A DNA stretch of 64,000 bases from assembly GCA_034190085.1 (NCBI GenBank), contig JAXHTS010000068.1, positions 1 through 64,000 on the forward strand. The letters run 5' to 3'. The translations under genes were made by a program, and so were the position numbers. The notes under the pieces were generated by a model, which was given only the letters and a program-made list of their open reading frames with translations, was not told where the DNA came from and did no database searches. Positions 1-64,000 of the stretch are shown one piece after another (the stretch's first letter is position 1; each line of letters starts with the position of its first letter). Source of the DNA: Spirochaetota bacterium (GTDB taxonomy: Bacteria; Spirochaetota; UBA4802; JAFGDQ01).

Positions 1-48
1 TACTGAATCAATCTTAAATTGTTTGTCAAATTTTCTTCTTGATTTCAT
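1..48 (-). CDS. IS3-family transposase OrfA, 5' end only (partial at window edge)
   Basis: Sixteen codons can be read on the minus strand from an ATG at 48 to the window edge, giving MKSRRKFDKQFKIDSV. This resembles the start of IS3/IS911-type OrfA proteins (HTH_Tnp_1), which commonly begin with a basic MKxRRKF.xEFK pattern. A strong ribosome-binding site (GGAGGAG, plus-strand complement at 52-58) sits just upstream with suitable spacing, which makes a real start likely. Only the helix-turn-helix lead-in is visible. No terminal inverted repeat could be placed with confidence between 50 and 250. It could also be a degraded IS remnant, or a coincidental match over a short stretch. Confidence 0.5.
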   Translation of the reverse strand, partial: MKSRRKFDKQFKIDSV

Positions 49-330
49 TGACTCCTCCGTTAAGCTTATTATCGTTTCTTTTGCTTAACTTCATGTCCTC
101 TTTTTCGGGCAAGGCCATAATTCCCATCTTAATCTTGAACAAAAGGGATAATCATATTGCTATCTCCTTTATTAGTTATAGAATTCCCCAAGCTTGTTTC
201 GGTGTTGGCTTTAATCGTTCGTGTAAATGAAAAATAGGATAAGCGATATATAGATTCATGCGAAATAAGATTGACACCTCAAGGGATATTTACACATTAT
301 AAAGAACCAAATACAACAGGTTTAGGTGAA

Positions 331-909
331 ATGATGTTTTTTGAGTTGAAGGATAGAAATCCGGTTGAATATGCTAAGGATATTATCAAACGAGATCCCA
401 TTATTCTTGATACAGAGACAACTGGTTTAAAGAGCGATGACGAAATTGTTGAAATAGCTGCAGTTGACATTGATGGAGATGTCCAAATAAATACCCTTAT
501 TAAACCAGTTGATGTGATTCCAGCTAGGGCTATTTTAATTCATGGTATAAATAATAGGATTGTGAATAACGCTCCAACATTCGATATTGTATGGAAGAAT
601 AAATTGAAAAGCCTGTTGAGCAATAGACCGATATGCCTATATAATTATGATTTTGATATAAGATTAATCCGACAATCCTTATCAAAATATGGAATTGAAT
701 TAGGGAAGATAGGGGAAGTAATATGTGTCATGAGGTTGTATGCTAAGTATAAGGGAACATGGGATGACCACTATGGGCATTTCAAATGGTATAAACTTAG
801 AGATGCGGCTAGACAAAGCAGATTATCTTTACCTAAAGCCATTCATCGAGCATTAGCGGATGCTGAATTAACTCGAAAATTGCTAATGCATATTGCATCA
901 CAAGAATGA
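331..909 (+). CDS. DEDDh 3'-5' exonuclease, DnaQ/epsilon-like, stand-alone
   Basis: The 192-residue protein is a single exonuclease domain of the DnaQ superfamily, removing nucleotides from DNA or RNA 3' ends. Visible motifs are Exo I (ILDTETTGL, with the metal-binding Asp and Glu), Exo II (NYDFD) and Exo III with the DEDDh histidine and last Asp (HRALADAELT). There is no polymerase or helicase fusion, so it could be a proofreading-type subunit, a DNA-repair exonuclease or an RNase T-like enzyme. The ATG at 331 is preferred over an upstream TTG at 271, because the exonuclease fold starts soon after it and AGGTGA lies just before it (the ATG at 334 is equally possible). It stands alone, about 190 bases before ychF. 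Confidence 0.8.
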   Translation: MMFFELKDRNPVEYAKDIIKRDPIILDTETTGLKSDDEIVEIAAVDIDGDVQINTLIKPVDVIPARAILIHGINNRIVNNAPTFDIVWKNKLKSLLSNRPICLYNYDFDIRLIRQSLSKYGIELGKIGEVICVMRLYAKYKGTWDDHYGHFKWYKLRDAARQSRLSLPKAIHRALADAELTRKLLMHIASQE

Positions 910-1098
910 TTCATGAAATATCATTAGAGAACCTACCAAGTATCTATTATTATTTTTTTTTAATGGATTTGTTATTTAAGTAGATGAGGACTACAATATG
1001 AGTTATTCATCGGGTCATTTCAAAGCATAAACTTTTGCCTAGTCATAACTGTAAGCTTAAGATGTTAGGATTTCTTAATTTGTTTATAGGGAGAGAGG

Positions 1099-2184
1099 AT
1101 GGGTCTAAACTGTGGAATAATAGGCCTGCCGAATGCAGGTAAAACGACTATATTTAATGCCTTATCTGGAGGCAATGCACAGATTGCAAATTATCCCTTT
1201 TGTACAATAGAGCCGAATAGGGGAGTAGTCCCCGTGCCAGATGAGAGATTAACGAGGATTGGGGAATTGCTTAATAAGGAGAATTCTATCCCAAATAGAA
1301 TCGAATTCGTGGATGTGGCAGGTTTAGTCAAGGGGGCGTCAAAGGGAGAGGGCTTAGGAAATAGGTTCCTGGGCCACGTTAGGGATGTAGATGCAATTAT
1401 TCATGTCATCAGATGCTTTAAGAGTCAGGATGTTGTTCATGTAGGTGGACAGATCGATCCCATTAGGGATGTTGAACTTATCAATACTGAGCTTATCCTT
1501 TCCGATATTGAAATTTTGGAAAGAGCTAAAGAGAAGCTCCTTAAGACTGCTAGATCCGGAGACAAGAGGTCAAAGGCTGATGTCGAGACTCTGCAGGGAT
1601 TTTTAGATCATCTCGATAATGGCAAACTGCTAAATACCCTACATATAAATAGTGATGAGATTGATTTGATCAATAATTACGGATTGATCACTTCAAAGCC
1701 TATCCTGTATCTGGCTAATGTGGATGAGGTTAGTACAGAGGATGATGAATTAAAAAAGGTGCGGGAATATGCGGAGAGGAATGGATCGGAATCCCTTTCA
1801 ATAATGGGAAAACTTGAGGAAGAGATATCTCAACTGCCTGAATGTGAGAAAGAGGACTATCTCAAAGCTCTTGGATTAGAAGAGTCAGGCCTTGATAGGT
1901 TGATCAAGTCATCCTTAAGATTACTTCGTCTAATTACATTTTATACAGCAGAGACGGACCTTCAGGCATGGACAATTTTGGATGGAACGGATGCCATAAG
2001 GGCGGCGGGCAAAATCCATACCGACTTTATAAAGGGTTTTATCCGAGCTGAGGTTTTCAGCTTTAATGATCTCGTTAATGCCGGCACGTTGCAGAGAATA
2101 AAGGATATGGGTCTACTTCGTTCAGAAGGGAGGGATTATCCTGTGAAGGATGGTGATATAATCCGTTTTTTATTTAACCTTTAG
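1099..2184 (+). CDS. ychF: Redox/ribosome-associated P-loop GTPase/ATPase YchF (Obg family)
   Basis: The 361-residue protein matches full-length YchF/Ola1, a ribosome-associated nucleotidase of the Obg family that prefers ATP. The P-loop is near the N-terminus (GLPNAGKTT, residues 9-17), followed by the switch region, a DVAGLVKGAS stretch (the family's DxxG motif), the NVDE base-recognition element that replaces NKxD and explains the ATP preference, an alpha-helical insert, and a C-terminal TGS domain carrying FYTAETDLQAW and a GKIHTDFIKGFIRAEV-type end. A purine-rich GGGAGAGAGG directly precedes the ATG. Nothing is missing compared with the family. Confidence 0.97.
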   Translation: MGLNCGIIGLPNAGKTTIFNALSGGNAQIANYPFCTIEPNRGVVPVPDERLTRIGELLNKENSIPNRIEFVDVAGLVKGASKGEGLGNRFLGHVRDVDAIIHVIRCFKSQDVVHVGGQIDPIRDVELINTELILSDIEILERAKEKLLKTARSGDKRSKADVETLQGFLDHLDNGKLLNTLHINSDEIDLINNYGLITSKPILYLANVDEVSTEDDELKKVREYAERNGSESLSIMGKLEEEISQLPECEKEDYLKALGLEESGLDRLIKSSLRLLRLITFYTAETDLQAWTILDGTDAIRAAGKIHTDFIKGFIRAEVFSFNDLVNAGTLQRIKDMGLLRSEGRDYPVKDGDIIRFLFNL

Positions 2185-2550
2185 AATATTTACTTTTTCA
2201 TATAATCGAGTGTTTTTCCATTTAACACTCGATGGCTGCAATACTACTCTCATTGCGCTACACTCAGAATCATGCGCTATATATCATAAATAAATCCTAT
2301 AAAGGTAATCTGGCCTTTTAGCTTAGTTAAAGGACGTGAAAAACTTTCTTGAAGATTATCACAATTTCCTATAGGATTCATTATTATATTCCAATCATTT
2401 GTCAATATTCATCATGGAAGAGCTTAATGCCAGGTACCATTTTCATCGCTTTATAGAAAATTTATAGGCTGGGCTTCTTGCTCAAATGAGAATATGACAG
2501 CTATTAGACGAGGTTTTATAGAAGTAGAACAATAGTAAAGGTGTTTATCT
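2185..2550. other. Intergenic region, no gene seen
   Basis: 366 AT-rich bases between ychF and the DUF1577-like gene. Apart from the hairpin at 2206-2232 I see no coding, RNA or repeat signal. The promoter of the downstream gene should lie here, but I cannot place boxes convincingly. Confidence 0.5.
2206..2232. terminator. Perfect 9-bp hairpin after ychF, no U-tract
   Basis: TCGAGTGTT (2206-2214) pairs perfectly with AACACTCGA (2224-2232) across a 9-base loop, starting 22 bases after the ychF stop. No T-run follows, so it would be a weak intrinsic terminator at best, or an RNA 3'-end protecting stem. Confidence 0.4.
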
Positions 2551-3678
2551 ATGATTAATGAAGTGAAGACAATAACTGATAGAAAGATATTTGAAAAAAT
2601 GCTTAATAGGTTTTATATTGATAATACGGTTTTTATTAAACTGGAAAATCGTAACATTGAAGTTAAGCTGATTAGTTGTTTAGGAGGATTGGTAGTAATC
2701 AAGCTTCCCATTGTAACAGATGTGCCGGATAACTCTTTCATCTTTACAAGGTGTGGTGATAATATCATATACTCTTATTTAAGGTTATGCGAGAGGAGAT
2801 CAAGGGATATATTTGTGTTTAATCCTGTGATGTTTCAAATAGTGATCGCTGCTAGAAAAGAAGTGAGGAGTATGATGAATATCAGTGGGGAGAAAAAGTG
2901 GTTGATATTTGCCACTAACATCGTATCTGATTTTGTTTTAAAGAGATCCCTTATCCTTGAGAGCAAAAAGATAGACCGCATAAGAGAGATAATAGAGTAT
3001 AATAAGGGCAAAGAGTATAAATATATGAAGATTCATTTTTGTAGTGAAGGGAAAAATAATGATGCTAGGATGAACTATTTTTATAATGAGAGGACTCCGA
3101 TCTTCATTTCAGATTTGAATAATGAACAGATGATTTCACAGCATAACTTTTATATGAGAAATATATATGCTAAGGACAGTTGCTTAATGGGTAGAAGGGA
3201 GCTTATATCAGAGGTATCAGTTCCTATCCTCTATAATGCGAATATTCCTTATGGATACATCCAAGTGAATGACACAGCGCCATTTAATAGATCGAGTCTT
3301 CATTCAGTAAAGAGAATAGTGAATTTAATCGAAGAGTTAAGTGTGGAATTCAACATATTTCATGTATCTGAGGAGAGATTACTCGTATCTGATGTGTCGA
3401 AAGGGGGATTAGGGATAGTTTTTCGAGATAAGAAACTAATTCCCCAATATAAGGAAGATAGCTATGTCTCTTTAGATATGTTGTTGCCTAAGAGTAAAAA
3501 GGCTTCTATTTTGGCTGGCGTCAGACATATCGATATGCTGGCTAATAAGATCATTAAGATAGGTTTTGAGATCAAATCAATGGACGACATAAGCACAAGT
3601 AATTATGCTAAATTTTTAAGCCTTATTGATAAGAGCGCAACTCCTTCTTTAGAAAGGAGAGGGGAGAGGAGTGTCTGA
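2551..3678 (+). CDS. DUF1577-like protein with PilZ-type C-terminal domain (possible c-di-GMP responder)
   Basis: The 375-residue soluble protein has no signal peptide. The N-terminal ~100 residues look like a PilZN/YcgR-N type beta domain, the middle (about 110-280) has GAF-like alternation, and the C-terminus (about 285-350) carries a PilZ-like core with DVSKGGLGIVF followed about 55 residues later by IKIGFEI. PilZ domains bind cyclic-di-GMP through an upstream RxxxR and a D/NxSxxG motif. Here DVSxGG is present but the RxxxR is not obvious, so binding is uncertain. The overall architecture recalls DUF1577 proteins of Leptospira, which is one reason for the spirochaete assignment. AAGGTG before the ATG supports the start. 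It is monocistronic and converges on the DUF362 gene. Confidence 0.5.
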   Translation: MINEVKTITDRKIFEKMLNRFYIDNTVFIKLENRNIEVKLISCLGGLVVIKLPIVTDVPDNSFIFTRCGDNIIYSYLRLCERRSRDIFVFNPVMFQIVIAARKEVRSMMNISGEKKWLIFATNIVSDFVLKRSLILESKKIDRIREIIEYNKGKEYKYMKIHFCSEGKNNDARMNYFYNERTPIFISDLNNEQMISQHNFYMRNIYAKDSCLMGRRELISEVSVPILYNANIPYGYIQVNDTAPFNRSSLHSVKRIVNLIEELSVEFNIFHVSEERLLVSDVSKGGLGIVFRDKKLIPQYKEDSYVSLDMLLPKSKKASILAGVRHIDMLANKIIKIGFEIKSMDDISTSNYAKFLSLIDKSATPSLERRGERSV

Positions 3679-3742
3679 CCAACTATATAGTTGATGAAAA
3701 GTATTCTATATATTTTGATTTTTTATGCCGTGGTAATCAGGT

Positions 3743-3774
3743 TCCAGACAGGGAGGGAAAACCTCCACTTTGGA
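3743..3774. terminator. Hairpin between convergent genes
   Basis: GGAGG (3752-3756) pairs with CCTCC (3762-3766), and flanking TCCA (3743-3746) pairs with TGGA (3771-3774), forming an interrupted stem in the 99 bases between two convergent genes. It may serve both strands. No U-tract is seen on either side. Confidence 0.3.
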
Positions 3775-3777
3775 CTA

Positions 3778-4590
3778 TTATATTTCTATTAGCTCATAGT
3801 TGGTGTTTCCTAAATCATAGGCTTGCGCCAAGCTAATGTATTCAATATCAACAGGATCTTTATTTAACAATTTCTTTTCTCCCAGTTCCTTTAATAATTT
3901 AAATCCATATGAATCAAGGGCTACGGGATCTTTTCCCGCAAACATAATACCTAATTTTGCTATGTAACCCCCATGTCTGATCTCATTGGCATTTAAGAGC
4001 ACCTCTATGCCGTCTACTATAAAGAGATCAGTTCTTACAGTGTAATTGATATTCGCAATGCATCTGTTGATAAGCCTGTGCTTTATATGATATTTTAATC
4101 TATGAAAATTAGATAAATAGCCGAATTGATTTTTCAAGGCACATGTAATGCCTATATTCTTTAATTTATGCGCTTTCAATATTGGTAGAGAAATAATATA
4201 ATCACAGGTTAAGGGTATTGTTGATATCTTTAATTTTAATTGTCCATCTGAGTTGGTGTTAAAAACCTTTTTGGGATATTTATGAAGATTCAGCAGTTTA
4301 ACATTATGCTTAGCGCAAATATCCTTTATGATATGATATTTTATTACACTTTGTGGCCTCGCATCTAAAGCTGGGCCGTCTCCTACAACCAATTCTCTAT
4401 CAGATTTTGTTAAAAGGGATAAAACAGCATCCAGCGTTTCAATGTGTGTTGTGGTAGGATATTCCTCTCTGGAAACAATATTTGGCTTTACTAAAATTCG
4501 TTTCTTCCACCTTATCTCCTCTTCAAATATATGTAGTATTTCCTCTACAAAGGATTTTCTTTCTATTGTTTTTCTATAATATATTTTCAT
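3778..4590 (-). CDS. DUF362 domain protein, no ferredoxin tail
   Basis: The 270-residue cytoplasmic-type protein has the conserved DUF362 landmarks: ILVKPNI near residue 33, GDGP around 70, a LPILKAHKLKNIGITCALKNQFG-like core around 135-157 (shown here only as the family signature), DGIEVL near 195 and GKDPVALD near 220. Many DUF362 proteins continue into a 4Fe-4S ferredoxin domain and occur near electron-transfer genes. This one stops before any Cys cluster. No catalytic activity is established for the family that I can assign here. No Shine-Dalgarno sequence precedes the ATG. It stands alone on the minus strand. Confidence 0.8.
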   Translation of the reverse strand: MKIYYRKTIERKSFVEEILHIFEEEIRWKKRILVKPNIVSREEYPTTTHIETLDAVLSLLTKSDRELVVGDGPALDARPQSVIKYHIIKDICAKHNVKLLNLHKYPKKVFNTNSDGQLKLKISTIPLTCDYIISLPILKAHKLKNIGITCALKNQFGYLSNFHRLKYHIKHRLINRCIANINYTVRTDLFIVDGIEVLLNANEIRHGGYIAKLGIMFAGKDPVALDSYGFKLLKELGEKKLLNKDPVDIEYISLAQAYDLGNTNYELIEI

Positions 4591-5120
4591 GATCTACATT
4601 ATCGTAGTATATAAGGATAGTTGGTAATGACATGGATAAAAAAGGTAATTATTGAAAGAGTCAACAATAATTTAATTGTTAAAAACTGAAGCCCTAGGAT
4701 ATGTTGAAAGTATCTATAGACCTGGAGCTCTTGTCCCATTTCATTGAAGCGATACACTCTCAGTTATTATTAATACATTACATTTCGGGAGCAGGGATAG
4801 AAAATCGATAGAATTTTTTTCTATCCTCCTATTTATTAAACATTACACTCATATATTCATAAAGACGACATTTATTACATTCTGCTTCAATACAAATCGA
4901 TTTCTTTAATCGCAAAGTGAAGGATTGTATGGAATACTGCTTTACGAATTTTCTTAATAATGATCTATATGTTGACAATTCATCAATATCAATAAACATA
5001 TATTACTGACCAGGAAGCTAAGAAGAATTTGTGCTCATCCATCCTATCTTAAATATTTGATAATAGAGGAAGAGGTCAAATAATTAAACAATACTGCTTA
5101 GAATGTCAATGGAGTAATTG
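4591..5120. other. Intergenic region between divergent genes, no gene seen
   Basis: About 530 AT-rich bases between the divergent DUF362 and amidase genes. It should hold both promoters. The only clear structure is the stem at 4795-4826. Confidence 0.5.
4795..4826. other. 10-bp inverted repeat with T-rich loop
   Basis: GGATAGAAAA (4795-4804) is complementary to TTTTCTATCC (4817-4826) over a 12-base loop. It lies in the middle of a divergent intergenic region, so a terminator role is not obvious. It could be an operator-like palindrome or a chance structure in AT-rich DNA. Confidence 0.25.
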
Positions 5121-6629
5121 ATGTGGGATAAAAGAAAAACAATCAGTGACATAAAAAAAATAAACAGAGGAATATATGCAACAGAGGGCACAGAGCAACT
5201 TCGCTATTATTCAATGAAATCGTGCATAAGTGTCTATTGGAAATCAACACAAAGAATCCGCAGAAAGAGTGGCAGATGGTTTATTATACTCTTGATAACT
5301 GGGACTGTTGTTATGAGTTGCAATTACTTTCGATATAAATATGAGTATACTGGCAATATCGATCTAACGAAATACCCTCAATTGCATGGAAAAAAAATTT
5401 TTTTAGATCCTGGGCACGGAGGGAAGGGGGAAACCGATCCTTTTAGAATAGGACCGGATGGCATTAGGGAGGAGGAGACAAATTTAAAGACAGCGTTGAT
5501 ATTAGAGAATATGCTGAAGAGGGCTGGGGCTGTTATCTCAATGAGTCGAAAAAGCGATAAGGATATTCCACTCAGAGAGAGGGTTGATATGGTAAAGGCT
5601 ATAGGGCCTGATTTACTCATAAGTCTTCATCATAACGGTACTGTGAGGAGAATGGATGAGGTCAATTATCCATCAGTGTTAATATGGGGGAACAAGGAGG
5701 TTCGTCCTCTCAGTTATAGCTTCGCCAAATTGCTAATTGATGAGTTTCATAAAATCATGGATGAGAGAGGGAAGATAATTTCAGACTTTACGATATATAC
5801 TGAGACTGGCACCATGATCCTGAGGGAAACTAGAAATGTCTGCCCTGGTGTAATTGGCGAACCCGGATTCTTCTCAGATGAAAAGCACTCAATGAGATTG
5901 AATGATATTCAATTTAATCAGCTTGAGGCGGAGGCCTACTTTTTTGCGATAGCAGAATTTTTTAATAGAGGTATCCCAAAAGCTGAGGTATATATCTCAT
6001 GCCCCATAGAGGATAGGGATTACCTAAGGAATCTGATTGATGATAAAAAGCCTGTAATCGCAATAAAATTAGACAGCGGTATTGAAGGAGTGGGTATTGA
6101 TTTTAAATCGTTAAAAGTAACCTATGATGGTATTACTGTAAAATGTAAGCGCCTTTCGGATGACCTTTATAGGGTTGACTATGGAAAAGAAATATATCCC
6201 GGGGGGCATAGTATTAGATTTTCATTTCTCAATATGAGGAGTCAGAGCAGCATGATTTACAGGGCTGGATTTATCCGAGGAGTAAGGAAAGGCGATTACG
6301 ATATGCTGGTCACAAGCGGAACCAAATCAGTTAAGCGGTGGAGGTCAGCAAAAGAGGGGTTGAGGATGCTTCTCTCTGCTCTTTCATTAGGTGTTACGGA
6401 TCCTGATGCGGACAGGATAATATGGAACATCGCTAGGGGCTTTAAGATGATCGGTGACAAAACAACCGCTGATTACTATTATGCAAAGCTATACCACTTC
6501 TATCCTCAGAGCAGATATTCAAAAAGATTAAGTATACGAGTAAAGGGATATCGATTTCCGGTTGAATATCTTGGGAAAATAATTAGAATAAAACATGATC
6601 CTTCGCTATCTGGTTCATGTGGCAAATGA
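5121..6629 (+). CDS. Membrane-anchored N-acetylmuramoyl-L-alanine amidase (Amidase_3)
   Basis: The 502-residue protein cleaves the lactyl-peptide bond of peptidoglycan. After a basic N-terminus there is one hydrophobic segment (about residues 55-72), ending in VVMSC, which could be a signal anchor or a late lipobox. The zinc amidase domain follows: LDPGHGG with the first Zn His, a Glu in REEETN, SLHHNG with the second Zn His, and GEPGF with the catalytic Glu near residue 255. The C-terminal ~220 residues look like a beta domain followed by a TPR-like helical pair. GGAG six bases upstream selects the ATG at 5121; an in-frame ATG at 5214 would give a conventional short signal sequence, so the start is not settled. 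Confidence 0.85.
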   Translation: MWDKRKTISDIKKINRGIYATEGTEQLRYYSMKSCISVYWKSTQRIRRKSGRWFIILLITGTVVMSCNYFRYKYEYTGNIDLTKYPQLHGKKIFLDPGHGGKGETDPFRIGPDGIREEETNLKTALILENMLKRAGAVISMSRKSDKDIPLRERVDMVKAIGPDLLISLHHNGTVRRMDEVNYPSVLIWGNKEVRPLSYSFAKLLIDEFHKIMDERGKIISDFTIYTETGTMILRETRNVCPGVIGEPGFFSDEKHSMRLNDIQFNQLEAEAYFFAIAEFFNRGIPKAEVYISCPIEDRDYLRNLIDDKKPVIAIKLDSGIEGVGIDFKSLKVTYDGITVKCKRLSDDLYRVDYGKEIYPGGHSIRFSFLNMRSQSSMIYRAGFIRGVRKGDYDMLVTSGTKSVKRWRSAKEGLRMLLSALSLGVTDPDADRIIWNIARGFKMIGDKTTADYYYAKLYHFYPQSRYSKRLSIRVKGYRFPVEYLGKIIRIKHDPSLSGSCGK

Positions 6630-6707
6630 AGTGCTGGTCACCATATCTCTATGATGCAATATTGAAATTGTTTAGTATTAAAACTCGAGGTGAATGATAT
6701 AGAAACC

Positions 6708-7547
6708 CTATCTCATATAAATTATTTCAGCATCCCTCGGTATATCTATTATCATCATCGTATCTATATCAACTGGAATGTTGAATTTTAGGTCTTTAAA
6801 TCTCAGCGTTACCCTACACCCCGATCCCAGATGGACAAACCCTATTCTTTTATAGAAGTGAGTGTTCTTCACGTTAATTCGGTCATAGAGATAAAACTCG
6901 ATCTTTTCATTTGTTTTTCTGTCTACCCTGAGTATTTTATCTGGAACTTCGTTCTTAAAGGATATTGTCTCATAGTATTGTTCATTTTCTATTATTAAGA
7001 AATTGGTGTCCTCTTCACCCACATTTGTATTTTTTGTTAATATTACCCTTTTTATTGAATAGTTTTCGATGAGCGGTATCGCCCCCATGGCTAGCTGTGA
7101 GAGTAGTATTAAATCTATATTTGTATCAATCTTAAGATAATCTCTAAGATCGATTTTTTGTATATTGTCTATGTACAATTTTTTATCCAATGGGTAGTAT
7201 ATCCTTAGTATATCCTCCTCCTGTAAGATATTAGTTAAGGTGCTCTGAAAAATTGCGTCTAATAGGGTGATCATCATCCTTTTGGGATTTTTACTATATA
7301 GAATTCTTCCTGTGGATTTAAATTTTTTATCATTGATTGTGCCATTAATAATAAAATTGGCAGAAAGGGTGTCTGGTGAGTGATTATTTATCTCTGCGAT
7401 TTTGTTAATGAAGAATCGAGCCTTTTCATCATTTGGGGTTTTATTATAATCACGATTATTTTCTATATTCCTTGAGCAGGTTGATATCACTGAAAAAAAT
7501 GTAAAAATGAAGATTCCTAGCGATGATGTAATTAGTCTTCTTTGCAT
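6708..7547 (-). CDS. LolA/LolB-like lipoprotein (DUF4292-like)
   Basis: The 279-residue predicted lipoprotein has a basic start, a hydrophobic stretch and SVISTC as lipobox (Cys about residue 24). The rest is beta-rich in the pattern of LolA-fold proteins: 'SANFIINGTINDKKFKSTG' early, then RILYSKNPKRMMITL, a run typical of the half-barrel that binds acyl chains, and a late basic-hydrophobic beta-strand series (TLRFKDLKFNIPVD). Such proteins usually sit next to a TPR lipoprotein, as here: the TPR gene ends 28 bases upstream on the same strand, so the two are probably one operon. The function could be lipoprotein or lipid handling in the periplasm; this is inference from fold-like pattern only. 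Confidence 0.6.
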   Translation of the reverse strand: MQRRLITSSLGIFIFTFFSVISTCSRNIENNRDYNKTPNDEKARFFINKIAEINNHSPDTLSANFIINGTINDKKFKSTGRILYSKNPKRMMITLLDAIFQSTLTNILQEEDILRIYYPLDKKLYIDNIQKIDLRDYLKIDTNIDLILLSQLAMGAIPLIENYSIKRVILTKNTNVGEEDTNFLIIENEQYYETISFKNEVPDKILRVDRKTNEKIEFYLYDRINVKNTHFYKRIGFVHLGSGCRVTLRFKDLKFNIPVDIDTMMIIDIPRDAEIIYMR

Positions 7548-7575
7548 ATATTGAATAGGCTGCTATTTGTCTATC

Positions 7576-9477
7576 CTATTGCCTATATCCTTTAATTTTT
7601 TCTTTAATCTTTGGATTATTTTCAATATCAAAAGATTTGTTCCAGTATTCAAAGGCCTTTTTCATGTCCCCAATCTTTTGATATGTATCCCCAATATGAT
7701 CATAGACAACAGGATCAGGCGTTCCATTATTTATTAACTGTTGCTCCGCTTCTAATAGCTTCTCAAGTGCCAGCTGATAATCCCCCTTTCTATAATAGGC
7801 CCATCCAAGCGAGTCAAGATAGGCTCCATTCAGGGGTTCAATCTTTAGTGCTGTTTGAATAAGATCAATGGATTCATCTAAGTTTTTATTCTGATCAGCG
7901 TAGAGGTAACCAAGGTAATTGCATGCTCTTGCATTTTGTGGATTGTATTTTATTGCTGTTTTAAGAGAGTCAATTGATTCATCAAGCCTATGCAGTTTTT
8001 CAAGAACAGTCGCTAGGTAGAAATGATACATGTCATTCTCAGACTGTAATTCAATTGCCTTTTTAAAGAGTAACTCAGCCTGATTATAATTATTATTTCT
8101 GGAATATGCTAATCCCTTATAGAAATAGGTCTTTGAATTTTTTGGTTCAAGGTTTATGGCTACATCAAAATATCTGACAGATTCCTTGAAATTGTTCGTT
8201 AAATTGTATAGATAACCAATATGAATCATCATTTCAACGCTTTGTCTTAATTCATTTGCCCTTTTATAATAGATTATTGCAAGATTTAGTTTATCGATTT
8301 CTTCATATGTTTTGCCAATATAATAGTATATCTCAGGGATTTTGTCATTTATGGACAATATTTTTAGGAGAACATTTCTTGCTGAATATAATAATTTGAC
8401 TTTATACATCAGTATCGCAGCAGTGAAGTATTCGCTTATGGCATTTTTTTGGTCTTTATTTCGCAGGCTGATTCTTGCCAATGCGATATGTGGGGAAATG
8501 ATCAAGGGAGATTTATTAATTATGCTCTTCAGATATTCCTTGGCTTCTATATCTTTATGTAATTTCTCTAGGTAGAGGGATTTTGCGATAAATCCATGAA
8601 TGGTCTTCATTGACATCCCTTTTCTGAGATACTCGATTGATTTGGGATTGTTTTCTAAATAATATATCCTACCCAATAGTGAGTTTAATCTAAGATTGTC
8701 TTTATCCATTTTGAGATAATAATATGCATATTTTTTCGCCTCTTCAAGAGAATAGGTATCCATCATAATATTTGCTAAGATGTAGGCAGTGGGATAATTA
8801 TCAGGATTTATTTCCAAAACTAGCTTAAAGTGTTTAATCGCGTTTTTTTCGTCACCTCGATCGTGATATATGCATCCGATATAATAATTTGAATATTCCA
8901 GGAAATAGTCATCAACAGGCATATTAAGTTCTAATATTTTTTGAAAAAAGGCAAGTGCCTTATCATGATTTTGTATTCGTTCATAGTAGAGGATTGCAAG
9001 GGAGTAGTAGGTTTTTACATAATTCGGCTTTAACTCAATTAGTTTTTCATAGATAGAGGCAGCCTCTTGATAATCCTTAAGGCTTAAATAAATGCCATGT
9101 AAGAGTATATAGGGTTCTGTGTAATACATATCTGACTCAATTGACATCTTTGAATACTTTATAGCTGATTTATAATCGAATGTATAGTAATAACATTTAG
9201 CTAGATGATAATAGATCCTCTCCAAAGCAACTCCATGATTGGAAGCATCAATATAATATTTTATGGCTTTATTGTAATCCTTCATCGATTCGTAGAATAG
9301 ACCTTTGCTATATAAAGCCCAATCGCTGTTAATTTCCCTATTATTGACCTTGTAGGTATCGCTCAACCTCTTTCCTGGTTTGTCAAAGGAGCTGCATTGA
9401 CAAAAGATCGATACAAGCAGGTATAATAGAATAAACTGTAAATGCATATTTCGGTTGGGTGTTTTAGTAAACTGCAT
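7576..9477 (-). CDS. TPR-repeat lipoprotein
   Basis: The 633-residue protein starts with a basic/hydrophobic signal ending in SIFCQC (relaxed, spirochaete-like lipobox) and then consists almost entirely of about 14 tetratricopeptide repeats of 34 residues. Typical cores are visible: YNKAIKYYIDA, AYILANI, KTYFYKGLAYSRNNNYNQAELLFKKAIEL (partial), ACNYLGYLYADQ, AYLDSLGWAYYRKGDY and VYDHIGDTYQKIGD. The last repeats match the TPR modules often found with LolA-like proteins. It is expected to be a periplasm-facing scaffold, anchored by lipid to inner or outer membrane. First gene of a two-gene operon with the LolA-like lipoprotein. Confidence 0.8.
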   Translation of the reverse strand: MQFTKTPNRNMHLQFILLYLLVSIFCQCSSFDKPGKRLSDTYKVNNREINSDWALYSKGLFYESMKDYNKAIKYYIDASNHGVALERIYYHLAKCYYYTFDYKSAIKYSKMSIESDMYYTEPYILLHGIYLSLKDYQEAASIYEKLIELKPNYVKTYYSLAILYYERIQNHDKALAFFQKILELNMPVDDYFLEYSNYYIGCIYHDRGDEKNAIKHFKLVLEINPDNYPTAYILANIMMDTYSLEEAKKYAYYYLKMDKDNLRLNSLLGRIYYLENNPKSIEYLRKGMSMKTIHGFIAKSLYLEKLHKDIEAKEYLKSIINKSPLIISPHIALARISLRNKDQKNAISEYFTAAILMYKVKLLYSARNVLLKILSINDKIPEIYYYIGKTYEEIDKLNLAIIYYKRANELRQSVEMMIHIGYLYNLTNNFKESVRYFDVAINLEPKNSKTYFYKGLAYSRNNNYNQAELLFKKAIELQSENDMYHFYLATVLEKLHRLDESIDSLKTAIKYNPQNARACNYLGYLYADQNKNLDESIDLIQTALKIEPLNGAYLDSLGWAYYRKGDYQLALEKLLEAEQQLINNGTPDPVVYDHIGDTYQKIGDMKKAFEYWNKSFDIENNPKIKEKIKGYRQ

Positions 9478-10002
9478 ATAATTGTATCCTAAAGATTAGC
9501 GCCTGTGTTGCAGATGTGATGAAATCGAAGACGCATTGGTGTACTATATATGTAATTTTTCTAGGGATTATCCTTGTTAAAAGGGATATGCCTATTTAAC
9601 TGTCATTTGTTCCAGAATAATTGAGATTGAAGTTATTGTCAAATGTAATTAACAATCTTTATATACTTCGTTAATGATGAATATACTAGTGTTAATAATC
9701 TTTTTCTAAAGCTAAACGGATAGAATCATATCAATAATCTACTTAAGTATTGGCATTGCATTATTAATAGCAAATATTATTATGTAACACTTTGTAAGGT
9801 TTTATCCCTAAATCATTGATTGAATAAATATGAATAGTGCTTGAAGAATTTTCATTAGTAATTTATATTGTAATTCAACTTATCATTAGTTATAAAGTTA
9901 ATTATAAGATATCGATATATCCCTTTAATCAAAAGTCAGATAAGTAAACGCATAAAATATGCATAACATAAATTGTAAGAATTATTATCAGGAGGTATGA
10001 AG
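9478..10002. other. Long AT-rich divergent intergenic region
   Basis: About 525 bases between the divergent TPR operon and the zinc peptidase gene. It is very AT-rich, with no ORF, RNA or strong hairpin that I can support. It ends with the GGAGG ribosome-binding site at 9991-9995. Confidence 0.5.
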
Positions 10003-10698
10003 ATGTTATTTGGAATTGATCCATTATACTGGATGATGATGCTGCCAGTATTAGTTTTATCTGTATTTGCTTCCATTAGGGTAAAAACTACCTTTAAAAA
10101 ATATTCAAGAATCCCAACTCATACTGGATTAAGAGGTGTTGATATTGCAGAGAAAATTCTCAAAACAAACGGTCTATCTCATATCCCTGTTGTAGAAACC
10201 GGGGGGTTTTTATCGGATCACTATGATCCAATCCGAAAGGTTGTGAGATTGTCTTCCGATGTTTATCAGATTAATTCTCTGGCAGCAATTGGAGTAGCTG
10301 CCCACGAAACAGGACATGCTATTCAGCATGCAAAGTCCTATGCTCCACTAATGCTAAGGAATGCAATGGCTCCAACAGCCTCCATTGGATCTAACTTAGC
10401 CTGGATTATTATATTGGTTGGGTTTATAATCGGTACACTTGGATTAGTAAAGTTGGGCATATTATTATTCACCATTACCGTAATATTCCAGTTGATTACT
10501 CTGCCAGTTGAGTTCAATGCCACTTCAAGAGCTAAGGCGATATTGCTATCACAGGGATTTATAGGCTCAAATGAGATGGTCGGTGTAGAAAAGGTACTCT
10601 CAGCAGCAGCAATGACCTATGTCGCTGCAGCCGCGTCGTCTATTGTGACACTTTTATACTTTATCATAAGGACTGGCCTTTTGGGTGCGGAAGATTAG
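10003..10698 (+). CDS. Neutral zinc metallopeptidase, YugP/Zn_peptidase_2 family, membrane protein
   Basis: The 231-residue integral membrane peptidase has a TM segment at the N-terminus (MMMLPVLVLSVFASI), the zinc motif HETGH near residue 104, two further TM segments (about 128-168) and a C-terminal helix. The family is widespread in bacteria and resembles HtpX-type membrane proteases; physiological substrates are not known. The ATG at 9997 touches the GGAGG, so the ATG at 10003, seven bases downstream of it, is the likely start. The gene is followed after 146 bases by rfaE2 and probably has its own promoter. Confidence 0.88.
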   Translation: MLFGIDPLYWMMMLPVLVLSVFASIRVKTTFKKYSRIPTHTGLRGVDIAEKILKTNGLSHIPVVETGGFLSDHYDPIRKVVRLSSDVYQINSLAAIGVAAHETGHAIQHAKSYAPLMLRNAMAPTASIGSNLAWIIILVGFIIGTLGLVKLGILLFTITVIFQLITLPVEFNATSRAKAILLSQGFIGSNEMVGVEKVLSAAAMTYVAAAASSIVTLLYFIIRTGLLGAED

Positions 10699-10844
10699 AG
10701 TCGAATTATTTGTATAAAGGGATTGACTGCTCTTTATATAGTGACATAATATTATTCCATGTGATAGCTATACAATTTTAACAATGTTAAATTTTTTATT
10801 GAGGCTATTCCTTATATTGAGAATGACATGATCAAGATGAGAGG

Positions 10845-11324
10845 ATGAGAGTAAGGCATTTCAGGGAGAAGATCGTGGTCATCGAGGAGATCGATTCTGT
10901 CTGTAGAGAGATCAGAGAGAGTAATCTTACAATTGTCTCTTCCAATGGATGTTTCGATATATTACACCTTGGCCATATAGAGTATCTTCAATCCGCTTCA
11001 GGGTTTGGCGATATATTAATCATTGGCATCAATAGTGACGATTCTGTCAGAAGGCTTAAGGGGGTGGGAAGACCCATAAATAGTGAGAGGAATAGGGCTT
11101 CAGTTATTGCCTCACTCGGTTTTGTGGATTATTGTGTAATTTTCAGAGATGATAGTCCCACTAAATTATTGGGAAGAATAAGACCTGATATTCACGTTAA
11201 GGGTGGAGATTATCTCAAGCACAACCTACCAGAAAAAAAAGTGGTTGAAGAGAATGGCGGAATTGTCAAGATATTGCCTCAGGTAAAAGGTTTTTCTACT
11301 ACAGATATAATAAAAAAATCATAA
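10845..11324 (+). CDS. rfaE2: D-glycero-beta-D-manno-heptose 1-phosphate adenylyltransferase (RfaE2/HldE C-domain)
   Basis: The 159-residue cytidylyltransferase-fold enzyme activates heptose-1-phosphate to ADP-heptose for the LPS core. The HxGH motif is in FDILHLGHIEYL near residue 42, and the C-terminal GFSTTDII element corresponds to the family's second nucleotide-binding signature. It is the separate adenylyltransferase form rather than the fused HldE. ADP-heptose implies an LPS-like outer membrane, which fits Leptospira-type spirochaetes but not Borrelia or Treponema. The ATG abuts GAGAGG; the GTG at 10875, eight bases after GGGAG, is a possible later start. The next gene begins 7 bases after the stop. 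Confidence 0.85.
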   Translation: MRVRHFREKIVVIEEIDSVCREIRESNLTIVSSNGCFDILHLGHIEYLQSASGFGDILIIGINSDDSVRRLKGVGRPINSERNRASVIASLGFVDYCVIFRDDSPTKLLGRIRPDIHVKGGDYLKHNLPEKKVVEENGGIVKILPQVKGFSTTDIIKKS

Positions 11325-11331
11325 CACAATA

Positions 11332-13305
11332 ATGCATGAGATATTTGGAGAGGATGGGCATTTAAGAGGCCTATATAGTAATTTTGAGTTCAGGCAAGAA
11401 CAGCTTGAAATGTCGGAGTTTATTCTTGAGACCCTCACCTCAGGCGAGAATGGATTGGTAGAAGCAGGTACAGGCGTAGGCAAGACACTGGCATATCTTG
11501 TACCAGCACTAGTGTATTCCCTTGAAAACAATAAAATCCTAGCAATAAGCACTGAAACAAAGACTCTTCAGAAGCAGTTAATAGATAAGGATGTACCGCT
11601 TGTTCAATTGATTATAAACAGATACCTTGAGAGAGATTTCTCCTATTCTCTCTGTCTTGGTAGTCAGAACTATCCTTGCAGGAAAAGATATGAACTCCTT
11701 CTATCAAATGGAAGGTTTCCCAAGGAGGAGATCAATGCCGTACAAGAGGTAAAAGGACGTTTTAGTGATAGTGAGATCTTTACACGTTTTGATATAGATT
11801 TGTCAAACATTCTATGGAATGAAATTTCGAGGGAGACTGAGGTATGCAATCCCTACAACTGCCCATTCTCTTCAATGTGTGTCTTCCAAAGGGCTAAAAG
11901 GAAATGGTCAAAAACAAATCTACTAATAATGAATCACTACCTTTTTTTCTCAAATATAGCCTTAGGAAAGTGTTATCTTCCAAATATTGATATAGTTATA
12001 TTTGACGAGGCTCAGTCAATCGAGGAAATAGCATCCGATCAACTTGGCTTTAAGGTTAGTTACAACCAGATTGTTGATACTGTTAACCGATTATACAGGG
12101 AGAATAGGAAGAATAGCATTCTCTTAAGGATATCAGATGAGAGTAAGAGGAAAAAAGCCATTAAGTCGATGAGAGTGATAATATCAGAGTTGAGTTCATT
12201 TTTTGAGAATTTAAGAGAATTATTTAACACTAGTAATACTGTACGTATTAGAGAGGGACTCCCCTTTGGCGATACCCTTGCTAAAGCCTTAAGGGAGTTT
12301 ATGCTTCTTATTACCGGGATAGAGGACGATCTAGAGGATGATTCATCGAGAATGGAGTTTGATATTATCAGAGGTCGGTTGTTCGTCTTTCAACAGAACC
12401 TGGAATCCCTTTTATATCAACTGAACTCCAATTTCGTTTATTGGATTGAAAGAAGAGGGGATGAGATGCTTGGGGATATACATATAAAGGGGGAGCCAGT
12501 TAGCGTTGCTGAGATTATCTATGATGAGGTTAATTCCTTTTATGATAGTAGTCTATTTGTTTCAGCCACCCTTGCTAATAGGGATGATTTTTCCTTTATT
12601 GCTGACAGGTTGGGGATTTATGAGTATAGGTCCCTCCTCTTAAGTTCCCCCTTTGATTATAAAAGACAGGTTGTATTATATTTAGGTGAGGAAACAGCGC
12701 CCCCTAATGATCCGTCATTCATTGATCAGGCGTCCATAATCTCCGCTGAAATAATAAATCATCTGGAGGGCAATTGTCTGATTCTATTCACCTCATATAG
12801 GATGCTTGGAGAGGTAAGGGAGAGACTTACTGAATTGGTAGATTTCCCTATTTATGCTCAAGGGGATTTCCCAGCCACAGAGGCGATAGTGCAATATATT
12901 GAAGATGATGGATCGATATTGATGGGAACTCATTCATTCTGGCAGGGAATAGATCTCCCTGGAGATCTATTAAGGGGTGTAATCCTTATGAGGTTGCCCT
13001 TTAACGTTCCGGACAGGCCAATGATTCAGGCAAGAATTGAGAAGATTGAGGAACAAGGTTTGAATTCTTTCTACAACTATCAGGTGCCTAACGCAATAAT
13101 AAGATTCAAGCAGGGTTTTGGAAGGTTGATAAGGAGTAGAAATGATAAGGGTCTTATTGCGGTTCTCGATTCTAGAATTCTTACAAAGAGTTATGGTAAC
13201 CTCTTCCTTTCCTCTTTGCCTGAATGTAACATAGTACAGACCATGAAAGATTTAAAATCATCGTTACAGGGAATTGGGGTTGTAATCAATGGAATTGCTA
13301 AATAA
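11332..13305 (+). CDS. dinG: DinG-family ATP-dependent DNA helicase with Fe-S cysteines
   Basis: The 657-residue superfamily 2 (XPD-like) 5'-3' helicase. Visible are the Walker A motif EAGTGVGKT (about 42-50), a DEAQ box (VIFDEAQS), SATLA, and the late GTHSFWQGIDLPG and GFGRLIR motifs IV-VI. Four cysteines in the order C...YPC...CNPYNCPFSSMC, with the last three clustered, sit where XPD/DinG bind a 4Fe-4S cluster (their count depends on which upstream Cys is used). It would resolve R-loops, D-loops or G-quadruplexes. No Shine-Dalgarno sequence is seen, and only 7 bases separate it from rfaE2, suggesting coupled translation. Its 3' end overlaps pcrA by 17 bases. Confidence 0.9.
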   Translation: MHEIFGEDGHLRGLYSNFEFRQEQLEMSEFILETLTSGENGLVEAGTGVGKTLAYLVPALVYSLENNKILAISTETKTLQKQLIDKDVPLVQLIINRYLERDFSYSLCLGSQNYPCRKRYELLLSNGRFPKEEINAVQEVKGRFSDSEIFTRFDIDLSNILWNEISRETEVCNPYNCPFSSMCVFQRAKRKWSKTNLLIMNHYLFFSNIALGKCYLPNIDIVIFDEAQSIEEIASDQLGFKVSYNQIVDTVNRLYRENRKNSILLRISDESKRKKAIKSMRVIISELSSFFENLRELFNTSNTVRIREGLPFGDTLAKALREFMLLITGIEDDLEDDSSRMEFDIIRGRLFVFQQNLESLLYQLNSNFVYWIERRGDEMLGDIHIKGEPVSVAEIIYDEVNSFYDSSLFVSATLANRDDFSFIADRLGIYEYRSLLLSSPFDYKRQVVLYLGEETAPPNDPSFIDQASIISAEIINHLEGNCLILFTSYRMLGEVRERLTELVDFPIYAQGDFPATEAIVQYIEDDGSILMGTHSFWQGIDLPGDLLRGVILMRLPFNVPDRPMIQARIEKIEEQGLNSFYNYQVPNAIIRFKQGFGRLIRSRNDKGLIAVLDSRILTKSYGNLFLSSLPECNIVQTMKDLKSSLQGIGVVINGIAK

Positions 13306-15517
13306 ATTGAATGAGAATCAGAAAAAGTCTGTTTTACATACAGATGGTCCGCTCCTAATCCTTGCAGGGGCTGGTTCAGGAAAAACCCGGGTTATTACTT
13401 ATAGAATTGCCTATCTGATACATGAGAAGAAGATTTCTCCATATAATATAATGGCAGTAACCTTTACCAATAAAGCTGCTGAGGAGATGAGGAAGAGGAT
13501 TGTTGAGATAATCGGGATGGTCGGAGAGAGCGTGTTTATTAAGACATTCCATTCCTCTGCTGCATATATACTTAGAAGATATGGCGAACTGAATGGAATT
13601 CCTCGTTCGTTTTCCATTTATGATTCCAGAGATCAGGAAGTGCTGATCAAGGAAATCTTGCTTGAGATGAGACTTGATCCGAAAAAGATAAAACCATCTA
13701 TGATTGCTTCAAAGATATCAGAAATAAAGGATAAGGCTCACTCCTTTGATGAGTCTCACCTTGTATCATCAATTCCAAATCATTCCCTATTCAACTTTCA
13801 GGAGGTATTTAAAAGATACCAGGAAAGACTTCAATATAATGGTGCGCTTGATTTTAATGATCTTCTTATAAAAACAGTTGAAATTTTACAGAATAATCAA
13901 GATGTACTGAGGGAATTGCAATCTCGATGGAAATACTACATGATTGATGAATATCAGGATACAAATCATGCCCAGTATCTAATTTGTAAGACTCTTTCAT
14001 CTTCAAGTCGAAATATATGCGTTGTCGGTGATGATGATCAATCAATCTATTCATGGAGGGGGGCTGATATCGAGAATATTCTGAACTTTGAGAGAGATTA
14101 TATCGATACTAAAGTAATAGTGTTGGAAGAGAACTATCGATCAACATCGCCTATATTGGAGGCCGCATCTCTAGTTATTCAGAATAATCAGAATAGAAAA
14201 GAAAAAACCCTTAGGGCCTGGAAGGGTGATGGAGAACCAGTTACATGGTGTCAGGCAAATAATGAGTATGGTGAAGCGGAATATGTAATCAATAATATAA
14301 TATCTCTAAAAGGAATGGAGGGTTGGAAAAACAGTGATTTCGCAATATTTTATAGAACTAATGCTCAATCTAGGGTATTTGAAGAGTATTTGAGACGAGA
14401 AAATATTTCCTATAAGATAGTGGGAGGATTAAAATTTTACGATAGAAAGGAGATAAAGGATATCCTATCATATCTTAAGATCATCTCAAATCCCAATGAT
14501 TCAATTTCCCTTCTTCGAATTATAAACACTCCATCAAGGGGGATCGGTAGTGTCACAATTGCTGGATTGAGGGATATTGCCAAATCCGATGGAATTTCTG
14601 AATGGGATGTAATCAAAAGGGGGTATATAAGCAAGGGACGAACTCATAAAGGGATAGATGAATTTTGTCAACTAGTCCAAAAGGGAATTCAATTTGTGAA
14701 GGAGATCCCTGAAAATTTAAGGCTTTCTGAATTTATTGATATGATTATTGATGAGTCGGGATACAGAAGGAGTCTGCAGGAGGATGATTCTATTGATGGG
14801 AGGGTTAGGTTAGAGAATGTCGATGAATTTATGAATAGTGTTAATGATTATGAGATGAGGAATGGTAATGCAAGTCTTGATGAGTTTCTGCAGGACATAT
14901 CTCTACTTACCTCTGAAGAGAATCCCTTGGATGAATCCCAGGTAGAATCAGATTATGTCACCCTTATGACAGTTCACAACGCCAAGGGATTGGAGTTCTC
15001 AGTTGTTTTCCTCACAGGAATGGAGGAGGATATATTCCCTCATATAAATTCAATCAATTCCAGCAATAATTATGAGGGTATAGAGGAAGAGAGAAGACTC
15101 TGTTATGTGGGGATAACTAGAGCAATGAATAGGATATTTCTTACAAATGCACAGATAAGAAGGAGATTTAATGGAACGGTTTGTAACAATCCTTCAAGAT
15201 TTATTTTTGAAATACCTGAAAGATTGATAAACAAAACTGAACACTACGATAGCAGTCATGTCTCACCAGGTTTTACAGGCAGATGGCATCATCATAAATC
15301 TGAATATGGGAATGATTTCAGCTTGCCTGACGAACTGGATTCCAGGCAGGGTTGTAGCTTTAACATTCGTGATATGGTTATGCATCCAAAGTATGGTGTA
15401 GGTCGAATAACCGAGATAAAGGGTAAGGGCGATAATGTGAAATTTACAATAAAGTTTGGAAGTGGTGATAGAAGGGTATTCCTTGAAAAATATACTCCAC
15501 TTGAGAAGATAGTTTAA
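13289..15517 (+). CDS. pcrA: UvrD/PcrA-type ATP-dependent DNA helicase
   Basis: The 742-residue superfamily 1A 3'-5' helicase is full length for PcrA/UvrD. Motifs in order: LNENQKKSV Q-motif, Walker A AGAGSGKT (about 26-33), TFTNKAAEEM (Ia), DEYQDTN (II), VGDDDQSIYSWRGA (III), NYRST (IV), MTVHNAKGLEF (V) and RRLCYVGITRA (VI). The C-terminal ~60 residues (MVMHPKYGVGRITEI onwards) form the Tudor-like domain that contacts RNA polymerase in UvrD/PcrA. Roles would be nucleotide-excision repair, removal of stalled polymerase and RecA clearing. The start overlaps the dinG end by 17 bases, so the two helicases are translationally coupled. Confidence 0.95.
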   Translation: MELLNKLNENQKKSVLHTDGPLLILAGAGSGKTRVITYRIAYLIHEKKISPYNIMAVTFTNKAAEEMRKRIVEIIGMVGESVFIKTFHSSAAYILRRYGELNGIPRSFSIYDSRDQEVLIKEILLEMRLDPKKIKPSMIASKISEIKDKAHSFDESHLVSSIPNHSLFNFQEVFKRYQERLQYNGALDFNDLLIKTVEILQNNQDVLRELQSRWKYYMIDEYQDTNHAQYLICKTLSSSSRNICVVGDDDQSIYSWRGADIENILNFERDYIDTKVIVLEENYRSTSPILEAASLVIQNNQNRKEKTLRAWKGDGEPVTWCQANNEYGEAEYVINNIISLKGMEGWKNSDFAIFYRTNAQSRVFEEYLRRENISYKIVGGLKFYDRKEIKDILSYLKIISNPNDSISLLRIINTPSRGIGSVTIAGLRDIAKSDGISEWDVIKRGYISKGRTHKGIDEFCQLVQKGIQFVKEIPENLRLSEFIDMIIDESGYRRSLQEDDSIDGRVRLENVDEFMNSVNDYEMRNGNASLDEFLQDISLLTSEENPLDESQVESDYVTLMTVHNAKGLEFSVVFLTGMEEDIFPHINSINSSNNYEGIEEERRLCYVGITRAMNRIFLTNAQIRRRFNGTVCNNPSRFIFEIPERLINKTEHYDSSHVSPGFTGRWHHHKSEYGNDFSLPDELDSRQGCSFNIRDMVMHPKYGVGRITEIKGKGDNVKFTIKFGSGDRRVFLEKYTPLEKIV

Positions 15518-15561
15518 TCATTAATATTTACTTAAACTTATTTATTACAATAGGAGGATAT

Positions 15562-15876
15562 ATGGCAGGTGTTTTAGAGGTAAATGATTTTAGTTTTGAT
15601 AATGAGGTTTTAGGGCACAAGGGGAAGGTGTTGGTTGATTTTTGGGCGCCATGGTGTGGGCCATGCAGAATGCAAGCCCCAATATTAGAGAGGATAGCTC
15701 AATCAGGCGAAGTTGATGCTAAAATTACTAAGGTTAACACAGACGAGAGTCGGGATATTGCTGCAAGGTACAATATTCAATCGATCCCCACACTTATTAT
15801 CTTTGATAATGGAAAGGAGATTGAGAGACTTGTGGGGACACGGCCTGAAGATGAATTAAAAGAAAAGTTGAAGTAA
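15562..15876 (+). CDS. trxA: Thioredoxin
   Basis: The 104-residue cytoplasmic thioredoxin has the active site WCGPCRMQ near residue 31, the preceding VDFWAPW strand, the cis-proline loop SIPTLIIF near 74 and the GTRPEDEL C-terminal helix lead. It would reduce protein disulfides with thioredoxin reductase, which is not in the window. GGAGG lies 6 bases before the ATG. It follows pcrA by 44 bases on the same strand and may be cotranscribed. Confidence 0.95.
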   Translation: MAGVLEVNDFSFDNEVLGHKGKVLVDFWAPWCGPCRMQAPILERIAQSGEVDAKITKVNTDESRDIAARYNIQSIPTLIIFDNGKEIERLVGTRPEDELKEKLK

Positions 15877-15975
15877 TCTATCTATCATATATTTTAATAT
15901 TGGTAGTGATTTTGCTTAATTGGATTCAGGGCTTCAATTGAAGTATTCTTTCGAATACAATTTTTAGCGGTAGAT

Positions 15976-16425
15976 ATGATAGCTGTAGTTCAAAGGGTTC
16001 TTAGTGCCTCGATTGAGGTAGATGGTCAGGTTGTTTCTTCAATTGGCGAAGGAATTCTTGCGCTGGTTGGATTTCATAAGGATGATGGCTTACAGGATAT
16101 TGAATATATTGTTAATAAGATTATTCATTTACGAATATTTGATGATTATGATAAATCGATGAATCTTTCTCTGCTCGATATTAGTGGTGAGTTGTTGATT
16201 GCTTCCCAATTTACTCTATTAGGGGATGCGAGAAAGGGGAGAAGGCCATCCTATTCAAATGCAATGTCTCCAGAAAAGGCTGCGATATTATATAATGATT
16301 TTTTGGAGTTTTGTAAGTCGATCTATAATAAAGTAAAATCTGGTATTTTCCAGGCGAATATGAAGATCAGCTTAGTAAACACTGGACCAGTTACAATCCT
16401 TTTAGACAGCAACAAATTGATATAA
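15976..16425 (+). CDS. dtd: D-aminoacyl-tRNA deacylase
   Basis: The 149-residue DTD is full length. It hydrolyses D-aminoacyl-tRNA (and Gly-tRNA-Ala) for translation quality control. The N-terminal MIAVVQRVLSASIEVDG is characteristic; the SQFTL motif around residue 78 and the NTGPVTI motif near the C-terminus (cross-subunit Gly-cisPro element) frame the active site. It follows trxA by 99 bases. No strong Shine-Dalgarno sequence is seen before the ATG (AGCGGTAG only). Confidence 0.95.
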   Translation: MIAVVQRVLSASIEVDGQVVSSIGEGILALVGFHKDDGLQDIEYIVNKIIHLRIFDDYDKSMNLSLLDISGELLIASQFTLLGDARKGRRPSYSNAMSPEKAAILYNDFLEFCKSIYNKVKSGIFQANMKISLVNTGPVTILLDSNKLI

Positions 16426-16786
16426 ATACATATTCATATATTGTATGGATAATAATTAGAATAGCTTAGAAAATTATTAGTAAATTTTGCATAGATATCT
16501 TCAATTGTATAAACTTATTTATTTTGAAAGTAGTATACTTATAGCTGCTTTTATTACTCCCTAATTTTCATTGATTGAGGATTCACCCTAACCTGCTGTA
16601 CTGTCTCATCAATCATTCTTACAAATTACATGCTCTCTGAATATATCTTAACATCTTATTATATGGATAAAGAGGATAATGCTATTATAATAACAAAAGG
16701 AATATAATAGACTAATCATACTAAATTTATTTTTGTAACTGATTGTGAGAATCCATGTTTCTATATTAAACTATGAGATAATAAAT
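16426..16786. other. Intergenic region, no gene seen
   Basis: About 360 AT-rich bases between dtd and an unknown membrane protein. No terminator with a U-tract or other structure that I can support. Confidence 0.4.
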
Positions 16787-17905
16787 ATGCTGAATATTTT
16801 TTTGCATTTTATAAAATGGAGAAACAGAAATATTATAATCCGATATATAAAGAATGCATCTGGAATATTGTTAATATGTTATATAATTTTTTATATTGTA
16901 TGGCATCTGCTCGATTATCAGAGTCAATTAGTTGAATGGTGTGCAATATCCATGCCTCAACAGATTATTATTGGTCAAGATATCGATTTAATAATTAATT
17001 ACAACGGAGTAAATGAAAATACCTTTTTGTGTGTAGATATGCATTGGGCAAATAGAGATGGCGATCATGTCGGTTTGATGTCATCAGGTCGTCCTTATCC
17101 CAAAATAAAAGGGAGTGGGGAACATGCGTTCCGCATGAGAGTCAAGAATAAGAAGGGAATACACTTCATTGTAGTGATAATTTATTTGAGTAAATCTGGT
17201 CATTGGGAAGAGAGGGCTAGAGTAGCAATAACAGATCTGATACCAGTTCTTTCTGATAATAGCAGTATAAGAAAACCTGAATTAAAAGTTATAGTACCGC
17301 ATGTGTTTAGCCCTGACATCTCTAATGAGTTATCAACAGATCGCTTTACTTATAATCTTGAATCGTCCAATAAGAAGGATAGTATTGAAACTGTTATTTA
17401 TATAATGTATATATTAGCGGTGATCTTGTGTGGATGGTGTGCTCTTCATGCTGGACACATCAATTCATCACACTTATGTAATCGTTACTGTATATTGTGG
17501 CTCAGTTTGTCCCTAATTCTCCTCTTACTTGGAATTTCTGAGCAATTACGAATGAATTTTATGTTGACCGAAATATGCAGACAACTATTCAGATTACTGG
17601 GATGGTATTATGAGCGCGAGGCAGTACAGCGAATGATCGCAACTCTTGTTGCAACTGTTGGTTTTTGTCTGATAATCTTTTCAGTTTCGGCTGTTAAATG
17701 GATAGGCTGGCAGATTATCATTGCCTATGATAGTCTTATTGTTTTAATCAGCCTGTTTATTATCAATTCATTATCATTCCATTACTTTGATGATCTGGTC
17801 GGTTTGTATTTAGCTGAATTCGGTATGCTTTCGGTTCTGGAATTGGTTAGTGTTTTATGTATCTGCATAACTGCAGCTTATTATCTTATTAATGAACATA
17901 ACTAA
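16787..17905 (+). CDS. Unknown membrane protein with an extracytoplasmic beta domain and C-terminal TM bundle
   Basis: I do not recognise this 372-residue protein. After an initial TM segment (about residues 26-48, ILLICYIIFYIVW) comes a ~130-residue soluble region with Ig-like beta character (CVDMHWANRDGDHVG... HFIVVIIYLSKSGHWEERARVAI), then about five TM helices from residue ~200 to the end. The ATG at 16787 is preferred over a GTG at 16745, because it directly precedes the membrane segment; neither has a clear Shine-Dalgarno sequence. It precedes, on the same strand, the export genes at 19214-22964, separated by the small minus-strand DUF3276 gene, so a role in polysaccharide assembly is a guess from neighbourhood only. 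Confidence 0.6.
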   Translation: MLNIFLHFIKWRNRNIIIRYIKNASGILLICYIIFYIVWHLLDYQSQLVEWCAISMPQQIIIGQDIDLIINYNGVNENTFLCVDMHWANRDGDHVGLMSSGRPYPKIKGSGEHAFRMRVKNKKGIHFIVVIIYLSKSGHWEERARVAITDLIPVLSDNSSIRKPELKVIVPHVFSPDISNELSTDRFTYNLESSNKKDSIETVIYIMYILAVILCGWCALHAGHINSSHLCNRYCILWLSLSLILLLLGISEQLRMNFMLTEICRQLFRLLGWYYEREAVQRMIATLVATVGFCLIIFSVSAVKWIGWQIIIAYDSLIVLISLFIINSLSFHYFDDLVGLYLAEFGMLSVLELVSVLCICITAAYYLINEHN

Positions 17906-18040
17906 CCACCTATAATGGACTTTATTTACAATTCCCATAATTGACTATATCTGTTTATCGCTAATATAATTGCTATTATGTATAGGTGTGTATGCTGATT
18001 ACGAGTCAATGCAATCAATAGCGGCGTATTCTTTTTACAC

Positions 18041-18230
18041 CTAATAGGGTAGTAGTTTAATTTAGTAAGTAATTTTCTAATCTATGTTCTTCCTACAAAG
18101 GCGGGAATCTCCCTTTATCCTAAAATAATGAAGATCTTTCTTTAAATATAGGGGTATTCCACTTCGTTTCAACCGGAATGACATGTACAAAATAGTGTAA
18201 CCTACCCATTTAATTTACTACCCCTAATAG
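18041..18230. repeat. MITE-like element with imperfect terminal inverted repeats
   Basis: CTAATAGGGTAGTAGTTTAA (18041-18060) is matched, inverted and with a few mismatches, by TTTAATTTACTACCCCTAATAG (18209-18230). The 190-base span has no ORF and contains GCGGGAATCTCCC and TTCCACTTCGTTTCAACCGGAATGACA-type sequence (18157-18183), a pattern common in small non-autonomous interspersed repeats of bacteria. No second copy is seen in this window, so the repeat status rests on the structure alone. Confidence 0.4.
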
Positions 18231-18254
18231 TAAGGAATAAAAATATATTTTGGT

Positions 18255-18494
18255 TTATGCTTCTTCTGCCTCTGTAACAAATTGAACAACTTTTTCTAAG
18301 GCATTGTGAAATTTAATTAGATGCTCTTCAAATACCATCACTCGATTACGCTCAAATGATCCCTCTTCATCTTTTCTAGATTCACTAATTAGCAGGTATT
18401 TCGATCCGTTTGCAGATTTTTTTACATCAAAAAAATAGGTTCTGCTACCGGCAGTTATTTTTTCAGAAAACAACTCTCTTCTGTCCCTATCCAT
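18255..18494 (-). CDS. PUR-alpha-like DNA/RNA-binding protein (DUF3276)
   Basis: The 79-residue protein is a single PUR domain. The pattern RRELFSEKITAGSRTYFFDVKKSANGSKYLLISESR with the later VMVFEEHLIKFHNALEKV helix (given here as separate landmarks) matches the DUF3276/PUR-alpha family of Bacteroidetes and spirochaetes; the Borrelia member BpuR binds DNA and RNA and regulates gene expression. The aromatic and basic strand residues typical of nucleic-acid binding are present. It sits alone on the minus strand amid export genes, so the neighbourhood says little. This family is a main reason for the spirochaete call. Confidence 0.85.
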   Translation of the reverse strand: MDRDRRELFSEKITAGSRTYFFDVKKSANGSKYLLISESRKDEEGSFERNRVMVFEEHLIKFHNALEKVVQFVTEAEEA

Positions 18495-19213
18495 TACATT
18501 ACTCCATTCTGTTTACAAATCCGATCCTTAATACATGTATGGTTCGGAAATCTGTTAATATCTAATATTAAAATGCATTAAATAATATAATAAAGATAGC
18601 CCTTTTGTGGGTTATCTGTAATAAATATATAGGATTTATCATAAATAACTTCAATGTTATCTAAGGAGATTCAGATGTACTGAAAATCACACAGCTAAAA
18701 ACCAGATTAGTGGTGATTCTCTCCATCAAGTGGTGTAATCTCCAGGATTTTTACAAAGTTGATGTTAACCATGCTAAATGGCAAGTACTTTTTAGACATT
18801 CTCATATGAGCATCCCTAATCTATTATTACAAACCTGGAAGAACGTTGAATTTTTAATAAAACACATATGAAAAGGGTTGATTATACAACCAAAAAACAC
18901 TTTACAATACTATATAGAGGATTAGAATAAAAAACAAGATAATCAATATAATAAGTTAATACTCATATTGATTCATGATAAAGAATAAAAAGAATCAATG
19001 CTACATATAAATAATCATAAATAACTTAAGGGTGCTTGAAAATATGAAAGGCATAATATATTACTTTTTTTACAACCTATTACTAAACAACTATTGTAAT
19101 GAGAATTAAACGAGGATTAAATTACTATTATGCAATTATAAATGTATGCAATAGCTGTTATAAGTATATAAAAATGTTAATGATTATTAACTTATATCAT
19201 AGTATCTATTTTT
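18495..19213. other. Long AT-rich intergenic region with one small hairpin
   Basis: About 720 bases between the divergent DUF3276 gene and the beta-barrel gene. A stem AGATAGCCC (18594-18602) / GGGTTATCT (18609-18617) with one G-T pair is present. No gene, RNA family or repeat is recognised in the rest. It is a plausible regulatory region for the polysaccharide export genes. Confidence 0.4.
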
Positions 19214-20335
19214 ATGTATAAGATTATTTTTTTTCTATTCCTTTGTATTACATCCTTTCTATTATCATTTAGTACAATTGTTTTTGGATTTGATATAATT
19301 CTTATGAGTCAAGTAGATGAGATCTATGATGATAATATAACCTATGCTGATAAAAATAAAATAAATGACTTCATCACAGAATTAATAATGGGATTAGGTG
19401 TAAAACATACTGATCAGACAATGTCTTTGAAATTGATTGGCCATATAAATCAACAAATCTACATTGATAACTGTGATTTCAATAACAACTTTCAAGATAT
19501 TAACATAAATTTTAATAATGAATTAACAGCTCGTGATCAATTTACGCTTAAGAATTTATTTATTCGTGATAAGGTAGATCAGAGTAGCTTTGAAGATGAA
19601 TTTGGAAATACAGATGGCAGATACACTTACAATCGAAATAGATTAAACCTAACCTATTCCAGATTTTTTTCTGAGCAACTTGCTCTTTCAGCACATTATT
19701 CTAATAAACTTGATCAAAGATCAAGAAGTGATTTAAGCGATTCATATTTTAACAGCCCAGGATTAGAATTTAAATACTCACTGATTTATGGAACAACCTT
19801 ATCACTTTTATATGAATATGAGCATATTAGGTTCAAACCTGGAGATGACGCCTCTGCACAAAGAGCAACGGCTAAATTTACACAATACTTTACTGATCAA
19901 ATTCATTTCCAATGCAAGACAGGATTGGATTTCATTGTATCCTATAATAATAAACACTACACTAAACCTTTTATTTCTGCTTCAATTGTAGATGATATTG
20001 ATGATAAATCTAGTATACGAATTCTATTCATAAAACAATATTATTTTACTACTTATAGTCAGGATGTAACCAACAATTGGCGGTTTTCAGGTTCTATAAA
20101 AAGACAATTGCGTGAGAGGTTATCTTGTAACTGTTCATGCTTTTATGGTTTTGCAGAATTTGTTTTTTCAGAAAGGACATATAATCTAGTAGGAGTAGAC
20201 ATATCCTTTAACTATGATATTCGTGAAACAATTGAAAGTCTTATACAGTATACTTACTCACAGAGAAATTCTGACACTGGCGTCAGTGAATATGTTAAGA
20301 ATAGGGTGCTCTTTGGTATAAAGATTGATTTATAA
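19214..20335 (+). CDS. Outer-membrane beta-barrel of an exopolysaccharide export locus (EpsL/VpsM-like)
   Basis: The 373-residue protein has a classical signal peptide (hydrophobic to about residue 25, ending near VFGF) followed by alternating beta-strands to the C-terminus. The opening after the signal, with 'DEIYDDNITYADKNKINDFI', matches the start of barrels encoded with PEP-CTERM/exopolysaccharide loci (Asp/Asn-rich then a stretch like NKxxDFITxxxxGL). The final residues (LFGIKIDL) are a plausible last strand. The adjacent Wza-like and Wzz/kinase genes support a role as the outer-membrane exit pore. No Shine-Dalgarno sequence is evident before the ATG. Confidence 0.65.
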   Translation: MYKIIFFLFLCITSFLLSFSTIVFGFDIILMSQVDEIYDDNITYADKNKINDFITELIMGLGVKHTDQTMSLKLIGHINQQIYIDNCDFNNNFQDININFNNELTARDQFTLKNLFIRDKVDQSSFEDEFGNTDGRYTYNRNRLNLTYSRFFSEQLALSAHYSNKLDQRSRSDLSDSYFNSPGLEFKYSLIYGTTLSLLYEYEHIRFKPGDDASAQRATAKFTQYFTDQIHFQCKTGLDFIVSYNNKHYTKPFISASIVDDIDDKSSIRILFIKQYYFTTYSQDVTNNWRFSGSIKRQLRERLSCNCSCFYGFAEFVFSERTYNLVGVDISFNYDIRETIESLIQYTYSQRNSDTGVSEYVKNRVLFGIKIDL

Positions 20336-20419
20336 TTATAGTTTTGTATATATCGAAATTCCAATAATTTATTATTGCTTAATAGTTATACTTTATCGTG
20401 TTAGAAGGAGGATAAAATA

Positions 20420-21010
20420 GTGAATTATCATATTAGTTTTTTATTGATTATATTATATCCCTTAACAATTTTTTCTATTATAGGTAGTGCTGAGACGAAT
20501 AAGGGCGCAGTCCCATATACCGTTGGAATTGGAGATATTATTGAAATAAAAATATCAGAGCCTGAAGAGTCTACAGATAGAGTTATTGTCTCACCTGATG
20601 GTTTGATTACTGTTCCCTATATTGGAAGTGTTCGTGTTGAAGGTTGGACTATTAAACAGATTAAAGAGTATATATTGAAAAAATTATCCGATGGTTATTT
20701 GAATTATCCGATTATTTCAGTTTACCTAATTGAATCACGAAGCAGAAAATTCACAATTTCTGGTCAGATAAACAAACCAGGTACCTATACTCTAGGTGAA
20801 AAAACCACTGTTCTAAAGGCAATTTCTATTGCGGGAGGATTTACAAAATTTGGTTCATCAAGTCGTGTCAAAGTACTCAGACCCAGAAAGGGAAGGCCAG
20901 GGTATAATACAATTAAAATAGATCTCAAATCAGTGATGAATGGAAACTCAGATGCAGACATTATGGTGCAGCCCGGGGATATAATCGTAGTATCGTCGTC
21001 ACTCTTTTAA
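20420..21010 (+). CDS. Polysaccharide export protein (Wza-like, Poly_export plus SLBB)
   Basis: The 196-residue periplasmic protein has an N-terminal signal sequence (to about residue 24, cleavage near GSA). A Poly_export domain follows (YTVGIGDIIEIKI ... VIVSPDGLITVPYIGSVRVEGWT, landmarks split here), then one SLBB repeat (FTISGQINKPGTYTL, ISIAGGFT, VQPGDIIVV). It would bridge the kinase/copolymerase below and the outer-membrane barrel. It is shorter than E. coli Wza, as usual for barrel-dependent systems. The start is a GTG selected by AGAAGGAGG seven bases upstream; no lipobox Cys is visible. Confidence 0.9.
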   Translation: MNYHISFLLIILYPLTIFSIIGSAETNKGAVPYTVGIGDIIEIKISEPEESTDRVIVSPDGLITVPYIGSVRVEGWTIKQIKEYILKKLSDGYLNYPIISVYLIESRSRKFTISGQINKPGTYTLGEKTTVLKAISIAGGFTKFGSSSRVKVLRPRKGRPGYNTIKIDLKSVMNGNSDADIMVQPGDIIVVSSSLF

Positions 21011-21374
21011 TAAATAGTAGCGTAATATTTATACAATATAGTATATAGAGGATTGACATCTCCTTAAATGAAGAGTTCGAAAGGGATATAGATTAGCATT
21101 AAATATCTTGATAATATCTATACTTATTCCATTAAAAGGATTAAGGTGCAATAATTGGTAATTTGTTTTAGAGACATTCACTTAATATATGAGGTTATGG
21201 TAATAATTTCATATTGGAAATAATTCTAAAAATAACCAAGTGGTGACATTTCGATCCAACTTAGACTGATTTATTGACATCCCTCCATACAGTATTACAA
21301 TCATTAGGAAGGCAAAATAATATAGTACAACTCACGGCTTTACATGAGTAAACCCACGAATCAAGGAGCTATAA
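21011..21374. other. Intergenic region within the export locus
   Basis: 364 bases between the Wza-like and Wzz-like genes, unusually long for an operon. No gene or hairpin is supported. It ends with AAGGAG before the next ATG and may carry a second promoter. Confidence 0.4.
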
Positions 21375-22964
21375 ATGGGAAATAATACCAATGCAAACGA
21401 GTTTACGCTTAGAGATTTGCTGAGTATAATTTTCAGACAAAAGGTAATCATTTTTATCACAATCTTCGTAGTAATGTTAACGTCCATAATTGGATTACAA
21501 TTACAAACACCAATGTATGAGTCATATGTTAAGATGCTAATTTCTGGCGAGAAGCAGGTTGTATCGCCATACTATAGGGATTTGACCGGGTCAAGTAGAA
21601 GTCTAATAGCGCGAACACAAAGTGAGATTGTCAAGTCCAGACCAGTGCTAGAACGGGCAGTTAGAGCGCTTAAGCTTCATGAACGTCCAGTTGATTATGA
21701 GAAAAGATTTTGTTCAGATCTAAAGAAGTATCTGATAGATTACAGGCTAAAGAAATTAAATGAAAAACTTGTAGAACTTAATCCTGTGGAGAGAAGAGAG
21801 GTTGCTTTCCGGAGAGCAGAACAGTATTTAAAGAGAAACATTGAAGTAGAATCAATAAGGGATACGAATTTATTTATTATTAAGGTTAAGGATTTTAGCG
21901 CCCAACGGGCTGCTGAGATAGCTAATGTCGTTAGTCGTTCCTATTGCATATTTGATTTAGAGCAACAGCTTGCAGAACTCAGAATAAAATTCGGGAAAAG
22001 GCACCCCAAAGTAATTCGTTTGCAGAACAATATCTACCACATGAACGAAACCCTTTCAGGCGCAAGGATTGATACCCTAAGTGCAATTGGCAAAGCAAGT
22101 GTTAAGACGGTTGAACAGGCAAATATTCCATTTTCACCTACAGGTCAGTCAAAACGAATTATAATTACTCTTGCTCTCATTATGAGTATATTTATAGGTA
22201 TAATGCTTGCATTTGTATTTGATTATATCAATCATACCTTTAAATCGCCTCAGGATATTGAATCATTTCTTAACCTGCCATACTTTGGATCAATTTTAAA
22301 CAAAAGACTAAATGAGGAGGTAATAATTAAGGATGCAAAGAAAGAAAGTGCTTATACTCAATCTTACAGAATCCTCTCAGACAAATTATATTCTACAATG
22401 AAACAAGATAAATTAAAGACAATTCTAATTATTTCTGCTCAGGCACATGAGGGGACTACTTCCATTGTTGTGAACCTTGGCTTCTGTTTATCTCAAAAAT
22501 TAGGTCAAAAAGTACTTATAGTTGACGCCAATTTCAGATATCCTTCAATACACGATTTTTTTGGATTTAACAATGAATCCGGCTTTGTTAATATTTTTGA
22601 TGAGGAAAAGAATGATATGATTCATAATGCTGATCCTAACCTATCTGTTTTATCCGCAGGCAAAACTACAAATGATCCTGTTGCAGCGTTAGGCGGAGGT
22701 GGGTTGAAAAAATCAATTCGTTCACTGAAAGAGAAATATGGCGTAGTAATCTTCGATTGCATTAATCTGAATAACTCAATTGATGCGATCTTGCTCTCAA
22801 CACATGTAGATGGAGTTATTCTTGTAGTGCATGAAGGGAAAACCCGCCGTCAAGTTGTAAAGAACGCTATTGAACCGCTTGTACAGAATAAGGCAAATAT
22901 TATTGGTGTAATATTAAACAGAAGGAAACATGTAATTCCAAAATTTATTTATAATCGATTATAA
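21375..22964 (+). CDS. Wzz-type chain-length protein fused to a BY-kinase-like domain with degenerate P-loop
   Basis: The 529-residue inner-membrane protein has a cytoplasmic N-terminus, TM1 (about 23-42), a periplasmic coiled region with LRIKFGKRHPKVIRLQ, TM2 (about 258-285), and a cytoplasmic CpsD/CapB-like domain (about 330-520). In that domain the A' motif VLIVDANFRYPS and the B motif VVIFDC are recognisable, but the P-loop reads AHEGTTSIVVNL where active kinases have GEGKS/T: the catalytic Lys is absent. There is no C-terminal tyrosine cluster. It is therefore likely a chain-length/copolymerase partner with reduced or no kinase activity. AAGGAG supports the ATG. Confidence 0.8.
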   Translation: MGNNTNANEFTLRDLLSIIFRQKVIIFITIFVVMLTSIIGLQLQTPMYESYVKMLISGEKQVVSPYYRDLTGSSRSLIARTQSEIVKSRPVLERAVRALKLHERPVDYEKRFCSDLKKYLIDYRLKKLNEKLVELNPVERREVAFRRAEQYLKRNIEVESIRDTNLFIIKVKDFSAQRAAEIANVVSRSYCIFDLEQQLAELRIKFGKRHPKVIRLQNNIYHMNETLSGARIDTLSAIGKASVKTVEQANIPFSPTGQSKRIIITLALIMSIFIGIMLAFVFDYINHTFKSPQDIESFLNLPYFGSILNKRLNEEVIIKDAKKESAYTQSYRILSDKLYSTMKQDKLKTILIISAQAHEGTTSIVVNLGFCLSQKLGQKVLIVDANFRYPSIHDFFGFNNESGFVNIFDEEKNDMIHNADPNLSVLSAGKTTNDPVAALGGGGLKKSIRSLKEKYGVVIFDCINLNNSIDAILLSTHVDGVILVVHEGKTRRQVVKNAIEPLVQNKANIIGVILNRRKHVIPKFIYNRL

Positions 22965-23277
22965 AAGTTTTCAAGCCAAACTGAATTACAGTTTTCACCA
23001 TCAATAATTGCATCGAACAGAAGCGATCAACCACAGGCAAACCGTCCTTTGAGGGGAGTCTACTGTTATAGCTGAAGTTAGTAGCTTGTAACAGTAATGC
23101 ATAGAGTGATACTGATTTTTTAGTTTTAGTGCCCTTGTGTATATTATACAAGCTATCAATATTGATATTAAATACATGGCACTAACATTTTTGTTAGTAA
23201 AGTAGTTTCTGATGTTGGACGAAGTAGTTTATTTGTTATTACATAAATTAGCTTTGCATTATATAGAACACGAATAT
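22965..23277. other. Intergenic region between convergent genes, nothing recognised
   Basis: 313 bases between the end of the Wzz-like gene and the end of recQ. A reading frame of about 68 codons on the minus strand has no recognisable homologue or ribosome-binding site and I treat it as chance. Confidence 0.3.
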
Positions 23278-25473
23278 TCAGACTTCTGAAATTCTTATTG
23301 AGGTTTCATGTTGCATAAAGGCTCTCACAATTTTAGCCTCGTCATAACTTACAGTATTGTTGAAATATTCAATAATAGGACGAAGTTCCCAACTCAGCTG
23401 TGATGAAAATAATTCCTCTACTGCCTTACGCTTGTCAGTATCAATAAGACGGTCAATTTCAATATCACGCCCAGCTCTAATCAGTTTTTCTAAATGTCCA
23501 ATTATTGTAGGAATTACAAGATCGCGTTTTTTCGCAATTTCTTCAACATTTAGTCCTTGCTTGAAAAGTTGATATGTCTTTTCAATAGTTTCGCCTTTTA
23601 CTCTTTCCTTTACAATATTAGTAGATAAAGGGGGTGGTCCCATATAATTGTTTTTTGGATTTTCATCAAGATATGTCTTCATCTCATTAACGAAATCTAG
23701 GCCATACCTCTTTAGCTTTATCTCTCCAATACCGCTTATCTTTCTCATGTCAATTATCGTTGTGGGGTAGTATCTGCACATATCGTGTAGGGTTTTATCT
23801 GAAAAAATTATATAAGGAGGGACATCATGCTTATCAGCAATTTTTTTTCGCAGAAGACGGAGACGTTCAAAAAGCACTTCGTCATAGGATCTGATACAAA
23901 TATCTGCAGTGTTCTCCGATTCCTCAATTTTCTCTTCCTTTTTCAGCGCAGTAACTTCATCAAATCCATATAGAACATTGTATCCCTTTTTTGTTATCTT
24001 AAGCACTGGATACTCATTTCCGTCCTGATAAATAATCTCTTGAGCCAGAAGCTCATCCACTAAGAATCGCCAATATCGTTTATCCTTATCCTTATCCTTG
24101 CCTGCGCCATAGGTTTTTATCTTATCATGTCCAAATTCACGTATTCGCTTTGTATTCGCTCCAGTAACAATATCAATTAAATATGTAATACCGAAACGCA
24201 AACCAGTTCTCATCATTGCTGACATCAAAATTTGAGCATCAATAGTAATGTCAATCTTTTCAATTATACCAACGCATATATCACAGGCTTTACAATTTTG
24301 TGCGGGATAATCCTCTCCAAAATATTCAAGAAGTTTTTTTCTTCTGCATACATTATGCAATGCATATCTGATTGTATGATTCAATTTCTCTATTGCAATA
24401 GATCGCTCCTTGTCATCGGTTATCTGATCTATAAAATATCTAATCTTGGGTATGTCACCCCTACCATAATATAGAATGCAATTTGCCAGTTCGCCATCGC
24501 GTCCTGCACGCCCGGTCTCTTGGTAATAGCTTTCAATATTCTTAGGTAAATCAGCATGAATTACATATCGAACGTTTGACTTGTCTATGCCCATACCAAA
24601 GGCAATTGTTGCTACAATAACAGTCGCCTCATCATTGTTAAATGCATCCTGGTTATTTTTTCGATCGATCATAGTCATCCCAGCATGATAAGGGAGTGCC
24701 TTGATTCCATGACATACCAAGAAATCAGCTAACTTGATTACTGAATCACGTGTAGTGCGGTATATTATGCCTGGATCATTAGGATGTTCTAAGATGAATT
24801 TTATAATTTCTGCTTCAATATCTATCTTCTCTCTAACATGATAAAAGAGATTCTGACGATTAAAAGAGGCACGAACAATATAGGGAGAACGGAGATTAAG
24901 TTTATCGATAATATCATCCTGAACAATGGAAGTGGCCGTTGCTGTAAATGATGCTATCGGTACATGAGGGAAAAGTGATGTAATATTGGTAAGACTCATA
25001 TAATCTGGACGGAAATCATGCCCCCATTCAGAGATACAATGAGCCTCATCTATAGCAAAAAGCGATAAGGGTATGGTTCTTAGTGTCTCAATAAAGTTCT
25101 GCATCGCATAGCGTTCAGGTGCAATGTAAAGCAGTTTTAAGATATTGCTTCTCAGCTTTCGGTATGTGTCACACATCTCCTCATGTGTTGATGAACTATT
25201 CAGATAAGCGGCTGATATTCCATTTTCAAGAGCTGCGTCAACTTGATCCTTCATCAATGAGATAAGTGGACTTATTACTATCGTGGTTCCATTCATCATC
25301 ATTGTAGGTAATTGGTAGCAAAGTGATTTACCACCTCCAGTAGGCATCACCGCAAAGACATCCCTTTTGTTGATTATGTTTGATATTATTGTTTCTTGGT
25401 TAGGACGAAAGGCCTGAAAACCAAAAACATTTTTTAAAATATTCAACATGGCTAAATATTTTTCATTGTTCAT
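23278..25473 (-). CDS. recQ: ATP-dependent DNA helicase RecQ
   Basis: The 731-residue 3'-5' helicase for recombinational repair. In order: FRPNQETI Q/0 motif, Walker A MPTGGGKS (about 41-48), DEAHCISEWGHDFRP, SFTATAT, IIYRTTRD, VATIAFGMGIDK and QETGRAGRDGE. A RQC zinc region with Cys at about 377, 394, 397 and 400 (C...NCKACDIC) follows, then a winged helix, an HRDC domain (LRKKIADKHDVPPYIIFSD, KISGIGEIKLKRYG) and a C-terminal HTH_40-like unit (TYQLFKQGLNVEEIAKKR). The latter is common in Bacteroidetes and spirochaete-type RecQ. The ATG abuts AAAGG, so spacing is poor but no better start exists. Confidence 0.95.
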   Translation of the reverse strand: MNNEKYLAMLNILKNVFGFQAFRPNQETIISNIINKRDVFAVMPTGGGKSLCYQLPTMMMNGTTIVISPLISLMKDQVDAALENGISAAYLNSSSTHEEMCDTYRKLRSNILKLLYIAPERYAMQNFIETLRTIPLSLFAIDEAHCISEWGHDFRPDYMSLTNITSLFPHVPIASFTATATSIVQDDIIDKLNLRSPYIVRASFNRQNLFYHVREKIDIEAEIIKFILEHPNDPGIIYRTTRDSVIKLADFLVCHGIKALPYHAGMTMIDRKNNQDAFNNDEATVIVATIAFGMGIDKSNVRYVIHADLPKNIESYYQETGRAGRDGELANCILYYGRGDIPKIRYFIDQITDDKERSIAIEKLNHTIRYALHNVCRRKKLLEYFGEDYPAQNCKACDICVGIIEKIDITIDAQILMSAMMRTGLRFGITYLIDIVTGANTKRIREFGHDKIKTYGAGKDKDKDKRYWRFLVDELLAQEIIYQDGNEYPVLKITKKGYNVLYGFDEVTALKKEEKIEESENTADICIRSYDEVLFERLRLLRKKIADKHDVPPYIIFSDKTLHDMCRYYPTTIIDMRKISGIGEIKLKRYGLDFVNEMKTYLDENPKNNYMGPPPLSTNIVKERVKGETIEKTYQLFKQGLNVEEIAKKRDLVIPTIIGHLEKLIRAGRDIEIDRLIDTDKRKAVEELFSSQLSWELRPIIEYFNNTVSYDEAKIVRAFMQHETSIRISEV

Positions 25474-26087
25474 CCTTTGTTAAATGTCAATATTCACTCC
25501 AATTATGAATTTTGGTAAATAAGGCTGGGAATTTGTAATATCCAGTCTTGAATGTTTCAACTTTATTTGAAAGCCGCTTCTGTTCATAAGATACTTATTA
25601 ACAATATTAGCGCATACTCATTTACACAGTAGTGAAAAGGGAATTCCAGTCTTTGCCAGGAAAAACATCACGATTTATGGAGTACATATACTTATATAAA
25701 TGCTTATTCAATCAGCGTCGAAGCACTTATATCTTGAACATTCATTCGTTGCAATTAAAATATTCTGGAAGCCTAAAAAAGTTTTCTCTTGCGCCATCCA
25801 AAAAAACAAGTGACTGAATAACCTTTAATTTGTATTTCTTAAATAGCGCGATAATGACCTTTCGTCATAAGCAATCGTTCTTTAAGAATTATTTTTGTCA
25901 GTTTTTCATATCGGATAATTGAAAAACATCGACGAAAAAATGATGCTTTTTCCGTTATTTGACATGTATGTTTAATTTATTCAAAACACAATGGATAGGA
26001 CATAACGATATCTCTATTTTTTCTTTACATTTATTCTAAGCTGAGTTAACATTAAGCAATTGGAGAATTATACGATTTATAGGGAAG
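25474..26087. other. Divergent intergenic region of about 610 bases
   Basis: Lies between recQ (minus) and the hybrid kinase (plus). A 61-codon reading frame (25632-25817, GTG start, Lys-rich) has no recognised relatives and weak start context, and I do not call it a gene. Both promoters must be here. Confidence 0.4.
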
Positions 26088-29000
26088 ATGATGGGTAAGC
26101 CGAAAATACTCATAGTGGAAGATACACAGACTGCAGTAACTTTTATTAGACAAGCTATTGAGAAAAGGGGATGGGAAATTGTAGGCATTTTGGACCCAAG
26201 CGAGACGGCAGTCAAAATTGTTGAGAATGAAAGACCAGATATAATATTAGTTGACATCAAATTCAACGATAACATAGATGGAATTCCCCTCCCTGATATT
26301 ATATATTCCAGCTTTGATATTCCAATCATTTTCATAACATCCAATGCTGATATAGAAATTCAAAATCGAGCAATAGAAACCGGTTCATATGAATATTTAA
26401 CAAAACCTTTCAAGGAATGTGAGTTATATTCGGTTATTGAGGTTGCTCTTTATAAGCATGAACTTGAAATGAGACTAATAAATAGTGAAAATGAATATAG
26501 AAGATTGATAGAACAATTGCCCTATGGATTAGCGATATTTCAGGGCGCTTCACCATGCATCACTTTTGTTAATACAGCCTTTGCTAATGTTTTGGGATAT
26601 GCTATTCATGAATTGCTATCTCCTGAACATTCAAGCGTTGAGGCTCTCATAAGCCCTGAGGATATCACGGCCTTTTTGCAACACTATCAGAATATTATAT
26701 CTGAGCAAATGCAGTCTCAGAAGCACTTTGAGTCTCGTTTTATTATGAAGGATAAGACTGTGAGAATAGTAGGGATGAATGCTAACCGTATTGAGTACCA
26801 TGGAGAGCCAGCTGTTAATGCTGTTTTTATCGACACTACTATTCACAATCAATCAGATAATATCTCACAGGAAATGGAAAATGCATATAGTACCTTTTTC
26901 AAAGCAAGCACGGATGGGATACTCATTGCAGACATTAAAACAAAGAAATTTCAATATGCTAATTCATCAATATGTAAGATGTTAGGTTATAGTGATGAAG
27001 AGATATTAGGAATGGTTGTAATTGATATTCATCCAGGAGAAAGTAGGGAATATGTCATTTCTGAATTTGAGGCTCAAGCAAGAGGAGATAAAACATTAGC
27101 AGAGAATATTCCTTTATTAACAAAGGATAATAAGGTAATTTATGCAGATATTAATGCAACTACAGATAATTTTTATGGAAGGGAATGCATTATTGGTTTT
27201 TTCAGAGAGGTAACCATTCGTAAAGGGGTGGAGGAATATTTAAGAAGGTATGCTATTGTGCTTGAAACGATGATCGATGGCATCACAATTACTGACATGC
27301 AAGGGAAGATTATCTACATCAATAGCGCTGCGGCAGAGCAAACGGGATACTCTAGAGAGGAAGTAATTGGAAAAACCCCTGCGGATATTTTTATTTCAGA
27401 ACAGCACAAGGATAAGTTTTACAAAGAAATAAGTAATCTATTATCTGGGAAGCCAATAGAGACCAGCGAATACATATTAAAACATAAAGAAGGAAGGGAA
27501 TTCCCAACAAGCATTAATATCACTGTTATTGGGGATATTAATGGAAATCCCAAGGAAATTGTAGCGGTTCATAGGGATATTACAAATAGTAAGAAGCTAG
27601 AGAACTCTTTACTAGCTGAGAAAAAATTTACAGAAAATGCACTAAATACTCTCACAGATATTTTTTATGTCTTCGATTTTAATGGAAAGCCTGTAAGGTG
27701 GAATAAGAGATTTAACGAGGCTACCGGCTTCAGTGATGAGGAGATTACCGTAAGAGTTCCAACTGATTTTTTCAAACAAGAGGATGCTCAACGTGTAGCT
27801 GAAGCTATAAAATTATTACAGATGGGTGAGTCTGTAGTAATAAGAGCAGATTTGGTAACTAAGGATATGCAGCGTATAGCATATGAATTATCTGGGGGGT
27901 ATCATAAAAATTCTGATGGAGAAATAATAGGTATATGCGGGATTGGTAGAGATATAACTGAACGCAAAAAAGCAGAGGAGAAGATAGAGGAACTTTTGCA
28001 TGATTATGGCGAACGCATAAAGGAATTAAATTGTCTCTATAGCCTTTCAAAACTTGAAGATCATCCAAATATTACAATAGAGGAAATATTATATAATATT
28101 GTAAATCTCTTGTCTCAATCTTGGCAATACTCAGGAATAACCTGTGCAAGAATTATATATAAAGATAAAGAGTATAAGACAGATAATTATAATAAAACTG
28201 AATGGATTCTATCGGCCGATATTATAATGCATCGAAAGATTATGGGAGTTGTAGAAGTATGTTACCTTGAAGAGAAACCTGACATTTATGAGGGACCATT
28301 CACAAAGGAGGAGAGAAACTTAATAGATGAAATTGCAGAACGGTTGAGCAGAATAATTGATCGTAAGTGGTCATCCAATGTTCTACAGGATAGCCTTGAA
28401 AGGTTCTATCAGTCCCAAATTGAGGTCAATGGCCTACTTCAAGCCTCTAAATATATCATGCATGGAGAGTCGTTTGAATATACAATAGAGTGTATATTCG
28501 ATACCTGCAAAGGCCTAATCGGGGCTGCTGTCGGATATGTTGTCTTAAAAAATGAATCAATAGATGTGAATGAGATATTATTTATGGACTCAGGGGAAGG
28601 TCCTTATTCAATGGATGATGATCTGCAGATGCCATTGATAGGATTACAGGATATAGCATTTCACACTAAAAAGACTTTTATTGATAATAACCTATATAGC
28701 TGCAGATTGAGTACAGATATGCCAGAAGGGTACATGGAATTGAATAACATTCTTTTTGCTCCGATATCAGATCAAGAAAGGGTGCTGGGTCTAATTGCCT
28801 TGGCGAATAAGGCTGGGGGGTTTTCGGAAGGAGATATTCAAATGGCAACAGCCTTTGGAGAGCTTGCTTCAATATCATTGATTAATAGCAGATATCTAAA
28901 AAAACTTGAAGAGAGTGAACAGCGCTTTCGTACGGTTGCACAGACAGCAAGTGATGCTATTATAACTGCTGATAGCAATGGAATGATTGTTTTTCTGAAT

Positions 29001-30485
29001 AATACCGCAATTACAATGTTCGGTTATTCTTTTGATGAAATAATTAGTAAATCAATTGCTATGTTATTGCCAGCATCTTTTAACGATGCAAATGGGAACG
29101 ACATACATAGAATATTATCAATTTTGAAATCAAATTCAGATAAGACAATTGAGTTGAGTGGATTGAGAAAGGGGGGTATTGAGTTTCCTCTCGAGCTTTC
29201 GTTAGCCTCCTGGGAGACGGATGAGAAAAGCTTTGTCACTGCTATAATGCGTGATATCACTGAGAGAAAACAGGCAGAGGAAAAACTGAGAAAATATCAG
29301 GATAATTTAGAGGAGCTTGTTGATGAACGCACCGATGAGCTGATAAGGGCTAAGGAGATGGCGGAGTCTGCCAATCGAGCCAAGAGCGCGTTTTTGGCAA
29401 ACATGAGTCACGAACTTAGAACGCCTCTAAATTCAATTCTCGGATTCTCAAAGCTTATGAGATTGGGGTATGAACCAGAGGACTATGATATACATCTAGA
29501 TAACATTGTCGCATCCGGCGAATACCTTCTCTCATTAATAAACGACATCTTGAATTTGGCCAAGATTGAGAGTGGTAAAATAGAATTTAATATGAAGCCA
29601 AATTTAATACACGATATAATCAAATCATGCATTCAGTTGATACAACCTCAGGCTGAGAAGAAGGGAATAGAACTTCATTATAGCACTGAGTCAGAGGGGG
29701 CAAAGGTTTATGGAGATGAGAAATGGCTGAAGCAGATATTTCTTAACCTTTTTAACAATGCTGTGAAGTTTACAGATCAGGGTGGAAGCGTGAAGATCAT
29801 AACGATTGAACGCATGGGCACCCTTATGGCGAAGATCATAGACACTGGAATAGGAATTAAGTTGAAGGATCAGAAACATATTTTTGAAAAATTCAGCCAG
29901 GTTAATTCTGAATCAATGCTTCGTGGATTGGAAGGGACTGGATTAGGTCTATCCATCACCAAAGAGTTGATAGAGGCGCATAGTGGTGAAATACTAGTAG
30001 ATAGTGAATTTGGGAAGGGAAGCACCTTCACAGTATTACTCCCTTGTGTGAGATCTTTGTCTGTAGTTAAAGCATCTGCACCAGATGAATCAAAGGAGAA
30101 GAGAGCCCTGACACAAAAGAGGGAAGAATATATTCTAATTGTGGACGATCAAAAGGAAAACAGGGATCTTCTTAGCGCATACTTTAAAAGATGTGGACAG
30201 AAATGCCTGACTGCAGAGAGCGGTGAAGAAAGCGTTAAAATAATGAAGGAATATAAAGACATTGCCCTAATCCTAATGGATATTAAGATGAGGGGAATGA
30301 GCGGCACAGAGGCTATGAAGTCAATTAAGTCCAGTCATAACGTTCCTATCATGGCAATAACCGCACATGCGATGGAAGGCGATCAGGAGAAACTAATTGA
30401 TGAGGGTTTTGATGAGTACATTGCGAAACCAGTCAACATCGACACACTCGGCTATAAAATTGATAAATTGTTAAACTGTTGCTGA
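26088..30485 (+). CDS. Large hybrid sensor histidine kinase (REC-PAS-GAF-PAS-HisKA-HATPase-REC)
   Basis: The 1465-residue cytoplasmic protein has no TM segment. Domains in order: a receiver (1-125, ILIVEDTQ, IILVDIKFND with the phosphoacceptor Asp, LTKPF), about four PAS domains (about 140-620), a GAF-like pair (about 640-905), one more PAS (about 910-1035), a coiled coil, HisKA with the phospho-His in MSHELRTP (near residue 1107), HATPase (NLFNNAVKFTDQGG, DTGIGI, GTGLGLS), and a C-terminal receiver (ILIVDDQ, LILMDIKM, ITAHAME, AKPVN). No output domain, so it probably signals through an unlinked response regulator or phosphotransfer protein. AGGGA favours ATG 26088 or 26091. No partner gene is adjacent. 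Confidence 0.93.
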   Translation: MMGKPKILIVEDTQTAVTFIRQAIEKRGWEIVGILDPSETAVKIVENERPDIILVDIKFNDNIDGIPLPDIIYSSFDIPIIFITSNADIEIQNRAIETGSYEYLTKPFKECELYSVIEVALYKHELEMRLINSENEYRRLIEQLPYGLAIFQGASPCITFVNTAFANVLGYAIHELLSPEHSSVEALISPEDITAFLQHYQNIISEQMQSQKHFESRFIMKDKTVRIVGMNANRIEYHGEPAVNAVFIDTTIHNQSDNISQEMENAYSTFFKASTDGILIADIKTKKFQYANSSICKMLGYSDEEILGMVVIDIHPGESREYVISEFEAQARGDKTLAENIPLLTKDNKVIYADINATTDNFYGRECIIGFFREVTIRKGVEEYLRRYAIVLETMIDGITITDMQGKIIYINSAAAEQTGYSREEVIGKTPADIFISEQHKDKFYKEISNLLSGKPIETSEYILKHKEGREFPTSINITVIGDINGNPKEIVAVHRDITNSKKLENSLLAEKKFTENALNTLTDIFYVFDFNGKPVRWNKRFNEATGFSDEEITVRVPTDFFKQEDAQRVAEAIKLLQMGESVVIRADLVTKDMQRIAYELSGGYHKNSDGEIIGICGIGRDITERKKAEEKIEELLHDYGERIKELNCLYSLSKLEDHPNITIEEILYNIVNLLSQSWQYSGITCARIIYKDKEYKTDNYNKTEWILSADIIMHRKIMGVVEVCYLEEKPDIYEGPFTKEERNLIDEIAERLSRIIDRKWSSNVLQDSLERFYQSQIEVNGLLQASKYIMHGESFEYTIECIFDTCKGLIGAAVGYVVLKNESIDVNEILFMDSGEGPYSMDDDLQMPLIGLQDIAFHTKKTFIDNNLYSCRLSTDMPEGYMELNNILFAPISDQERVLGLIALANKAGGFSEGDIQMATAFGELASISLINSRYLKKLEESEQRFRTVAQTASDAIITADSNGMIVFLNNTAITMFGYSFDEIISKSIAMLLPASFNDANGNDIHRILSILKSNSDKTIELSGLRKGGIEFPLELSLASWETDEKSFVTAIMRDITERKQAEEKLRKYQDNLEELVDERTDELIRAKEMAESANRAKSAFLANMSHELRTPLNSILGFSKLMRLGYEPEDYDIHLDNIVASGEYLLSLINDILNLAKIESGKIEFNMKPNLIHDIIKSCIQLIQPQAEKKGIELHYSTESEGAKVYGDEKWLKQIFLNLFNNAVKFTDQGGSVKIITIERMGTLMAKIIDTGIGIKLKDQKHIFEKFSQVNSESMLRGLEGTGLGLSITKELIEAHSGEILVDSEFGKGSTFTVLLPCVRSLSVVKASAPDESKEKRALTQKREEYILIVDDQKENRDLLSAYFKRCGQKCLTAESGEESVKIMKEYKDIALILMDIKMRGMSGTEAMKSIKSSHNVPIMAITAHAMEGDQEKLIDEGFDEYIAKPVNIDTLGYKIDKLLNCC

Positions 30486-30530
30486 TTATAGAACAATATC
30501 TATTTAAGTGGAAAACTTGATGGGAATTTT

Positions 30531-30556
30531 AAATTTTTCAGAAATGAAAAATTTTT
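30531..30556 (+). terminator. Intrinsic terminator after the hybrid kinase
   Basis: AAATTTTTCA (30531-30540) pairs with TGAAAAATTT (30545-30554) over a GAAA loop and runs into TT, ATT. It is AT-rich but perfect, and begins 46 bases after the stop codon. Confidence 0.55.
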
Positions 30557-30664
30557 ATTGACCTGAAACCATTAATTTTTATTATGGTATTCGTAAGGAT
30601 TTTAATATTTCTTCGAAGAAATAATTTTCTAATATATTGAGAGAATCTTACAATTATTAAACAC

Positions 30665-30850
30665 ATGCGTAGGTTCTCCCTTTGGGAGATAATAGGGAAA
30701 CCCGTTAAAAACGGGTGCGGACCCGCCGCTGTAACCGGGGACGAAAGCTGCAGCTAAGCCACTGTAGATACCTTAAGGAAAAGCAGATAATATCTATGGG
30801 AAGGCGTAGCGATTAGGTAGATCCGGGAGCCAGAAGACCTGCCAGCGCAT
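30665..30850 (+). promoter_or_regulatory. Cobalamin (adenosylcobalamin-type) riboswitch
   Basis: The consensus is unmistakable: GTAGGTT near the 5' end, GATAATAGGGAAACCCG, GCGGACCCGCCGCTGTAACC, and the B12 box GAGCCAGAAGACCTGCC at 30827-30843. Outer stem ATGCG (30665-30669) pairs with CGCAT (30846-30850). It should sense coenzyme B12 and shut down expression of the downstream uptake genes when the ligand is abundant. Downstream lie an alternative stem (CTGCC 30853-30857 / GGCAG 30879-30883) and a strong terminator, which indicates control of transcription rather than of translation alone. Confidence 0.95.
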
Positions 30851-30907
30851 ATCTGCCATCTCTTCGTCGGTAGGGAGGGGCAGTGGTTTGGTTTGGATAA
30901 AAAGGGT

Positions 30908-30940
30908 AATCCCCAGACCATTATGGTCTGGGGATTTTTT
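30908..30940 (+). terminator. Riboswitch-controlled terminator
   Basis: AATCCCCAGACCA (30908-30920) pairs perfectly with TGGTCTGGGGATT (30924-30936) over a TTA loop, followed by TTTT. It sits 58 bases past the riboswitch and about 195 bases before the lipoprotein start. It is probably the expression platform, unless it simply ends a short leader RNA. Confidence 0.85.
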
Positions 30941-31135
30941 ATTAATGTCTATAGGTAATAGTATAACAATAAGGGGATTATGACATAAATGATCAATGAG
31001 AGATATTTAATAATGAGATACTATTATTATAGTGCCATTTGATAATAGAATTTGCAATCTGGGTTTTCAAAACAAGATTTACCCCAATTATAAATGGAAT
31101 TAATATACAAATATTAAGAAACAGAGGAGGCAGTA

Positions 31136-32368
31136 ATGAGTCTAATAAGAATCGGATTTAATTGTATTAGAAGAGAGTTCAGGTTAGGTCTCACTATTTT
31201 TAAAGTTTTTATGATCTTTTGTATCGTATTTTTTGCTCTTGGTTGCAATAAGCTTGAGGATGATGAAGGGAGCGATGCGCCGGCTTTTTATGCGTACAAC
31301 AGTGGAGCTGTTGTCGTAACTCAAGCGAGTGATTGGTCTAGCGCTGCGCATTCAATCATAACCATGGATAAACCACGCCAGGCCACTAACGATCTATCGC
31401 CATCTGGCAACTCAGATGTTATTGTTGATGCTTATGGCGATTTTTTCTATCTCATAGAGAGAACAGATGCAAATAGTATAACCAGATATAGAATAGATAA
31501 TCCTGACACAGTAATTACTCAGTTTGCAGTTGAGAATGTAGGAGATATAACACCCGCGAATGTACATGACATGGTTTTTATCAATGAGACAAAGGCCTAT
31601 CTGATCTGCTATGATTACAGTAAGATATGGATAGTTAATCCATTAGCTGATAGTGCCGCAGATTTCAAGATTGGTGAAATAGATATCTCCGCTTATGGCG
31701 ATTCAGACAACATCCCTGAGGCTGACAGGGGGATTATTATTAACGGCAAACTCTTCATTACAATGCAACGTCTTAACAGAGATAATTGGTTCTCTGCGGA
31801 TAATCCCTCATATGTTGCTGTGTTTGATGTAGCTACTGATGAAGAGATTGATACAGGACAGGGAAGCGATGGACGTAAGGGGATAGAGTTGTCAGTCAGA
31901 AATCCCTATAGTAACCTTGAATACTCGAATGGATTTATCTATCTTGCCGCTGTGGGTGATTGGGCTGGTAATTATTCAGGGATTCAAAGGATAAATGCCT
32001 CTAATTATGAGGTCGATGCCAGTGTTATCCATGAAGACCATATAACAACCGATGTCGCTATTGTGTCTTCAACAATAGGGTATTTTATTGATTATGTTAA
32101 CTGGGGGAATATGAGATTACGGTCGTTCAATCCTTCATCAAAAGAGATCGATACAGATAATGTTGGCAAAATCGGCGATAGCCTTGACTGGAATCTTGAA
32201 GATATTGCAGTTGACTCAAGTGGAAATCTCTGGGTTTCGGATAGATCAATAAATCATGCTGGCATTTATGTGATTGATCCCTCAACTAATGAAATAGAAG
32301 AGGGCCCAATCTCGACAAATCTTTATCCTGGGATGATCGTCTTCTGTACCTCAACAATCGTTTATTAG
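31136..32368 (+). CDS. Riboswitch-controlled beta-propeller-like surface lipoprotein (BtuG-like candidate)
   Basis: The 410-residue lipoprotein has a long basic leader, a hydrophobic segment and FFALGC as lipobox (Cys near residue 37). The mature part is beta-rich with propeller-type repeats (e.g. DVIVDAYGDFFYLIERTDANSITRY is one blade-like unit; IAVDSSGNLWVSD and MVFINETKAYLICYDYSKIWIVN are others). It is the first gene after the B12 riboswitch and lies directly before a BtuB-like receptor. Bacteroides BtuG proteins are beta-propeller lipoproteins that capture B12 at the cell surface for BtuB, and this arrangement suggests an analogue. Homology to BtuG itself is not established by eye. GGAGG precedes the ATG. 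Confidence 0.65.
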   Translation: MSLIRIGFNCIRREFRLGLTIFKVFMIFCIVFFALGCNKLEDDEGSDAPAFYAYNSGAVVVTQASDWSSAAHSIITMDKPRQATNDLSPSGNSDVIVDAYGDFFYLIERTDANSITRYRIDNPDTVITQFAVENVGDITPANVHDMVFINETKAYLICYDYSKIWIVNPLADSAADFKIGEIDISAYGDSDNIPEADRGIIINGKLFITMQRLNRDNWFSADNPSYVAVFDVATDEEIDTGQGSDGRKGIELSVRNPYSNLEYSNGFIYLAAVGDWAGNYSGIQRINASNYEVDASVIHEDHITTDVAIVSSTIGYFIDYVNWGNMRLRSFNPSSKEIDTDNVGKIGDSLDWNLEDIAVDSSGNLWVSDRSINHAGIYVIDPSTNEIEEGPISTNLYPGMIVFCTSTIVY

Positions 32369-32430
32369 TTATATCAATAAACTACAGAATAAAATTGTGC
32401 GATTTATGCTTGAATTAGGGCAATTATTAT

Positions 32431-32462
32431 CATCCCCTGCCATTGGCAGGGGATGCTTTTTT
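32431..32462 (+). terminator. Strong intrinsic terminator/attenuator between lipoprotein and receptor genes
   Basis: CATCCCCTGCC (32431-32441) pairs perfectly with GGCAGGGGATG (32445-32455) over ATT, followed by CTTTTTT. It lies between two genes that should be coexpressed, so it would give more lipoprotein than receptor transcript, or mark a separate downstream promoter. Confidence 0.8.
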
Positions 32463-32495
32463 ACCTCAAGGGGAATAATTTTCTAAGGGACATCC

Positions 32496-34604
32496 ATGTT
32501 CGTAATGTTTAAAAAGAGGGTCACTTTAATGAGGAACATTAGGGATGATATGGTTCATTGGATAATGGATTATTTTAAGAGATGTTATTGTATGATTTTC
32601 GTATTTATGATTATACACTCAATGACAAGCCATCTAATTGCCATAGATGAGGAGAACCGGTTATTGCTTCGAAGGATAGTAGTATTTGCTGAATCTGAAG
32701 ATGATACAGCGCAGACGGGAGATGTTTCAATAAAGGAGACCTCTGCCTTCCTCTCTGTGATAGACAGGGAGAGTTTTGAGGGGAAGATGGCGGACATCTC
32801 TGAGATTGTTGAGAAGGAGGCTGCTCTGAAGGTTCGTCAATCAGGGGGATTGGGCAGCTTCTCCACTGCTTCATTACGAGGTTCCTCCAGCGATCAGGTG
32901 CTGGTATATATGGATGGCATACTGCTCAATGAATCATCAGGGGGAGGTGTCGATTTAAGCCGTATTTCTCTGTCAGATGTCGAGTCAATCGAAATATATC
33001 GAGGCCTCACTCCTATAAATTTCGGCAGGGCTTCAATTGGTGGGGTTATTAATATTAAGACAAAACGCTCTTCAAAGGGGCTTAAGGGAAGCGCTAGTGC
33101 TGGATATGGTTCTTTTAATACACTCAAATTCGTCACAGTAATAAATCATAAGCCAGGTAATTTTGATTATTTAATCTGTGGTGATTATATTAGCAGCGAT
33201 AACGATTTTAAAATATTGAATGACAACGGCACACAATACAATAAAACTGATGATAGGTGGGAAACGCGAAGGAATAATCAATTTGATCAGCAGAACCTTT
33301 TAGTAAAGCTTGGATATGACTTCACGAGCAATATCCGGATTGACCTTGCTAATCAGTATTTTACAAAAGATCAGAATCTGCCCTGCTGGAATAATCTTGA
33401 TATATTCGATACATCCTTACTTACAGATAGAATAATCAGCACACTGAAAATGACAGTTGATGAACTTACCGAATATCATTTTAACACATACCTTCAGCTT
33501 AATTATTCCTATAAAGAGGAAGAGTATGACGATAGGTATGGGGCTGTTGGGCTTGGTAGACAGCATTCTCTATATATGACAACGGCATATGGTTCCAGTT
33601 TTTTCTTTGAATGGCCTACGAAATATATCATAACAACATTTGTGTTTAATGCTAATAGAGAAGAATATAAGACGGATAACTATTATAATATACATAATTA
33701 TATATTTAATCCCAGTTCAAGGGATACTATTTCTGCTGGAATAGAGAACAGCCTTTTTTTATTTGAGCGAAGCCTAATCATAAGACCCGCTATTAGGTGG
33801 CATTACATCAGAGATAAATTGGAAAGCGGCACGGATTTCAGCGGCAAGCCTGAGCCAGGGCGACGAGAGACCAATTATTACTTCAGCCCCCAGATCGGAT
33901 GTAAATATCTGCTATATACGTGGCTATGTTTTAAAAGCAACTTCGCTAAATATGTTCGTGAGCCATCATTTCTTGAATTGTTTGGGGATCGGGGTTTTTT
34001 TGAGGGTAATCATAAACTTGAAGCTGAGAAGGGTGTAAATTTTGACGTTGGATTTGAAATTAACTCGTCTATTGATAATAGCTTATTGAGCAGAATTTCA
34101 TTTTCCGCAGCATATTTCAGAAGTGATGTAGAAGATATTATCGCTCATGCATTCAGCGCTAGGGGCACTGGCAAGGCAGAGAATATCTCAGAGGCAGAAA
34201 TAAATGGAATTGAATGCGGCTTTGCCATTGATATAATGAAATATCTAGGCCTTTCTGGAAGCTACACATGGCAGGATACAGTAAACAAGGGAGAGATTGA
34301 AGCTTCAGATGGAATGAGATTGCCAGGGAGGTTTGAGGAATCCCTTTTTGGGAAGATTGAGATTAAATGCGGATGGATCAAGCTTTATTGTGAATATATG
34401 TATGATGCTGATATGTTTTACGATTCAGCAAATCTATTGCCCGCTAAAGATAGGGAGGAATACAATGCGGGTGTTTCCATCATGAGGTGGTCTTTTATCT
34501 TAAACCTTGAAGCTAAAAATCTTGGAGACAATCACTATGAAGATTTTCATGGTTATCCATTGCCTGGAATATCATATTATGCAAATCTTAAATATACATT
34601 TTAG
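32496..34604 (+). CDS. btuB: BtuB-like TonB-dependent outer-membrane receptor
   Basis: The 702-residue receptor has a long basic/hydrophobic leader (TM-like IFVFMIIHSMTSHL, cleavage near residue 50), a TonB box candidate RIVVFAE, a plug domain (LVYMDGILLN, VESIEIYRGLTPINFGRASIGGVINIKTK shown by landmarks) and a 22-strand type barrel ending in the aromatic NLKYTF. The position behind a cobalamin riboswitch and a propeller lipoprotein identifies corrinoid as the probable substrate. Energy would come from TonB-ExbBD, not in the window. The ATG at 32496 has AAGGGA upstream; the ATG at 32529 is an alternative start giving a shorter leader. Confidence 0.85.
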   Translation: MFVMFKKRVTLMRNIRDDMVHWIMDYFKRCYCMIFVFMIIHSMTSHLIAIDEENRLLLRRIVVFAESEDDTAQTGDVSIKETSAFLSVIDRESFEGKMADISEIVEKEAALKVRQSGGLGSFSTASLRGSSSDQVLVYMDGILLNESSGGGVDLSRISLSDVESIEIYRGLTPINFGRASIGGVINIKTKRSSKGLKGSASAGYGSFNTLKFVTVINHKPGNFDYLICGDYISSDNDFKILNDNGTQYNKTDDRWETRRNNQFDQQNLLVKLGYDFTSNIRIDLANQYFTKDQNLPCWNNLDIFDTSLLTDRIISTLKMTVDELTEYHFNTYLQLNYSYKEEEYDDRYGAVGLGRQHSLYMTTAYGSSFFFEWPTKYIITTFVFNANREEYKTDNYYNIHNYIFNPSSRDTISAGIENSLFLFERSLIIRPAIRWHYIRDKLESGTDFSGKPEPGRRETNYYFSPQIGCKYLLYTWLCFKSNFAKYVREPSFLELFGDRGFFEGNHKLEAEKGVNFDVGFEINSSIDNSLLSRISFSAAYFRSDVEDIIAHAFSARGTGKAENISEAEINGIECGFAIDIMKYLGLSGSYTWQDTVNKGEIEASDGMRLPGRFEESLFGKIEIKCGWIKLYCEYMYDADMFYDSANLLPAKDREEYNAGVSIMRWSFILNLEAKNLGDNHYEDFHGYPLPGISYYANLKYTF

Positions 34605-34605
34605 C

Positions 34606-34626
34606 CCTTAATCTGGATTAAGGTTT
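34606..34626 (+). terminator. Possible terminator after the TonB receptor
   Basis: CCTTAATC (34606-34613) pairs with GATTAAGG (34616-34623), followed by TTT. The loop is only two bases as drawn (so the inner pair opens) and the U-run is short. Weak support. Confidence 0.35.
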
Positions 34627-34809
34627 GAGCAAGGATTATAATCGATCCGAGGTATTGCTATTGAGAAATCGAAATGAAATATAGAGGCATAAGCATTATA
34701 GCTTTTAATGAATAATTGCATCAAAATAAAGAAGACTTGACTATCCAGACAAAAAAGATATTATCGACTACAAAGGAATATTATTTTATTTTAACAAGAA
34801 GGCAGGAGT

Positions 34810-35859
34810 ATGCTAAACATAGAGAGGCTCACGAGTATAAGCTGTAAGGCTACAGGCATAGGTAGTGTGCCCCATACAGATGTTGATGTAATATGCGACA
34901 TGATTTTAGATAAGTGCGGGGATCTCCCTTATTGGCCTCAGTTGGCCAATATAGATTTACGGGAGGAGATGATGATTCAGTATAGTGAAAACCTCCCCTG
35001 CATAAGGTTTTCCTTAGGTGATAAGGATGTTCATCTCGACTCCTCATCAGATAGGGAAGAGGGGTTAGTTGAGTTTTATGAACATTATATTAATAGTGAT
35101 TATGATTATTTTAAGATTAGTCGAGACTATGCCAGAGGATTTTATACTCTGCTTGAAAAATCAGAAAAGAGGGATAACCCCTTTATCAAGGGGCAGATTG
35201 TAGGTCCAGTTACATATCTTTATTCAATTCTGGGAGAAGATGGAAAACCCCTCATTCATGATGACTCGATGTCAGATGCCATTATTCGGGGTTTGGCCAT
35301 GAAGGCAGTGTGGCAGGCTAAGGAGATCAGAAAGATCAACAAGGAACCAGTCATTTTTTTTGATGAGCCATCCTTAGCTGGTTTTGGCTCTGCATTCATG
35401 TCCCTTGAAAGGGATAAGGTTATGGCTATATTTGAAAAACTTATTGATACAATAAGGGAGCATGAGGAAATATTGATCGGCACTCACTGTTGTGGCAACT
35501 CGGATTGGGATATGATACTAGGGACAGGTATTGATATCATAAGTTTCGATTCCTATGCCTTTTCAAAGTACTTTGTGCTCTATCCAGATATTATCGGTAA
35601 ATATTTGGAACGGGGTGGCATCGTTGCCTGGGGCGCAGTTCCTACAGTAGAATACAATGATGATGTTACTATAGATGACCTAATCAAGAGGTTAGATGAT
35701 GCGCTCGATATATTAGTAAGCAAAGGGATTGAGAGGGAGTTGCTATTCCGCAATTCATTAATCACCCCTGCCTGTGGAATTGGATTATTAACTGAAAAGG
35801 CTGCAAATGAGGTTATTGGTTTGACCTCAGCTATTGCAGAACATATGCGCCAGCATTAA
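34810..35859 (+). CDS. MetE-like C-terminal-domain protein, candidate core methionine synthase
   Basis: The 349-residue TIM-barrel protein of the UROD/MetE superfamily corresponds to the catalytic half of MetE only. The opening GIGSVPHTDVD, the Zn-site His-Cys pair in GTHCCGN (about residue 225) and the late Cys in ITPACGIG (about 320) match the zinc ligands that activate homocysteine thiol in MetE. The folate-binding N-terminal half of MetE is missing. Stand-alone 'core' MetE proteins described in archaea and anaerobic bacteria take methyl groups from a corrinoid protein, and the B12 uptake genes just upstream fit this. The family also includes uncharacterised members, so the substrate is inferred. 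It lies 205 bases past btuB. Confidence 0.65.
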   Translation: MLNIERLTSISCKATGIGSVPHTDVDVICDMILDKCGDLPYWPQLANIDLREEMMIQYSENLPCIRFSLGDKDVHLDSSSDREEGLVEFYEHYINSDYDYFKISRDYARGFYTLLEKSEKRDNPFIKGQIVGPVTYLYSILGEDGKPLIHDDSMSDAIIRGLAMKAVWQAKEIRKINKEPVIFFDEPSLAGFGSAFMSLERDKVMAIFEKLIDTIREHEEILIGTHCCGNSDWDMILGTGIDIISFDSYAFSKYFVLYPDIIGKYLERGGIVAWGAVPTVEYNDDVTIDDLIKRLDDALDILVSKGIERELLFRNSLITPACGIGLLTEKAANEVIGLTSAIAEHMRQH

Positions 35860-36287
35860 TGCAGGATTCTCTTTTTAAATGCATTTGGGAATAATATAGA
35901 GAATACCCCTTATCTGCTTCTTTTAGAGATGGTAATAGAAAAAAGAATCTTTTTCATAATATCCCATAATCACTATTGTATATAGCCATATTCATCCCTA
36001 TTACCATAAGGCAATCCCCGAGAAAAGGAGATTCTGAGAATTAAACTGAATTCAAGTATCATCCGGTCATTTTATCTTGACTTTTATGGTTTTATTTTTT
36101 ACTTTGTTTCCAACTATGTAATATAGGTGTATCTGGCATTGGTACATTATTGTTTATCGAAATAAGTGTCAGTGAAATTATATTGTAACATTATTGTTGG
36201 TTTCAAGGATATAGTTAAGAGTAAAGGGTAGAAAGTAGTTGTTAATTAGCGCCCGTGATTCGTATATAGTAATTAGGGATAGGTATC
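35860..36287. other. Intergenic region upstream of the PspA-type operon
   Basis: 428 bases that should hold the promoter of the seven-gene operon. TTGACT at 36077-36082 is a possible -35 box, but no convincing -10 box follows at 16-18 bases. No sigma-54-type GG-N10-GC element stands out. Confidence 0.35.
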
Positions 36288-36839
36288 ATGACAATAAAGG
36301 ACATGTTTAAGAAAAAGAAGGATGAATTTGACCCGATAAAGGATTTAATCCTATCCAAACTCTGCGTGGGGTATTTAGTTGATTATGATTTGAAGACCTG
36401 GAGGGTGACAGAATATAATCATTACGACTTTGGGGAGGGATATGAGGCTGACGAGTGGGAGTTGATTTCAGGACGTGAGAGATGGTATCTTGAGCGGTCT
36501 GAAGATGATAATGTGGAGTGGACATTCTCGCAAAAGATTCCTATTGGAGCTGTTGAGGGTAATATTAGACACTATATAATGCAAAATGATGATCCTCCAG
36601 AAAGAGTAATATGCCAGGAGAGACATTATACTATGGATGAATCAGGCACAGGCTTAATGTATGAGAATAACGAGCCCCCGCCAAAGGAGTTTATCTATTG
36701 GGATTATATTGATGAGAAGGATGAACACTTCTTGACTATTGAGCAGTGGGGAGAGACAGAATTTGAGGCTGCAATAGGTTATTATGTCGAAGAGTATCAA
36801 TTTACCAATATCCTGCCCGGGGATCCTGAAGAAGAATAA
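36288..36839 (+). CDS. DUF4178 protein (PspA-operon member)
   Basis: The 183-residue soluble protein is acidic and aromatic, with the DUF4178 pattern: VGYLVDYDLKTWRVTEYNHYDF, then WELISGRERWYLE, later YWDYIDEKDEHFLTIEQWGETEFEAAIGYYVEEYQF (landmarks only). It is expected to be a beta-barrel-like fold. The family occurs beside DUF350, spermidine-synthase-like and PspA genes in many bacteria (the E. coli relative operon is yjfIJKLM, with YjfK in the comparable slot). Biochemical function is unknown. First gene of the operon; the next GTG is 26 bases past its stop. Confidence 0.75.
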   Translation: MTIKDMFKKKKDEFDPIKDLILSKLCVGYLVDYDLKTWRVTEYNHYDFGEGYEADEWELISGRERWYLERSEDDNVEWTFSQKIPIGAVEGNIRHYIMQNDDPPERVICQERHYTMDESGTGLMYENNEPPPKEFIYWDYIDEKDEHFLTIEQWGETEFEAAIGYYVEEYQFTNILPGDPEEE

Positions 36840-36864
36840 ATCAGTTTATTTTGGAGATTTTATC

Positions 36865-37578
36865 GTGAAAAAAATGGTAATATTTATTATCTTTATTCTA
36901 ACTGCTCTCTCCTGTTCAACATCCTCCCCGATTGATCGCATGAAGCATGATTTGAATAGATACTCAGAATATACAATTATGTTGCAGGATATGAAGAAGG
37001 ACGGCAATTTCTTCCCAAGTTATTACCATCGATACAAAATTGTATATGCTGATGATACTGGGACAGAAGAGGACCCTGTATACCAGAGTGAGATTACAGA
37101 TTGGCATAAGGTCGATAAGAGGACCTTTTATGATTATTCCAATTTCTTAGGCATGGTTGTAGCCTCAAAAACCCGGGACGGGGGCATTTCAGATTCTCAA
37201 CATCCGCCAGGTTATCAATATGTGGGGAATCCGAGGTATGGACAATGGAGAAACGATTCACGCGGTGGCTCATTCTGGGAATTTTACGGAAAGTATGCCA
37301 TGTTGAGCACTGTCTTGGGGATGTTTCGTCGCCCAATATATCGGGGTGATTGGGATAATTACCGCAGATACAGTTCATCGGGGAGACCCTACTATGGCCA
37401 GAACAGAGAGTATGGCACCAACGGTTCATATACTAAACAGACCAATAGGTCATTTTTCCAACGTCGAAGAGAGAGAGACCTTGCAAGAAGAACCCGTTTT
37501 TCTGATCGGGTTGGGAGTCGAGTGCGGCGCAGCAATATGAGCGGGTTTAGAAGACGCAGCTTTGGATTCGGTAAGTAA
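36865..37578 (+). CDS. Lipoprotein with Arg/Gly/Tyr-rich tail (PspA-operon member)
   Basis: The 237-residue predicted lipoprotein has a KKM start, hydrophobic segment and LTALSC lipobox (Cys about residue 19). The middle contains repeated Tyr and Trp-rich segments (NFLGMVVASKTRDGG, GNPRYGQWRNDSRGG) and the last ~80 residues are strongly basic and low-complexity (RRYSSSGRPYYGQ, RRRERDLARRTRF, RVGSRVRRSNMSG, RRRSFGFGK). GTG at 36865 is chosen because TTGGAG lies 8 bases upstream; the ATG at 36874 is too far. In E. coli the comparable slot is held by the DUF1190 protein YjfM. No activity can be assigned; the tail may bind acidic lipids, polysaccharide or nucleic acid. Confidence 0.65.
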   Translation: MKKMVIFIIFILTALSCSTSSPIDRMKHDLNRYSEYTIMLQDMKKDGNFFPSYYHRYKIVYADDTGTEEDPVYQSEITDWHKVDKRTFYDYSNFLGMVVASKTRDGGISDSQHPPGYQYVGNPRYGQWRNDSRGGSFWEFYGKYAMLSTVLGMFRRPIYRGDWDNYRRYSSSGRPYYGQNREYGTNGSYTKQTNRSFFQRRRERDLARRTRFSDRVGSRVRRSNMSGFRRRSFGFGK

Positions 37579-37676
37579 AACCAGTAGTAGTTGATCAATC
37601 TTCAGTCCACAGATGTGCATATCAATTTGTATTAGCGTAGCTTATTATCTAGAATAAAATGTTTTAAGGAGCAATC

Positions 37677-38522
37677 ATGCTATTTGATCAAATTATAACC
37701 GCGCTTATATATCTCGTTGCTGTTTTAGCAATATTATTTCTTGGCAAATGGGTGTATGATAAACTAAATCCAAGATTTAATCTTAAGGTAGAGCTTGTAA
37801 AAAATGACAATTTTGCTCTTGCCCTTGCCGTTGTTGGATATTTTCTGGGACTAGTCTTATCCATAGGTGGGATATTGGATGGACCATCATCAGGTTGGGC
37901 TGAGGATGTAATTGATATATTCTTTTATGGCATAATCTCAATAGTTCTTCTGAATATCTCCATTATTATAAATGATAAAATAATACTATATCAATTCGAC
38001 AATATAAAGGAAATTATTCAAGATAAGAACGCAGGCACAGGTATTGTGGAAGCGGCCAATCATATTGCAATGGGGCTTGTTATGTATGGTGCTGTCTCTG
38101 GTGAGGGGGGAGACCTGATTACACTGACAGTCTTCTGGATTGCTGGGCAAATTGTTCTTATTTTAGCAGGGCTTATTTATAACTGGATCATCCCTTATGA
38201 TATGCATGAACAGATAGAGAAGGACAACGCTGCTGTGGGGGTTGCCTTTGCCGGTTTAATTATAGCAATCGGGAATATTATTCGTATAGGTCTTAGCGGA
38301 GACTTTATCTCCTGGCAGGAGAACTTTTACACATTTGGGAGTTTCGTTATTTTTGGATTAATTTTGCTCCCCATCATCAGGTTTGTAGCAGATAAAATAC
38401 TTCTTCCAGGGGAACATCTAACAGATGAACTTATTAATCAGGAGAATCCAAATATCGGTGCAGCCGCAATTGAGGCATTCTCATATATAGGAGCATCATT
38501 TCTGATCGGATGGGTTTTATAA
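37677..38522 (+). CDS. Inner-membrane protein with two DUF350 domains (YjfL-like)
   Basis: The 281-residue integral membrane protein is a tandem duplication of DUF350. Each half has a hydrophobic four-helix pattern and the signature region: NDNFALALAVVGYFLGLVLSIGG (about 43-66) and KDNAAVGVAFAGLIIAIGNIIRIG (about 182-205), each followed by FxSW/GWAEDVIDIF-type and FVIFGLI-type helices. It is the counterpart of E. coli YjfL, of unknown function. AAGGAG is 7 bases before the ATG. Only 19 bases separate its stop from the spermidine-synthase-like gene, so the two are an operon pair. Confidence 0.85.
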   Translation: MLFDQIITALIYLVAVLAILFLGKWVYDKLNPRFNLKVELVKNDNFALALAVVGYFLGLVLSIGGILDGPSSGWAEDVIDIFFYGIISIVLLNISIIINDKIILYQFDNIKEIIQDKNAGTGIVEAANHIAMGLVMYGAVSGEGGDLITLTVFWIAGQIVLILAGLIYNWIIPYDMHEQIEKDNAAVGVAFAGLIIAIGNIIRIGLSGDFISWQENFYTFGSFVIFGLILLPIIRFVADKILLPGEHLTDELINQENPNIGAAAIEAFSYIGASFLIGWVL

Positions 38523-38541
38523 TTAGCGAAAAAGGTGAAGA

Positions 38542-40149
38542 GTGAGAGTCAACTCCTCTGTTAGGACTTCAAAATTGAATAATGAAGCAGACTCACAGGG
38601 TGAAAAAATTCGTGTTGGCCTCAGTTTCGTGTTAAAGGCTTGCATCTTCACAACAGGTTTGGCCGGTATTGTTGCCGAATATGTTATGGCAACCATGGCC
38701 AGTTATCTCTTGGGGAATGCTGTTTTACAATGGGCGCTTACTATTTCGTTAATGCTCTTTGCTATGGGTATTGGTAGTTGGCTTAGCAGATATATTCAAC
38801 CTCCCCTTCTAGATTCCTTTATTGCAGTAGAGTTTATACTCTCCTTATTATGCTCAATTAGCGCTGTTTTTGTATATTTCTTCTCTGTTCATATCCAGAA
38901 TATTGCTTCAATTATTTACTTGATAGCAATTGGGATCGGCATATTGATTGGTTTAGAAATCCCCCTCGTCACTCGCCTTAATAATTATTTTGAAGAATTA
39001 CGCATTAACATCAGTTCAGTGATGGAGAAGGATTATTATGGCGCCTTATTTGGCGGGCTCTTGTTTATTTTTCTTGCCTTGCCTTATTTGGGTTTGACTT
39101 ACACACCACTGGTGTTAGGATCAGCCAACTTCTTAGTCGCTTTTACATTATTTATTGTAAATCATAAAGCGCTACAATTCAAAAGAGGATTAACTGCCCT
39201 ATCCATAGCCATACCATCAGTTATAATACTCCTCTTTTTCTTCGCAGAGCCGATTATCCTCTATGGCGAACAGAGCAAATATGTTGATCGCATTATATAT
39301 GCTGAGCAGACTCGGTATCAGAGGATTGTTCTTACTCAGTGGAAGGATTATAATTGGTTGTATCTGGATGGGAATGAACAGTTCAGCAGTTATGATGAGG
39401 AGAGATATCATGAGCCACTTGTACACCCTGCTATGAATCTATGCGTTTCTCGCAGGAATGTTCTTATATTGGGCGGCGGTGATGGCTTGGCTGCACGAGA
39501 GGTTTTGAAATATCCGGATGTGAAGAAGCTGGTTCTAGTGGACATAGATCCTGCCATGACGAGGCTTGCCATGGAAAATCCGATATTACTGCGGCTAAAC
39601 AGGAATTCCCTCAAAGATAAAAGGGTCAGTATATTAAACGAAGATGCCTACATCTTTTTAAAGAGAATTGATTCCCTTTTTGGAGTGATTATTATCGATT
39701 TTCCTGATCCTAAGAGCGTAACAACCGCGAGGCTTTATTCACGGCAATTCTATCACCTTGCATCTCGACATCTAATAAGGGGGGGAGTGATGGTGACGCA
39801 GGCCACAAGTCCGTTTTTTGCCAAACGTGTATTCCTTTCAATTTTAAAGACCATGCGATCGGCTGGTATTTCTGCAATAGCCTATCATAATCATATACCA
39901 ACATTAGGCGAATGGGGTTGGGTGTTAGGATTTAATGTTACAGGAATATCTTCTAGCCAGTTAAAAAAGATGCTCGGAGGTATAGAATTCCCTGAAATCG
40001 ATACAAATTTTTTGAATAGGGAAGCGATGTTGAGTATGCTGAATTTCGGAAAGGGTATGCTGGATGAGCTTGACGAAGTAGAAATCAATGACGAGATGGA
40101 TCTCTCCATTTATCACTATTATCAAAAGGGTTCCTGGGATATATATTAG
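38542..40149 (+). CDS. Membrane-embedded spermidine-synthase-like aminopropyltransferase
   Basis: The 535-residue protein has seven or so N-terminal TM helices (about residues 27-240) fused to a SpeE-like catalytic domain (about 255-480). The catalytic half shows YQRIVL, DGNEQFSSYDEERYHEPLVH, the SAM-site GGGDGLAAREVLK, DIDP and IIIDFPDPK, where soluble SpeE has DSSDP, so the polyamine-binding Asp pair is partly changed. It may make a polyamine or an aminopropylated product at the membrane. Soluble SpeD/SpeE partners are absent here. GTG start, with AAGGTG 4 bases upstream; 19 bases after the DUF350 gene. Confidence 0.85.
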   Translation: MRVNSSVRTSKLNNEADSQGEKIRVGLSFVLKACIFTTGLAGIVAEYVMATMASYLLGNAVLQWALTISLMLFAMGIGSWLSRYIQPPLLDSFIAVEFILSLLCSISAVFVYFFSVHIQNIASIIYLIAIGIGILIGLEIPLVTRLNNYFEELRINISSVMEKDYYGALFGGLLFIFLALPYLGLTYTPLVLGSANFLVAFTLFIVNHKALQFKRGLTALSIAIPSVIILLFFFAEPIILYGEQSKYVDRIIYAEQTRYQRIVLTQWKDYNWLYLDGNEQFSSYDEERYHEPLVHPAMNLCVSRRNVLILGGGDGLAAREVLKYPDVKKLVLVDIDPAMTRLAMENPILLRLNRNSLKDKRVSILNEDAYIFLKRIDSLFGVIIIDFPDPKSVTTARLYSRQFYHLASRHLIRGGVMVTQATSPFFAKRVFLSILKTMRSAGISAIAYHNHIPTLGEWGWVLGFNVTGISSSQLKKMLGGIEFPEIDTNFLNREAMLSMLNFGKGMLDELDEVEINDEMDLSIYHYYQKGSWDIY

Positions 40150-40162
40150 TATTCAATAGAAA

Positions 40163-41182
40163 ATGAATTGGCTTCGACAAATATTACTATTCATGCGAAG
40201 GGAGAAGCTGCATAGGTTAGCTGTGTATATTATCCTAATTATTACAGCTAGTACCCTAATTTTACCCCTATTTGAATCTGATGTTTCCTTGACAAATGCG
40301 CTCTGGTGGAGCATCGTTACGTTGACTACTGTTGGTTACGGGGATATCGCGCCTGCGACACTGGGTGGAAGAATTATTGGAATATTTATTATGTTCTTCG
40401 GTATTGGCATACTTGGAATGTTTACTGCTACCGTTGCCAGTATTTTTATTGAGAGAAAACAGAAAGAAGAGAGGGGTATGAATTCGTATAAATTCGAAAA
40501 TCATATTATTATTTGTGAATGGAATCATAGGGCGAGTGATATTTTATTAGAACTGCGTAAGGCCTACCGGATTGGGAATGCGCCTATAGTATTGATTGAT
40601 GATATACAGATGAAACCCGTTGATGATGAGAACCTTTTCTTTATTCAGGGGGATGTGAGTGATAATAACTTAAGAAGAGCAAATCTTGAAAAAGCAAGCA
40701 CAGTTATTATTTTGGGGGATGATAAGCTGGACGCAAGCGCAAGGGATGCCAGGGTAGTGCTTACGACCCTCACGGTTGAGAGTATAAATCCAAATGCATA
40801 CACTATTGTTGAGCTTGTGGATATTATAAATGTGCCGCACTGTGAGCGCGCAAATGCCAATGAAATAATTGTAGGGAGCGATTTTAGCAGCAAGCTCATA
40901 TCCCGAGCCGCTGTGGATCATGGAATTTCAAAGGTATTATCTGAGTTGTTAACTTCTCGAATGGGCAATGATCTCTTTAAAATACCTGTCCCAAAATCTC
41001 TGGAGGGACTTACTTTTATTGATGTCTTTACTGAGATGAAGCGCGTTAATAATAGCATTGTTTTAGGAATACAGAAGGGAAGCGATGGCATTGTTAAATC
41101 GAATCCGCCTGTGGACTTTCTAGTTGAAAGTGGGGATTCCTTGATATTGATCAAGGAGGGTAAACCCTCTTCTCAATTATAA
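40163..41182 (+). CDS. Two-TM potassium channel with RCK/TrkA-N and TrkA-C domains
   Basis: The 339-residue ligand-gated channel has TM1 (VYIILIITASTLILP), the pore with the selectivity filter TVGYGD, TM2 (GIFIMFFGIGILGMF), then a cytoplasmic RCK (Rossmann) domain and a TrkA-C domain ending near residue 335. The Rossmann loop reads IICEWNHRASDIL, lacking the usual GxGxxG, so the nucleotide is probably not classic NAD. Potassium or other cations would move out of or into the cytoplasm on a signal. It begins 13 bases after the aminopropyltransferase stop and lacks a Shine-Dalgarno sequence, consistent with coupling. Polyamines are known blockers of K channels, a suggestive but unproven link. 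Confidence 0.9.
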   Translation: MNWLRQILLFMRREKLHRLAVYIILIITASTLILPLFESDVSLTNALWWSIVTLTTVGYGDIAPATLGGRIIGIFIMFFGIGILGMFTATVASIFIERKQKEERGMNSYKFENHIIICEWNHRASDILLELRKAYRIGNAPIVLIDDIQMKPVDDENLFFIQGDVSDNNLRRANLEKASTVIILGDDKLDASARDARVVLTTLTVESINPNAYTIVELVDIINVPHCERANANEIIVGSDFSSKLISRAAVDHGISKVLSELLTSRMGNDLFKIPVPKSLEGLTFIDVFTEMKRVNNSIVLGIQKGSDGIVKSNPPVDFLVESGDSLILIKEGKPSSQL

Positions 41183-41359
41183 AAATGAGGAAAATTATTG
41201 GCTTCCAGTGCCAGTTCCCACGTGGGTAGTTATCAATTTTACTCCCTTTGAAAAATCAATCTGAGATATTATGAAGAAGTTGACAAAAGAGATTAACTAT
41301 GCTTACCTTCCTGAACAGAGACTATAAGATTAGGAAATAAGCATGAGGAGGAATAAATT

Positions 41360-41755
41360 ATGTCCGAGAATCTTAATAAGGTTAAGAATTATCTTCTCGA
41401 TTTGGAATTAAAAATAATCGATGAGAATGAACCTGAAGAATTGGTGGTAGTTGAGGATGAAGAGAATGGAATAAAAAATCTGGTTATTGACTGTGAATCA
41501 CCAATTGTTATACTTGAGCAATTGATCATGGAGGTTCCAAAGAATACGGAGGAATTTTTCAAGCGGTTATTGCAGCTAAATCGAACCCTGGTTCATGGGG
41601 CCTTTGTCCTTGATCAAGAATGTAGATATGTATTCTTCAGGGATACGCTTCAACTGGAAAATCTGGATCTTAATGAGCTTGAGGGATCTATAGGGGCTTT
41701 AACTCTTGCATTGGCAGAGAATGGAGCTGAATTATTAGAATATTCAAAAAGGTAA
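41360..41755 (+). CDS. Small acidic YbjN/CesT-like protein (PspA-operon member)
   Basis: The 131-residue acidic protein looks like the small two-layer fold of YbjN and type III chaperones: EELVVVEDEENGIKNLVIDCE (start), a helix ending at MEVP, then LNRTLVHGAFVLDQECRYVFFRDTLQLENLDLNELE and the closing helix EGSIGALTLALAENGAELLE (landmarks split across strands). Position beside pspA mirrors YjfI (DUF2170) next to YjfJ in E. coli, so a regulatory or chaperone role toward PspA is likely. AGGAGG is 8 bases before the ATG. It is separated from the channel gene by 177 bases and from pspA by 19. Confidence 0.65.
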   Translation: MSENLNKVKNYLLDLELKIIDENEPEELVVVEDEENGIKNLVIDCESPIVILEQLIMEVPKNTEEFFKRLLQLNRTLVHGAFVLDQECRYVFFRDTLQLENLDLNELEGSIGALTLALAENGAELLEYSKR

Positions 41756-41774
41756 TATATTTAAGGAGGCAAGA

Positions 41775-42485
41775 ATGGCAGGTATATTTCGAAGAATGTT
41801 TAAGGTGGGAGAAGCGGAAGCGCATGCTGTTATTGATAAATTGGAGGATCCGATAAAGATGACTGAGCAAGGAATTCGTGATCTTAAGAAGGATTTGCAG
41901 TCAGCAATGAAAAGCCTGGCTGAGGTTAAAGCTACTGCAATTCGACTGAAAAAGGATGGCGAGGATCAGAAGAAGCTGGCTTCAGATTATGAAAGGAAGG
42001 CAATGTTACTTCTTCAAAAAATGCAGAATGGAGAATTGGATCAGAATGAGGCTGAAAGATTGGCCACAGAAGCCCTTTCCAAGAAGGATGAGGCATTGAC
42101 AAATTCCGAAAGACTTCTAACAGAACATAAGCAAATACAGCAGACAGCGGACCAATTACAGGTGAAGGTTGGAAAATTAAAGCAATCCATAACCGGATAC
42201 GAGAATAATCTGGTTACTCTAAAGGCACGAGCGCGTACTGCGTCCTCAATGCGTAAGATAAATCAACAGATGTCTAAGGTGGATTCATCTGGCACGATTG
42301 TTATGTTGGAAAAGATGAAGAATAAAGTAGAGGAAGAGGAATCGCTAGCCGAGGCCTATAAGGATATTGCTGATGCAAGTCTTGGTATTGACGAGGAGAT
42401 CAATAAGGCGATAGAAACATCTTCTTCTGCAAAGGCTACCCATTCTCTGTCAGAATTAAAAAAGAAAATGGGAATAGAAGGGTAG
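41775..42485 (+). CDS. pspA: PspA/IM30-family membrane-stress protein
   Basis: The 236-residue protein is long alpha-helical coiled coil with the PspA start MAGIFRRMFKVGEAEAHAVIDKLEDPIKMTEQGIRDL (first 37 residues, shown as a landmark only). It belongs to the ESCRT-III/IM30 family, forming rings and rods that bind stressed inner membranes and reduce proton leakage. The IM30 amphipathic N-terminal helix is short but visible (GIFRRMFKVG). AAGGAGG is 6 bases upstream. No pspBC or pspF is present; the partners here are DUF4178, DUF350, the aminopropyltransferase and the channel. Confidence 0.93.
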   Translation: MAGIFRRMFKVGEAEAHAVIDKLEDPIKMTEQGIRDLKKDLQSAMKSLAEVKATAIRLKKDGEDQKKLASDYERKAMLLLQKMQNGELDQNEAERLATEALSKKDEALTNSERLLTEHKQIQQTADQLQVKVGKLKQSITGYENNLVTLKARARTASSMRKINQQMSKVDSSGTIVMLEKMKNKVEEEESLAEAYKDIADASLGIDEEINKAIETSSSAKATHSLSELKKKMGIEG

Positions 42486-42505
42486 TTGATTTTTCTGTAG
42501 CACAA

Positions 42506-42532
42506 TCACCCATCAGTATATCTGATGGGTGA
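42506..42532 (+). terminator. 11-bp perfect hairpin after pspA
   Basis: TCACCCATCAG (42506-42516) pairs perfectly with CTGATGGGTGA (42522-42532) over a TATAT loop, 20 bases past the stop. No U-tract follows (AATTACAT), so termination may rely on other factors, but position and strength suggest the operon end. Confidence 0.6.
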
Positions 42533-43516
42533 AATTACATCTATCTTCTCGAATTTGTTTATCCCTACCCTTTCAAATTATACTTATAGATAAATTTTAA
42601 TACAATTATTTCTTATGAATGATGTATTCCCCTATGCATTTTGCACGGAAGAATGCAAAACTATAAACTCTGAAGAATCATTCTCTCATTGATTTTTACT
42701 ATTATAATATTCCTCCACCCATCCCCTTCTTGAGCAAGCCTCAAATGTATCGGTATATGACATGAGATATCAGAAGGTATGACTGAACATCTATGACTCT
42801 TCTATAGAATACTCATTTAATCCAATAAAATATAATAATCTTGTATATTATCCGCACGATCCAGATGGATCGAATTTATCTTAATATTGACTCTCTTCCT
42901 ACCGAGAATGATAGTATAGAAAAAATATAGGTTCAGTTCTCTAACAACAGCTCAGGATTGTAATGGATAATAAAATAGTAGATTTGCTTACTTATAAGAT
43001 AGAAAAATCTCTTAAAAAAAATGGTTATACAGTCAAGAAGGATAAGAAAAAAAATGTAAAACTTCTTATTAAAATAAGCAAGAAGTAAACATTTTAGTCT
43101 TCAGAAAATTGTAGAATTATATTCTACATTATTATACCCTATTATACCATTTCCAATTTACATAGAATTATTGATTTATTTACATAAATATCATTTTGAT
43201 ATCCATATTGCAGAATAATTGATAAAAATTATTATCATTTATGCTTATTCATCCCTGCCCTAGCCTACTATGCAGTTGTAAGATACAAAACTTGGATTTT
43301 TACTTAGCAATGAGTGGGATATCTTAATAGTAAATTAAGCTGCTAAAACCTGAATGGTACTATTTAAAAGTAAAAGAATATAAAAAATCGGTTGCCTTCT
43401 TTATTATAAATTATCTAATATCTATATGTAATAGAAATATCTGTATATTATTTTACATGCAGAAAGATGTTATTTGATTTAAGGATTCTATCAATTTATA
43501 AGATTATTGAGGTAGT
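42533..43516. other. Long AT-rich intergenic region
   Basis: About 980 bases with one small ORF candidate (42963-43088) and small palindromes such as CGATCC/GGATCG near 42855-42872. Otherwise nothing is recognised. The promoter of the DUF1015 gene is expected at its right end. Confidence 0.4.
42963..43088 (+). CDS. Possible 41-residue Lys-rich small protein
   Basis: ATG at 42963, AGGA five bases upstream, stop at 43086-43088. The peptide has the form MDNKIVDLLTYKIEKSLK then KNGYTVKKDKKKNVK and LLIKISKK, i.e. 15 of 41 residues are Lys, with alternating hydrophobics. It could be a small DNA- or ribosome-associated protein, or a chance frame in AT-rich DNA. No relative is recognised. Confidence 0.35.
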   Translation: MDNKIVDLLTYKIEKSLKKNGYTVKKDKKKNVKLLIKISKK

Positions 43517-44743
43517 ATGGCAAAAATTAGTGAGTTCAAGGGATTAAGACCTAGAAAAGATTCAGCGCATTTAATAGCTGAGCTTCCATATGATGTTGTT
43601 GATTCAAAGGAGGCCAGAGCCATTGCTCAAAAGAATGAGTTCAGTTTCTATCATGTTTTGAAACCTGAGGTCGGTTTAAATGAAGATATTAATATTTATG
43701 ACGACATTGTATATGAGACGGGCAGAAAGAGATTAAGGAGGTTTATTGATGAGGGTATATTTAGATCAGATGATACTCCAAGGCTATACCTCTATTCCAT
43801 GATAGATGAAGGGAGGATTCAAACCGGTCTTGTAGCCTGTGTCCATATAAGTGATTATATAAATAATGTGATAAAGAAGCATGAATTAACAATAGAAGAG
43901 AAAGAAAGGGACAGGATGAGGCATATTGATAACCTAAATGCTAATACCGGGCTGGTTTTCCTTTTCTATAGGGAGGATGATAAACTAAAGGGATTATTTG
44001 AGAGAGCCATTCAGGCATCTCCTGAGTATGATTTCACAACGAATGATGGGATAAGACACATTTTTCGAATAATATCCGATGAAAAATTGATATCTGCCTT
44101 TAAAGAATGCTTTAAAGATAAAGCTCTATTTATAGCTGATGGCCATCATCGAGCGGCATCAGCTGTAGGTGTGGGATTGAAGAGGAAGGAAGAGAACCCT
44201 AATCATATAGGAGATGAAGGATATAATTGGTTCCTATCTGTCATTTTCCCTCATGACCAGTTAAAAATAATGGCATATAATAGGGTTGTGAGAGATTTAA
44301 ATGGCTATTCAATAACAGCTTTTCTGAATATATTAAGGGAGAGATTTGATGTAACCAAATTAGATGAACATATTCTTGAGTGTAGGCATAGGTTTTGCAT
44401 GTACCTCGATGGGGACTGGTATAAACTAATTTCTGATAATAAAGACTTTGAGAATAGTATCGAAAGTACTGATACAAAAATTTTACATGATACAATCCTT
44501 GACCCAATTTTAGGGATAAAAAAGCCAAGGGAAGATAAGAGATTAGATTTTGTTGGTGGTATAAAAGGAGTTAATGAACTTCAAAGACTTGTTGATTGTG
44601 GTGAATATCAAGTGGCCTTCTCTCTATATCCAATCTCGATAGAAGAGATAATAAGGATTTCTGAAATGGGCGGGGTATTGCCCCCTAAATCTACATGGTT
44701 TGAGCCAAAGCTTAGAAGCGGTTTGGTAATTCATCTATTATAG
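43517..44743 (+). CDS. DUF1015 family protein (possible free-serine kinase relative)
   Basis: The 408-residue cytoplasmic protein is full length for DUF1015. Landmarks are FKGLRPRKDSAHLIAELPYDVV near the start (a PYDVV signature), LFIADGHHRAAS around residue 212 (the family's GHHR motif), PHDQLKIMAYNRVVRDL, and VGGIKG near the C-terminus. Some archaeal or bacterial members are reported as ATP-dependent free-serine kinases; I consider that a plausible but unverified role here. TTGAGGTAGT precedes the ATG. It is monocistronic, with the tRNA-Ala gene on the other strand further on. Confidence 0.8.
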   Translation: MAKISEFKGLRPRKDSAHLIAELPYDVVDSKEARAIAQKNEFSFYHVLKPEVGLNEDINIYDDIVYETGRKRLRRFIDEGIFRSDDTPRLYLYSMIDEGRIQTGLVACVHISDYINNVIKKHELTIEEKERDRMRHIDNLNANTGLVFLFYREDDKLKGLFERAIQASPEYDFTTNDGIRHIFRIISDEKLISAFKECFKDKALFIADGHHRAASAVGVGLKRKEENPNHIGDEGYNWFLSVIFPHDQLKIMAYNRVVRDLNGYSITAFLNILRERFDVTKLDEHILECRHRFCMYLDGDWYKLISDNKDFENSIESTDTKILHDTILDPILGIKKPREDKRLDFVGGIKGVNELQRLVDCGEYQVAFSLYPISIEEIIRISEMGGVLPPKSTWFEPKLRSGLVIHLL

Positions 44744-44902
44744 ATGTAGAGATGATGTATGTTAATGATGTGGATAATTTAATATACATTAAGTTTATAT
44801 CTTCTGTTATCCTCTTAAGAAGCATATTCATCACTAATATTAGATCTGTCAGGAAGATACTACCTCAATCAAATATGGTTCTTTGATACCTATGCTATTA
44901 CT

Positions 44903-44975
44903 TGGAGACGAGGGGAGTCGAACCCCCGACCTCTTGAATGCCATTCAAGTGCTCTCCCAACTGAGCTACATCCCC
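44903..44975 (-). tRNA. tRNA-Ala (anticodon GGC)
   Basis: The minus strand folds as a 73-base cloverleaf. Acceptor GGGGATG pairs with CGTCTCC (including the G3-U70 wobble pair that marks alanine tRNAs), D arm GCTC/GAGC, anticodon stem CTTGA/TCAAG with loop ATGGCAT (anticodon GGC), T arm GGGGG/CCCCT with loop TTCGACT, discriminator A. No CCA is encoded. Confidence 0.97.
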
Positions 44976-45302
44976 ACTTATCTTTGTAGATAATTCATAA
45001 ATATTTAACTAAGTATGTCAATTCAATTTTTATATAGATGAAAAAAGCTCAATAAAGTAAGAAAATTATTTGCACTTACTTAGCACAAGGGATATATATA
45101 TTATAAGTAACCTTAAATTGAATGAAGGATGAGTAATTTGTTTAAGAAAGTATAGATAAATGGATTCAAGTGCTTAGGAATTTTGAAAATTACATGGAGC
45201 GTGTTTTCGAGATTAACCTTAATCTATCGTTATAATCGTGTCTTATTGAAATGAGGGTAACCAAGGGATGGTTTTTATGAAATTTAAGAAGGGGTTAGAT
45301 CG
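44976..45302. other. Intergenic region after tRNA-Ala
   Basis: About 330 bases between tRNA-Ala and the coiled-coil gene. No other tRNA or structure is recognised. It contains the promoter of the three-gene signalling cluster. Confidence 0.4.
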
Positions 45303-45632
45303 ATGATTGATGAAATGAATGAAAAAATAAGAAAATTAGAAATGGAAAACAAGGCATTGAGAGAAGAATTGGAACACTATAGAAAGATGGTTAGTGGATA
45401 TGAGAATGTACTTAAACTGAATGAGAGAGAACTCAAGAATGCAGAAGATATAATCAAGATGTTTGAAAATGTAATCGAATTTGCTGGAAAGGAACGGAAA
45501 TCAACAATGGAAATATCCGAGGCTCGTGAGAATGTTTCACAACTTAGTAGGATGGAATTGATGAGTGCTCTTGAAAAGATCAAGGAGCTAGAGGTTAGGA
45601 GTAGAAATAATAACCAAGAATCCAATCATTGA
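45303..45632 (+). CDS. Small coiled-coil protein
   Basis: The 109-residue protein is almost entirely heptad coiled coil from its start (NEKIRKLEMENKALREELEHYRKM) to about residue 90, with Ile/Leu in a and d positions and charged residues elsewhere. There is no signal peptide, TM segment or catalytic motif, and the family is not recognised. It starts the co-directional cluster with the TPR gene 39 bases later, so a scaffold or partner role for that protein is possible. AAGGGG lies about 9 bases upstream of the ATG. Confidence 0.55.
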   Translation: MIDEMNEKIRKLEMENKALREELEHYRKMVSGYENVLKLNERELKNAEDIIKMFENVIEFAGKERKSTMEISEARENVSQLSRMELMSALEKIKELEVRSRNNNQESNH

Positions 45633-45671
45633 TTATTTAGTTGAAATAAATGTGAGCAAAAGGGGATATTG

Positions 45672-47027
45672 ATGATAACTACATATGGGATAATATTTGT
45701 TTTTGCTGTTTTATTAATTATATTCGGACTATATATTTTAAATGTTTATGTTATCCCCCGTAAAATCGACGAGATTGCGCAAATGATTGAGTCAGGGCAA
45801 ACAAAGCTTGCCATAAAAAAATTGAATGAGATGTTAGAAAAGGATGAAAGAAATTCTTATGCGCATTATCTATTGGCTGAGGCCTATATGAAGGATAAAA
45901 ATATTCAATATGCAATCCCTGAATACAGGCAGGTTTTAAAGCTTGGCAAGTATGATGATAAGTTAAAGGAAGTTAATGTCAGATCCAAATTAGCAAAAAT
46001 ATATAAAGATCGAAATGCTTTTGATGAGGCAAAAAAAGAATTTTTAATTCTTACCAAGCTCGATCCCGATAATTATGAGAATTATTTTGAACTGGGATTG
46101 ATTTTTCATAATGAAGGGAAGATCGATAAATCAATATCCTTCTTTAGGAAAAGCATTTCGCTGAATAAAGAACACGCTCAATCATATTTTTATTTAGGTC
46201 AGTGTCACTACAGAAAAGAGGGTTATCAAGATGCTAAGCAGATGTTTGTTCAGGCTATTAAGTTAGATCATGCTATTTATAAGGCTCATTATTTTTTGGG
46301 GCTCGTGCTGCGAGCCTTGGGTGATTATGAGTGGGCTATAAAAGAATTTGAAATTGCAGAAAAGGATAATGATATAAAAGTAAGGTGTTTTCTGGCAAAG
46401 GGGATGTGTTATCTGGATAGAGATCAATTCCCTAAAGCAATAATGGAGTTTGGAAGGGGATTAAAATATTCAAGAAGGGGTAGTGATACAGAATTGAATC
46501 TACTGTATTTTATGGGTAATGCTCATGAGAAGATGAGGGATCTTCATTCTGCAATCGCCTGCTGGGAAAGGATTGTGGAGGTGAAAAAGAACTTTAGAGA
46601 TGTTCAGGATAAATTACAAAAATATGCAGAATTTAGACAGGATGATCGAATAAAGGATTTTATGATAGCTGGTTTATCACAATTTGAACACAGTTGCAGG
46701 AAGATCGTTGAGTCTATGGGATATATACCCCTGGATATCAATATCGAGGATTTAGAGATTGAGGTTCTTGCTACTGAGATGGATGGGAAGTGGAGGAATA
46801 TACGAAAAACAAATAAGATAATCAAGATATTACGCAACACCGATATTGTAAGTGACAGATTCCTCAGAAAGCTATATGAGTCTATGAAGCCCAAGAATGC
46901 GACAAGGGTAATAGTAATCTCTGCGGGTGATTTTTCTCAAACGGCATTAGATTTTGCAAACACAAGGCCAATTGATCTTTTTGGGAAGAAGGAACTCGTC
47001 GATCTTCTTAAGAAGATTTATCAATAA
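45672..47027 (+). CDS. Membrane-anchored TPR protein with C-terminal degenerate Mrr-nuclease-like domain
   Basis: The 451-residue protein has one N-terminal TM helix (about residues 5-24, IIFVFAVLLIIFGLYIL) and then TPR repeats from about 30 to 320 (YAHYLLAEAYMKDKNI, FELGLIFHNEG, QSYFYLGQCHYRKEGY, KAHYFLGLVLRALGDY). The C-terminal 120 residues (about 330-451) have the fold landmarks of Mrr_cat: FEHSCRKIVESMGY, RVIVISAGDFSQTALDFA, then IDLFGKKELVDLL. The DG-D and QxK catalytic pairs of Mrr are not evident, so cleavage is doubtful. The layout (TM plus TPR) recalls LapB. AGGGGA is 6 bases before the ATG. The stop overlaps the next start by one base. Confidence 0.7.
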   Translation: MITTYGIIFVFAVLLIIFGLYILNVYVIPRKIDEIAQMIESGQTKLAIKKLNEMLEKDERNSYAHYLLAEAYMKDKNIQYAIPEYRQVLKLGKYDDKLKEVNVRSKLAKIYKDRNAFDEAKKEFLILTKLDPDNYENYFELGLIFHNEGKIDKSISFFRKSISLNKEHAQSYFYLGQCHYRKEGYQDAKQMFVQAIKLDHAIYKAHYFLGLVLRALGDYEWAIKEFEIAEKDNDIKVRCFLAKGMCYLDRDQFPKAIMEFGRGLKYSRRGSDTELNLLYFMGNAHEKMRDLHSAIACWERIVEVKKNFRDVQDKLQKYAEFRQDDRIKDFMIAGLSQFEHSCRKIVESMGYIPLDINIEDLEIEVLATEMDGKWRNIRKTNKIIKILRNTDIVSDRFLRKLYESMKPKNATRVIVISAGDFSQTALDFANTRPIDLFGKKELVDLLKKIYQ

Positions 47028-48841
47028 TGAATATTCTTCATCAAATCCTACAAGATTTTCCTCTTTTCCGTCATTGTAAAGATAGAGAAATTGAACATTT
47101 ATGCAACATTGGAAAAATTGAAATCCTTAAGAAGGGTCAAAGGCTTGATTTAAAAGGAGTGAATTCCCTTTGCTTTGTTATTGATGGCTTGCTTGAAATT
47201 GAGAAATCTGCCAAAAGGGATGTGTTTTTTTTAATTCCTGGATCCTTTTTTGGTGATATCCCCTTTTCTACGAGTAAGTACAAGGGATATGTAAAAGCTC
47301 TCAATGATTCAACACTTGCCCTATTAAATACTGAGGAGATATATAAATTTTTCCTTGTGAATTATAGGGGATTTAGAGGCTACATTAAGGCTATTGAACG
47401 AATGGGATTTCAGATAACTGAAGCTGGAATGAGCAATATTGGATGCAACAACAGGATTGTAACCGTTTATAGTCCATTTCGTGATTGTGGCAAATCCATC
47501 ATTTCGTCTTTTTTGGGTCTGTCTTTATCTAAATATGGAAAGACCATAATATTAGATAGCTCCTTCAGTGGAGTATCAATCTTTTCTATCTTTGAGAAAG
47601 CGGTTACCCTGCCATTTTCTCAAAAACTTACTCAACAGGCTTCCAGAGAACAATCTATTATTGATGAAATATTAGAAATAAGTGAGAATTTGGCCCTATT
47701 TAATATTTCCTTTGATTCAAAAGTTAAAGTGAATACAGATATCATTTCTCCAATATTATTATTACTCTCTAAGAAATATAAATATATTATTATCGATCTT
47801 TCTGATGATGATCATGACCTTCGAGACAGAATATTCGATATCACAGATATAATATTTGCCATTATAAAACGGATAAAGGACAGGGAGGAACTGTATGATT
47901 TGGTTGATTCAAAATTATTGGAGGGACAGAGAGTATATTATACCCTGAATAGATACTATGCCAAAGATGTTGGGAGTTTTGAAGGAGGCTATATATTTGA
48001 GGATATAGGGTGTAAGAAAGGAGATAATACAGTTTCTAATATAGGCAGATTAGTCTTGGACGATGTTCATCATGAGCTAATTCAACTTATTATCTCTAAG
48101 AGGAGAGGTCTGGTTCTTGAGACTAATCTGGTTGATTCTGTTTTGTTCACTGGCCTTTTCAGCGCTTTATATAAACATGAATCTAACATCGATCTTCTAT
48201 ATTCCTCATCGTGGGGATTTTTTGTTATCTCTCTATTCTTGCTTGGTTCAGATATCTCTCAGTTTAAGAAAAATGTTTTGAAATTTTTTTCCGAAGAGAG
48301 GATTAACAGTTTTTTGGATATATCTTTCCCTGATGAATATATATTTAAAAATAATAAGATAATCAGGTTCGTTAATGAAATTGCTGGGAATAATCGCCTT
48401 GAGGTTTTCAGGACTCTTCCAGTTGTAATGTTGACTGAAGAGGGAAATTATAACAAAAGGGTATTCAGCACAGGTCTGTTTAGGGAATTGTTATCAGCTT
48501 CATTTTTATTATATCCAATTTTTGAGCCCTTGAAAATTGCTGGCAGATATTACAATTCAGGATACCCTATTAAGTATGTTAAGGTTGAGGATTTATTCAG
48601 GATGGATGTTGATGAAATAATTTATGCCTCTGCCAACATATCAGATAGTCTTAAGTTTGGGGAAACCAGGATATTACCATTTTATAAGAAGTATATTGAT
48701 CATATTTATAATAGAAGGAATTCATGTAAAATTAGCCATGTGGCTGATAAAAAAATCTGTCTTGAAATGGATGAGAAGGACTATAACCTAAAAGAGATAA
48801 TCGCCAAATCTGAAGAGATCGCTTATGGATTGCTTGAGTAG
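47027..48841 (+). CDS. cNMP-binding / ParA-like P-loop / pseudo-patatin triple-domain protein
   Basis: The 604-residue protein has three domains. Residues 10-125 are a cyclic-nucleotide-binding fold (LCFVIDGLLEIE, LIPGSFFGDIPF). Residues 143-330 are a MinD/ParA-type P-loop domain (SPFRDCGKSIISSFLG, TIILD, YIIIDLSDD). Residues 355-545 match patatin/NTE phospholipase order: RGLVLE at the start, a SSSWG at the nucleophile elbow (GxSxG altered, Ser kept), and PLKIAGRYYNSGYPIKYVKV where active enzymes have xDGG (Asp lost). The glycine-rich oxyanion loop is also lost, so hydrolysis is unlikely. It starts on the A of the TPR gene's TAATG, so both are coupled. It could be a membrane-linked signalling adaptor. 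Confidence 0.7.
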   Translation: MNILHQILQDFPLFRHCKDREIEHLCNIGKIEILKKGQRLDLKGVNSLCFVIDGLLEIEKSAKRDVFFLIPGSFFGDIPFSTSKYKGYVKALNDSTLALLNTEEIYKFFLVNYRGFRGYIKAIERMGFQITEAGMSNIGCNNRIVTVYSPFRDCGKSIISSFLGLSLSKYGKTIILDSSFSGVSIFSIFEKAVTLPFSQKLTQQASREQSIIDEILEISENLALFNISFDSKVKVNTDIISPILLLLSKKYKYIIIDLSDDDHDLRDRIFDITDIIFAIIKRIKDREELYDLVDSKLLEGQRVYYTLNRYYAKDVGSFEGGYIFEDIGCKKGDNTVSNIGRLVLDDVHHELIQLIISKRRGLVLETNLVDSVLFTGLFSALYKHESNIDLLYSSSWGFFVISLFLLGSDISQFKKNVLKFFSEERINSFLDISFPDEYIFKNNKIIRFVNEIAGNNRLEVFRTLPVVMLTEEGNYNKRVFSTGLFRELLSASFLLYPIFEPLKIAGRYYNSGYPIKYVKVEDLFRMDVDEIIYASANISDSLKFGETRILPFYKKYIDHIYNRRNSCKISHVADKKICLEMDEKDYNLKEIIAKSEEIAYGLLE

Positions 48842-49287
48842 GAGTTCATGCCTTTTGTCTCTAGTTATGATCAACTTATTAAATTGTATCCTTTTACATT
48901 TATTATAATATGCTTGAATCCTTTTTAAAGACAACATTTGTCAGTCAATGCAGAATATGAAACATCATTAGATGTTTCATATTGGCAGCGTTATATGATA
49001 TAGCATTCCCCACTCATGCCTATTACAGATAGAATTTTTATGGACAAAGCTTTAAAGGTGTGTTATTATTCAATGTGTTGAAGTGATTTGATTTAAATTA
49101 CTGAAACCTGGTATTCTTGTCTACTTATCAATCCTACAATATTTATTCAATTTTTTCAGAATTTTTAAGTAATCTTTTTTTAATATGAGATTATGATTAT
49201 TATTTCAATAATAGTGTTGAATCATTGATCTTCAGGAAATCAGGAAAATATCTAATAATAGTAAATACAATAGGTACAAAACAGTTT
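48842..49287. other. Intergenic region with a 13-bp hairpin
   Basis: About 450 bases between the triple-domain gene and the double-cNMP gene. The hairpin at 48954-48983 is the only clear feature. The promoter of the next gene should be in the last 200 bases. Confidence 0.4.
48954..48983. terminator. Perfect 13-bp hairpin, no U-tract
   Basis: AATATGAAACATC (48954-48966) pairs perfectly with GATGTTTCATATT (48971-48983) over ATTA, about 110 bases after the stop of the triple-domain gene. It is followed by GGCAGC rather than T's. Confidence 0.4.
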
Positions 49288-50505
49288 ATGGAAAATGAGA
49301 TAAAAACCATACACCATTCTCCTGGAACAGTTATAATGGTAGAAAATTCTATAAACGAGGGATATTTCTATATTCTAAAGTCTGGAAGTGTTGATGTTCA
49401 ATATGATATACCTTTTAATGATAAAATCCTAAATAAATTGAATACCGGGGATACTTTTGGATTGGTTTCAGGATTAACTAATAACCCAGTACATTATACA
49501 CTAATAGCTGAAGCTGATTGTGAAGTTATCCGCATTCCAATCGAATTACTCGGGGATTATTTACAGAATAACAAGGAAATCTGTCTAAAAATAGTATCCT
49601 TATACTCGAATCAACTGAGAGCCCTAAATAATTATCTTATTACAAAGCATCCAAGTCATCAGGAAATAGAAAAACCTCATTTATTGCTAAATACTGCAGA
49701 GGGTTATAAAAAATTAAATCAATACGACATCGCTGCTCATTGTCTTCTTAAGTATATTCAATGGGCAAAGAGAAATCAACCTCAACTAAATAGCATTGCA
49801 CATGCAGAAAAATTATTGGCGGAAATTGCGCCAGATTTCAAGATGCCTGAATACAAATCAAATACTTTATTATTGCAGAAAGGGGTTGTCGTTTTTGTTG
49901 AAAATGAACCGGCTGATTATTTTTATTTCATCCAAAAGGGCGCGATTAAGATTTCTAAATTAGTCAATAATCAGGAATTTATATTATCCATTCTTCGGGA
50001 GGGTGAGATTTTTGGGGAGATGGCAGTATTAAATAAAAAAGTCAGAAATGCTTCTGCTATAGTATTTGAGAATGTTAAAATTATGCGTCTCCCTGTGGAA
50101 ACCTTCATGGATGAAGTCGGAGATAAGATACTAACGAAGATGTTTGAGACCTTTGCCAGAAGAATCTGGTATGCTCATCAGCGAGTAACCTTGCTAGAAA
50201 TGAGTAATCCTAACGCTATGCTCTATGGATATATACAAATTTTAATTTCTGATATTAATGCCAAGAATAAGCATCATGCAAGAACACAGAATGAATATAT
50301 CTTTAATTTTTCTTTAATGGATTTAAAGAGAATGATAGGGATGGAAGAGGCAAGAGATGATAGCATACATGAGTTTTTATCCGATGAGAACATTGACATC
50401 TCAAATCATTCTATTCGTATTTATGACAAAAGGAAAATAGATGATAAGGTAGCCATTTATAAAAGTAGAGAGAGGAAAAAGAAAATTATTGATATTCACA
50501 TTTAA
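49288..50505 (+). CDS. Protein with two cyclic-nucleotide-binding domains and a helical linker
   Basis: The 405-residue protein has two CAP-type effector domains, about residues 5-115 (YFYILKSGSVDV, LNTGDTFGLVSGL) and about 190-300 (FYFIQKGAIKI, LREGEIFGEMAVLN), joined by a TPR-like linker (YKKLNQYDIAAHCLLKYIQWA). The C-terminal ~100 residues could be a divergent winged helix (FNFSLMDLKRMIG), so DNA binding is possible but not clear. Similar two-domain proteins occur in Treponema. The Arg/Glu phosphate-binding signature of true cAMP sites is only partly visible. The ATG at 49288 is chosen over a TTG at 49225; neither has a good Shine-Dalgarno sequence. It is a neighbour of the triple-domain cNMP protein. 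Confidence 0.7.
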   Translation: MENEIKTIHHSPGTVIMVENSINEGYFYILKSGSVDVQYDIPFNDKILNKLNTGDTFGLVSGLTNNPVHYTLIAEADCEVIRIPIELLGDYLQNNKEICLKIVSLYSNQLRALNNYLITKHPSHQEIEKPHLLLNTAEGYKKLNQYDIAAHCLLKYIQWAKRNQPQLNSIAHAEKLLAEIAPDFKMPEYKSNTLLLQKGVVVFVENEPADYFYFIQKGAIKISKLVNNQEFILSILREGEIFGEMAVLNKKVRNASAIVFENVKIMRLPVETFMDEVGDKILTKMFETFARRIWYAHQRVTLLEMSNPNAMLYGYIQILISDINAKNKHHARTQNEYIFNFSLMDLKRMIGMEEARDDSIHEFLSDENIDISNHSIRIYDKRKIDDKVAIYKSRERKKKIIDIHI

Positions 50506-50664
50506 TTGAATTATTATATCATTAACTCACCCTTCAAAAAAGATGAAAGGATTTATCAAAATTAATTGTATCTAACCATTATCGATGCAAGAGGTCTAGC
50601 AGATATTGCTTTACACCCAGTTTATCGATAAATTTGAAAAAATCGGCATCATTAAATAATATTA

Positions 50665-50692
50665 TTGACTTTTGTTTGTGTATATATAGGAT
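50665..50692 (+). promoter_or_regulatory. Possible sigma-70-type promoter of the UspA gene
   Basis: TTGACT (50665-50670), a 16-base spacer and TAGGAT (50687-50692), about 108 bases before the ATG at 50800. No factor site is identified. Confidence 0.4.
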
Positions 50693-50799
50693 AACCTGAT
50701 TTTCAATGGTATATATTTTTTTGATTGTTATAGTAATATAACTGTAAATAAATAACAAATTATTGAATATTTTTGTTATTCAACAAGGAGGATCGATTT

Positions 50800-51252
50800 A
50801 TGTTTAAAAAAGTTCTATATCCAACGGATTTTTCGGCAAATTCTGAAAAGGTAATGCCCTATGTTAAGGAGTTGAAGAATTCTGGAACTGATGAGATAAT
50901 TCTCTTACATATAATTGATACTAGAAATGAGGACTTTATTAAAAAGGGGAGTTGGGCAAGTCAGACAATCCAAAATGAACTTATGAAGGATTATCATAAT
51001 AACATGATAAAGGAGGCTGAAAAGAAGATCGAACCTATTAAAAAGGAACTCGACGCTAGTTTTAAAGTAAAGACCATTATTACAAGCGGAATACCATTTC
51101 AGAAGATAATAGATACTGCAGAAGAAGAGAATGTATCAGTTATCGCCATGGGTTCACATGGAATCAGCAATATTGCAGAGATGGTATTGGGATCTGTGAC
51201 TGAGTTAGTTTTTCGTAAAACCTGTAAACCTATACTTGTAATAAAGAGATAA
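50800..51252 (+). CDS. Universal stress protein A family protein
   Basis: The 150-residue protein is a single UspA domain. The start MFKKVLYPTDFSANSEKVM and the C-terminal nucleotide-binding signature IAMGSHGISNIAEMVLGSVTELVFRKTCKPILVIKR (landmarks) give the ATP-binding GxxGxxxxxxGS pattern. Function is typically stress resistance by ATP-dependent sensing; the specific stress is unknown. AAGGAGG 8 bases before the ATG makes the start clear. It follows 295 bases after the cNMP gene and is monocistronic. Confidence 0.9.
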   Translation: MFKKVLYPTDFSANSEKVMPYVKELKNSGTDEIILLHIIDTRNEDFIKKGSWASQTIQNELMKDYHNNMIKEAEKKIEPIKKELDASFKVKTIITSGIPFQKIIDTAEEENVSVIAMGSHGISNIAEMVLGSVTELVFRKTCKPILVIKR

Positions 51253-51375
51253 TTATTGCTGCAGCAAAGACAACAACAGAATGATGGAGGGGGGGCAATA
51301 AAAAAGAATTCTGAAGGATAATTTACAATAAGGCTACATAATCAATTGATAGAAAGGGATTTTATGAATGTTATG

Positions 51376-51900
51376 TTATCTATTTTTGTTTTTTATAGTA
51401 TAGTGCTTACTACGTGGGATTCTTTCTATTTTCAGGTCTGAAAGCATATGCTTTAACTTCTCAGGTGATACATGAGCGTTCCCCCTTCCCCATTTAACAT
51501 GAATCCATTGAAATGGCGTATTGAGAAGTCTTTTATCACCCATATACCAACCTTTTAATAGATCACTTTCCCTTATTGAATTTTTCGACCAATTATTAGT
51601 GGGAATTTCACTTTCTGATTTTTTTTGAGGGAAATAACCGTCCCTCCCCCAGAGATTGGTTCGCTGATAAAATTTGTAAACTCTATCCCCACAGATGACA
51701 TAAGTGAAAACATCAGGTAGTTCCCAACCATTGATAATCAAATGGCCATGCCTTGTTTCTGATCTTGAACCCTTGCGCGTATATGTAATAGTATGTTCTA
51801 TAGCGACATTAGGTCCCTGCTCTTTGCAGCAGGCATCCCTATTCTGCGATGATGTGCATGAAAGAAATGATAACGCTAAGATGATAGCTATTATTCTCAT
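51376..51900 (-). CDS. Unknown small lipoprotein
   Basis: The 174-residue protein has a short basic start, hydrophobic stretch and LSFLSC lipobox (Cys near residue 15). Two early cysteines (ACCK) and aromatic, beta-rich content (GHLIINGWELPDVFTYVICGDRVYKF) are visible, followed by a WIHVKWGRG stretch and a basic C-terminus. No family is recognised. It stands alone; the neighbouring clostripain-family lipoprotein starts further upstream on the same strand, and 92 bases separate the two, so cotranscription is possible. Confidence 0.6.
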   Translation of the reverse strand: MRIIAIILALSFLSCTSSQNRDACCKEQGPNVAIEHTITYTRKGSRSETRHGHLIINGWELPDVFTYVICGDRVYKFYQRTNLWGRDGYFPQKKSESEIPTNNWSKNSIRESDLLKGWYMGDKRLLNTPFQWIHVKWGRGNAHVSPEKLKHMLSDLKIERIPRSKHYTIKNKNR

Positions 51901-51992
51901 ATGTAATTCTCTGTTTATTAAATTATGTAGAGGTTGTGTATATTTTATTCCTTAAATATATTTAATGTATAATGATGGCTTAATTGAAGGAT

Positions 51993-53609
51993 TTATGGAG
52001 TATACCCATTCAATCCTCCACCCCCACCCTCATCAAACCAGTCATCAAGCATCTCAAACCAATTATCTATTGTGCTGTCACTGGAGGTTGCTCCATCTAT
52101 ACACCATGACAATTTTCCATATAAGCTGTCATCATCACTAAATGCAGCATCAGTATCTATAGAATTATACCACCACTGGTATGCCCAGCTTCGTTCTCCA
52201 AGATAATTGATGCTATCTCCATCTGAGAAAAAGATATGCAGGCCATGTTTACCATTGGTAAATCTTGATGGATAATCATTCCCAGCATAGGAGTAGACAA
52301 CCATTTCATCAACGGCAGTCATTACATCTGATGCCTTTGTCTGTATTGCTGAGCTAAAATCAGAACTTGTGCTTGTCCGTTCACATAGATCATAAAGATC
52401 AAAAAAAGGATAGCGTACCCATTCTACAACTTCAGCTGCATCGAAATAGTGTATTGTTCCTTCTGACAAAGATAATGGATAACCACCCCTTATATTTTCG
52501 AAGTAGAATTGCTCATTCTCAACATCAACACTCAGATTAACCGCCAGGGCATCAACAGCATCCTTTACCTCCGCCACCTTTGCAAGGTTATAGCAACTTA
52601 AGGACTGGCTTGGCCCATATGTGGAATTAGCGCTGGTAGAATCATACTGTTCCTCAACAATAATTCCTCCAAATTCAGCTGCTGTCATAGTAGATGGGTC
52701 ATAATAGAGTTCACTCCCCCCTATTATTGTATCCACTTCTCCATTATTACCGCCTCCACCTCTGATCCTCTCAAATATTTTATCATATTGCCATCCAGCC
52801 CCCCATAATGATGGAGATGAAGCAACCATGTAATCAGCGCTAAATTTGTCATCTCCTGTTCGATATTGGTATGCTGTTTCAACTGAACCCAACAGGCAGA
52901 CATCGAAACCAATTAAGTCTACGGATTCACTTGCGGTCAATACATCAGTTACCTCTGCTACATAAAGCATATCACCATCATTCGTATCATCTTCACAAAA
53001 TGCTCTAGGAAAGTCTCTATTCAGATTATCACTCAACCCCCTGCCTCTTGTACCCCCTCCATGATTCGAAAGAATTAGAGCATAGTTATCAGCCTCATAT
53101 TCAGCCTTACAAAACTGAATGAATTTCTTCATTGTATTTGCATCACCCATGTTGGCCTCATAACTTGAGATGGTAGTAATTTCAGGAAATTGTGTACCAC
53201 CTCCGATTCGAGTTGCAGCTCCTTGCGTAATTCTATAGATCCTTGTATCTGAAAAATCCTCCCCAAATACAGTAGCGTCATTTGTATAATACCCATAAGA
53301 TTCAGGATGCCGATCAATAAGAAGAATTAGATTAAGACCCTGATCATTTACATAACCGCTTTTCATCTCCTGTACATCCGATAGAAGCGCGGTTTCAAGA
53401 TCGCAATCTGCATCGCAATAATACATAACCGTCCAATTCGTCCCCTTGGTATAATTATCCACCAAGGGTTGGGGATTATCATTATCATCATTACAGGCAA
53501 CTGAAATAATAAGCACAAAACATAGGACAAAATTGAAATATTTAAAATACCTAAGAATATACTCAATCCTTCTAATAAACATATATTTCCAATCCTTAAT
53601 GCTATGCAT
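51993..53609 (-). CDS. Clostripain-family (peptidase C11) lipoprotein
   Basis: The 538-residue protein has a long leader with a hydrophobic core ending in IISVAC (Cys near 39), so it is probably a surface or periplasmic lipoprotein. The peptidase C11 landmarks are NHGGG with the catalytic His (about residue 182) and GFDVCLLGSVE with the catalytic Cys (about 235), separated by the expected ~50 residues. The N-terminal WTVMYYCDADCDLE is also typical. Family members cleave after Arg/Lys and act as secreted proteases, sometimes virulence-related. The C-terminus is Gly-rich (DEGGGGGLNGY). GGAGGA six bases upstream fixes the ATG. Confidence 0.88.
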   Translation of the reverse strand: MHSIKDWKYMFIRRIEYILRYFKYFNFVLCFVLIISVACNDDNDNPQPLVDNYTKGTNWTVMYYCDADCDLETALLSDVQEMKSGYVNDQGLNLILLIDRHPESYGYYTNDATVFGEDFSDTRIYRITQGAATRIGGGTQFPEITTISSYEANMGDANTMKKFIQFCKAEYEADNYALILSNHGGGTRGRGLSDNLNRDFPRAFCEDDTNDGDMLYVAEVTDVLTASESVDLIGFDVCLLGSVETAYQYRTGDDKFSADYMVASSPSLWGAGWQYDKIFERIRGGGGNNGEVDTIIGGSELYYDPSTMTAAEFGGIIVEEQYDSTSANSTYGPSQSLSCYNLAKVAEVKDAVDALAVNLSVDVENEQFYFENIRGGYPLSLSEGTIHYFDAAEVVEWVRYPFFDLYDLCERTSTSSDFSSAIQTKASDVMTAVDEMVVYSYAGNDYPSRFTNGKHGLHIFFSDGDSINYLGERSWAYQWWYNSIDTDAAFSDDDSLYGKLSWCIDGATSSDSTIDNWFEMLDDWFDEGGGGGLNGYTP

Positions 53610-53920
53610 CGATATTCCTCCGTGAATCTTATCCTCTTTAATAAATATTAAAATGTTATATTCAATTCATCATTCCTTTGTTATTTGAGTATATTTCAAA
53701 TATTATTGAATGTAAAGGAAAAATCGTTATACATCAGTAATAGGATTACGAATTATATAAACAAAATGAATATAATCCATGAATATACTGTATTATCTCA
53801 ATTATAAAACACTAAAATTAATAAAGAAAAATATATTATACAATAAATTCCTTGATATTTTTTATTATATCCTTCATTCTTGATTTAAAGGAATGTAAAA
53901 TAAATATACAGGGAGTGTGC
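53610..53920. other. Divergent intergenic region, AT-rich
   Basis: About 310 bases between the clostripain-family gene and the DUF151 gene. No structure other than AT-rich sequence is noticed. Both promoters should be here. Confidence 0.4.
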
Positions 53921-54412
53921 ATGATGTCACTATCAAGAGTAGAAGTACTTAATATTGTAATCGATCAAGAAAATAATATACCGGTTGTTATATTACAGGA
54001 TATTGAAACAAAGGATACATTACCAATCCTCATAGCGCCTCTTGAAGCTAGTATGATAGCTATAGAATTAGAAGGCAAAAAACCGATAAGACCCTTAACG
54101 CACGATCTTCTGATAAATATAGTAAAAGCTACTTCTTATGAAGTAGAGTCAATTGAAATAAATGATCTGAAAGACAACATTTATTATGCTAAAATCAAGC
54201 TGGTTTCTGGCAATAAGACCTTAGAGATTGATAGTCGACCAAGTGATGCAATAGCTATAGCGCTAAGAACAAAAGCACCAATTTATGTAAAGAAGAAGGT
54301 TTTTATACTCTCAATGGGCATTCAAAAAGCGACTAAACATGTGGACAAGGAGACATTGAAAGAAGTTTTAGAGGATATTGAGATTGAGGATGTTGGTGGA
54401 AAAATAATGTAG
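53921..54412 (+). CDS. DUF151 (bifunctional nuclease-like) protein
   Basis: The 163-residue protein matches the DUF151/BFN family, whose plant members have DNase and RNase activity and whose bacterial ones are mostly unstudied. Landmarks are VVILQDIETKDTLPILIAPLEASMIAIELEGK, RPLTHDLLINI, YYAKIKLVSGNKTLEIDSRPSDAIAIALR and PIYVKKKV (only the family core order is meant). GGGAG stands 5 bases before the ATG at 53921 and 8 before the next ATG at 53924. Further upstream in-frame codons from 53852 lack a ribosome-binding site. It precedes the fructose-bisphosphatase gene on the same strand. Confidence 0.85.
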   Translation: MMSLSRVEVLNIVIDQENNIPVVILQDIETKDTLPILIAPLEASMIAIELEGKKPIRPLTHDLLINIVKATSYEVESIEINDLKDNIYYAKIKLVSGNKTLEIDSRPSDAIAIALRTKAPIYVKKKVFILSMGIQKATKHVDKETLKEVLEDIEIEDVGGKIM

Positions 54413-54694
54413 CCTCTACCTAAGCATTTTGTGATTCAATATCTTTAAATGAATATTTAATTTATTCTTGCCTATAGACATTCTTTGTTTCAAATATCAT
54501 TGCTGATTATAGCATATTTTAGACAAAATAAGCATTTATGAACGATAGATGTGTATATAGAGCTTTATTAGTGGAGACATCTTTCCCACACAAGGATTCA
54601 TTACCCTACTCCGATGATCTTCACATCCAAAAACAAACCTGCCAGAGATTCCTATCTTTTGTAAAATAATCCTATCGATAAGGAGAAAATTGAT

Positions 54695-56530
54695 ATGTCT
54701 AATAATATTACTAATATTGAGATACATGATTTTATCAAGGAGCTTACGGATATTGAGATAGAACTCGAATCCGATATTGAGACGACGTTATGGATTAGTG
54801 ATCCTCATGGCGCTGGTGAGAGATTTGTCGCAATATTGAAGGGTAGATTTGGAATTGTATGGAGAACCTGCTATGAGGCACTTCCAAAATCATTTTCACA
54901 TAATAAGATTGAATATTTAGCAAGAATAATAAGAAAGGAAAAATACATAAATGGTGAGGATAATTCAATAGAGAGACAGGATGTGATCTCAGCTCTGGTT
55001 AAGGTTATTAGATATAGGATGCAAAACGTAAAGGATTTTGATCAAATACGTCCTAGTATTAATAAGGATCTCAAGCAGGTTTTGGAGAATCTGATACTCA
55101 ATTTCCCAGTACCAAATCTTATATATGAGAATGATCTGATTGCAGACAAGGTTATTAGCGCTCTCTGTAAGATTATAAAACAAGTAATTATTGGCCAGTT
55201 GGTTGTGCTGGGGGATGTCTTTGATAGAGGTGATGAACCGGATAAAATATTGAGGATTCTCAATAAGAGTGATATTAAACCCTATGTAAAGTATATTTGG
55301 GGAAATCATGATATTCTCTGGATGGGAGCAGCAGCAGGCAACAGATCTCTCATTGCTGAAGCCCTTAGGATTAGCACACGATATGATAACCTAAAATTTT
55401 TAAAAAGACTTGGAATTGATATCAGCAAATTACAGGAATTTGCAAATAAATTGTATCCTGGTGAGATTGCAGGGAAATTTAAGGCGAAACTGAATATTTC
55501 AAAGAAAATGGAAAAAACCCTCTCAATAATTCAATTTAAACTGGAGGAAAAAACTATAAGAGATAATCCTAATTTCAGGATGGAATCACGATTGATGCTT
55601 GAGAATCTTGCACAAATGCTTAAAAGTAATAATGTTGATGGTTTGACGGATACGGATTTCCCAACATTAGACTTAGATAATCCTACAGAATTATCTGAAG
55701 AAGAGAAGTATGTAATAGATGATTTGACATATCAGTTTACGAACAGCGATAGGGTAAAATCTCTCATGAGGTTTCTATTTGAACATGGAAAGATGTATCA
55801 TATCAATAACTACATCCTGAATATTCATGCGCTTATACCCAGTACAGCGGAAGAGGAATTTGATGATCTTTTCGGACGAAAAGGCAAAGCCCTATTCGAT
55901 CATCTTGAGGCAATAGTAAAAAATGTGGGAAAAAAATATCTGGCAGGGGAAGAGCAGGGTCCTGAGGAATTAGCACTTATGTTTTATCTTTGGTGTGGCC
56001 CTAAATCGCCATTCTTTGGGAAAAATGCGATGAAGACCTTTGAGAGGTATTACTTCAAAGATAAGGATACTCATAAGGAGATACTCCTCTATTGGGAGGA
56101 GAACCTAAAAAAGGATTCATTTATGGATATGATTTTAAATGATTTTGGGGCTAAAAGAATTGTTTATGGGCATACACCTATAGACATCTTAAAGGGTGGA
56201 AAGATAGCCTCTTCTGATGGCAGGGCAATCAATATCGACGGCGGTTTCTCTAAGGCATATCTCAATAGAGGTCATTCCCTTGTGCATACACCGTACTCAT
56301 TATACGCCATAATATTACCTACTCCAGATGAAATTAGCGAGGCTAGAAAGATGAAAGAACCAGCTAAGATTCAGATAGAAAACATTGACAGCTTTGAAAA
56401 TCCTGTAAAGGTGAAAAATACATATAGAGGGAAGATATTAAAGGAGAGAAGAGATCAGTTATTTGCAATGTTAAATGAACTTGAATACCATAATGTAGAG
56501 ACTCTCTCTGAGAGTGATTTCACCATATAA
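54695..56530 (+). CDS. fbp: Fructose-1,6-bisphosphatase class III
   Basis: The 611-residue enzyme dephosphorylates fructose-1,6-bisphosphate in gluconeogenesis. It has the metallophosphatase core of class III FBPases: ISDPHGAG (about 32-39), VLGDVFDRGDEPD, GNHDILWMGAAAGN and the late YGHTPIDILKGGK with INIDGGF. Length is close to the ~600-650 residues typical of the Firmicutes and spirochaete enzyme. AAGGAG is 9 bases before the ATG. The DUF151 gene is 282 bases upstream. This indicates that the organism runs gluconeogenesis. Confidence 0.93.
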   Translation: MSNNITNIEIHDFIKELTDIEIELESDIETTLWISDPHGAGERFVAILKGRFGIVWRTCYEALPKSFSHNKIEYLARIIRKEKYINGEDNSIERQDVISALVKVIRYRMQNVKDFDQIRPSINKDLKQVLENLILNFPVPNLIYENDLIADKVISALCKIIKQVIIGQLVVLGDVFDRGDEPDKILRILNKSDIKPYVKYIWGNHDILWMGAAAGNRSLIAEALRISTRYDNLKFLKRLGIDISKLQEFANKLYPGEIAGKFKAKLNISKKMEKTLSIIQFKLEEKTIRDNPNFRMESRLMLENLAQMLKSNNVDGLTDTDFPTLDLDNPTELSEEEKYVIDDLTYQFTNSDRVKSLMRFLFEHGKMYHINNYILNIHALIPSTAEEEFDDLFGRKGKALFDHLEAIVKNVGKKYLAGEEQGPEELALMFYLWCGPKSPFFGKNAMKTFERYYFKDKDTHKEILLYWEENLKKDSFMDMILNDFGAKRIVYGHTPIDILKGGKIASSDGRAINIDGGFSKAYLNRGHSLVHTPYSLYAIILPTPDEISEARKMKEPAKIQIENIDSFENPVKVKNTYRGKILKERRDQLFAMLNELEYHNVETLSESDFTI

Positions 56531-56722
56531 ATTATGGTTGACATTTGCTTCATTTACAATTACATATATGTATTGAGAATCGAGCTATAAATAGCTTGTG
56601 ACAATCCTTTATAATTGTATTCGCAAAGGACATGTGATTGATATTAGCAGATAGTAGTAACTCATGCAATTAAATATTATGTATATGTTTAATATAATAT
56701 TTTCAAATTTATGGGAGGTTGA

Positions 56723-57376
56723 ATGAAGCAGATGAGAAATGCAATAGCAGCTATTTTAACTATATCTTTTATGTTGTTTGTGCCAATTTCAGGGTCTGCC
56801 TTCATAGATATTGGACTATATATGGGGCGTTCTGTTAATGGTAATATGGAATTAGGGGAGCTTAAAACTGAACTGGGCAAGGACTCTACTGACGTAGATG
56901 GGTGGGAATACGGCATATCGGCACATCTCAATACAGGGGTGCCACTACTCTTCACCGCTGGCATCGGTTTATTCTATCAAATAACATCATTAACCTATGA
57001 TTATAGATATGATGGCATCAATAGTAAAGAATTAGATACAACTAAGAACACCTATGGTTTTGATGGTTATTTCCAGATTGACTTGCCCTTTCTGCCAATA
57101 TATCCCTATGTAAGGGCTGGCACAGCTATTAAAGATGAGACAAAGATTGATACAGTGGAATATATCGGCACAACCCAGGAAACCATAAATGAAAAGATAA
57201 AGGAAAAGTATTTTCAGTCCTATTATTATGGCTTTGGTCTTTCATATACTCTATATGACGCTGTGGTTATGGATCTTCAACTCTTTGCTGAATATCTCAT
57301 CACAAAATCAAAACAGGAGAGCGATATTGAGATAGAAGGGCAATCTGTTCGTGCTGGAGTCAAACTCGCTTTATGA
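56723..57376 (+). CDS. Outer-membrane beta-barrel protein (OmpA/Opa-like small barrel)
   Basis: The 217-residue protein has a signal peptide (hydrophobic to about residue 25, cleavage near GSA) and an alternating hydrophobic pattern of 8-10 beta-strands, with long aspartate-rich surface loops (KDSTDVDGWEYG, RYDGINSKELDTT). The last strand ends in GVKLAL. It resembles OMP_b-brl proteins, function unknown. GGGAGG is 5 bases before the ATG. It is monocistronic; a convergent acyl-CoA ligase gene lies beyond a shared hairpin. Confidence 0.75.
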   Translation: MKQMRNAIAAILTISFMLFVPISGSAFIDIGLYMGRSVNGNMELGELKTELGKDSTDVDGWEYGISAHLNTGVPLLFTAGIGLFYQITSLTYDYRYDGINSKELDTTKNTYGFDGYFQIDLPFLPIYPYVRAGTAIKDETKIDTVEYIGTTQETINEKIKEKYFQSYYYGFGLSYTLYDAVVMDLQLFAEYLITKSKQESDIEIEGQSVRAGVKLAL

Positions 57377-57452
57377 CTTGATTATCATTATACACCCCTA
57401 TCTATCCCAGTAAAGTAATATCTGTCAATTAAGCAATTAAGGTTGAACATTG

Positions 57453-57474
57453 AAAGGGGATTGTTATCCCTTTT
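57453..57474. terminator. Bidirectional terminator between convergent genes
   Basis: AAAGGGGAT (57453-57461) pairs with ATCCCTTTT (57466-57474, one G-U pair) over a TGTT loop, directly between a plus-strand and a minus-strand gene. The arm ends in T's on the plus strand and in CCTTT on the minus strand. Confidence 0.6.
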
Positions 57475-59148
57475 CTAAGTGGCAGTAGCAGCATACTTTT
57501 CCTTTAACAATCTCTTTACCAACTTTCCGTCAGGATTTCTTGGCAGATCATCAACGAATTCAATAGACTTGGGCCTTTTGTACCCAGCTAAATGCTCACT
57601 ACAGTAGTCGATTATTTCCTTCTCAGTCAGGTTCATGCCTTTCCTGGTGACGATAAAAGCTTTGATAGCCTCTCCCCATTCCTTATCCGGTATTCCAATA
57701 ACTGCCACATCCATTACGCTTGGGTGCAGGTGAATTACTTCCTCTATCTCAGCAGGATAAATATTGACCCCTCCGCTTATAATCATATCCTTTTTCCGAT
57801 CAACGATGTAACAGAAATTTTCTTCATCAAGATAAGCGACTTCACCCTCAATGAAGTACTGTTCGCCATCAATCTCCATAAAAGAGCTTTTAGTCTTATC
57901 TGGATCCTTGTAATATTCAAGATACTTTACCATAGGATTTGACACATAAAGATCACCAGTTGCTCTTGTTGGGGCGACATTCCCATTTTCATCTACTATT
58001 TTTAACTTATTACCGCCTGCGACTATACCAACGCTGGCATATTTTTCTGGATTCTTAAGATAGTGTTTTGGTTTTAGTATTGTATTTATACCTGCATCAG
58101 TTGATCCATAAAATTCGTAAAATACCGGGCCAAAAAAATCAACAACCTCCTTCTTAAGCTCTGCAGGACAGGGCGCAGCAGCGCATACTATTGACTTCAT
58201 TGAATTCACATCATACTTATCCTTGTTTGATATAGATAGCAAGCGCTTCAATAAAATTGGAACAATGAATGTTGTTGATAATTTTTCTTTTTCAATGAAT
58301 TTCAATGCTTCCTCTGCATCGAATTTTCTCATTATTGCTACAGTACCGCCATGGGCAAATGTCATACCGGCAAATCCCAAAGGCGCGGCATGATAGAGGG
58401 GGCCAACTACTAGATGCCTGTTCGTTGTCTTATGATAATCAAAACCATTTAACATGTTGTCCAACATCACAACGAATGAAGCAATATCATCTGGTTCTAA
58501 AATAGAGGGGTCCTTAAGCGCTCGGCTGTGTGTACCCTTTGGGCGTCCAGTTGTGCCGGAAGTATATAACATAAAGCCACCGCCAGTAACAGTAGACTCA
58601 AGATCAGCGCTGGATGACTCACTGAGGAATTTTTCATAATCTATCATATCATCTGGAATATTTTCGCCAACCATGATGAAATGCTTCACACCCTTTAATT
58701 TTGATTTAATTGGCTTCAGCTTATCAATAAATTGCTCTTCTATAAAAAAGGCCTTGGCGTCTGAATTGTTGACTATATACTCTATCTCCTCACCCTTTAA
58801 ATGCCAGTTTATTGGTGTTGATATGATGCCAGCAAGGGAAGGACCATAAACCACTTCTAAGAATGAATTTGAATTGCCGAGGAAAGCTGCAATATGATCT
58901 CCCTCTTTTATGCCTAGAGATAGTAATCCATTATTCAACCTGTTCATTCTTTCTCTGAATTCTCTATAGGTGAATTTTTTATCGCCGTAAATGATAGCCT
59001 CTTTCTCCGGATTGTCATCCAAGGCTGATAAAAATATGTTGCCACTTCTCATTTTCGTCATTAACTTTCGCGTTCTGCTTCTCATCAACAATCCAATTAT
59101 CCTTCTATTCAGTAACATTTTCAGCATATTCCTTTTATCATCTGCCAT
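57475..59148 (-). CDS. Long-chain-type fatty acyl-CoA ligase (AMP-binding)
   Basis: The 557-residue acyl-adenylating enzyme activates a fatty acid to acyl-CoA. Motifs in order: YTSGTTGRPKGT (A3), YEFYGSTDAG (A5, ending in Asp instead of Glu), EGEVAYLDEENF (A7; usual TGD is altered to EGE), DRKKDMIISGG (A8) and NPDGKLVKRLL (A10 with the adenylating Lys). The ATG at 59148 is the likely start: GGAGG lies 8 bases before it, while the upstream in-frame ATG at 59163 would overlap that element. A dehydrogenase gene lies upstream on the same strand, so lipid beta-oxidation or lipid modification is likely. Confidence 0.88.
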   Translation of the reverse strand: MADDKRNMLKMLLNRRIIGLLMRSRTRKLMTKMRSGNIFLSALDDNPEKEAIIYGDKKFTYREFRERMNRLNNGLLSLGIKEGDHIAAFLGNSNSFLEVVYGPSLAGIISTPINWHLKGEEIEYIVNNSDAKAFFIEEQFIDKLKPIKSKLKGVKHFIMVGENIPDDMIDYEKFLSESSSADLESTVTGGGFMLYTSGTTGRPKGTHSRALKDPSILEPDDIASFVVMLDNMLNGFDYHKTTNRHLVVGPLYHAAPLGFAGMTFAHGGTVAIMRKFDAEEALKFIEKEKLSTTFIVPILLKRLLSISNKDKYDVNSMKSIVCAAAPCPAELKKEVVDFFGPVFYEFYGSTDAGINTILKPKHYLKNPEKYASVGIVAGGNKLKIVDENGNVAPTRATGDLYVSNPMVKYLEYYKDPDKTKSSFMEIDGEQYFIEGEVAYLDEENFCYIVDRKKDMIISGGVNIYPAEIEEVIHLHPSVMDVAVIGIPDKEWGEAIKAFIVTRKGMNLTEKEIIDYCSEHLAGYKRPKSIEFVDDLPRNPDGKLVKRLLKEKYAATAT

Positions 59149-59632
59149 TTTAATAGCCTCCATTTTAGTATTATTTACTTACTTGATATTACACCATCCT
59201 AATTAATAGTGAAATAAAAATAGCAACAATATAGGTTATGGGTGTTATCCTCATTATCGTCTATTTACAATCCCTGTCCTCTCAATTGAAATCATCTAAA
59301 CTATGCTAATCAAAAGGACACACCAATAATTCTGTACTGATCAATCATTGCATAATATTAAGCTTGAGTAAATGTAAATATTAGTAATTTGGATATAATT
59401 TCTAAGTTCATAGACATTTACATGGTTTCATAAAAACAACCAATAACATCAATTCATTATCTAATTGCAGAAATCGCCAAGGTAAGATAGGTACTATAAT
59501 AGTTGACTTTATTGAGATATATTTCCCAAATTGTGGGAGGATAAATGAGAGCCTCACTATCCTCCCATGTCGTATACATCTTTATACAAGCTTACAAAGC
59601 TATTCTATATAAAGCAAGTTACTAACTTATTA
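59149..59632. other. Intergenic region between two minus-strand lipid genes
   Basis: About 480 bases between the start of the acyl-CoA ligase and the end of the SDR gene. The main feature is a large hairpin at 59534-59567; the ligase promoter is expected downstream of it. Confidence 0.45.
59534..59567 (-). terminator. Long two-part hairpin after the SDR gene
   Basis: TGGGAGGATA (59534-59543) pairs perfectly with TATCCTCCCA (59558-59567), and inside it TGAG/CTCA pair over AGC. It lies about 65 bases past the SDR stop on the minus strand. No U-tract follows. Confidence 0.5.
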
Positions 59633-60529
59633 TTAACTGAAGAAGCTCTGCATGCTATCATTGACATCCTTTTTTGCTGATGCCCCTTCCATGTTTGTGA
59701 TTTCATTCAATTTATCACGAACATCTTCGACTGTAATACCCTTTTTAGCGTCAAGGGTTACACCTTTAGATTCTACTATTTGAGCCCTTGCATAATGACC
59801 TGCAGCTGCTACCATAATGTTGCCGCTCTCTGTGTACTCCTCAGAACAGAGAAGAGCTACCATTGGCGAGACTAATTCTGGTTTCATTAAATCGAGCACT
59901 TCCTTTGGCATAAGCGATTCGGTCATTCTTGAGGCAGCCCCTGGAGCTATCGTATTGATTAAGATATTATATTTTGCTCCCTCAAGTTTTAACGTGTTCA
60001 TCAAGCCGACAACACCTAATTTAGCAGCGCCATAGTTGCCCTGTCCAAAATTACCAAAGAGCCCTGTGCCAGATGTGGTAAAGACAATGCGTCCATATTT
60101 GTTTTCTCTCATTATTGGCCAAACTGCCTTAGTTGGATAATACGTGCCATATAGATGAACCTTTAGTACGCTATCCCATTGTTCATCTCCCATCTTTTGA
60201 AAGGTGATATCTCTAAGTATGCCTGCATTATTCACAAGAATATCAACCTTTCCAAAGGCCTTTGTCGCAGTCTCAATGATTCCCTTACCGCCTTCAGATG
60301 TATGAACGCCATTATAATCAGCAACCGCTTCCCCGCCAGCGGCTTTTATTTCGTCAACTACCAGATCAGCAGGCGATTTTTCTTGACCTGTACCGTCAAC
60401 CGAACCTCCCATGTCATTAACCACTACCTTCGCTCCTCTGGAGCCTAAAAGAAGTGCATGGCACCTTCCTAAACCTCTTCCAGCACCAGTGACTACGGCC
60501 ACTCTTCCATCATAACGTACTTCTGCCAT
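59633..60529 (-). CDS. Short-chain dehydrogenase, MFE-2/HSD17B4-like 3-hydroxyacyl-CoA dehydrogenase
   Basis: The 298-residue SDR has the cofactor loop TGAGRGLGR (about 15-23), DMGGSVDGTG (acidic/NAD side), NNAGILRD (about 101), the Ser of TTSGTGLF (about 152), YGAAK (catalytic Tyr and Lys) and PGAASRM. The GGSVDGTGQEKSPADLVVDEI segment is characteristic of the dehydrogenase domain of peroxisomal multifunctional enzyme 2. Likely role: oxidation of 3-hydroxyacyl-CoA in beta-oxidation. Neighbour of the acyl-CoA ligase on the same strand, 484 bases apart. GGGG sits about 6 bases before the ATG. Confidence 0.9.
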   Translation of the reverse strand: MAEVRYDGRVAVVTGAGRGLGRCHALLLGSRGAKVVVNDMGGSVDGTGQEKSPADLVVDEIKAAGGEAVADYNGVHTSEGGKGIIETATKAFGKVDILVNNAGILRDITFQKMGDEQWDSVLKVHLYGTYYPTKAVWPIMRENKYGRIVFTTSGTGLFGNFGQGNYGAAKLGVVGLMNTLKLEGAKYNILINTIAPGAASRMTESLMPKEVLDLMKPELVSPMVALLCSEEYTESGNIMVAAAGHYARAQIVESKGVTLDAKKGITVEDVRDKLNEITNMEGASAKKDVNDSMQSFFS

Positions 60530-61076
60530 TATTACCCCCTATGCTATTAAATTATAAATACTCAATGAAAATTATTCGCATTATTAAATATTTATTAATA
60601 ATTAATGTTGCATGGATACCTGAGATATATTAATGTATCATTTAATATTCCTCTTTGTCATATCGACAAAGTGTTTAAGAATTTATTATAATTAGGTTGA
60701 TATCGAAAGATAACATCCTAAGTATTCGGCAGTTATATTCTGATGTGATGATATTGTAGGATTAAACATTTATAATTTTAATATAATTATCTATGTAATG
60801 ATATGCTTTTGTAGTCTACTTAGAAATGAACAATCTTCATAATCAAATCATACATGTATGTTTATGAGTTCACTCTAATAGATTTTTTTATTCAGCTAAA
60901 ATCGAAAATTGAAGAGTTTTTTTTCCTGAAAATTGATCCACACAAACCTCTTGTATAGTGACAAGATAAAATGTAAATATTTCTTGTCAAGAAAAAACTA
61001 AATCTGCACCCTTGGAGTATATGATTACAGCGACAAGATAGTGTAAGGGGGTCCGTCATGCCAGGTGTTGTTTAGA
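60530..61076. other. AT-rich intergenic region with short GACAAGATA repeats
   Basis: About 550 bases between the SDR gene start and the end of the repeat lipoprotein gene. GACAAGATA occurs at 60960-60968 and 61032-61040, with an inverted relative TTCTTGTC at 60981-60988. They may be operator-like or coincidental. No gene or RNA is recognised. Confidence 0.35.
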
Positions 61077-63065
61077 TCAATTATGTGAATTTGTAGCGTA
61101 CTTCAGGTCGCTGTTAGCATCATCATAATAACTTATGTGAGCATGATTATCTGAATCTACTACTATTGAAGTAAACTCGCCTACATCACCAATGCTGTCC
61201 CATGCCTCTATTGTCCAGAAACCTGTGACCTTAAAAGCATATTTTAAACAGGTGTTCGTATTATCGCGGTAACTGATGTGAATTTGATCCTCAGAATCAA
61301 CTGCAATTGAAGTATGAAAACCTACTGATCCACTGCTATCCAGTGTTATGACTTCCCAAAGGCCAGTGGCGTTAGTGATGTATTTCAAGTCGCTTTCTGT
61401 GTTATCACGATAGCAAATATGCACATAATTCGCAGAATCAATGGCAATTGATGTATAGCTGCCAACAGATCCATCGCTGTCCAAGGTCTCTGCCTCCCAG
61501 GCGCCTGTAGCGTTTGTTATGTATCGAAGGTTATTATTATCTTTATCCCGATAGCTTATGTGAACATGATCCCCTGAGTCTATAGCAATTGAGGAATAAT
61601 CTCCAGCAGACACAGCGGTATCCAATGATGTCATATCCCATATTGCTGATGTATTGGTCGTATATTTCAGGTTATCATTAGTATAATCATAATAGCTTAT
61701 ATGAACCTGATCCCCAGAGTCAATTGCTATTGATGAATAAGCCCCAACTGTCCCCTCGCTATCCAGAGTCTCTGTGCTCCATTGACCGGATGCATTAGTA
61801 ACGTATTTTAAAGCGCTGTTCGAATTATCCCGATAACTTATGTGGATCTTATCCCCTGAGTCGATAGCTAATGATGTATATCTTCCCACATCTCCACTAC
61901 TATCTAGTGTCTCTGAAATCCATAAGCCTGATAAATTTGTTATGTATCTCAGGTCTCCATTAGTATCATCATAATAGCTTATGTGCAGATTCCCCCCAGA
62001 GTCAATAGCTATTGACGTAGATTCACCTACATCTCCATTACTATCTAAGGTCTTGGAGATATAGTTTGTCTCATCCACAACCCTAAATGTTAATCCATTT
62101 GAGCTTATAATATCGTCATTCCTAACAATAAGATCAAGCCTGTATCGACCCTTTCCCAGCAAACTTCCTACTGTTATAGTATCGCTGTCTTCTCCTGATA
62201 TGGGATCTCCCATAATATACCATTGATAACCCTCAACTGGTTCTGAGGTCACTGCTGTAACTGTCATATCTGAATTCTCTAAAACCGGTTCTTGTTGTCC
62301 GTTGAAAGTAATGCTTATCGGATTCTGCATATCCACATCAATTGATATATCTAAACCACCATAAACTAAATCATCATAGGTTATAGAATAGCCGCCATCG
62401 GTAGTTTCATCAGCAACTATTCGAACTGCATCTACTCGTCCCCATACAACATGGTCTCCGTCCATAAGTTTAATATTCAGTATATAATACCCTGATTCAA
62501 TATCAGAGTTTGAGTAGGATGCTGAAAGCGAATCAGAGGCCATGACAAAATTAAGTGTCATAATAGAATCATCATTATCAGTCAATGTTGAATCAATTAT
62601 GGGATTCTCAATAGTATTTTCAGGCCATGATAGGGAGAGCAGTAAAATTCCTCTCCCCTTTGATGGTGTAACTATTATGCTTGTATTTGTAATCTCGCCT
62701 GCATTAATTACTACAGTTGTGTCACCGCTAGCAACAATCATTCCCTCGGAATTCTTAGCTACCACGCTAATTGACCATGATCCAGGAATAAGGTTATATA
62801 TGCCTACAATATCTGTTGTAACCCCCTCCATGAAGAAAGATTCATCCTCGGGACCAATGCCTGAAATATCATAGGAAGCAATAGAGACATTTATGTCTGG
62901 TGCAATTGTCTCTGATTTTTCGATTTCATCAGTTGAAGATAAGCGTAGAATTATTGAACCCGTGGGTTTGTTCACAGGATATTGTAGAGAATCTTTTTCA
63001 CTTCCACAACCCATGTAAACCAACAATACTAAAAATACAAAATAAATCCTCATCTTCTTCTCCAT
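61077..63065 (-). CDS. Lipoprotein with Ig-like front and seven 47-residue propeller-like repeats
   Basis: The 662-residue lipoprotein has a signal ending in VYMGC (Cys near 20) and about 315 residues of beta-rich domains (e.g. GSIILRLSSTDEIE, SYDISGIGPED, GYQWYIMGDPISG). The C-terminus (about 337-662) is seven near-identical 47-residue repeats of the form 'ETLDSxGxVGxYTSIAIDS' then 'GxxHISYRD', then 'NxxLKYITNxxGxW', the last being truncated by three residues. Seven such units would close a seven-bladed beta-propeller. The family is unknown; a binding or adhesive role at the cell surface is inferred. GGGAGG is 6 bases before the ATG. Its promoter region lies toward greA. Confidence 0.75.
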   Translation of the reverse strand: MEKKMRIYFVFLVLLVYMGCGSEKDSLQYPVNKPTGSIILRLSSTDEIEKSETIAPDINVSIASYDISGIGPEDESFFMEGVTTDIVGIYNLIPGSWSISVVAKNSEGMIVASGDTTVVINAGEITNTSIIVTPSKGRGILLLSLSWPENTIENPIIDSTLTDNDDSIMTLNFVMASDSLSASYSNSDIESGYYILNIKLMDGDHVVWGRVDAVRIVADETTDGGYSITYDDLVYGGLDISIDVDMQNPISITFNGQQEPVLENSDMTVTAVTSEPVEGYQWYIMGDPISGEDSDTITVGSLLGKGRYRLDLIVRNDDIISSNGLTFRVVDETNYISKTLDSNGDVGESTSIAIDSGGNLHISYYDDTNGDLRYITNLSGLWISETLDSSGDVGRYTSLAIDSGDKIHISYRDNSNSALKYVTNASGQWSTETLDSEGTVGAYSSIAIDSGDQVHISYYDYTNDNLKYTTNTSAIWDMTSLDTAVSAGDYSSIAIDSGDHVHISYRDKDNNNLRYITNATGAWEAETLDSDGSVGSYTSIAIDSANYVHICYRDNTESDLKYITNATGLWEVITLDSSGSVGFHTSIAVDSEDQIHISYRDNTNTCLKYAFKVTGFWTIEAWDSIGDVGEFTSIVVDSDNHAHISYYDDANSDLKYATNSHN
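61080..62057 (-). repeat. Seven tandem ~141-bp coding repeats in the propeller lipoprotein
   Basis: Seven consecutive 47-codon units (about 141 bp each, last one 44 codons) in the coding strand share SIAIDSGD, HISYRD and LKYITN cores. DNA copies diverge enough that they look like old duplications rather than a recent expansion. Confidence 0.85.
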
Positions 63066-63452
63066 GAAAACCTCCCAAAATATTTATGTTTTCTTAATGT
63101 AACTCTTGCCCCTTCTCACTTAGGTTAAAGAAGAGCATTCAAACTCAGTTACATTGAGTCATTCATGTTAAGAATATGGTTATGGATTTTACAATAGGTT
63201 TTGATAAATTTGTATTTATTTCCTCTAAGGTTTGATGGTAAGATATCCTTCTAATTAATGATTAGAATTGATCAACTATAATCTCATATCAGAAAATGTT
63301 GATTAAACATTTCTAAATGAAAAATCAAAACTGTCAATTATAATATATAAATATTTAGTTTTCTCTTGTAGTACTTTGATGAAATAGAATTTTTCCCTTT
63401 AAGTTAAACAAATCTACTTTAATATTATGAATCAACCTTTTTAGGATTTCCC
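63066..63452. other. Intergenic region between two minus-strand genes
   Basis: About 390 AT-rich bases between the greA stop and the start of the repeat lipoprotein gene. A weak stem CAACCTT (63433-63439) / AAGGTTG (63455-63461) overlaps the greA stop codon. Nothing else is recognised. Confidence 0.35.
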
Positions 63453-63956
63453 TTAAGGTTGTTTATATTTTTCTTCAAATTCATCATTGTGAAAGGTTAT
63501 AAGTTTTTCGATATAATATTTCTTTTTACCAACTGGCAATGTTACATCAACTTCTTCGCCAACGGTGCGACCTTGGAGAGCTGCTCCAATTGGAGAGGAT
63601 AATGATATTTTGCCCTGAGATGGATTTATATCATTTGATGAAACGAGTTCAAACTCTATCCTATTGTTTGTTTCCTGGTCTATAATCCTTACCTTTGATC
63701 CATATGCAATTTTATCTTTTGAGATATCTGAGACATTCAAACTGTTTAAATTGCTAAGCTGTTTTGAAAGTTGAGCTATTCTACCTTGAACGAAAGATTG
63801 CCTCTCTCTAGCAGCATGATATTCCGCATTCTCTTTTAAATCCCCATAAGCTCTTGCCTCAGCAATTTTTTTAGGCAACTCTATCTTAAATTCATGCTTA
63901 AGTTTTGTAATTTCATCTTTTATCTCTCTTTTCTGTAAATCAAGATCCTTACTCAT
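63453..63956 (-). CDS. greA: Transcription elongation factor GreA
   Basis: The 167-residue protein is close to the usual 158 residues. It has an N-terminal coiled coil with the GDLKENAEYHAARE signature (about 39-52) whose acidic tip residues reach into the RNA polymerase secondary channel, and a C-terminal FKBP-like domain (YGSKVRIIDQET, ISLSSPIGAALQGRTVGEEV with the family PIGxALxGxxxGD-like core). It rescues backtracked polymerase by stimulating transcript cleavage. GAGG is 9 bases before the ATG. Its promoter would lie at or past the right edge. Confidence 0.95.
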   Translation of the reverse strand: MSKDLDLQKREIKDEITKLKHEFKIELPKKIAEARAYGDLKENAEYHAARERQSFVQGRIAQLSKQLSNLNSLNVSDISKDKIAYGSKVRIIDQETNNRIEFELVSSNDINPSQGKISLSSPIGAALQGRTVGEEVDVTLPVGKKKYYIEKLITFHNDEFEEKYKQP

Positions 63957-64000
63957 TTCTATTTTCCTCTATAAATATAACACTATCTTGTTATTGATAG

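What the first reader, a model, noticed from the sequence alone, without database searches (positions are those of the whole stretch)
36288..42485. PspA-type operon with aminopropyltransferase and potassium channel
Seven co-directional genes join DUF4178, an Arg-rich lipoprotein, tandem DUF350, a membrane-bound spermidine-synthase-like enzyme, an RCK potassium channel, a YbjN/CesT-like protein and PspA. No classical pspBCF is present. Components match the poorly studied yjfIJKLM group in part, but the channel and the aminopropyltransferase add an ion/polyamine layer. Possible model: membrane damage is sensed by PspA and DUF350, and K+ flux is gated by or against polyamines.
Basis: partly seen in the sequence, partly recalled or inferred. 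Interest (0 to 1): 0.78.

Follow-up and report, generated by a model that had tools for sequence, protein, structure and literature searches.

The report
Enzyme–tail pair in envelope-stress operon
This is a real seven-gene bacterial envelope-stress operon, mostly already catalogued, but its membrane-bound polyamine-type enzyme is almost always encoded beside a membrane or lipid-anchored protein ending in glycine-lysine, which suggests a testable and apparently undescribed protein modification in which that last lysine receives an aminopropyl group.

Summary
The operon is there as described, at the stated coordinates. It is the 'second group' of CesT/Tir–PspA operons published by Ravi et al. 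2024, plus an RCK potassium channel that they name only for their third group. The channel is not an accident: it sits in 19 of 32 membrane-aminopropyltransferase (APT) loci with CesT/PspA, against 1 of 86 without, in several phyla. The proposed polyamine-gated K+ flux has no support; most APT loci have no channel.

A GK-ended envelope protein lies in 95 of 103 DUF350-linked APT loci, on at least five different protein bodies, against 2 of 30 canonical speE loci. Homologues found without using the tail end in GK in 68 of 68 cases. In the sister operons, where the enzyme is the peptide–spermidine ligase YjfC/YgiC, the partner usually ends in Gly-Gly. The APT keeps donor and catalytic residues but has changed acceptor residues.

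Best model: the APT aminopropylates the C-terminal lysine of its partner, as part of a PspA/DUF350 envelope response. The pairing is shown statistically; the reaction is inferred.

The parts
36288..36839 (+). DUF4178 protein, 183 aa, predicted cytosolic, no TM segment
   Evidence: PF13785 E 5e-24; hydropathy
36868..37578 (+). Lipoprotein with Arg-rich disordered tail ending SFGFGK-COOH (proposed acceptor protein); listed ORF begins at ATG 36784, likely start GTG 36868
   Evidence: Lipobox Cys16 and C-terminal Gly235-Lys236 invariant in 17 homologues; tail pLDDT below 50; no Pfam/NCBIfam/PDB relative
37570..37575 (+). Codons for the terminal Gly-Lys (stop follows at 37576-37578), proposed modification site
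   Evidence: Sequence; GGATTCGGTAAGTAA at 37564-37578
37677..38522 (+). Tandem DUF350 membrane protein, 281 aa
   Evidence: Two PF03994 copies; AlphaFold2 mean pLDDT 92, all-helical
38542..40149 (+). Membrane-bound aminopropyltransferase: N-terminal TM region, C-terminal spermidine-synthase domain (residues 233-462)
   Evidence: NF002956 566 bits, cut-off 472; PF01564; PDB spermidine synthases; active-site residues
40163..41182 (+). 2TM RCK potassium channel with TVGYGD filter
   Evidence: PF07885, PF22614, PF02254, PF06241; MthK E 8e-27
41183..41359 (+). 177-bp gap; possible separate start of the CesT-PspA unit
   Evidence: Gap table; also a wide gap in L031, L032 and L040
41360..41755 (+). 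CesT/Tir-like chaperone, CesT_Tir_1
   Evidence: PF22550 E 2e-49
41775..42485 (+). PspA/IM30 protein; the only full one in the genome
   Evidence: PF04012 E 1e-41

Best explanation
An envelope-stress operon built around a protein-modifying aminopropyltransferase. [quoted passage not shown] A lysine side chain ends in (CH2)4-NH2, as putrescine does, so the product side chain carries the spermidine skeleton, comparable to deoxyhypusine. The lipoprotein then shows a polycationic tail at the envelope, read or used together with DUF350, DUF4178, CesT and PspA to protect the membrane; the RCK channel is an optional arm tied to CesT-PspA. Shown here: operon conservation, the APT/GK-tail pairing, the modular and disordered tail, donor site kept and acceptor site changed, terminal residue differing with the enzyme. 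Inferred: the chemistry, its timing (probably before the tail is exported, since the donor is cytosolic) and the physiological role.
For: (1) Strict GK tails: 71 of 2852 ORFs within 3 kb of the APT on its strand against 5 of 9862 elsewhere in the same loci; exactly one in 70 of 80 loci. (2) 95 of 103 DUF350-positive APT loci have a GK-ended partner, 4 of 15 DUF350-negative (Fisher 8e-8); of the 8 misses, 1 is a contig edge and 5 still have a Lys-ended ORF in place. (3) Canonical SpeE loci of relatives: 2 of 30, both chance-looking. (4) Found without the last 8 residues, homologues of three families end in GK 68 of 68 times; two further bodies (DUF4178-TM and a 2TM protein) carry the tail as a fusion, while their relatives without the tail mostly lie in loci that encode a separate small GK protein. 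(5) ATP-grasp operons: 9 of 12 partners end in GG, none in K; their enzyme is a peptide-spermidine ligase (RefSeq name; title cited in PMC12270671). (6) In 98 tail-linked APTs, GGGDG, Y289, H290, D336, D386, D389 and Q420 stay essentially invariant, while residues conserved in canonical SpeE change: Tyr of PTYxG to F/L (455), Glu422 to Thr, N-terminal Trp lost. (7) Two speD genes; no GSP_synth ligase in the genome. (8) The tail is unstructured in the model and its terminal GK is invariant.
Against: No biochemistry: pairing does not prove catalysis. The lipoprotein is exported but the donor is cytosolic, so modification must precede or accompany export. Lys-terminal lipoproteins can instead be joined to peptidoglycan, and the genome has a YkuD enzyme. 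L065 and L146 have DUF350 and the APT without a recognisable tail; L075, L091 and L155 have tails without a detected DUF350; some PRK03612 enzymes lack both and must act otherwise. The genome also has a canonical speE, so polyamine supply does not depend on this APT. Loci share ancestry, so the P values overstate independence.
Confidence: 0.6

Rival explanations
1. The APT makes a free polyamine near the membrane (spermidine or an unusual one) and PspA/DUF350 sense polyamine level; the GK tail only docks onto or regulates the enzyme.
For: The domain is a true spermidine-synthase homologue with the catalytic Asp residues; Ravi et al. [quoted passage not shown]
Against: Acceptor-side residues conserved in canonical SpeE are changed; a canonical speE exists in this genome; docking does not explain why the very last residue is Lys or why the partner ends in GG when the enzyme is the ATP-grasp ligase. 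From memory of an abstract not held here, Li et al. 2019 report that such fusions do not complement an E. coli speE deletion.
Confidence: 0.2
2. The terminal Lys is an anchor: like Braun lipoprotein, the tail is joined to peptidoglycan through the Lys side chain by an L,D-transpeptidase, with the APT lengthening the arm or acting independently.
For: Invariant lipobox Cys and terminal Lys in the lipoprotein family; a YkuD enzyme is encoded in the genome. Braun lipoprotein chemistry is established knowledge.
Against: No L,D-transpeptidase lies in the operon; the tail also occurs on inner-membrane TM proteins and in Clostridia and Chloroflexi; it tracks the APT rather than cell-wall genes.
Confidence: 0.12
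3. One reading: the channel is gated or blocked by polyamines made by the APT, possibly by the polyamine-bearing tail acting as a tethered blocker.
For: The channel is a recurrent operon member; polyamine block of K+ channels is well known in eukaryotes.
Against: Only 20 of 118 APT loci examined have the channel, whereas about 99 have a GK tail; the channel tracks PspA (r 0.94) more than the APT (r 0.76).
Confidence: 0.06

Closest known systems
Ravi et al. 2024 (PMC11237479) second group of CesT/Tir-PspA operons: spermine synthase-7TM, DUF350 8TM, lipoprotein (Ctha_1186 domain), DUF4178
   Same: Same gene set and, as far as described, the same families
   Different: Adds the RCK channel, which the text names only for the third group; the paper's text does not mention lysine, glycine or a GK terminus in the lipoprotein (figures and tables not seen)
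E. coli yjfIJKLM-yjfC and ygiB-ygiC, with peptide-spermidine ligase (Pederick et al. 2023, title only seen)
   Same: CesT/YjfI-type protein, PspA, DUF350, lipoprotein with Gly/Ser/aromatic tail, polyamine enzyme; channel in the Rhizobium form
   Different: ATP-grasp ligase instead of APT; partner DUF1190 usually ends in GG instead of GK; no GSP_synth ligase in this genome
Membrane-fused spermidine-synthase-like APT clusters with DUF350 (Li et al. [quoted passage not shown] not held)
   Same: Same enzyme class; an acceptor other than putrescine already suggested
   Different: The acceptor was, as far as I recall, not identified; a specific candidate is proposed here
Hypusine/deoxyhypusine modification of eIF5A (textbook knowledge)
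   Same: Polyamine-type group added to a protein lysine
   Different: Aminobutyl from spermidine on an internal Lys of a cytosolic factor, against aminopropyl from dcAdoMet on a C-terminal Lys of an envelope protein
MthK calcium-gated K+ channel
   Same: 2TM plus RCK layout and TVGYGD filter
   Different: Of the MthK Ca2+ ligands, E210 is kept (E217) but E212 is Val219

Membership tests
Ravi second group (CesT/Tir-PspA with spermine-synthase-7TM) | CesT/Tir-PspA gene pair | tested here: met
   PF22550 and PF04012, adjacent
Ravi second group (CesT/Tir-PspA with spermine-synthase-7TM) | Spermine synthase domain fused to N-terminal TM domain | tested here: met
   NF002956 566 bits over cut-off 472; hydrophobic N-terminal half
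Ravi second group (CesT/Tir-PspA with spermine-synthase-7TM) | 8TM DUF350, lipoprotein, DUF4178 | tested here: met
   identity of the lipoprotein with the Ctha_1186 domain itself not tested
yjfIJKLM/YjfC (Ravi third group) | GSP_synth ATP-grasp ligase | tested here: not met
   No PF03738 match in the genome
yjfIJKLM/YjfC (Ravi third group) | DUF1190 and DUF2491 partners | tested here: not met
   No such Pfam match among the operon proteins
yjfIJKLM/YjfC (Ravi third group) | RCK potassium channel | tested here: met
Classical Psp system | PspB/PspC/PspF with sigma-54 promoter | tested here: inconclusive
   None among the operon genes and no sigma-54 match above chance in the window; whole genome not searched for PspB/C/F
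PRK03612 aminopropyltransferase | Curated score and GGGDG / DxxD active site | tested here: met
Canonical spermidine synthase (TIGR00417) | Curated score; PTYxG and other acceptor residues | tested here: not met
   130 bits against 249.55; acceptor residues changed
MthK-type Ca2+-gated channel | TVGYGD filter and RCK domain | tested here: met
MthK-type Ca2+-gated channel | Ca2+ site residues | tested here: inconclusive
   E210 kept, E212 replaced, D184 alignment unclear
Protein aminopropyltransferase (proposed) | Covalent aminopropyl-lysine on the partner | not testable with these tools
   Needs mass spectrometry

The most novel reading that the evidence does not exclude
A widespread bacterial protein modification: membrane-bound PRK03612-type enzymes aminopropylate the C-terminal lysine of a dedicated GK-tailed envelope protein, parallel to ATP-grasp ligases that attach spermidine to the C-terminal Gly-Gly of DUF1190 lipoproteins. 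Two chemistries would thus place a polyamine on the C-terminal tail of an envelope-stress protein.
Probability: 0.55. Interest if true: 0.9.

Novelty: new variant of a known kind. Interest (0 to 1): 0.74.

Why it matters
The membrane-fused aminopropyltransferases are common and their acceptor appears to be an open question (Ravi et al. speak only of 'aminopropylation of other substrates'). The GK-tail rule names a concrete acceptor in nearly every DUF350-linked operon and predicts one mass shift (+57.058 Da) at one residue, so it can be tested in laboratory bacteria at once. If true, it would add a hypusine-like modification to bacteria and tie polyamine chemistry directly to PspA-type membrane protection.

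Tried and rejected
Foldseek of the lipoprotein and of DUF350 against the PDB gave nothing at E below 0.001, so neither fold suggests a function. PDB profile search of the lipoprotein: none. Sigma-54 promoter search: 26 matches against 19.5 expected, not significant. Sigma-70 promoter-like sites at chance level. The idea that the GK tail belongs to the channel was rejected: most tail loci have no channel. The idea that GK tails reflect one conserved protein was rejected: five bodies of five or more members plus singletons lack detectable mutual similarity outside the tail. A search for another GFGK-ended ORF in the genome found no further candidate. Literature searches found no description of the tail; most subscription papers, including Li 2019 and Pederick 2023, are not held, so prior description cannot be excluded.
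Full report
OBSERVATION. The seven genes at 36288-42485 are real and co-directional: DUF4178; a lipoprotein without any database family; a tandem DUF350 protein; a membrane-bound aminopropyltransferase (APT) of the PRK03612 family; a two-TM RCK potassium channel; a CesT_Tir_1 protein (YbjN only weakly); and PspA. The lipoprotein probably starts at GTG 36868, which gives a signal peptide with lipobox LTALSC. Gaps are 28, 98, 19, 13, 177 and 19 bp, so CesT-PspA may form a second unit. The flanking genes are a TonB-dependent receptor, an ORF without a Pfam match and a DUF1015 gene and do not belong to the system.

CONSERVATION. One scan of genome contigs with the APT gave 80 loci. The closest APTs (54-63% identical) are in Calditrichota, KSB1 and Acidobacteria MAGs, with the full order DUF4178-lipoprotein-DUF350-APT-channel-CesT-PspA in several of them. 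In Binatia the lipoprotein-DUF350-APT half and the DUF4178-PspA-CesT-channel half face each other on opposite strands; in Nitrospirota and Marinobacter the channel-CesT-PspA block comes first. So the channel is a true component, attached to CesT-PspA: 19 of 32 APT loci with CesT/PspA have it against 1 of 86 without (Fisher 1.5e-12), and its divergence tracks PspA (r 0.94) more than the APT (r 0.76). These are loci with shared ancestry, so the P values are guides only. In the window's own order the CesT is absent from nearly all genomes, apart from a few weak matches, which together with the Calditrichota affinity suggests, but does not prove, horizontal acquisition.

WHAT IS ALREADY KNOWN. Ravi et al. 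2024 (PMC11237479) describe this as the second class of CesT/Tir-PspA operons (spermine synthase-7TM, DUF350, a lipoprotein, DUF4178). Their third class has an ATP-grasp ligase, DUF1190, DUF2491 and a potassium channel. The window operon is thus a published class plus the channel of the other class. They suggest that such systems monitor polyamines or 'aminopropylation of other substrates'.

THE TAIL. The window lipoprotein ends ...RRRSFGFGK. Seventeen aligned homologues share an invariant lipobox Cys and an invariant terminal Gly-Lys; AlphaFold2 leaves the tail disordered. Looking at the C-termini of neighbours of the APT in the other loci showed that almost every locus encodes one membrane or secreted protein with a Gly/Ser-rich tail ending exactly in Gly-Lys, usually with Arg near -19, Ser near -16 and Gly at -6. 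Strict tails make up 71 of 2852 ORFs within 3 kb on the APT strand against 5 of 9862 elsewhere in the same loci. 95 of 103 DUF350-positive APT loci have one, against 4 of 15 DUF350-negative ones. Of the eight misses one is at a contig edge and five still have an ORF in place that ends in Lys (HGK, SHK, RVK, HHK, NDK); L065 and L146 remain unexplained. Thirty canonical speE loci from related genomes gave two, both chance-looking.

THE TAIL IS A MODULE. The tail sits on at least five bodies that are not detectably similar outside it: small single-TM proteins of two kinds, the 250-300 aa lipoprotein, a DUF4178-TM protein in Clostridia and Ktedonobacter, and a 2TM protein in Pseudoalteromonas. When profiles made without the last eight residues were searched against all ORFs, the first three families ended in GK in 27/27, 23/23 and 18/18 cases. 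The DUF4178 and 2TM bodies have many relatives without the tail; 43 of 45 loci with a 2TM-type body have a GK-tailed protein, fused or separate; of the other two, L115 is the same place as L022, which has one, and L147 ends in RVK. 92 of 99 tail proteins have a hydrophobic segment. Pfam and NCBIfam do not cover the small ones tested.

DOUBLE DISSOCIATION. In the sister operons the enzyme is YjfC/YgiC, named peptide--spermidine ligase in RefSeq after Pederick et al. 2023 (title seen in PMC12270671; paper not held). Their DUF1190-type partners have similar Gly/Ser/aromatic tails but end in Gly-Gly: E. coli YjfM HWGG and YgiB SMGG, Klebsiella SMGG, Rhizobium SFGG, Vibrio SWGG, Sulfitobacter GFGG, Paracoccus SFGG, Acinetobacter SSGG, Bacillus GFGG; 9 of 12 examined end in GG and none in Lys. 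Exceptions are Asticcacaulis, Tsukamurella and Azospirillum. The terminal residue therefore differs with the enzyme: a carboxylate for the ligase, an amine for the transferase.

THE ENZYME. In 98 tail-linked APTs aligned with 30 canonical SpeE proteins of related genomes, the dcAdoMet-side and catalytic residues are essentially invariant in both (GGGDG, Y289, H290, D336, D368, D386, D389, Q420). Positions invariant or nearly so in canonical SpeE have changed: Tyr of PTYxG is Phe or Leu (455), Glu422 is Thr, Ser387 is Leu or Phe, and the N-terminal Trp is lost. The genome holds two tandem speD genes and a canonical speE, and no GSP_synth ligase.

MECHANISM. Most likely the APT transfers an aminopropyl group from dcAdoMet to the C-terminal lysine of its partner. 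Lysine's aminobutyl side chain resembles putrescine, so the product carries the spermidine skeleton. Since dcAdoMet is cytosolic and the lipoprotein is exported, the reaction should precede or accompany export. The modified tail would then act at the envelope with DUF350, DUF4178, CesT and PspA. Shown: pairing, modularity, disorder, active-site pattern. Inferred: the reaction, its place and timing, and the role in stress.

VERDICT. As an operon it is a new variant of a known kind. The tail-enzyme correspondence is the part that would surprise a specialist and makes an open question directly testable. I found no earlier description in the open-access library, but the two most relevant papers are not held.

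Noticed in passing
L030 (G000:C75:14000-24000), locus 3119-5024: Two speD (AdoMet decarboxylase) genes in tandem beside a canonical speE; a Leptospira replicon (L153) shows a similar speD-speD-speE arrangement. One speD copy may have a different decarboxylase function.
   Followed up: partly
L163 (G067) and L164 (G077), L157-L160: PRK03612-type APTs without a GK tail nearby, some next to photolyase-like genes, so part of the family has another context and probably another acceptor. G077 has its GK-tailed lipoprotein and DUF350 in a separate place (L027).
   Followed up: partly
L072, L078, L085, L095, L108: In Clostridia DUF350 is split into two short adjacent genes of 68-93 aa, and the DUF4178 domain is fused through a TM segment to the GK tail.
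   Followed up: partly
window 34810-35859: 349-aa ORF with no Pfam match at E 0.1 next to a TonB-dependent receptor; by eye it resembles methionine-synthase/UroD-type proteins.
   Followed up: no
window 42509-42534: Near-perfect hairpin (CACCCATCAG-TATAT-CTGATGGGTG) just after pspA without a following T run; possible 3' end of the transcript.
   Followed up: no
window 41183-41359: The channel-CesT gap (177 bp here) is wider in several relatives (L031, L032, L040), suggesting a conserved regulatory region.
   Followed up: no
L145 (Novosphingobium plasmid p1): APT operon with SPFH, two DUF4178 proteins, a 48-aa membrane peptide ending PSHK, DUF350, FAD-dependent oxidoreductase and speD; the terminal Lys is kept although the Gly before it is lost.
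   Followed up: partly

Follow-up and report, generated by a model that had tools for sequence, protein, structure and literature searches.

The proteins of the NTE/PNPLA6/Swiss-cheese family and the bacterial NTE-type patatins carry a cyclic nucleotide-binding (CNB) domain, a P-loop-like domain and a patatin domain, in this order (PF24179, PF00027 and PF01734; the first of these, NTE_Ploop, is the 'Neuropathy Target Esterase family P-loop like domain' of Pfam). NTE enzymes act on phospholipids, and the catalytic dyad of human NTE is formed by Ser1014 and Asp1134 (PMC9025805). What the CNB and P-loop-like domains do beside the NTE/PNPLA6 hydrolase is poorly settled. A regulatory system that also bears on the locus described here is the Rsb/SpoIIA partner switch, made of a STAS protein, a SpoIIE phosphatase and an RsbW-type kinase.

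The window, a stretch of 64,000 nucleotides from a Spirochaetota bacterium (contig JAXHTS010000068.1; the source assembly, GCA_034190085.1, has 4.27 Mb in 86 contigs), encodes at positions 47027-48841 of the forward strand a protein of 604 amino acids, hereafter pseudo-NTE, in which a CNB, a MinD/ParA-like P-loop and a pseudo-patatin domain follow one another. The CNB fold covers approximately residues 1-128 (47027-47410, forward strand); the Pfam model cNMP_binding matches at residues 45-109 (E = 8e-6, under the Pfam cut-off), column counts were obtained as described below, and Foldseek matched CNB domains. The MinD/ParA-fold domain, residues 140-357 (47444-48097, forward strand), showed a faint NCBIfam match to MinD (E = 5e-3 at residues 143-257), and the predicted structure of this part aligns with Escherichia coli MinD (3r9j) with a Z score of 19.5 and an rmsd of 3.0 over 208 residues. 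The pseudo-patatin domain, residues 357-604 (48095-48838, forward strand), is matched by the Pfam Patatin model at residues 374-511 (E = 2e-4, also under the cut-off) and, as a predicted structure, by PlpD (5fya; Z 20.5, rmsd 3.4, 230 residues); profile comparison and column counts are given below. Among 34 homologues, cNMP was matched in 28 and Patatin in 15 (best E value, 1.5e-8), and MinD/ParA-type models matched only a minority (best, 6e-6). A search of PDB sequences with the whole protein returned no match. The AlphaFold2 model, built from 34 sequences, comprises three domains (mean pLDDT 88.0, pTM 0.89). The initial annotation had read a cNMP-binding, a ParA/MinD-type and a patatin domain fused in one chain, which the 604-codon reading frame and the three predicted folds bear out, and in the homologues the domains stay fused; it had also taken the combination to be undescribed, but CNB, P-loop-like and patatin domains in one chain are the NTE/PNPLA6 layout, the middle domain of which is modelled by PF24179.

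The relationship to NTE is seen in profiles. Active-looking enzymes that share this layout and carry the motifs GGGGAR, G-x-S-x-G and DGG are encoded by other members of the Spirochaetota (L117-L121). Some active-looking NTEs also match NTE_Ploop, as does L124 at residues 300-456, between its CNB and patatin domains (E = 6e-19). The profile of the window protein family (A1) aligned co-linearly with the active NTE-like enzymes over 540 columns in hhalign (probability 99.7, E = 2e-26) and, in a profile-profile comparison, with 14 NTE_Ploop-bearing NTEs over 495 columns (E = 9e-23), also co-linearly. These co-linear profiles and the shared domain order therefore identify the architecture as that of NTE/PNPLA6. 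A tree of 41 sequences, with long end branches and unsure inner details, sets the dead forms, together with their sister group, apart from the active enzymes by a branch with a value of 100/100. Proteins with NTE_Ploop were found in 14 of 296 genomes of the phylum and, within the window's order, only in G010; NTE_Ploop did not match the window protein (E ≤ 1) or any protein of its genome. We are nearly certain that the window protein is a dead NTE-type protein, derived from that family but not a functional member of it. The three-domain layout being already known, the novel part is an old, conserved and catalytically dead branch.

The losses were counted in the alignment columns of 35 full-length homologues, the window protein among them. 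The Ser-Asp dyad of patatins is complete in none of the 35. The Asp position is occupied by Ser in 30 (S511 in the window protein), by Ala in four and by Asn in one. A Ser is still found at the nucleophile position in 21 homologues, the window protein among them (S395, within the elbow SSSWG at 393-397), and the remaining 14 have Gly, Ala, Cys or Phe there. The oxyanion GGG is likewise found in 0/35; the corresponding positions, 366-368, are variable and read TNL in the window protein. The patatin domain without its Asp and oxyanion glycines reported in the initial annotation is thus a feature of the window protein, and the homologues, with no active dyad among them, agree. In the MinD-fold domain the P-loop Gly is invariant (35/35) and the Lys, K156 in the window GKS at 155-157, is kept in 28 homologues and lost in seven; the first A' Asp (D177) and the Walker B Asp (D257) are both present in 35/35. 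The position of the second A' Asp, the catalytic Asp of MinD/ParA, is a Ser in 34/35 (S179 in the window protein), and column counts in the 35 homologues revealed no ParA signature Lys in this domain. As to the phosphate-binding cassette of the CNB domain, the Glu position (77) has Glu in 7/35 (Asp in the window protein) and the Arg position (85) has Arg in 2/35 (Tyr in the window protein). The cassette of the window protein is degenerate (FGDIPF...KGYVKA), and F75, G76 and P79 are the residues that are invariant in the family instead. Textbook residues are lost in all three domains of a chain that is intact and has many invariant positions, which suggests that purifying selection acts on something other than the textbook activities of the three domains. 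A plain decaying pseudogene was considered and ruled out by the full-length reading frame found throughout the order and by the invariant columns in all three domains.

Of 45 genomes from the window's own family or order, the latter an uncultured order of spirochaetes, 43 encode an orthologue (E ≤ 1e-20); the two genomes without one, G022 and G023, are 66% and 69% complete. The records of the relatives are mostly Spirochaetota MAGs. Full-length identity across the order is mostly 27-47%, and 19-22% for the two most distant proteins; because the full-length chain is conserved through the order, the reading frame is not a chance one. Approximately 250 other genomes of the phylum gave weak matches only, mostly to patatin-type proteins. 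A genomic island or defence cassette was also considered and rejected, given the order-wide presence in single copy, the fixed context and the lack of a PADLOC match. Diverged relatives of pseudo-NTE in sister families could be found only by gene position.

Directly upstream lies the gene for TPR-Mrr1 (45669-47027, forward strand), a protein with an N-terminal hydrophobic helix, TPR repeats and a C-terminal Mrr-type domain. Its TAA (47025-47027) and the ATG of pseudo-NTE (47027-47029) overlap by 1 nt, as the initial annotation had noted, and the tie between the two genes that it proposed extends to the relatives: TPR-Mrr1 is directly upstream and on the same strand in 39/39 readable loci, with gaps of -4 to +49 nt. 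Scans for promoters and terminators at the locus gave no clear boundary of the unit. TPR-Mrr1 is 56-68% identical among relatives, much above pseudo-NTE, and its own relatives occur in 207 of 296 genomes of the phylum (E ≤ 1e-40), the weaker of which may match by their TPR repeats alone. Mrr_cat of Pfam matches both TPR-Mrr1 and a second protein of the locus in related genomes, TPR-Mrr2, which is also matched by NA-iREase1. Read by eye, the Mrr domain of TPR-Mrr1 lacks QxK and has Glu or another residue at the site of the catalytic Asp, and that of TPR-Mrr2 keeps the Asp and has VWVRRW in place of the QxK segment; both domains look nuclease-dead. No PDB sequence matched the Mrr domain of TPR-Mrr1. 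Sister families (f22, f38, f41 and f46) encode a protein of 419-629 residues directly after TPR-Mrr1, which the A1 profile recognises at 11 loci (E = 1e-6 to 2e-29) and does not recognise at L169, L170 and L174; aligned jointly, the sister-family proteins match A1 at E = 2e-25. The P-loop is lost in the sister forms L122, L172, L175 and L183. We found no paper on pseudo-NTE or the TPR-Mrr system in spirochaetes in the open-licence literature.

Upstream of TPR-Mrr1, the window encodes a coiled-coil protein of 109 residues (45303-45632, forward strand), the gene for which was found by BLAST at 16 of 40 loci of relatives and also in sister lineages, and a DUF1015 protein (43517-44743, forward strand), a neighbour kept in part of the order. 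Pseudo-NTE is followed by a separate gene coding for two well-scoring CNB domains (49225-50505). In most of the order, TPR-Mrr1 and pseudo-NTE head a block with the genes for a small membrane protein (4TM), a STAS protein, P750, TPR-Mrr2 and ParB_N. All seven genes were found at 21 named loci; L102-L104 have no recognisable P750, the last two genes are missing from L097, and the remaining loci without the full block are at contig ends or belong to family f1, that of the window. Among the small proteins of the block, STAS is the most highly conserved, being 61-99% identical to the L055 query, and its SSG motif is kept. P750 matches no Pfam family; its AlphaFold2 model (pLDDT 89.5, pTM 0.91) combines a beta-sandwich with an (alpha/alpha)6 barrel, a predicted fold of the glycosidase/phosphorylase type that matches several GH families with Z scores of 20-26. 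In family f1, DUF1015, TPR-Mrr1 and pseudo-NTE are together in G000, G001 and G002, and the genes from 4TM to ParB_N (4TM-STAS-P750-TPR-Mrr2-ParB_N) have moved as one unit to another contig (L135, L136 and L137), so that the genome of the window has its STAS gene on a separate contig (G000:C82, which is L135). The split in f1 falls between pseudo-NTE and 4TM; thus, the couple of TPR-Mrr1 and pseudo-NTE is intact.

The dead sites and the invariable adjacency to TPR-Mrr1 make it probable that pseudo-NTE serves as a subunit, for signalling or structure, rather than as an enzyme. We propose a regulatory pseudo-enzyme that is tethered to the membrane and probably feeds a partner switch based on STAS. 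Pseudo-NTE would dock on the cytosolic TPR/Mrr part of the membrane-anchored TPR-Mrr1, and such a tether is plausible, the odds being somewhat in its favour. Its three folds would together form a unit for binding and conformational change, in which the patatin fold may offer a surface for contact with the membrane or with lipid and the MinD fold would be a clamp stabilised by nucleotide, without ATP hydrolysis. The state of pseudo-NTE (whether its patatin fold contacts lipid, whether its MinD fold is occupied by nucleotide, or both) would be passed to STAS or P750, and the complex would set the phosphorylation or partner state of STAS, directly or via the rest of the block. To this full mechanism, a non-catalytic subunit docked on TPR-Mrr1 that controls the partner state of STAS, we assign a probability of about 0.45. 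In family f34, some records of which are labelled Leptospirales, TPR-Mrr1 is followed by a GAF-GAF-SpoIIE-HATPase protein of 900-1000 residues and then usually by STAS and/or P750 (L108-L110, L180, L186 and L187); the slot of pseudo-NTE is here occupied by a partner-switching regulator, which in related families would presumably play the same role. SpoIIE-type proteins are encoded elsewhere in all 44 genomes searched in the window's order, so a STAS switch could rely on them in trans. The slot swap may be due to a common scaffold rather than to a common function. In sister lineages the adjacency to TPR-Mrr is kept with no STAS or P750 right beside it, so the STAS link is not universal.

Ligand binding, and not the STAS switch, could be the main function if the pseudo-patatin pocket bound, but did not hydrolyse, a lipid or lysophospholipid and reported the state of the membrane to TPR-Mrr1. 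This is consistent with the retention of the whole patatin fold, with Ser395 in the window protein and 21/35 homologues, with the membrane anchor of the partner and with the use of phospholipids by the related NTE enzymes (PMC9025805); however, the oxyanion loop and the Asp are replaced and the pocket residues differ among homologues, and we regard such a sensor as unlikely, though a serious candidate. The same serine could, together with other residues, form an altered active site of a non-canonical enzyme. Position 395 holds another residue in 14 homologues, so Ser395 is not required across the order, and an enzyme of this kind is hard to credit. An antiphage system, with a patatin effector and a restriction-type (Mrr) partner as in CBASS CapV/CapE, is brought to mind by the Mrr-type domains of both TPR proteins and by the presence of CapE and CapV among the Foldseek matches of the patatin domain, but PADLOC gives nothing for the window protein and weak TPR/Mrr matches for its neighbours, no cyclase gene was seen in the neighbourhood, the gene is in single copy order-wide and its catalytic sites are dead, all of which makes a defence role very improbable.

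Two further readings start from the other two domains. As a MinD/ParA-like switch, the middle domain might bind ATP, form dimers and position the complex, and ParB_N, encoded by the last gene of the block, would perhaps be its partner. The clear MinD fold predicted, the invariant P-loop Gly, A' Asp and Walker B Asp, and the Lys kept in 28/35 are in line with this, but the signature Lys is missing, Ser replaces the catalytic Asp in all homologues except one, and a domain in mid-chain cannot have the C-terminal membrane-targeting helix of MinD. Moreover, the loss of the P-loop Lys in seven of the 35 and of the P-loop in the four sister-lineage proteins argues against any mechanism that requires ATP, and an ATP switch appears rather improbable. 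The initial annotation favoured a cyclic nucleotide-gated adaptor; the CNB fold is present and the two-CNB gene is nearby, whereas the pocket residues are mostly lost (Glu and Arg in seven and two homologues) and F75, G76 and P79 are invariant, leaving little chance that cyclic nucleotides are the signal.

The order-wide conservation of three folds from which catalysis has been discarded points to a scaffold with a selectable function of its own, and the pseudo-NTE lineage is a system in which the function of this scaffold can be considered without the esterase. Compared with NTE/PNPLA6, the window family lacks the dyad and the oxyanion loop in all 35 members, the window protein has no NTE_Ploop match, and the family is fixed beside TPR-Mrr. 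With the MinD/ParA (SIMIBI) ATPases, residues 140-357 have in common the fold, the A' and Walker B Asp and, in most homologues, GK[ST]; unlike them, the window domain has no signature Lys, has Ser for the catalytic Asp and is fused between two other domains. The TPR-Mrr proteins share Mrr_cat/NA-iREase1 matches with Mrr-type (type IV restriction) endonucleases and NACHT-associated inactive REase domains, but the usual D...QxK is altered here. As in Rsb/SpoIIA partner switching, the block includes a STAS gene in most of the order, which ties a TPR-Mrr protein found phylum-wide in spirochaetes to STAS-type regulation; in contrast to Rsb/SpoIIA, a SpoIIE-type phosphatase or RsbW-type kinase is found in the operon only in related families and not within the window's order. 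We tentatively suggest, as a possibility that the odds do not favour, an undescribed Spirochaetota module made mostly of dead enzymes (pseudo-NTE and two pseudo-nuclease TPR-Mrr proteins), in which pseudo-NTE would take the place of a SpoIIE phosphatase/kinase and provide the input for a membrane-associated STAS switch acting on a cytosolic protein of GH fold.

TPR-Mrr1 (window 45669-47027), the product of the gene directly upstream of pseudo-NTE, is a spirochaete membrane protein of phylum-wide occurrence (207 of the 296 phylum genomes); judged by sequence, its Mrr domain looks nuclease-dead, and no described role for the protein was found in the open-licence papers searched. In the window's family, the genes for the small membrane protein 4TM, STAS, P750, TPR-Mrr2 and ParB_N form a single unit on a separate contig (locus L135, contig C82 of genome G000, positions 8000-20000; also L136 and L137). 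P750 (L135:4080-6293; L071:14137-16380), a 750-aa protein without a Pfam family, is predicted to fold as a beta-sandwich plus an (alpha/alpha)6 barrel of glycosidase/phosphorylase type.

In related families, a GAF-GAF-SpoIIE-HATPase regulator replaces pseudo-NTE after TPR-Mrr1, and STAS and/or P750 mostly come next (L108-L110, L180, L186, L187). A metallophosphatase-family protein follows TPR-Mrr1 in Spirochaetales-like MAGs (L115:11380-12057, L116:1486-2148).

Elsewhere in the window, consecutive potassium-channel/RCK, CesT_Tir_1/YbjN-like and PspA/IM30 genes (40163-42485) possibly constitute an envelope-stress group. A separate gene (49225-50505), adjoined by a Usp gene, encodes a protein that has two CNB domains, both of which score well (Pfam E 2e-34), and is extended at its C-terminus; as a candidate cyclic-nucleotide sensor, this protein ranks above pseudo-NTE.
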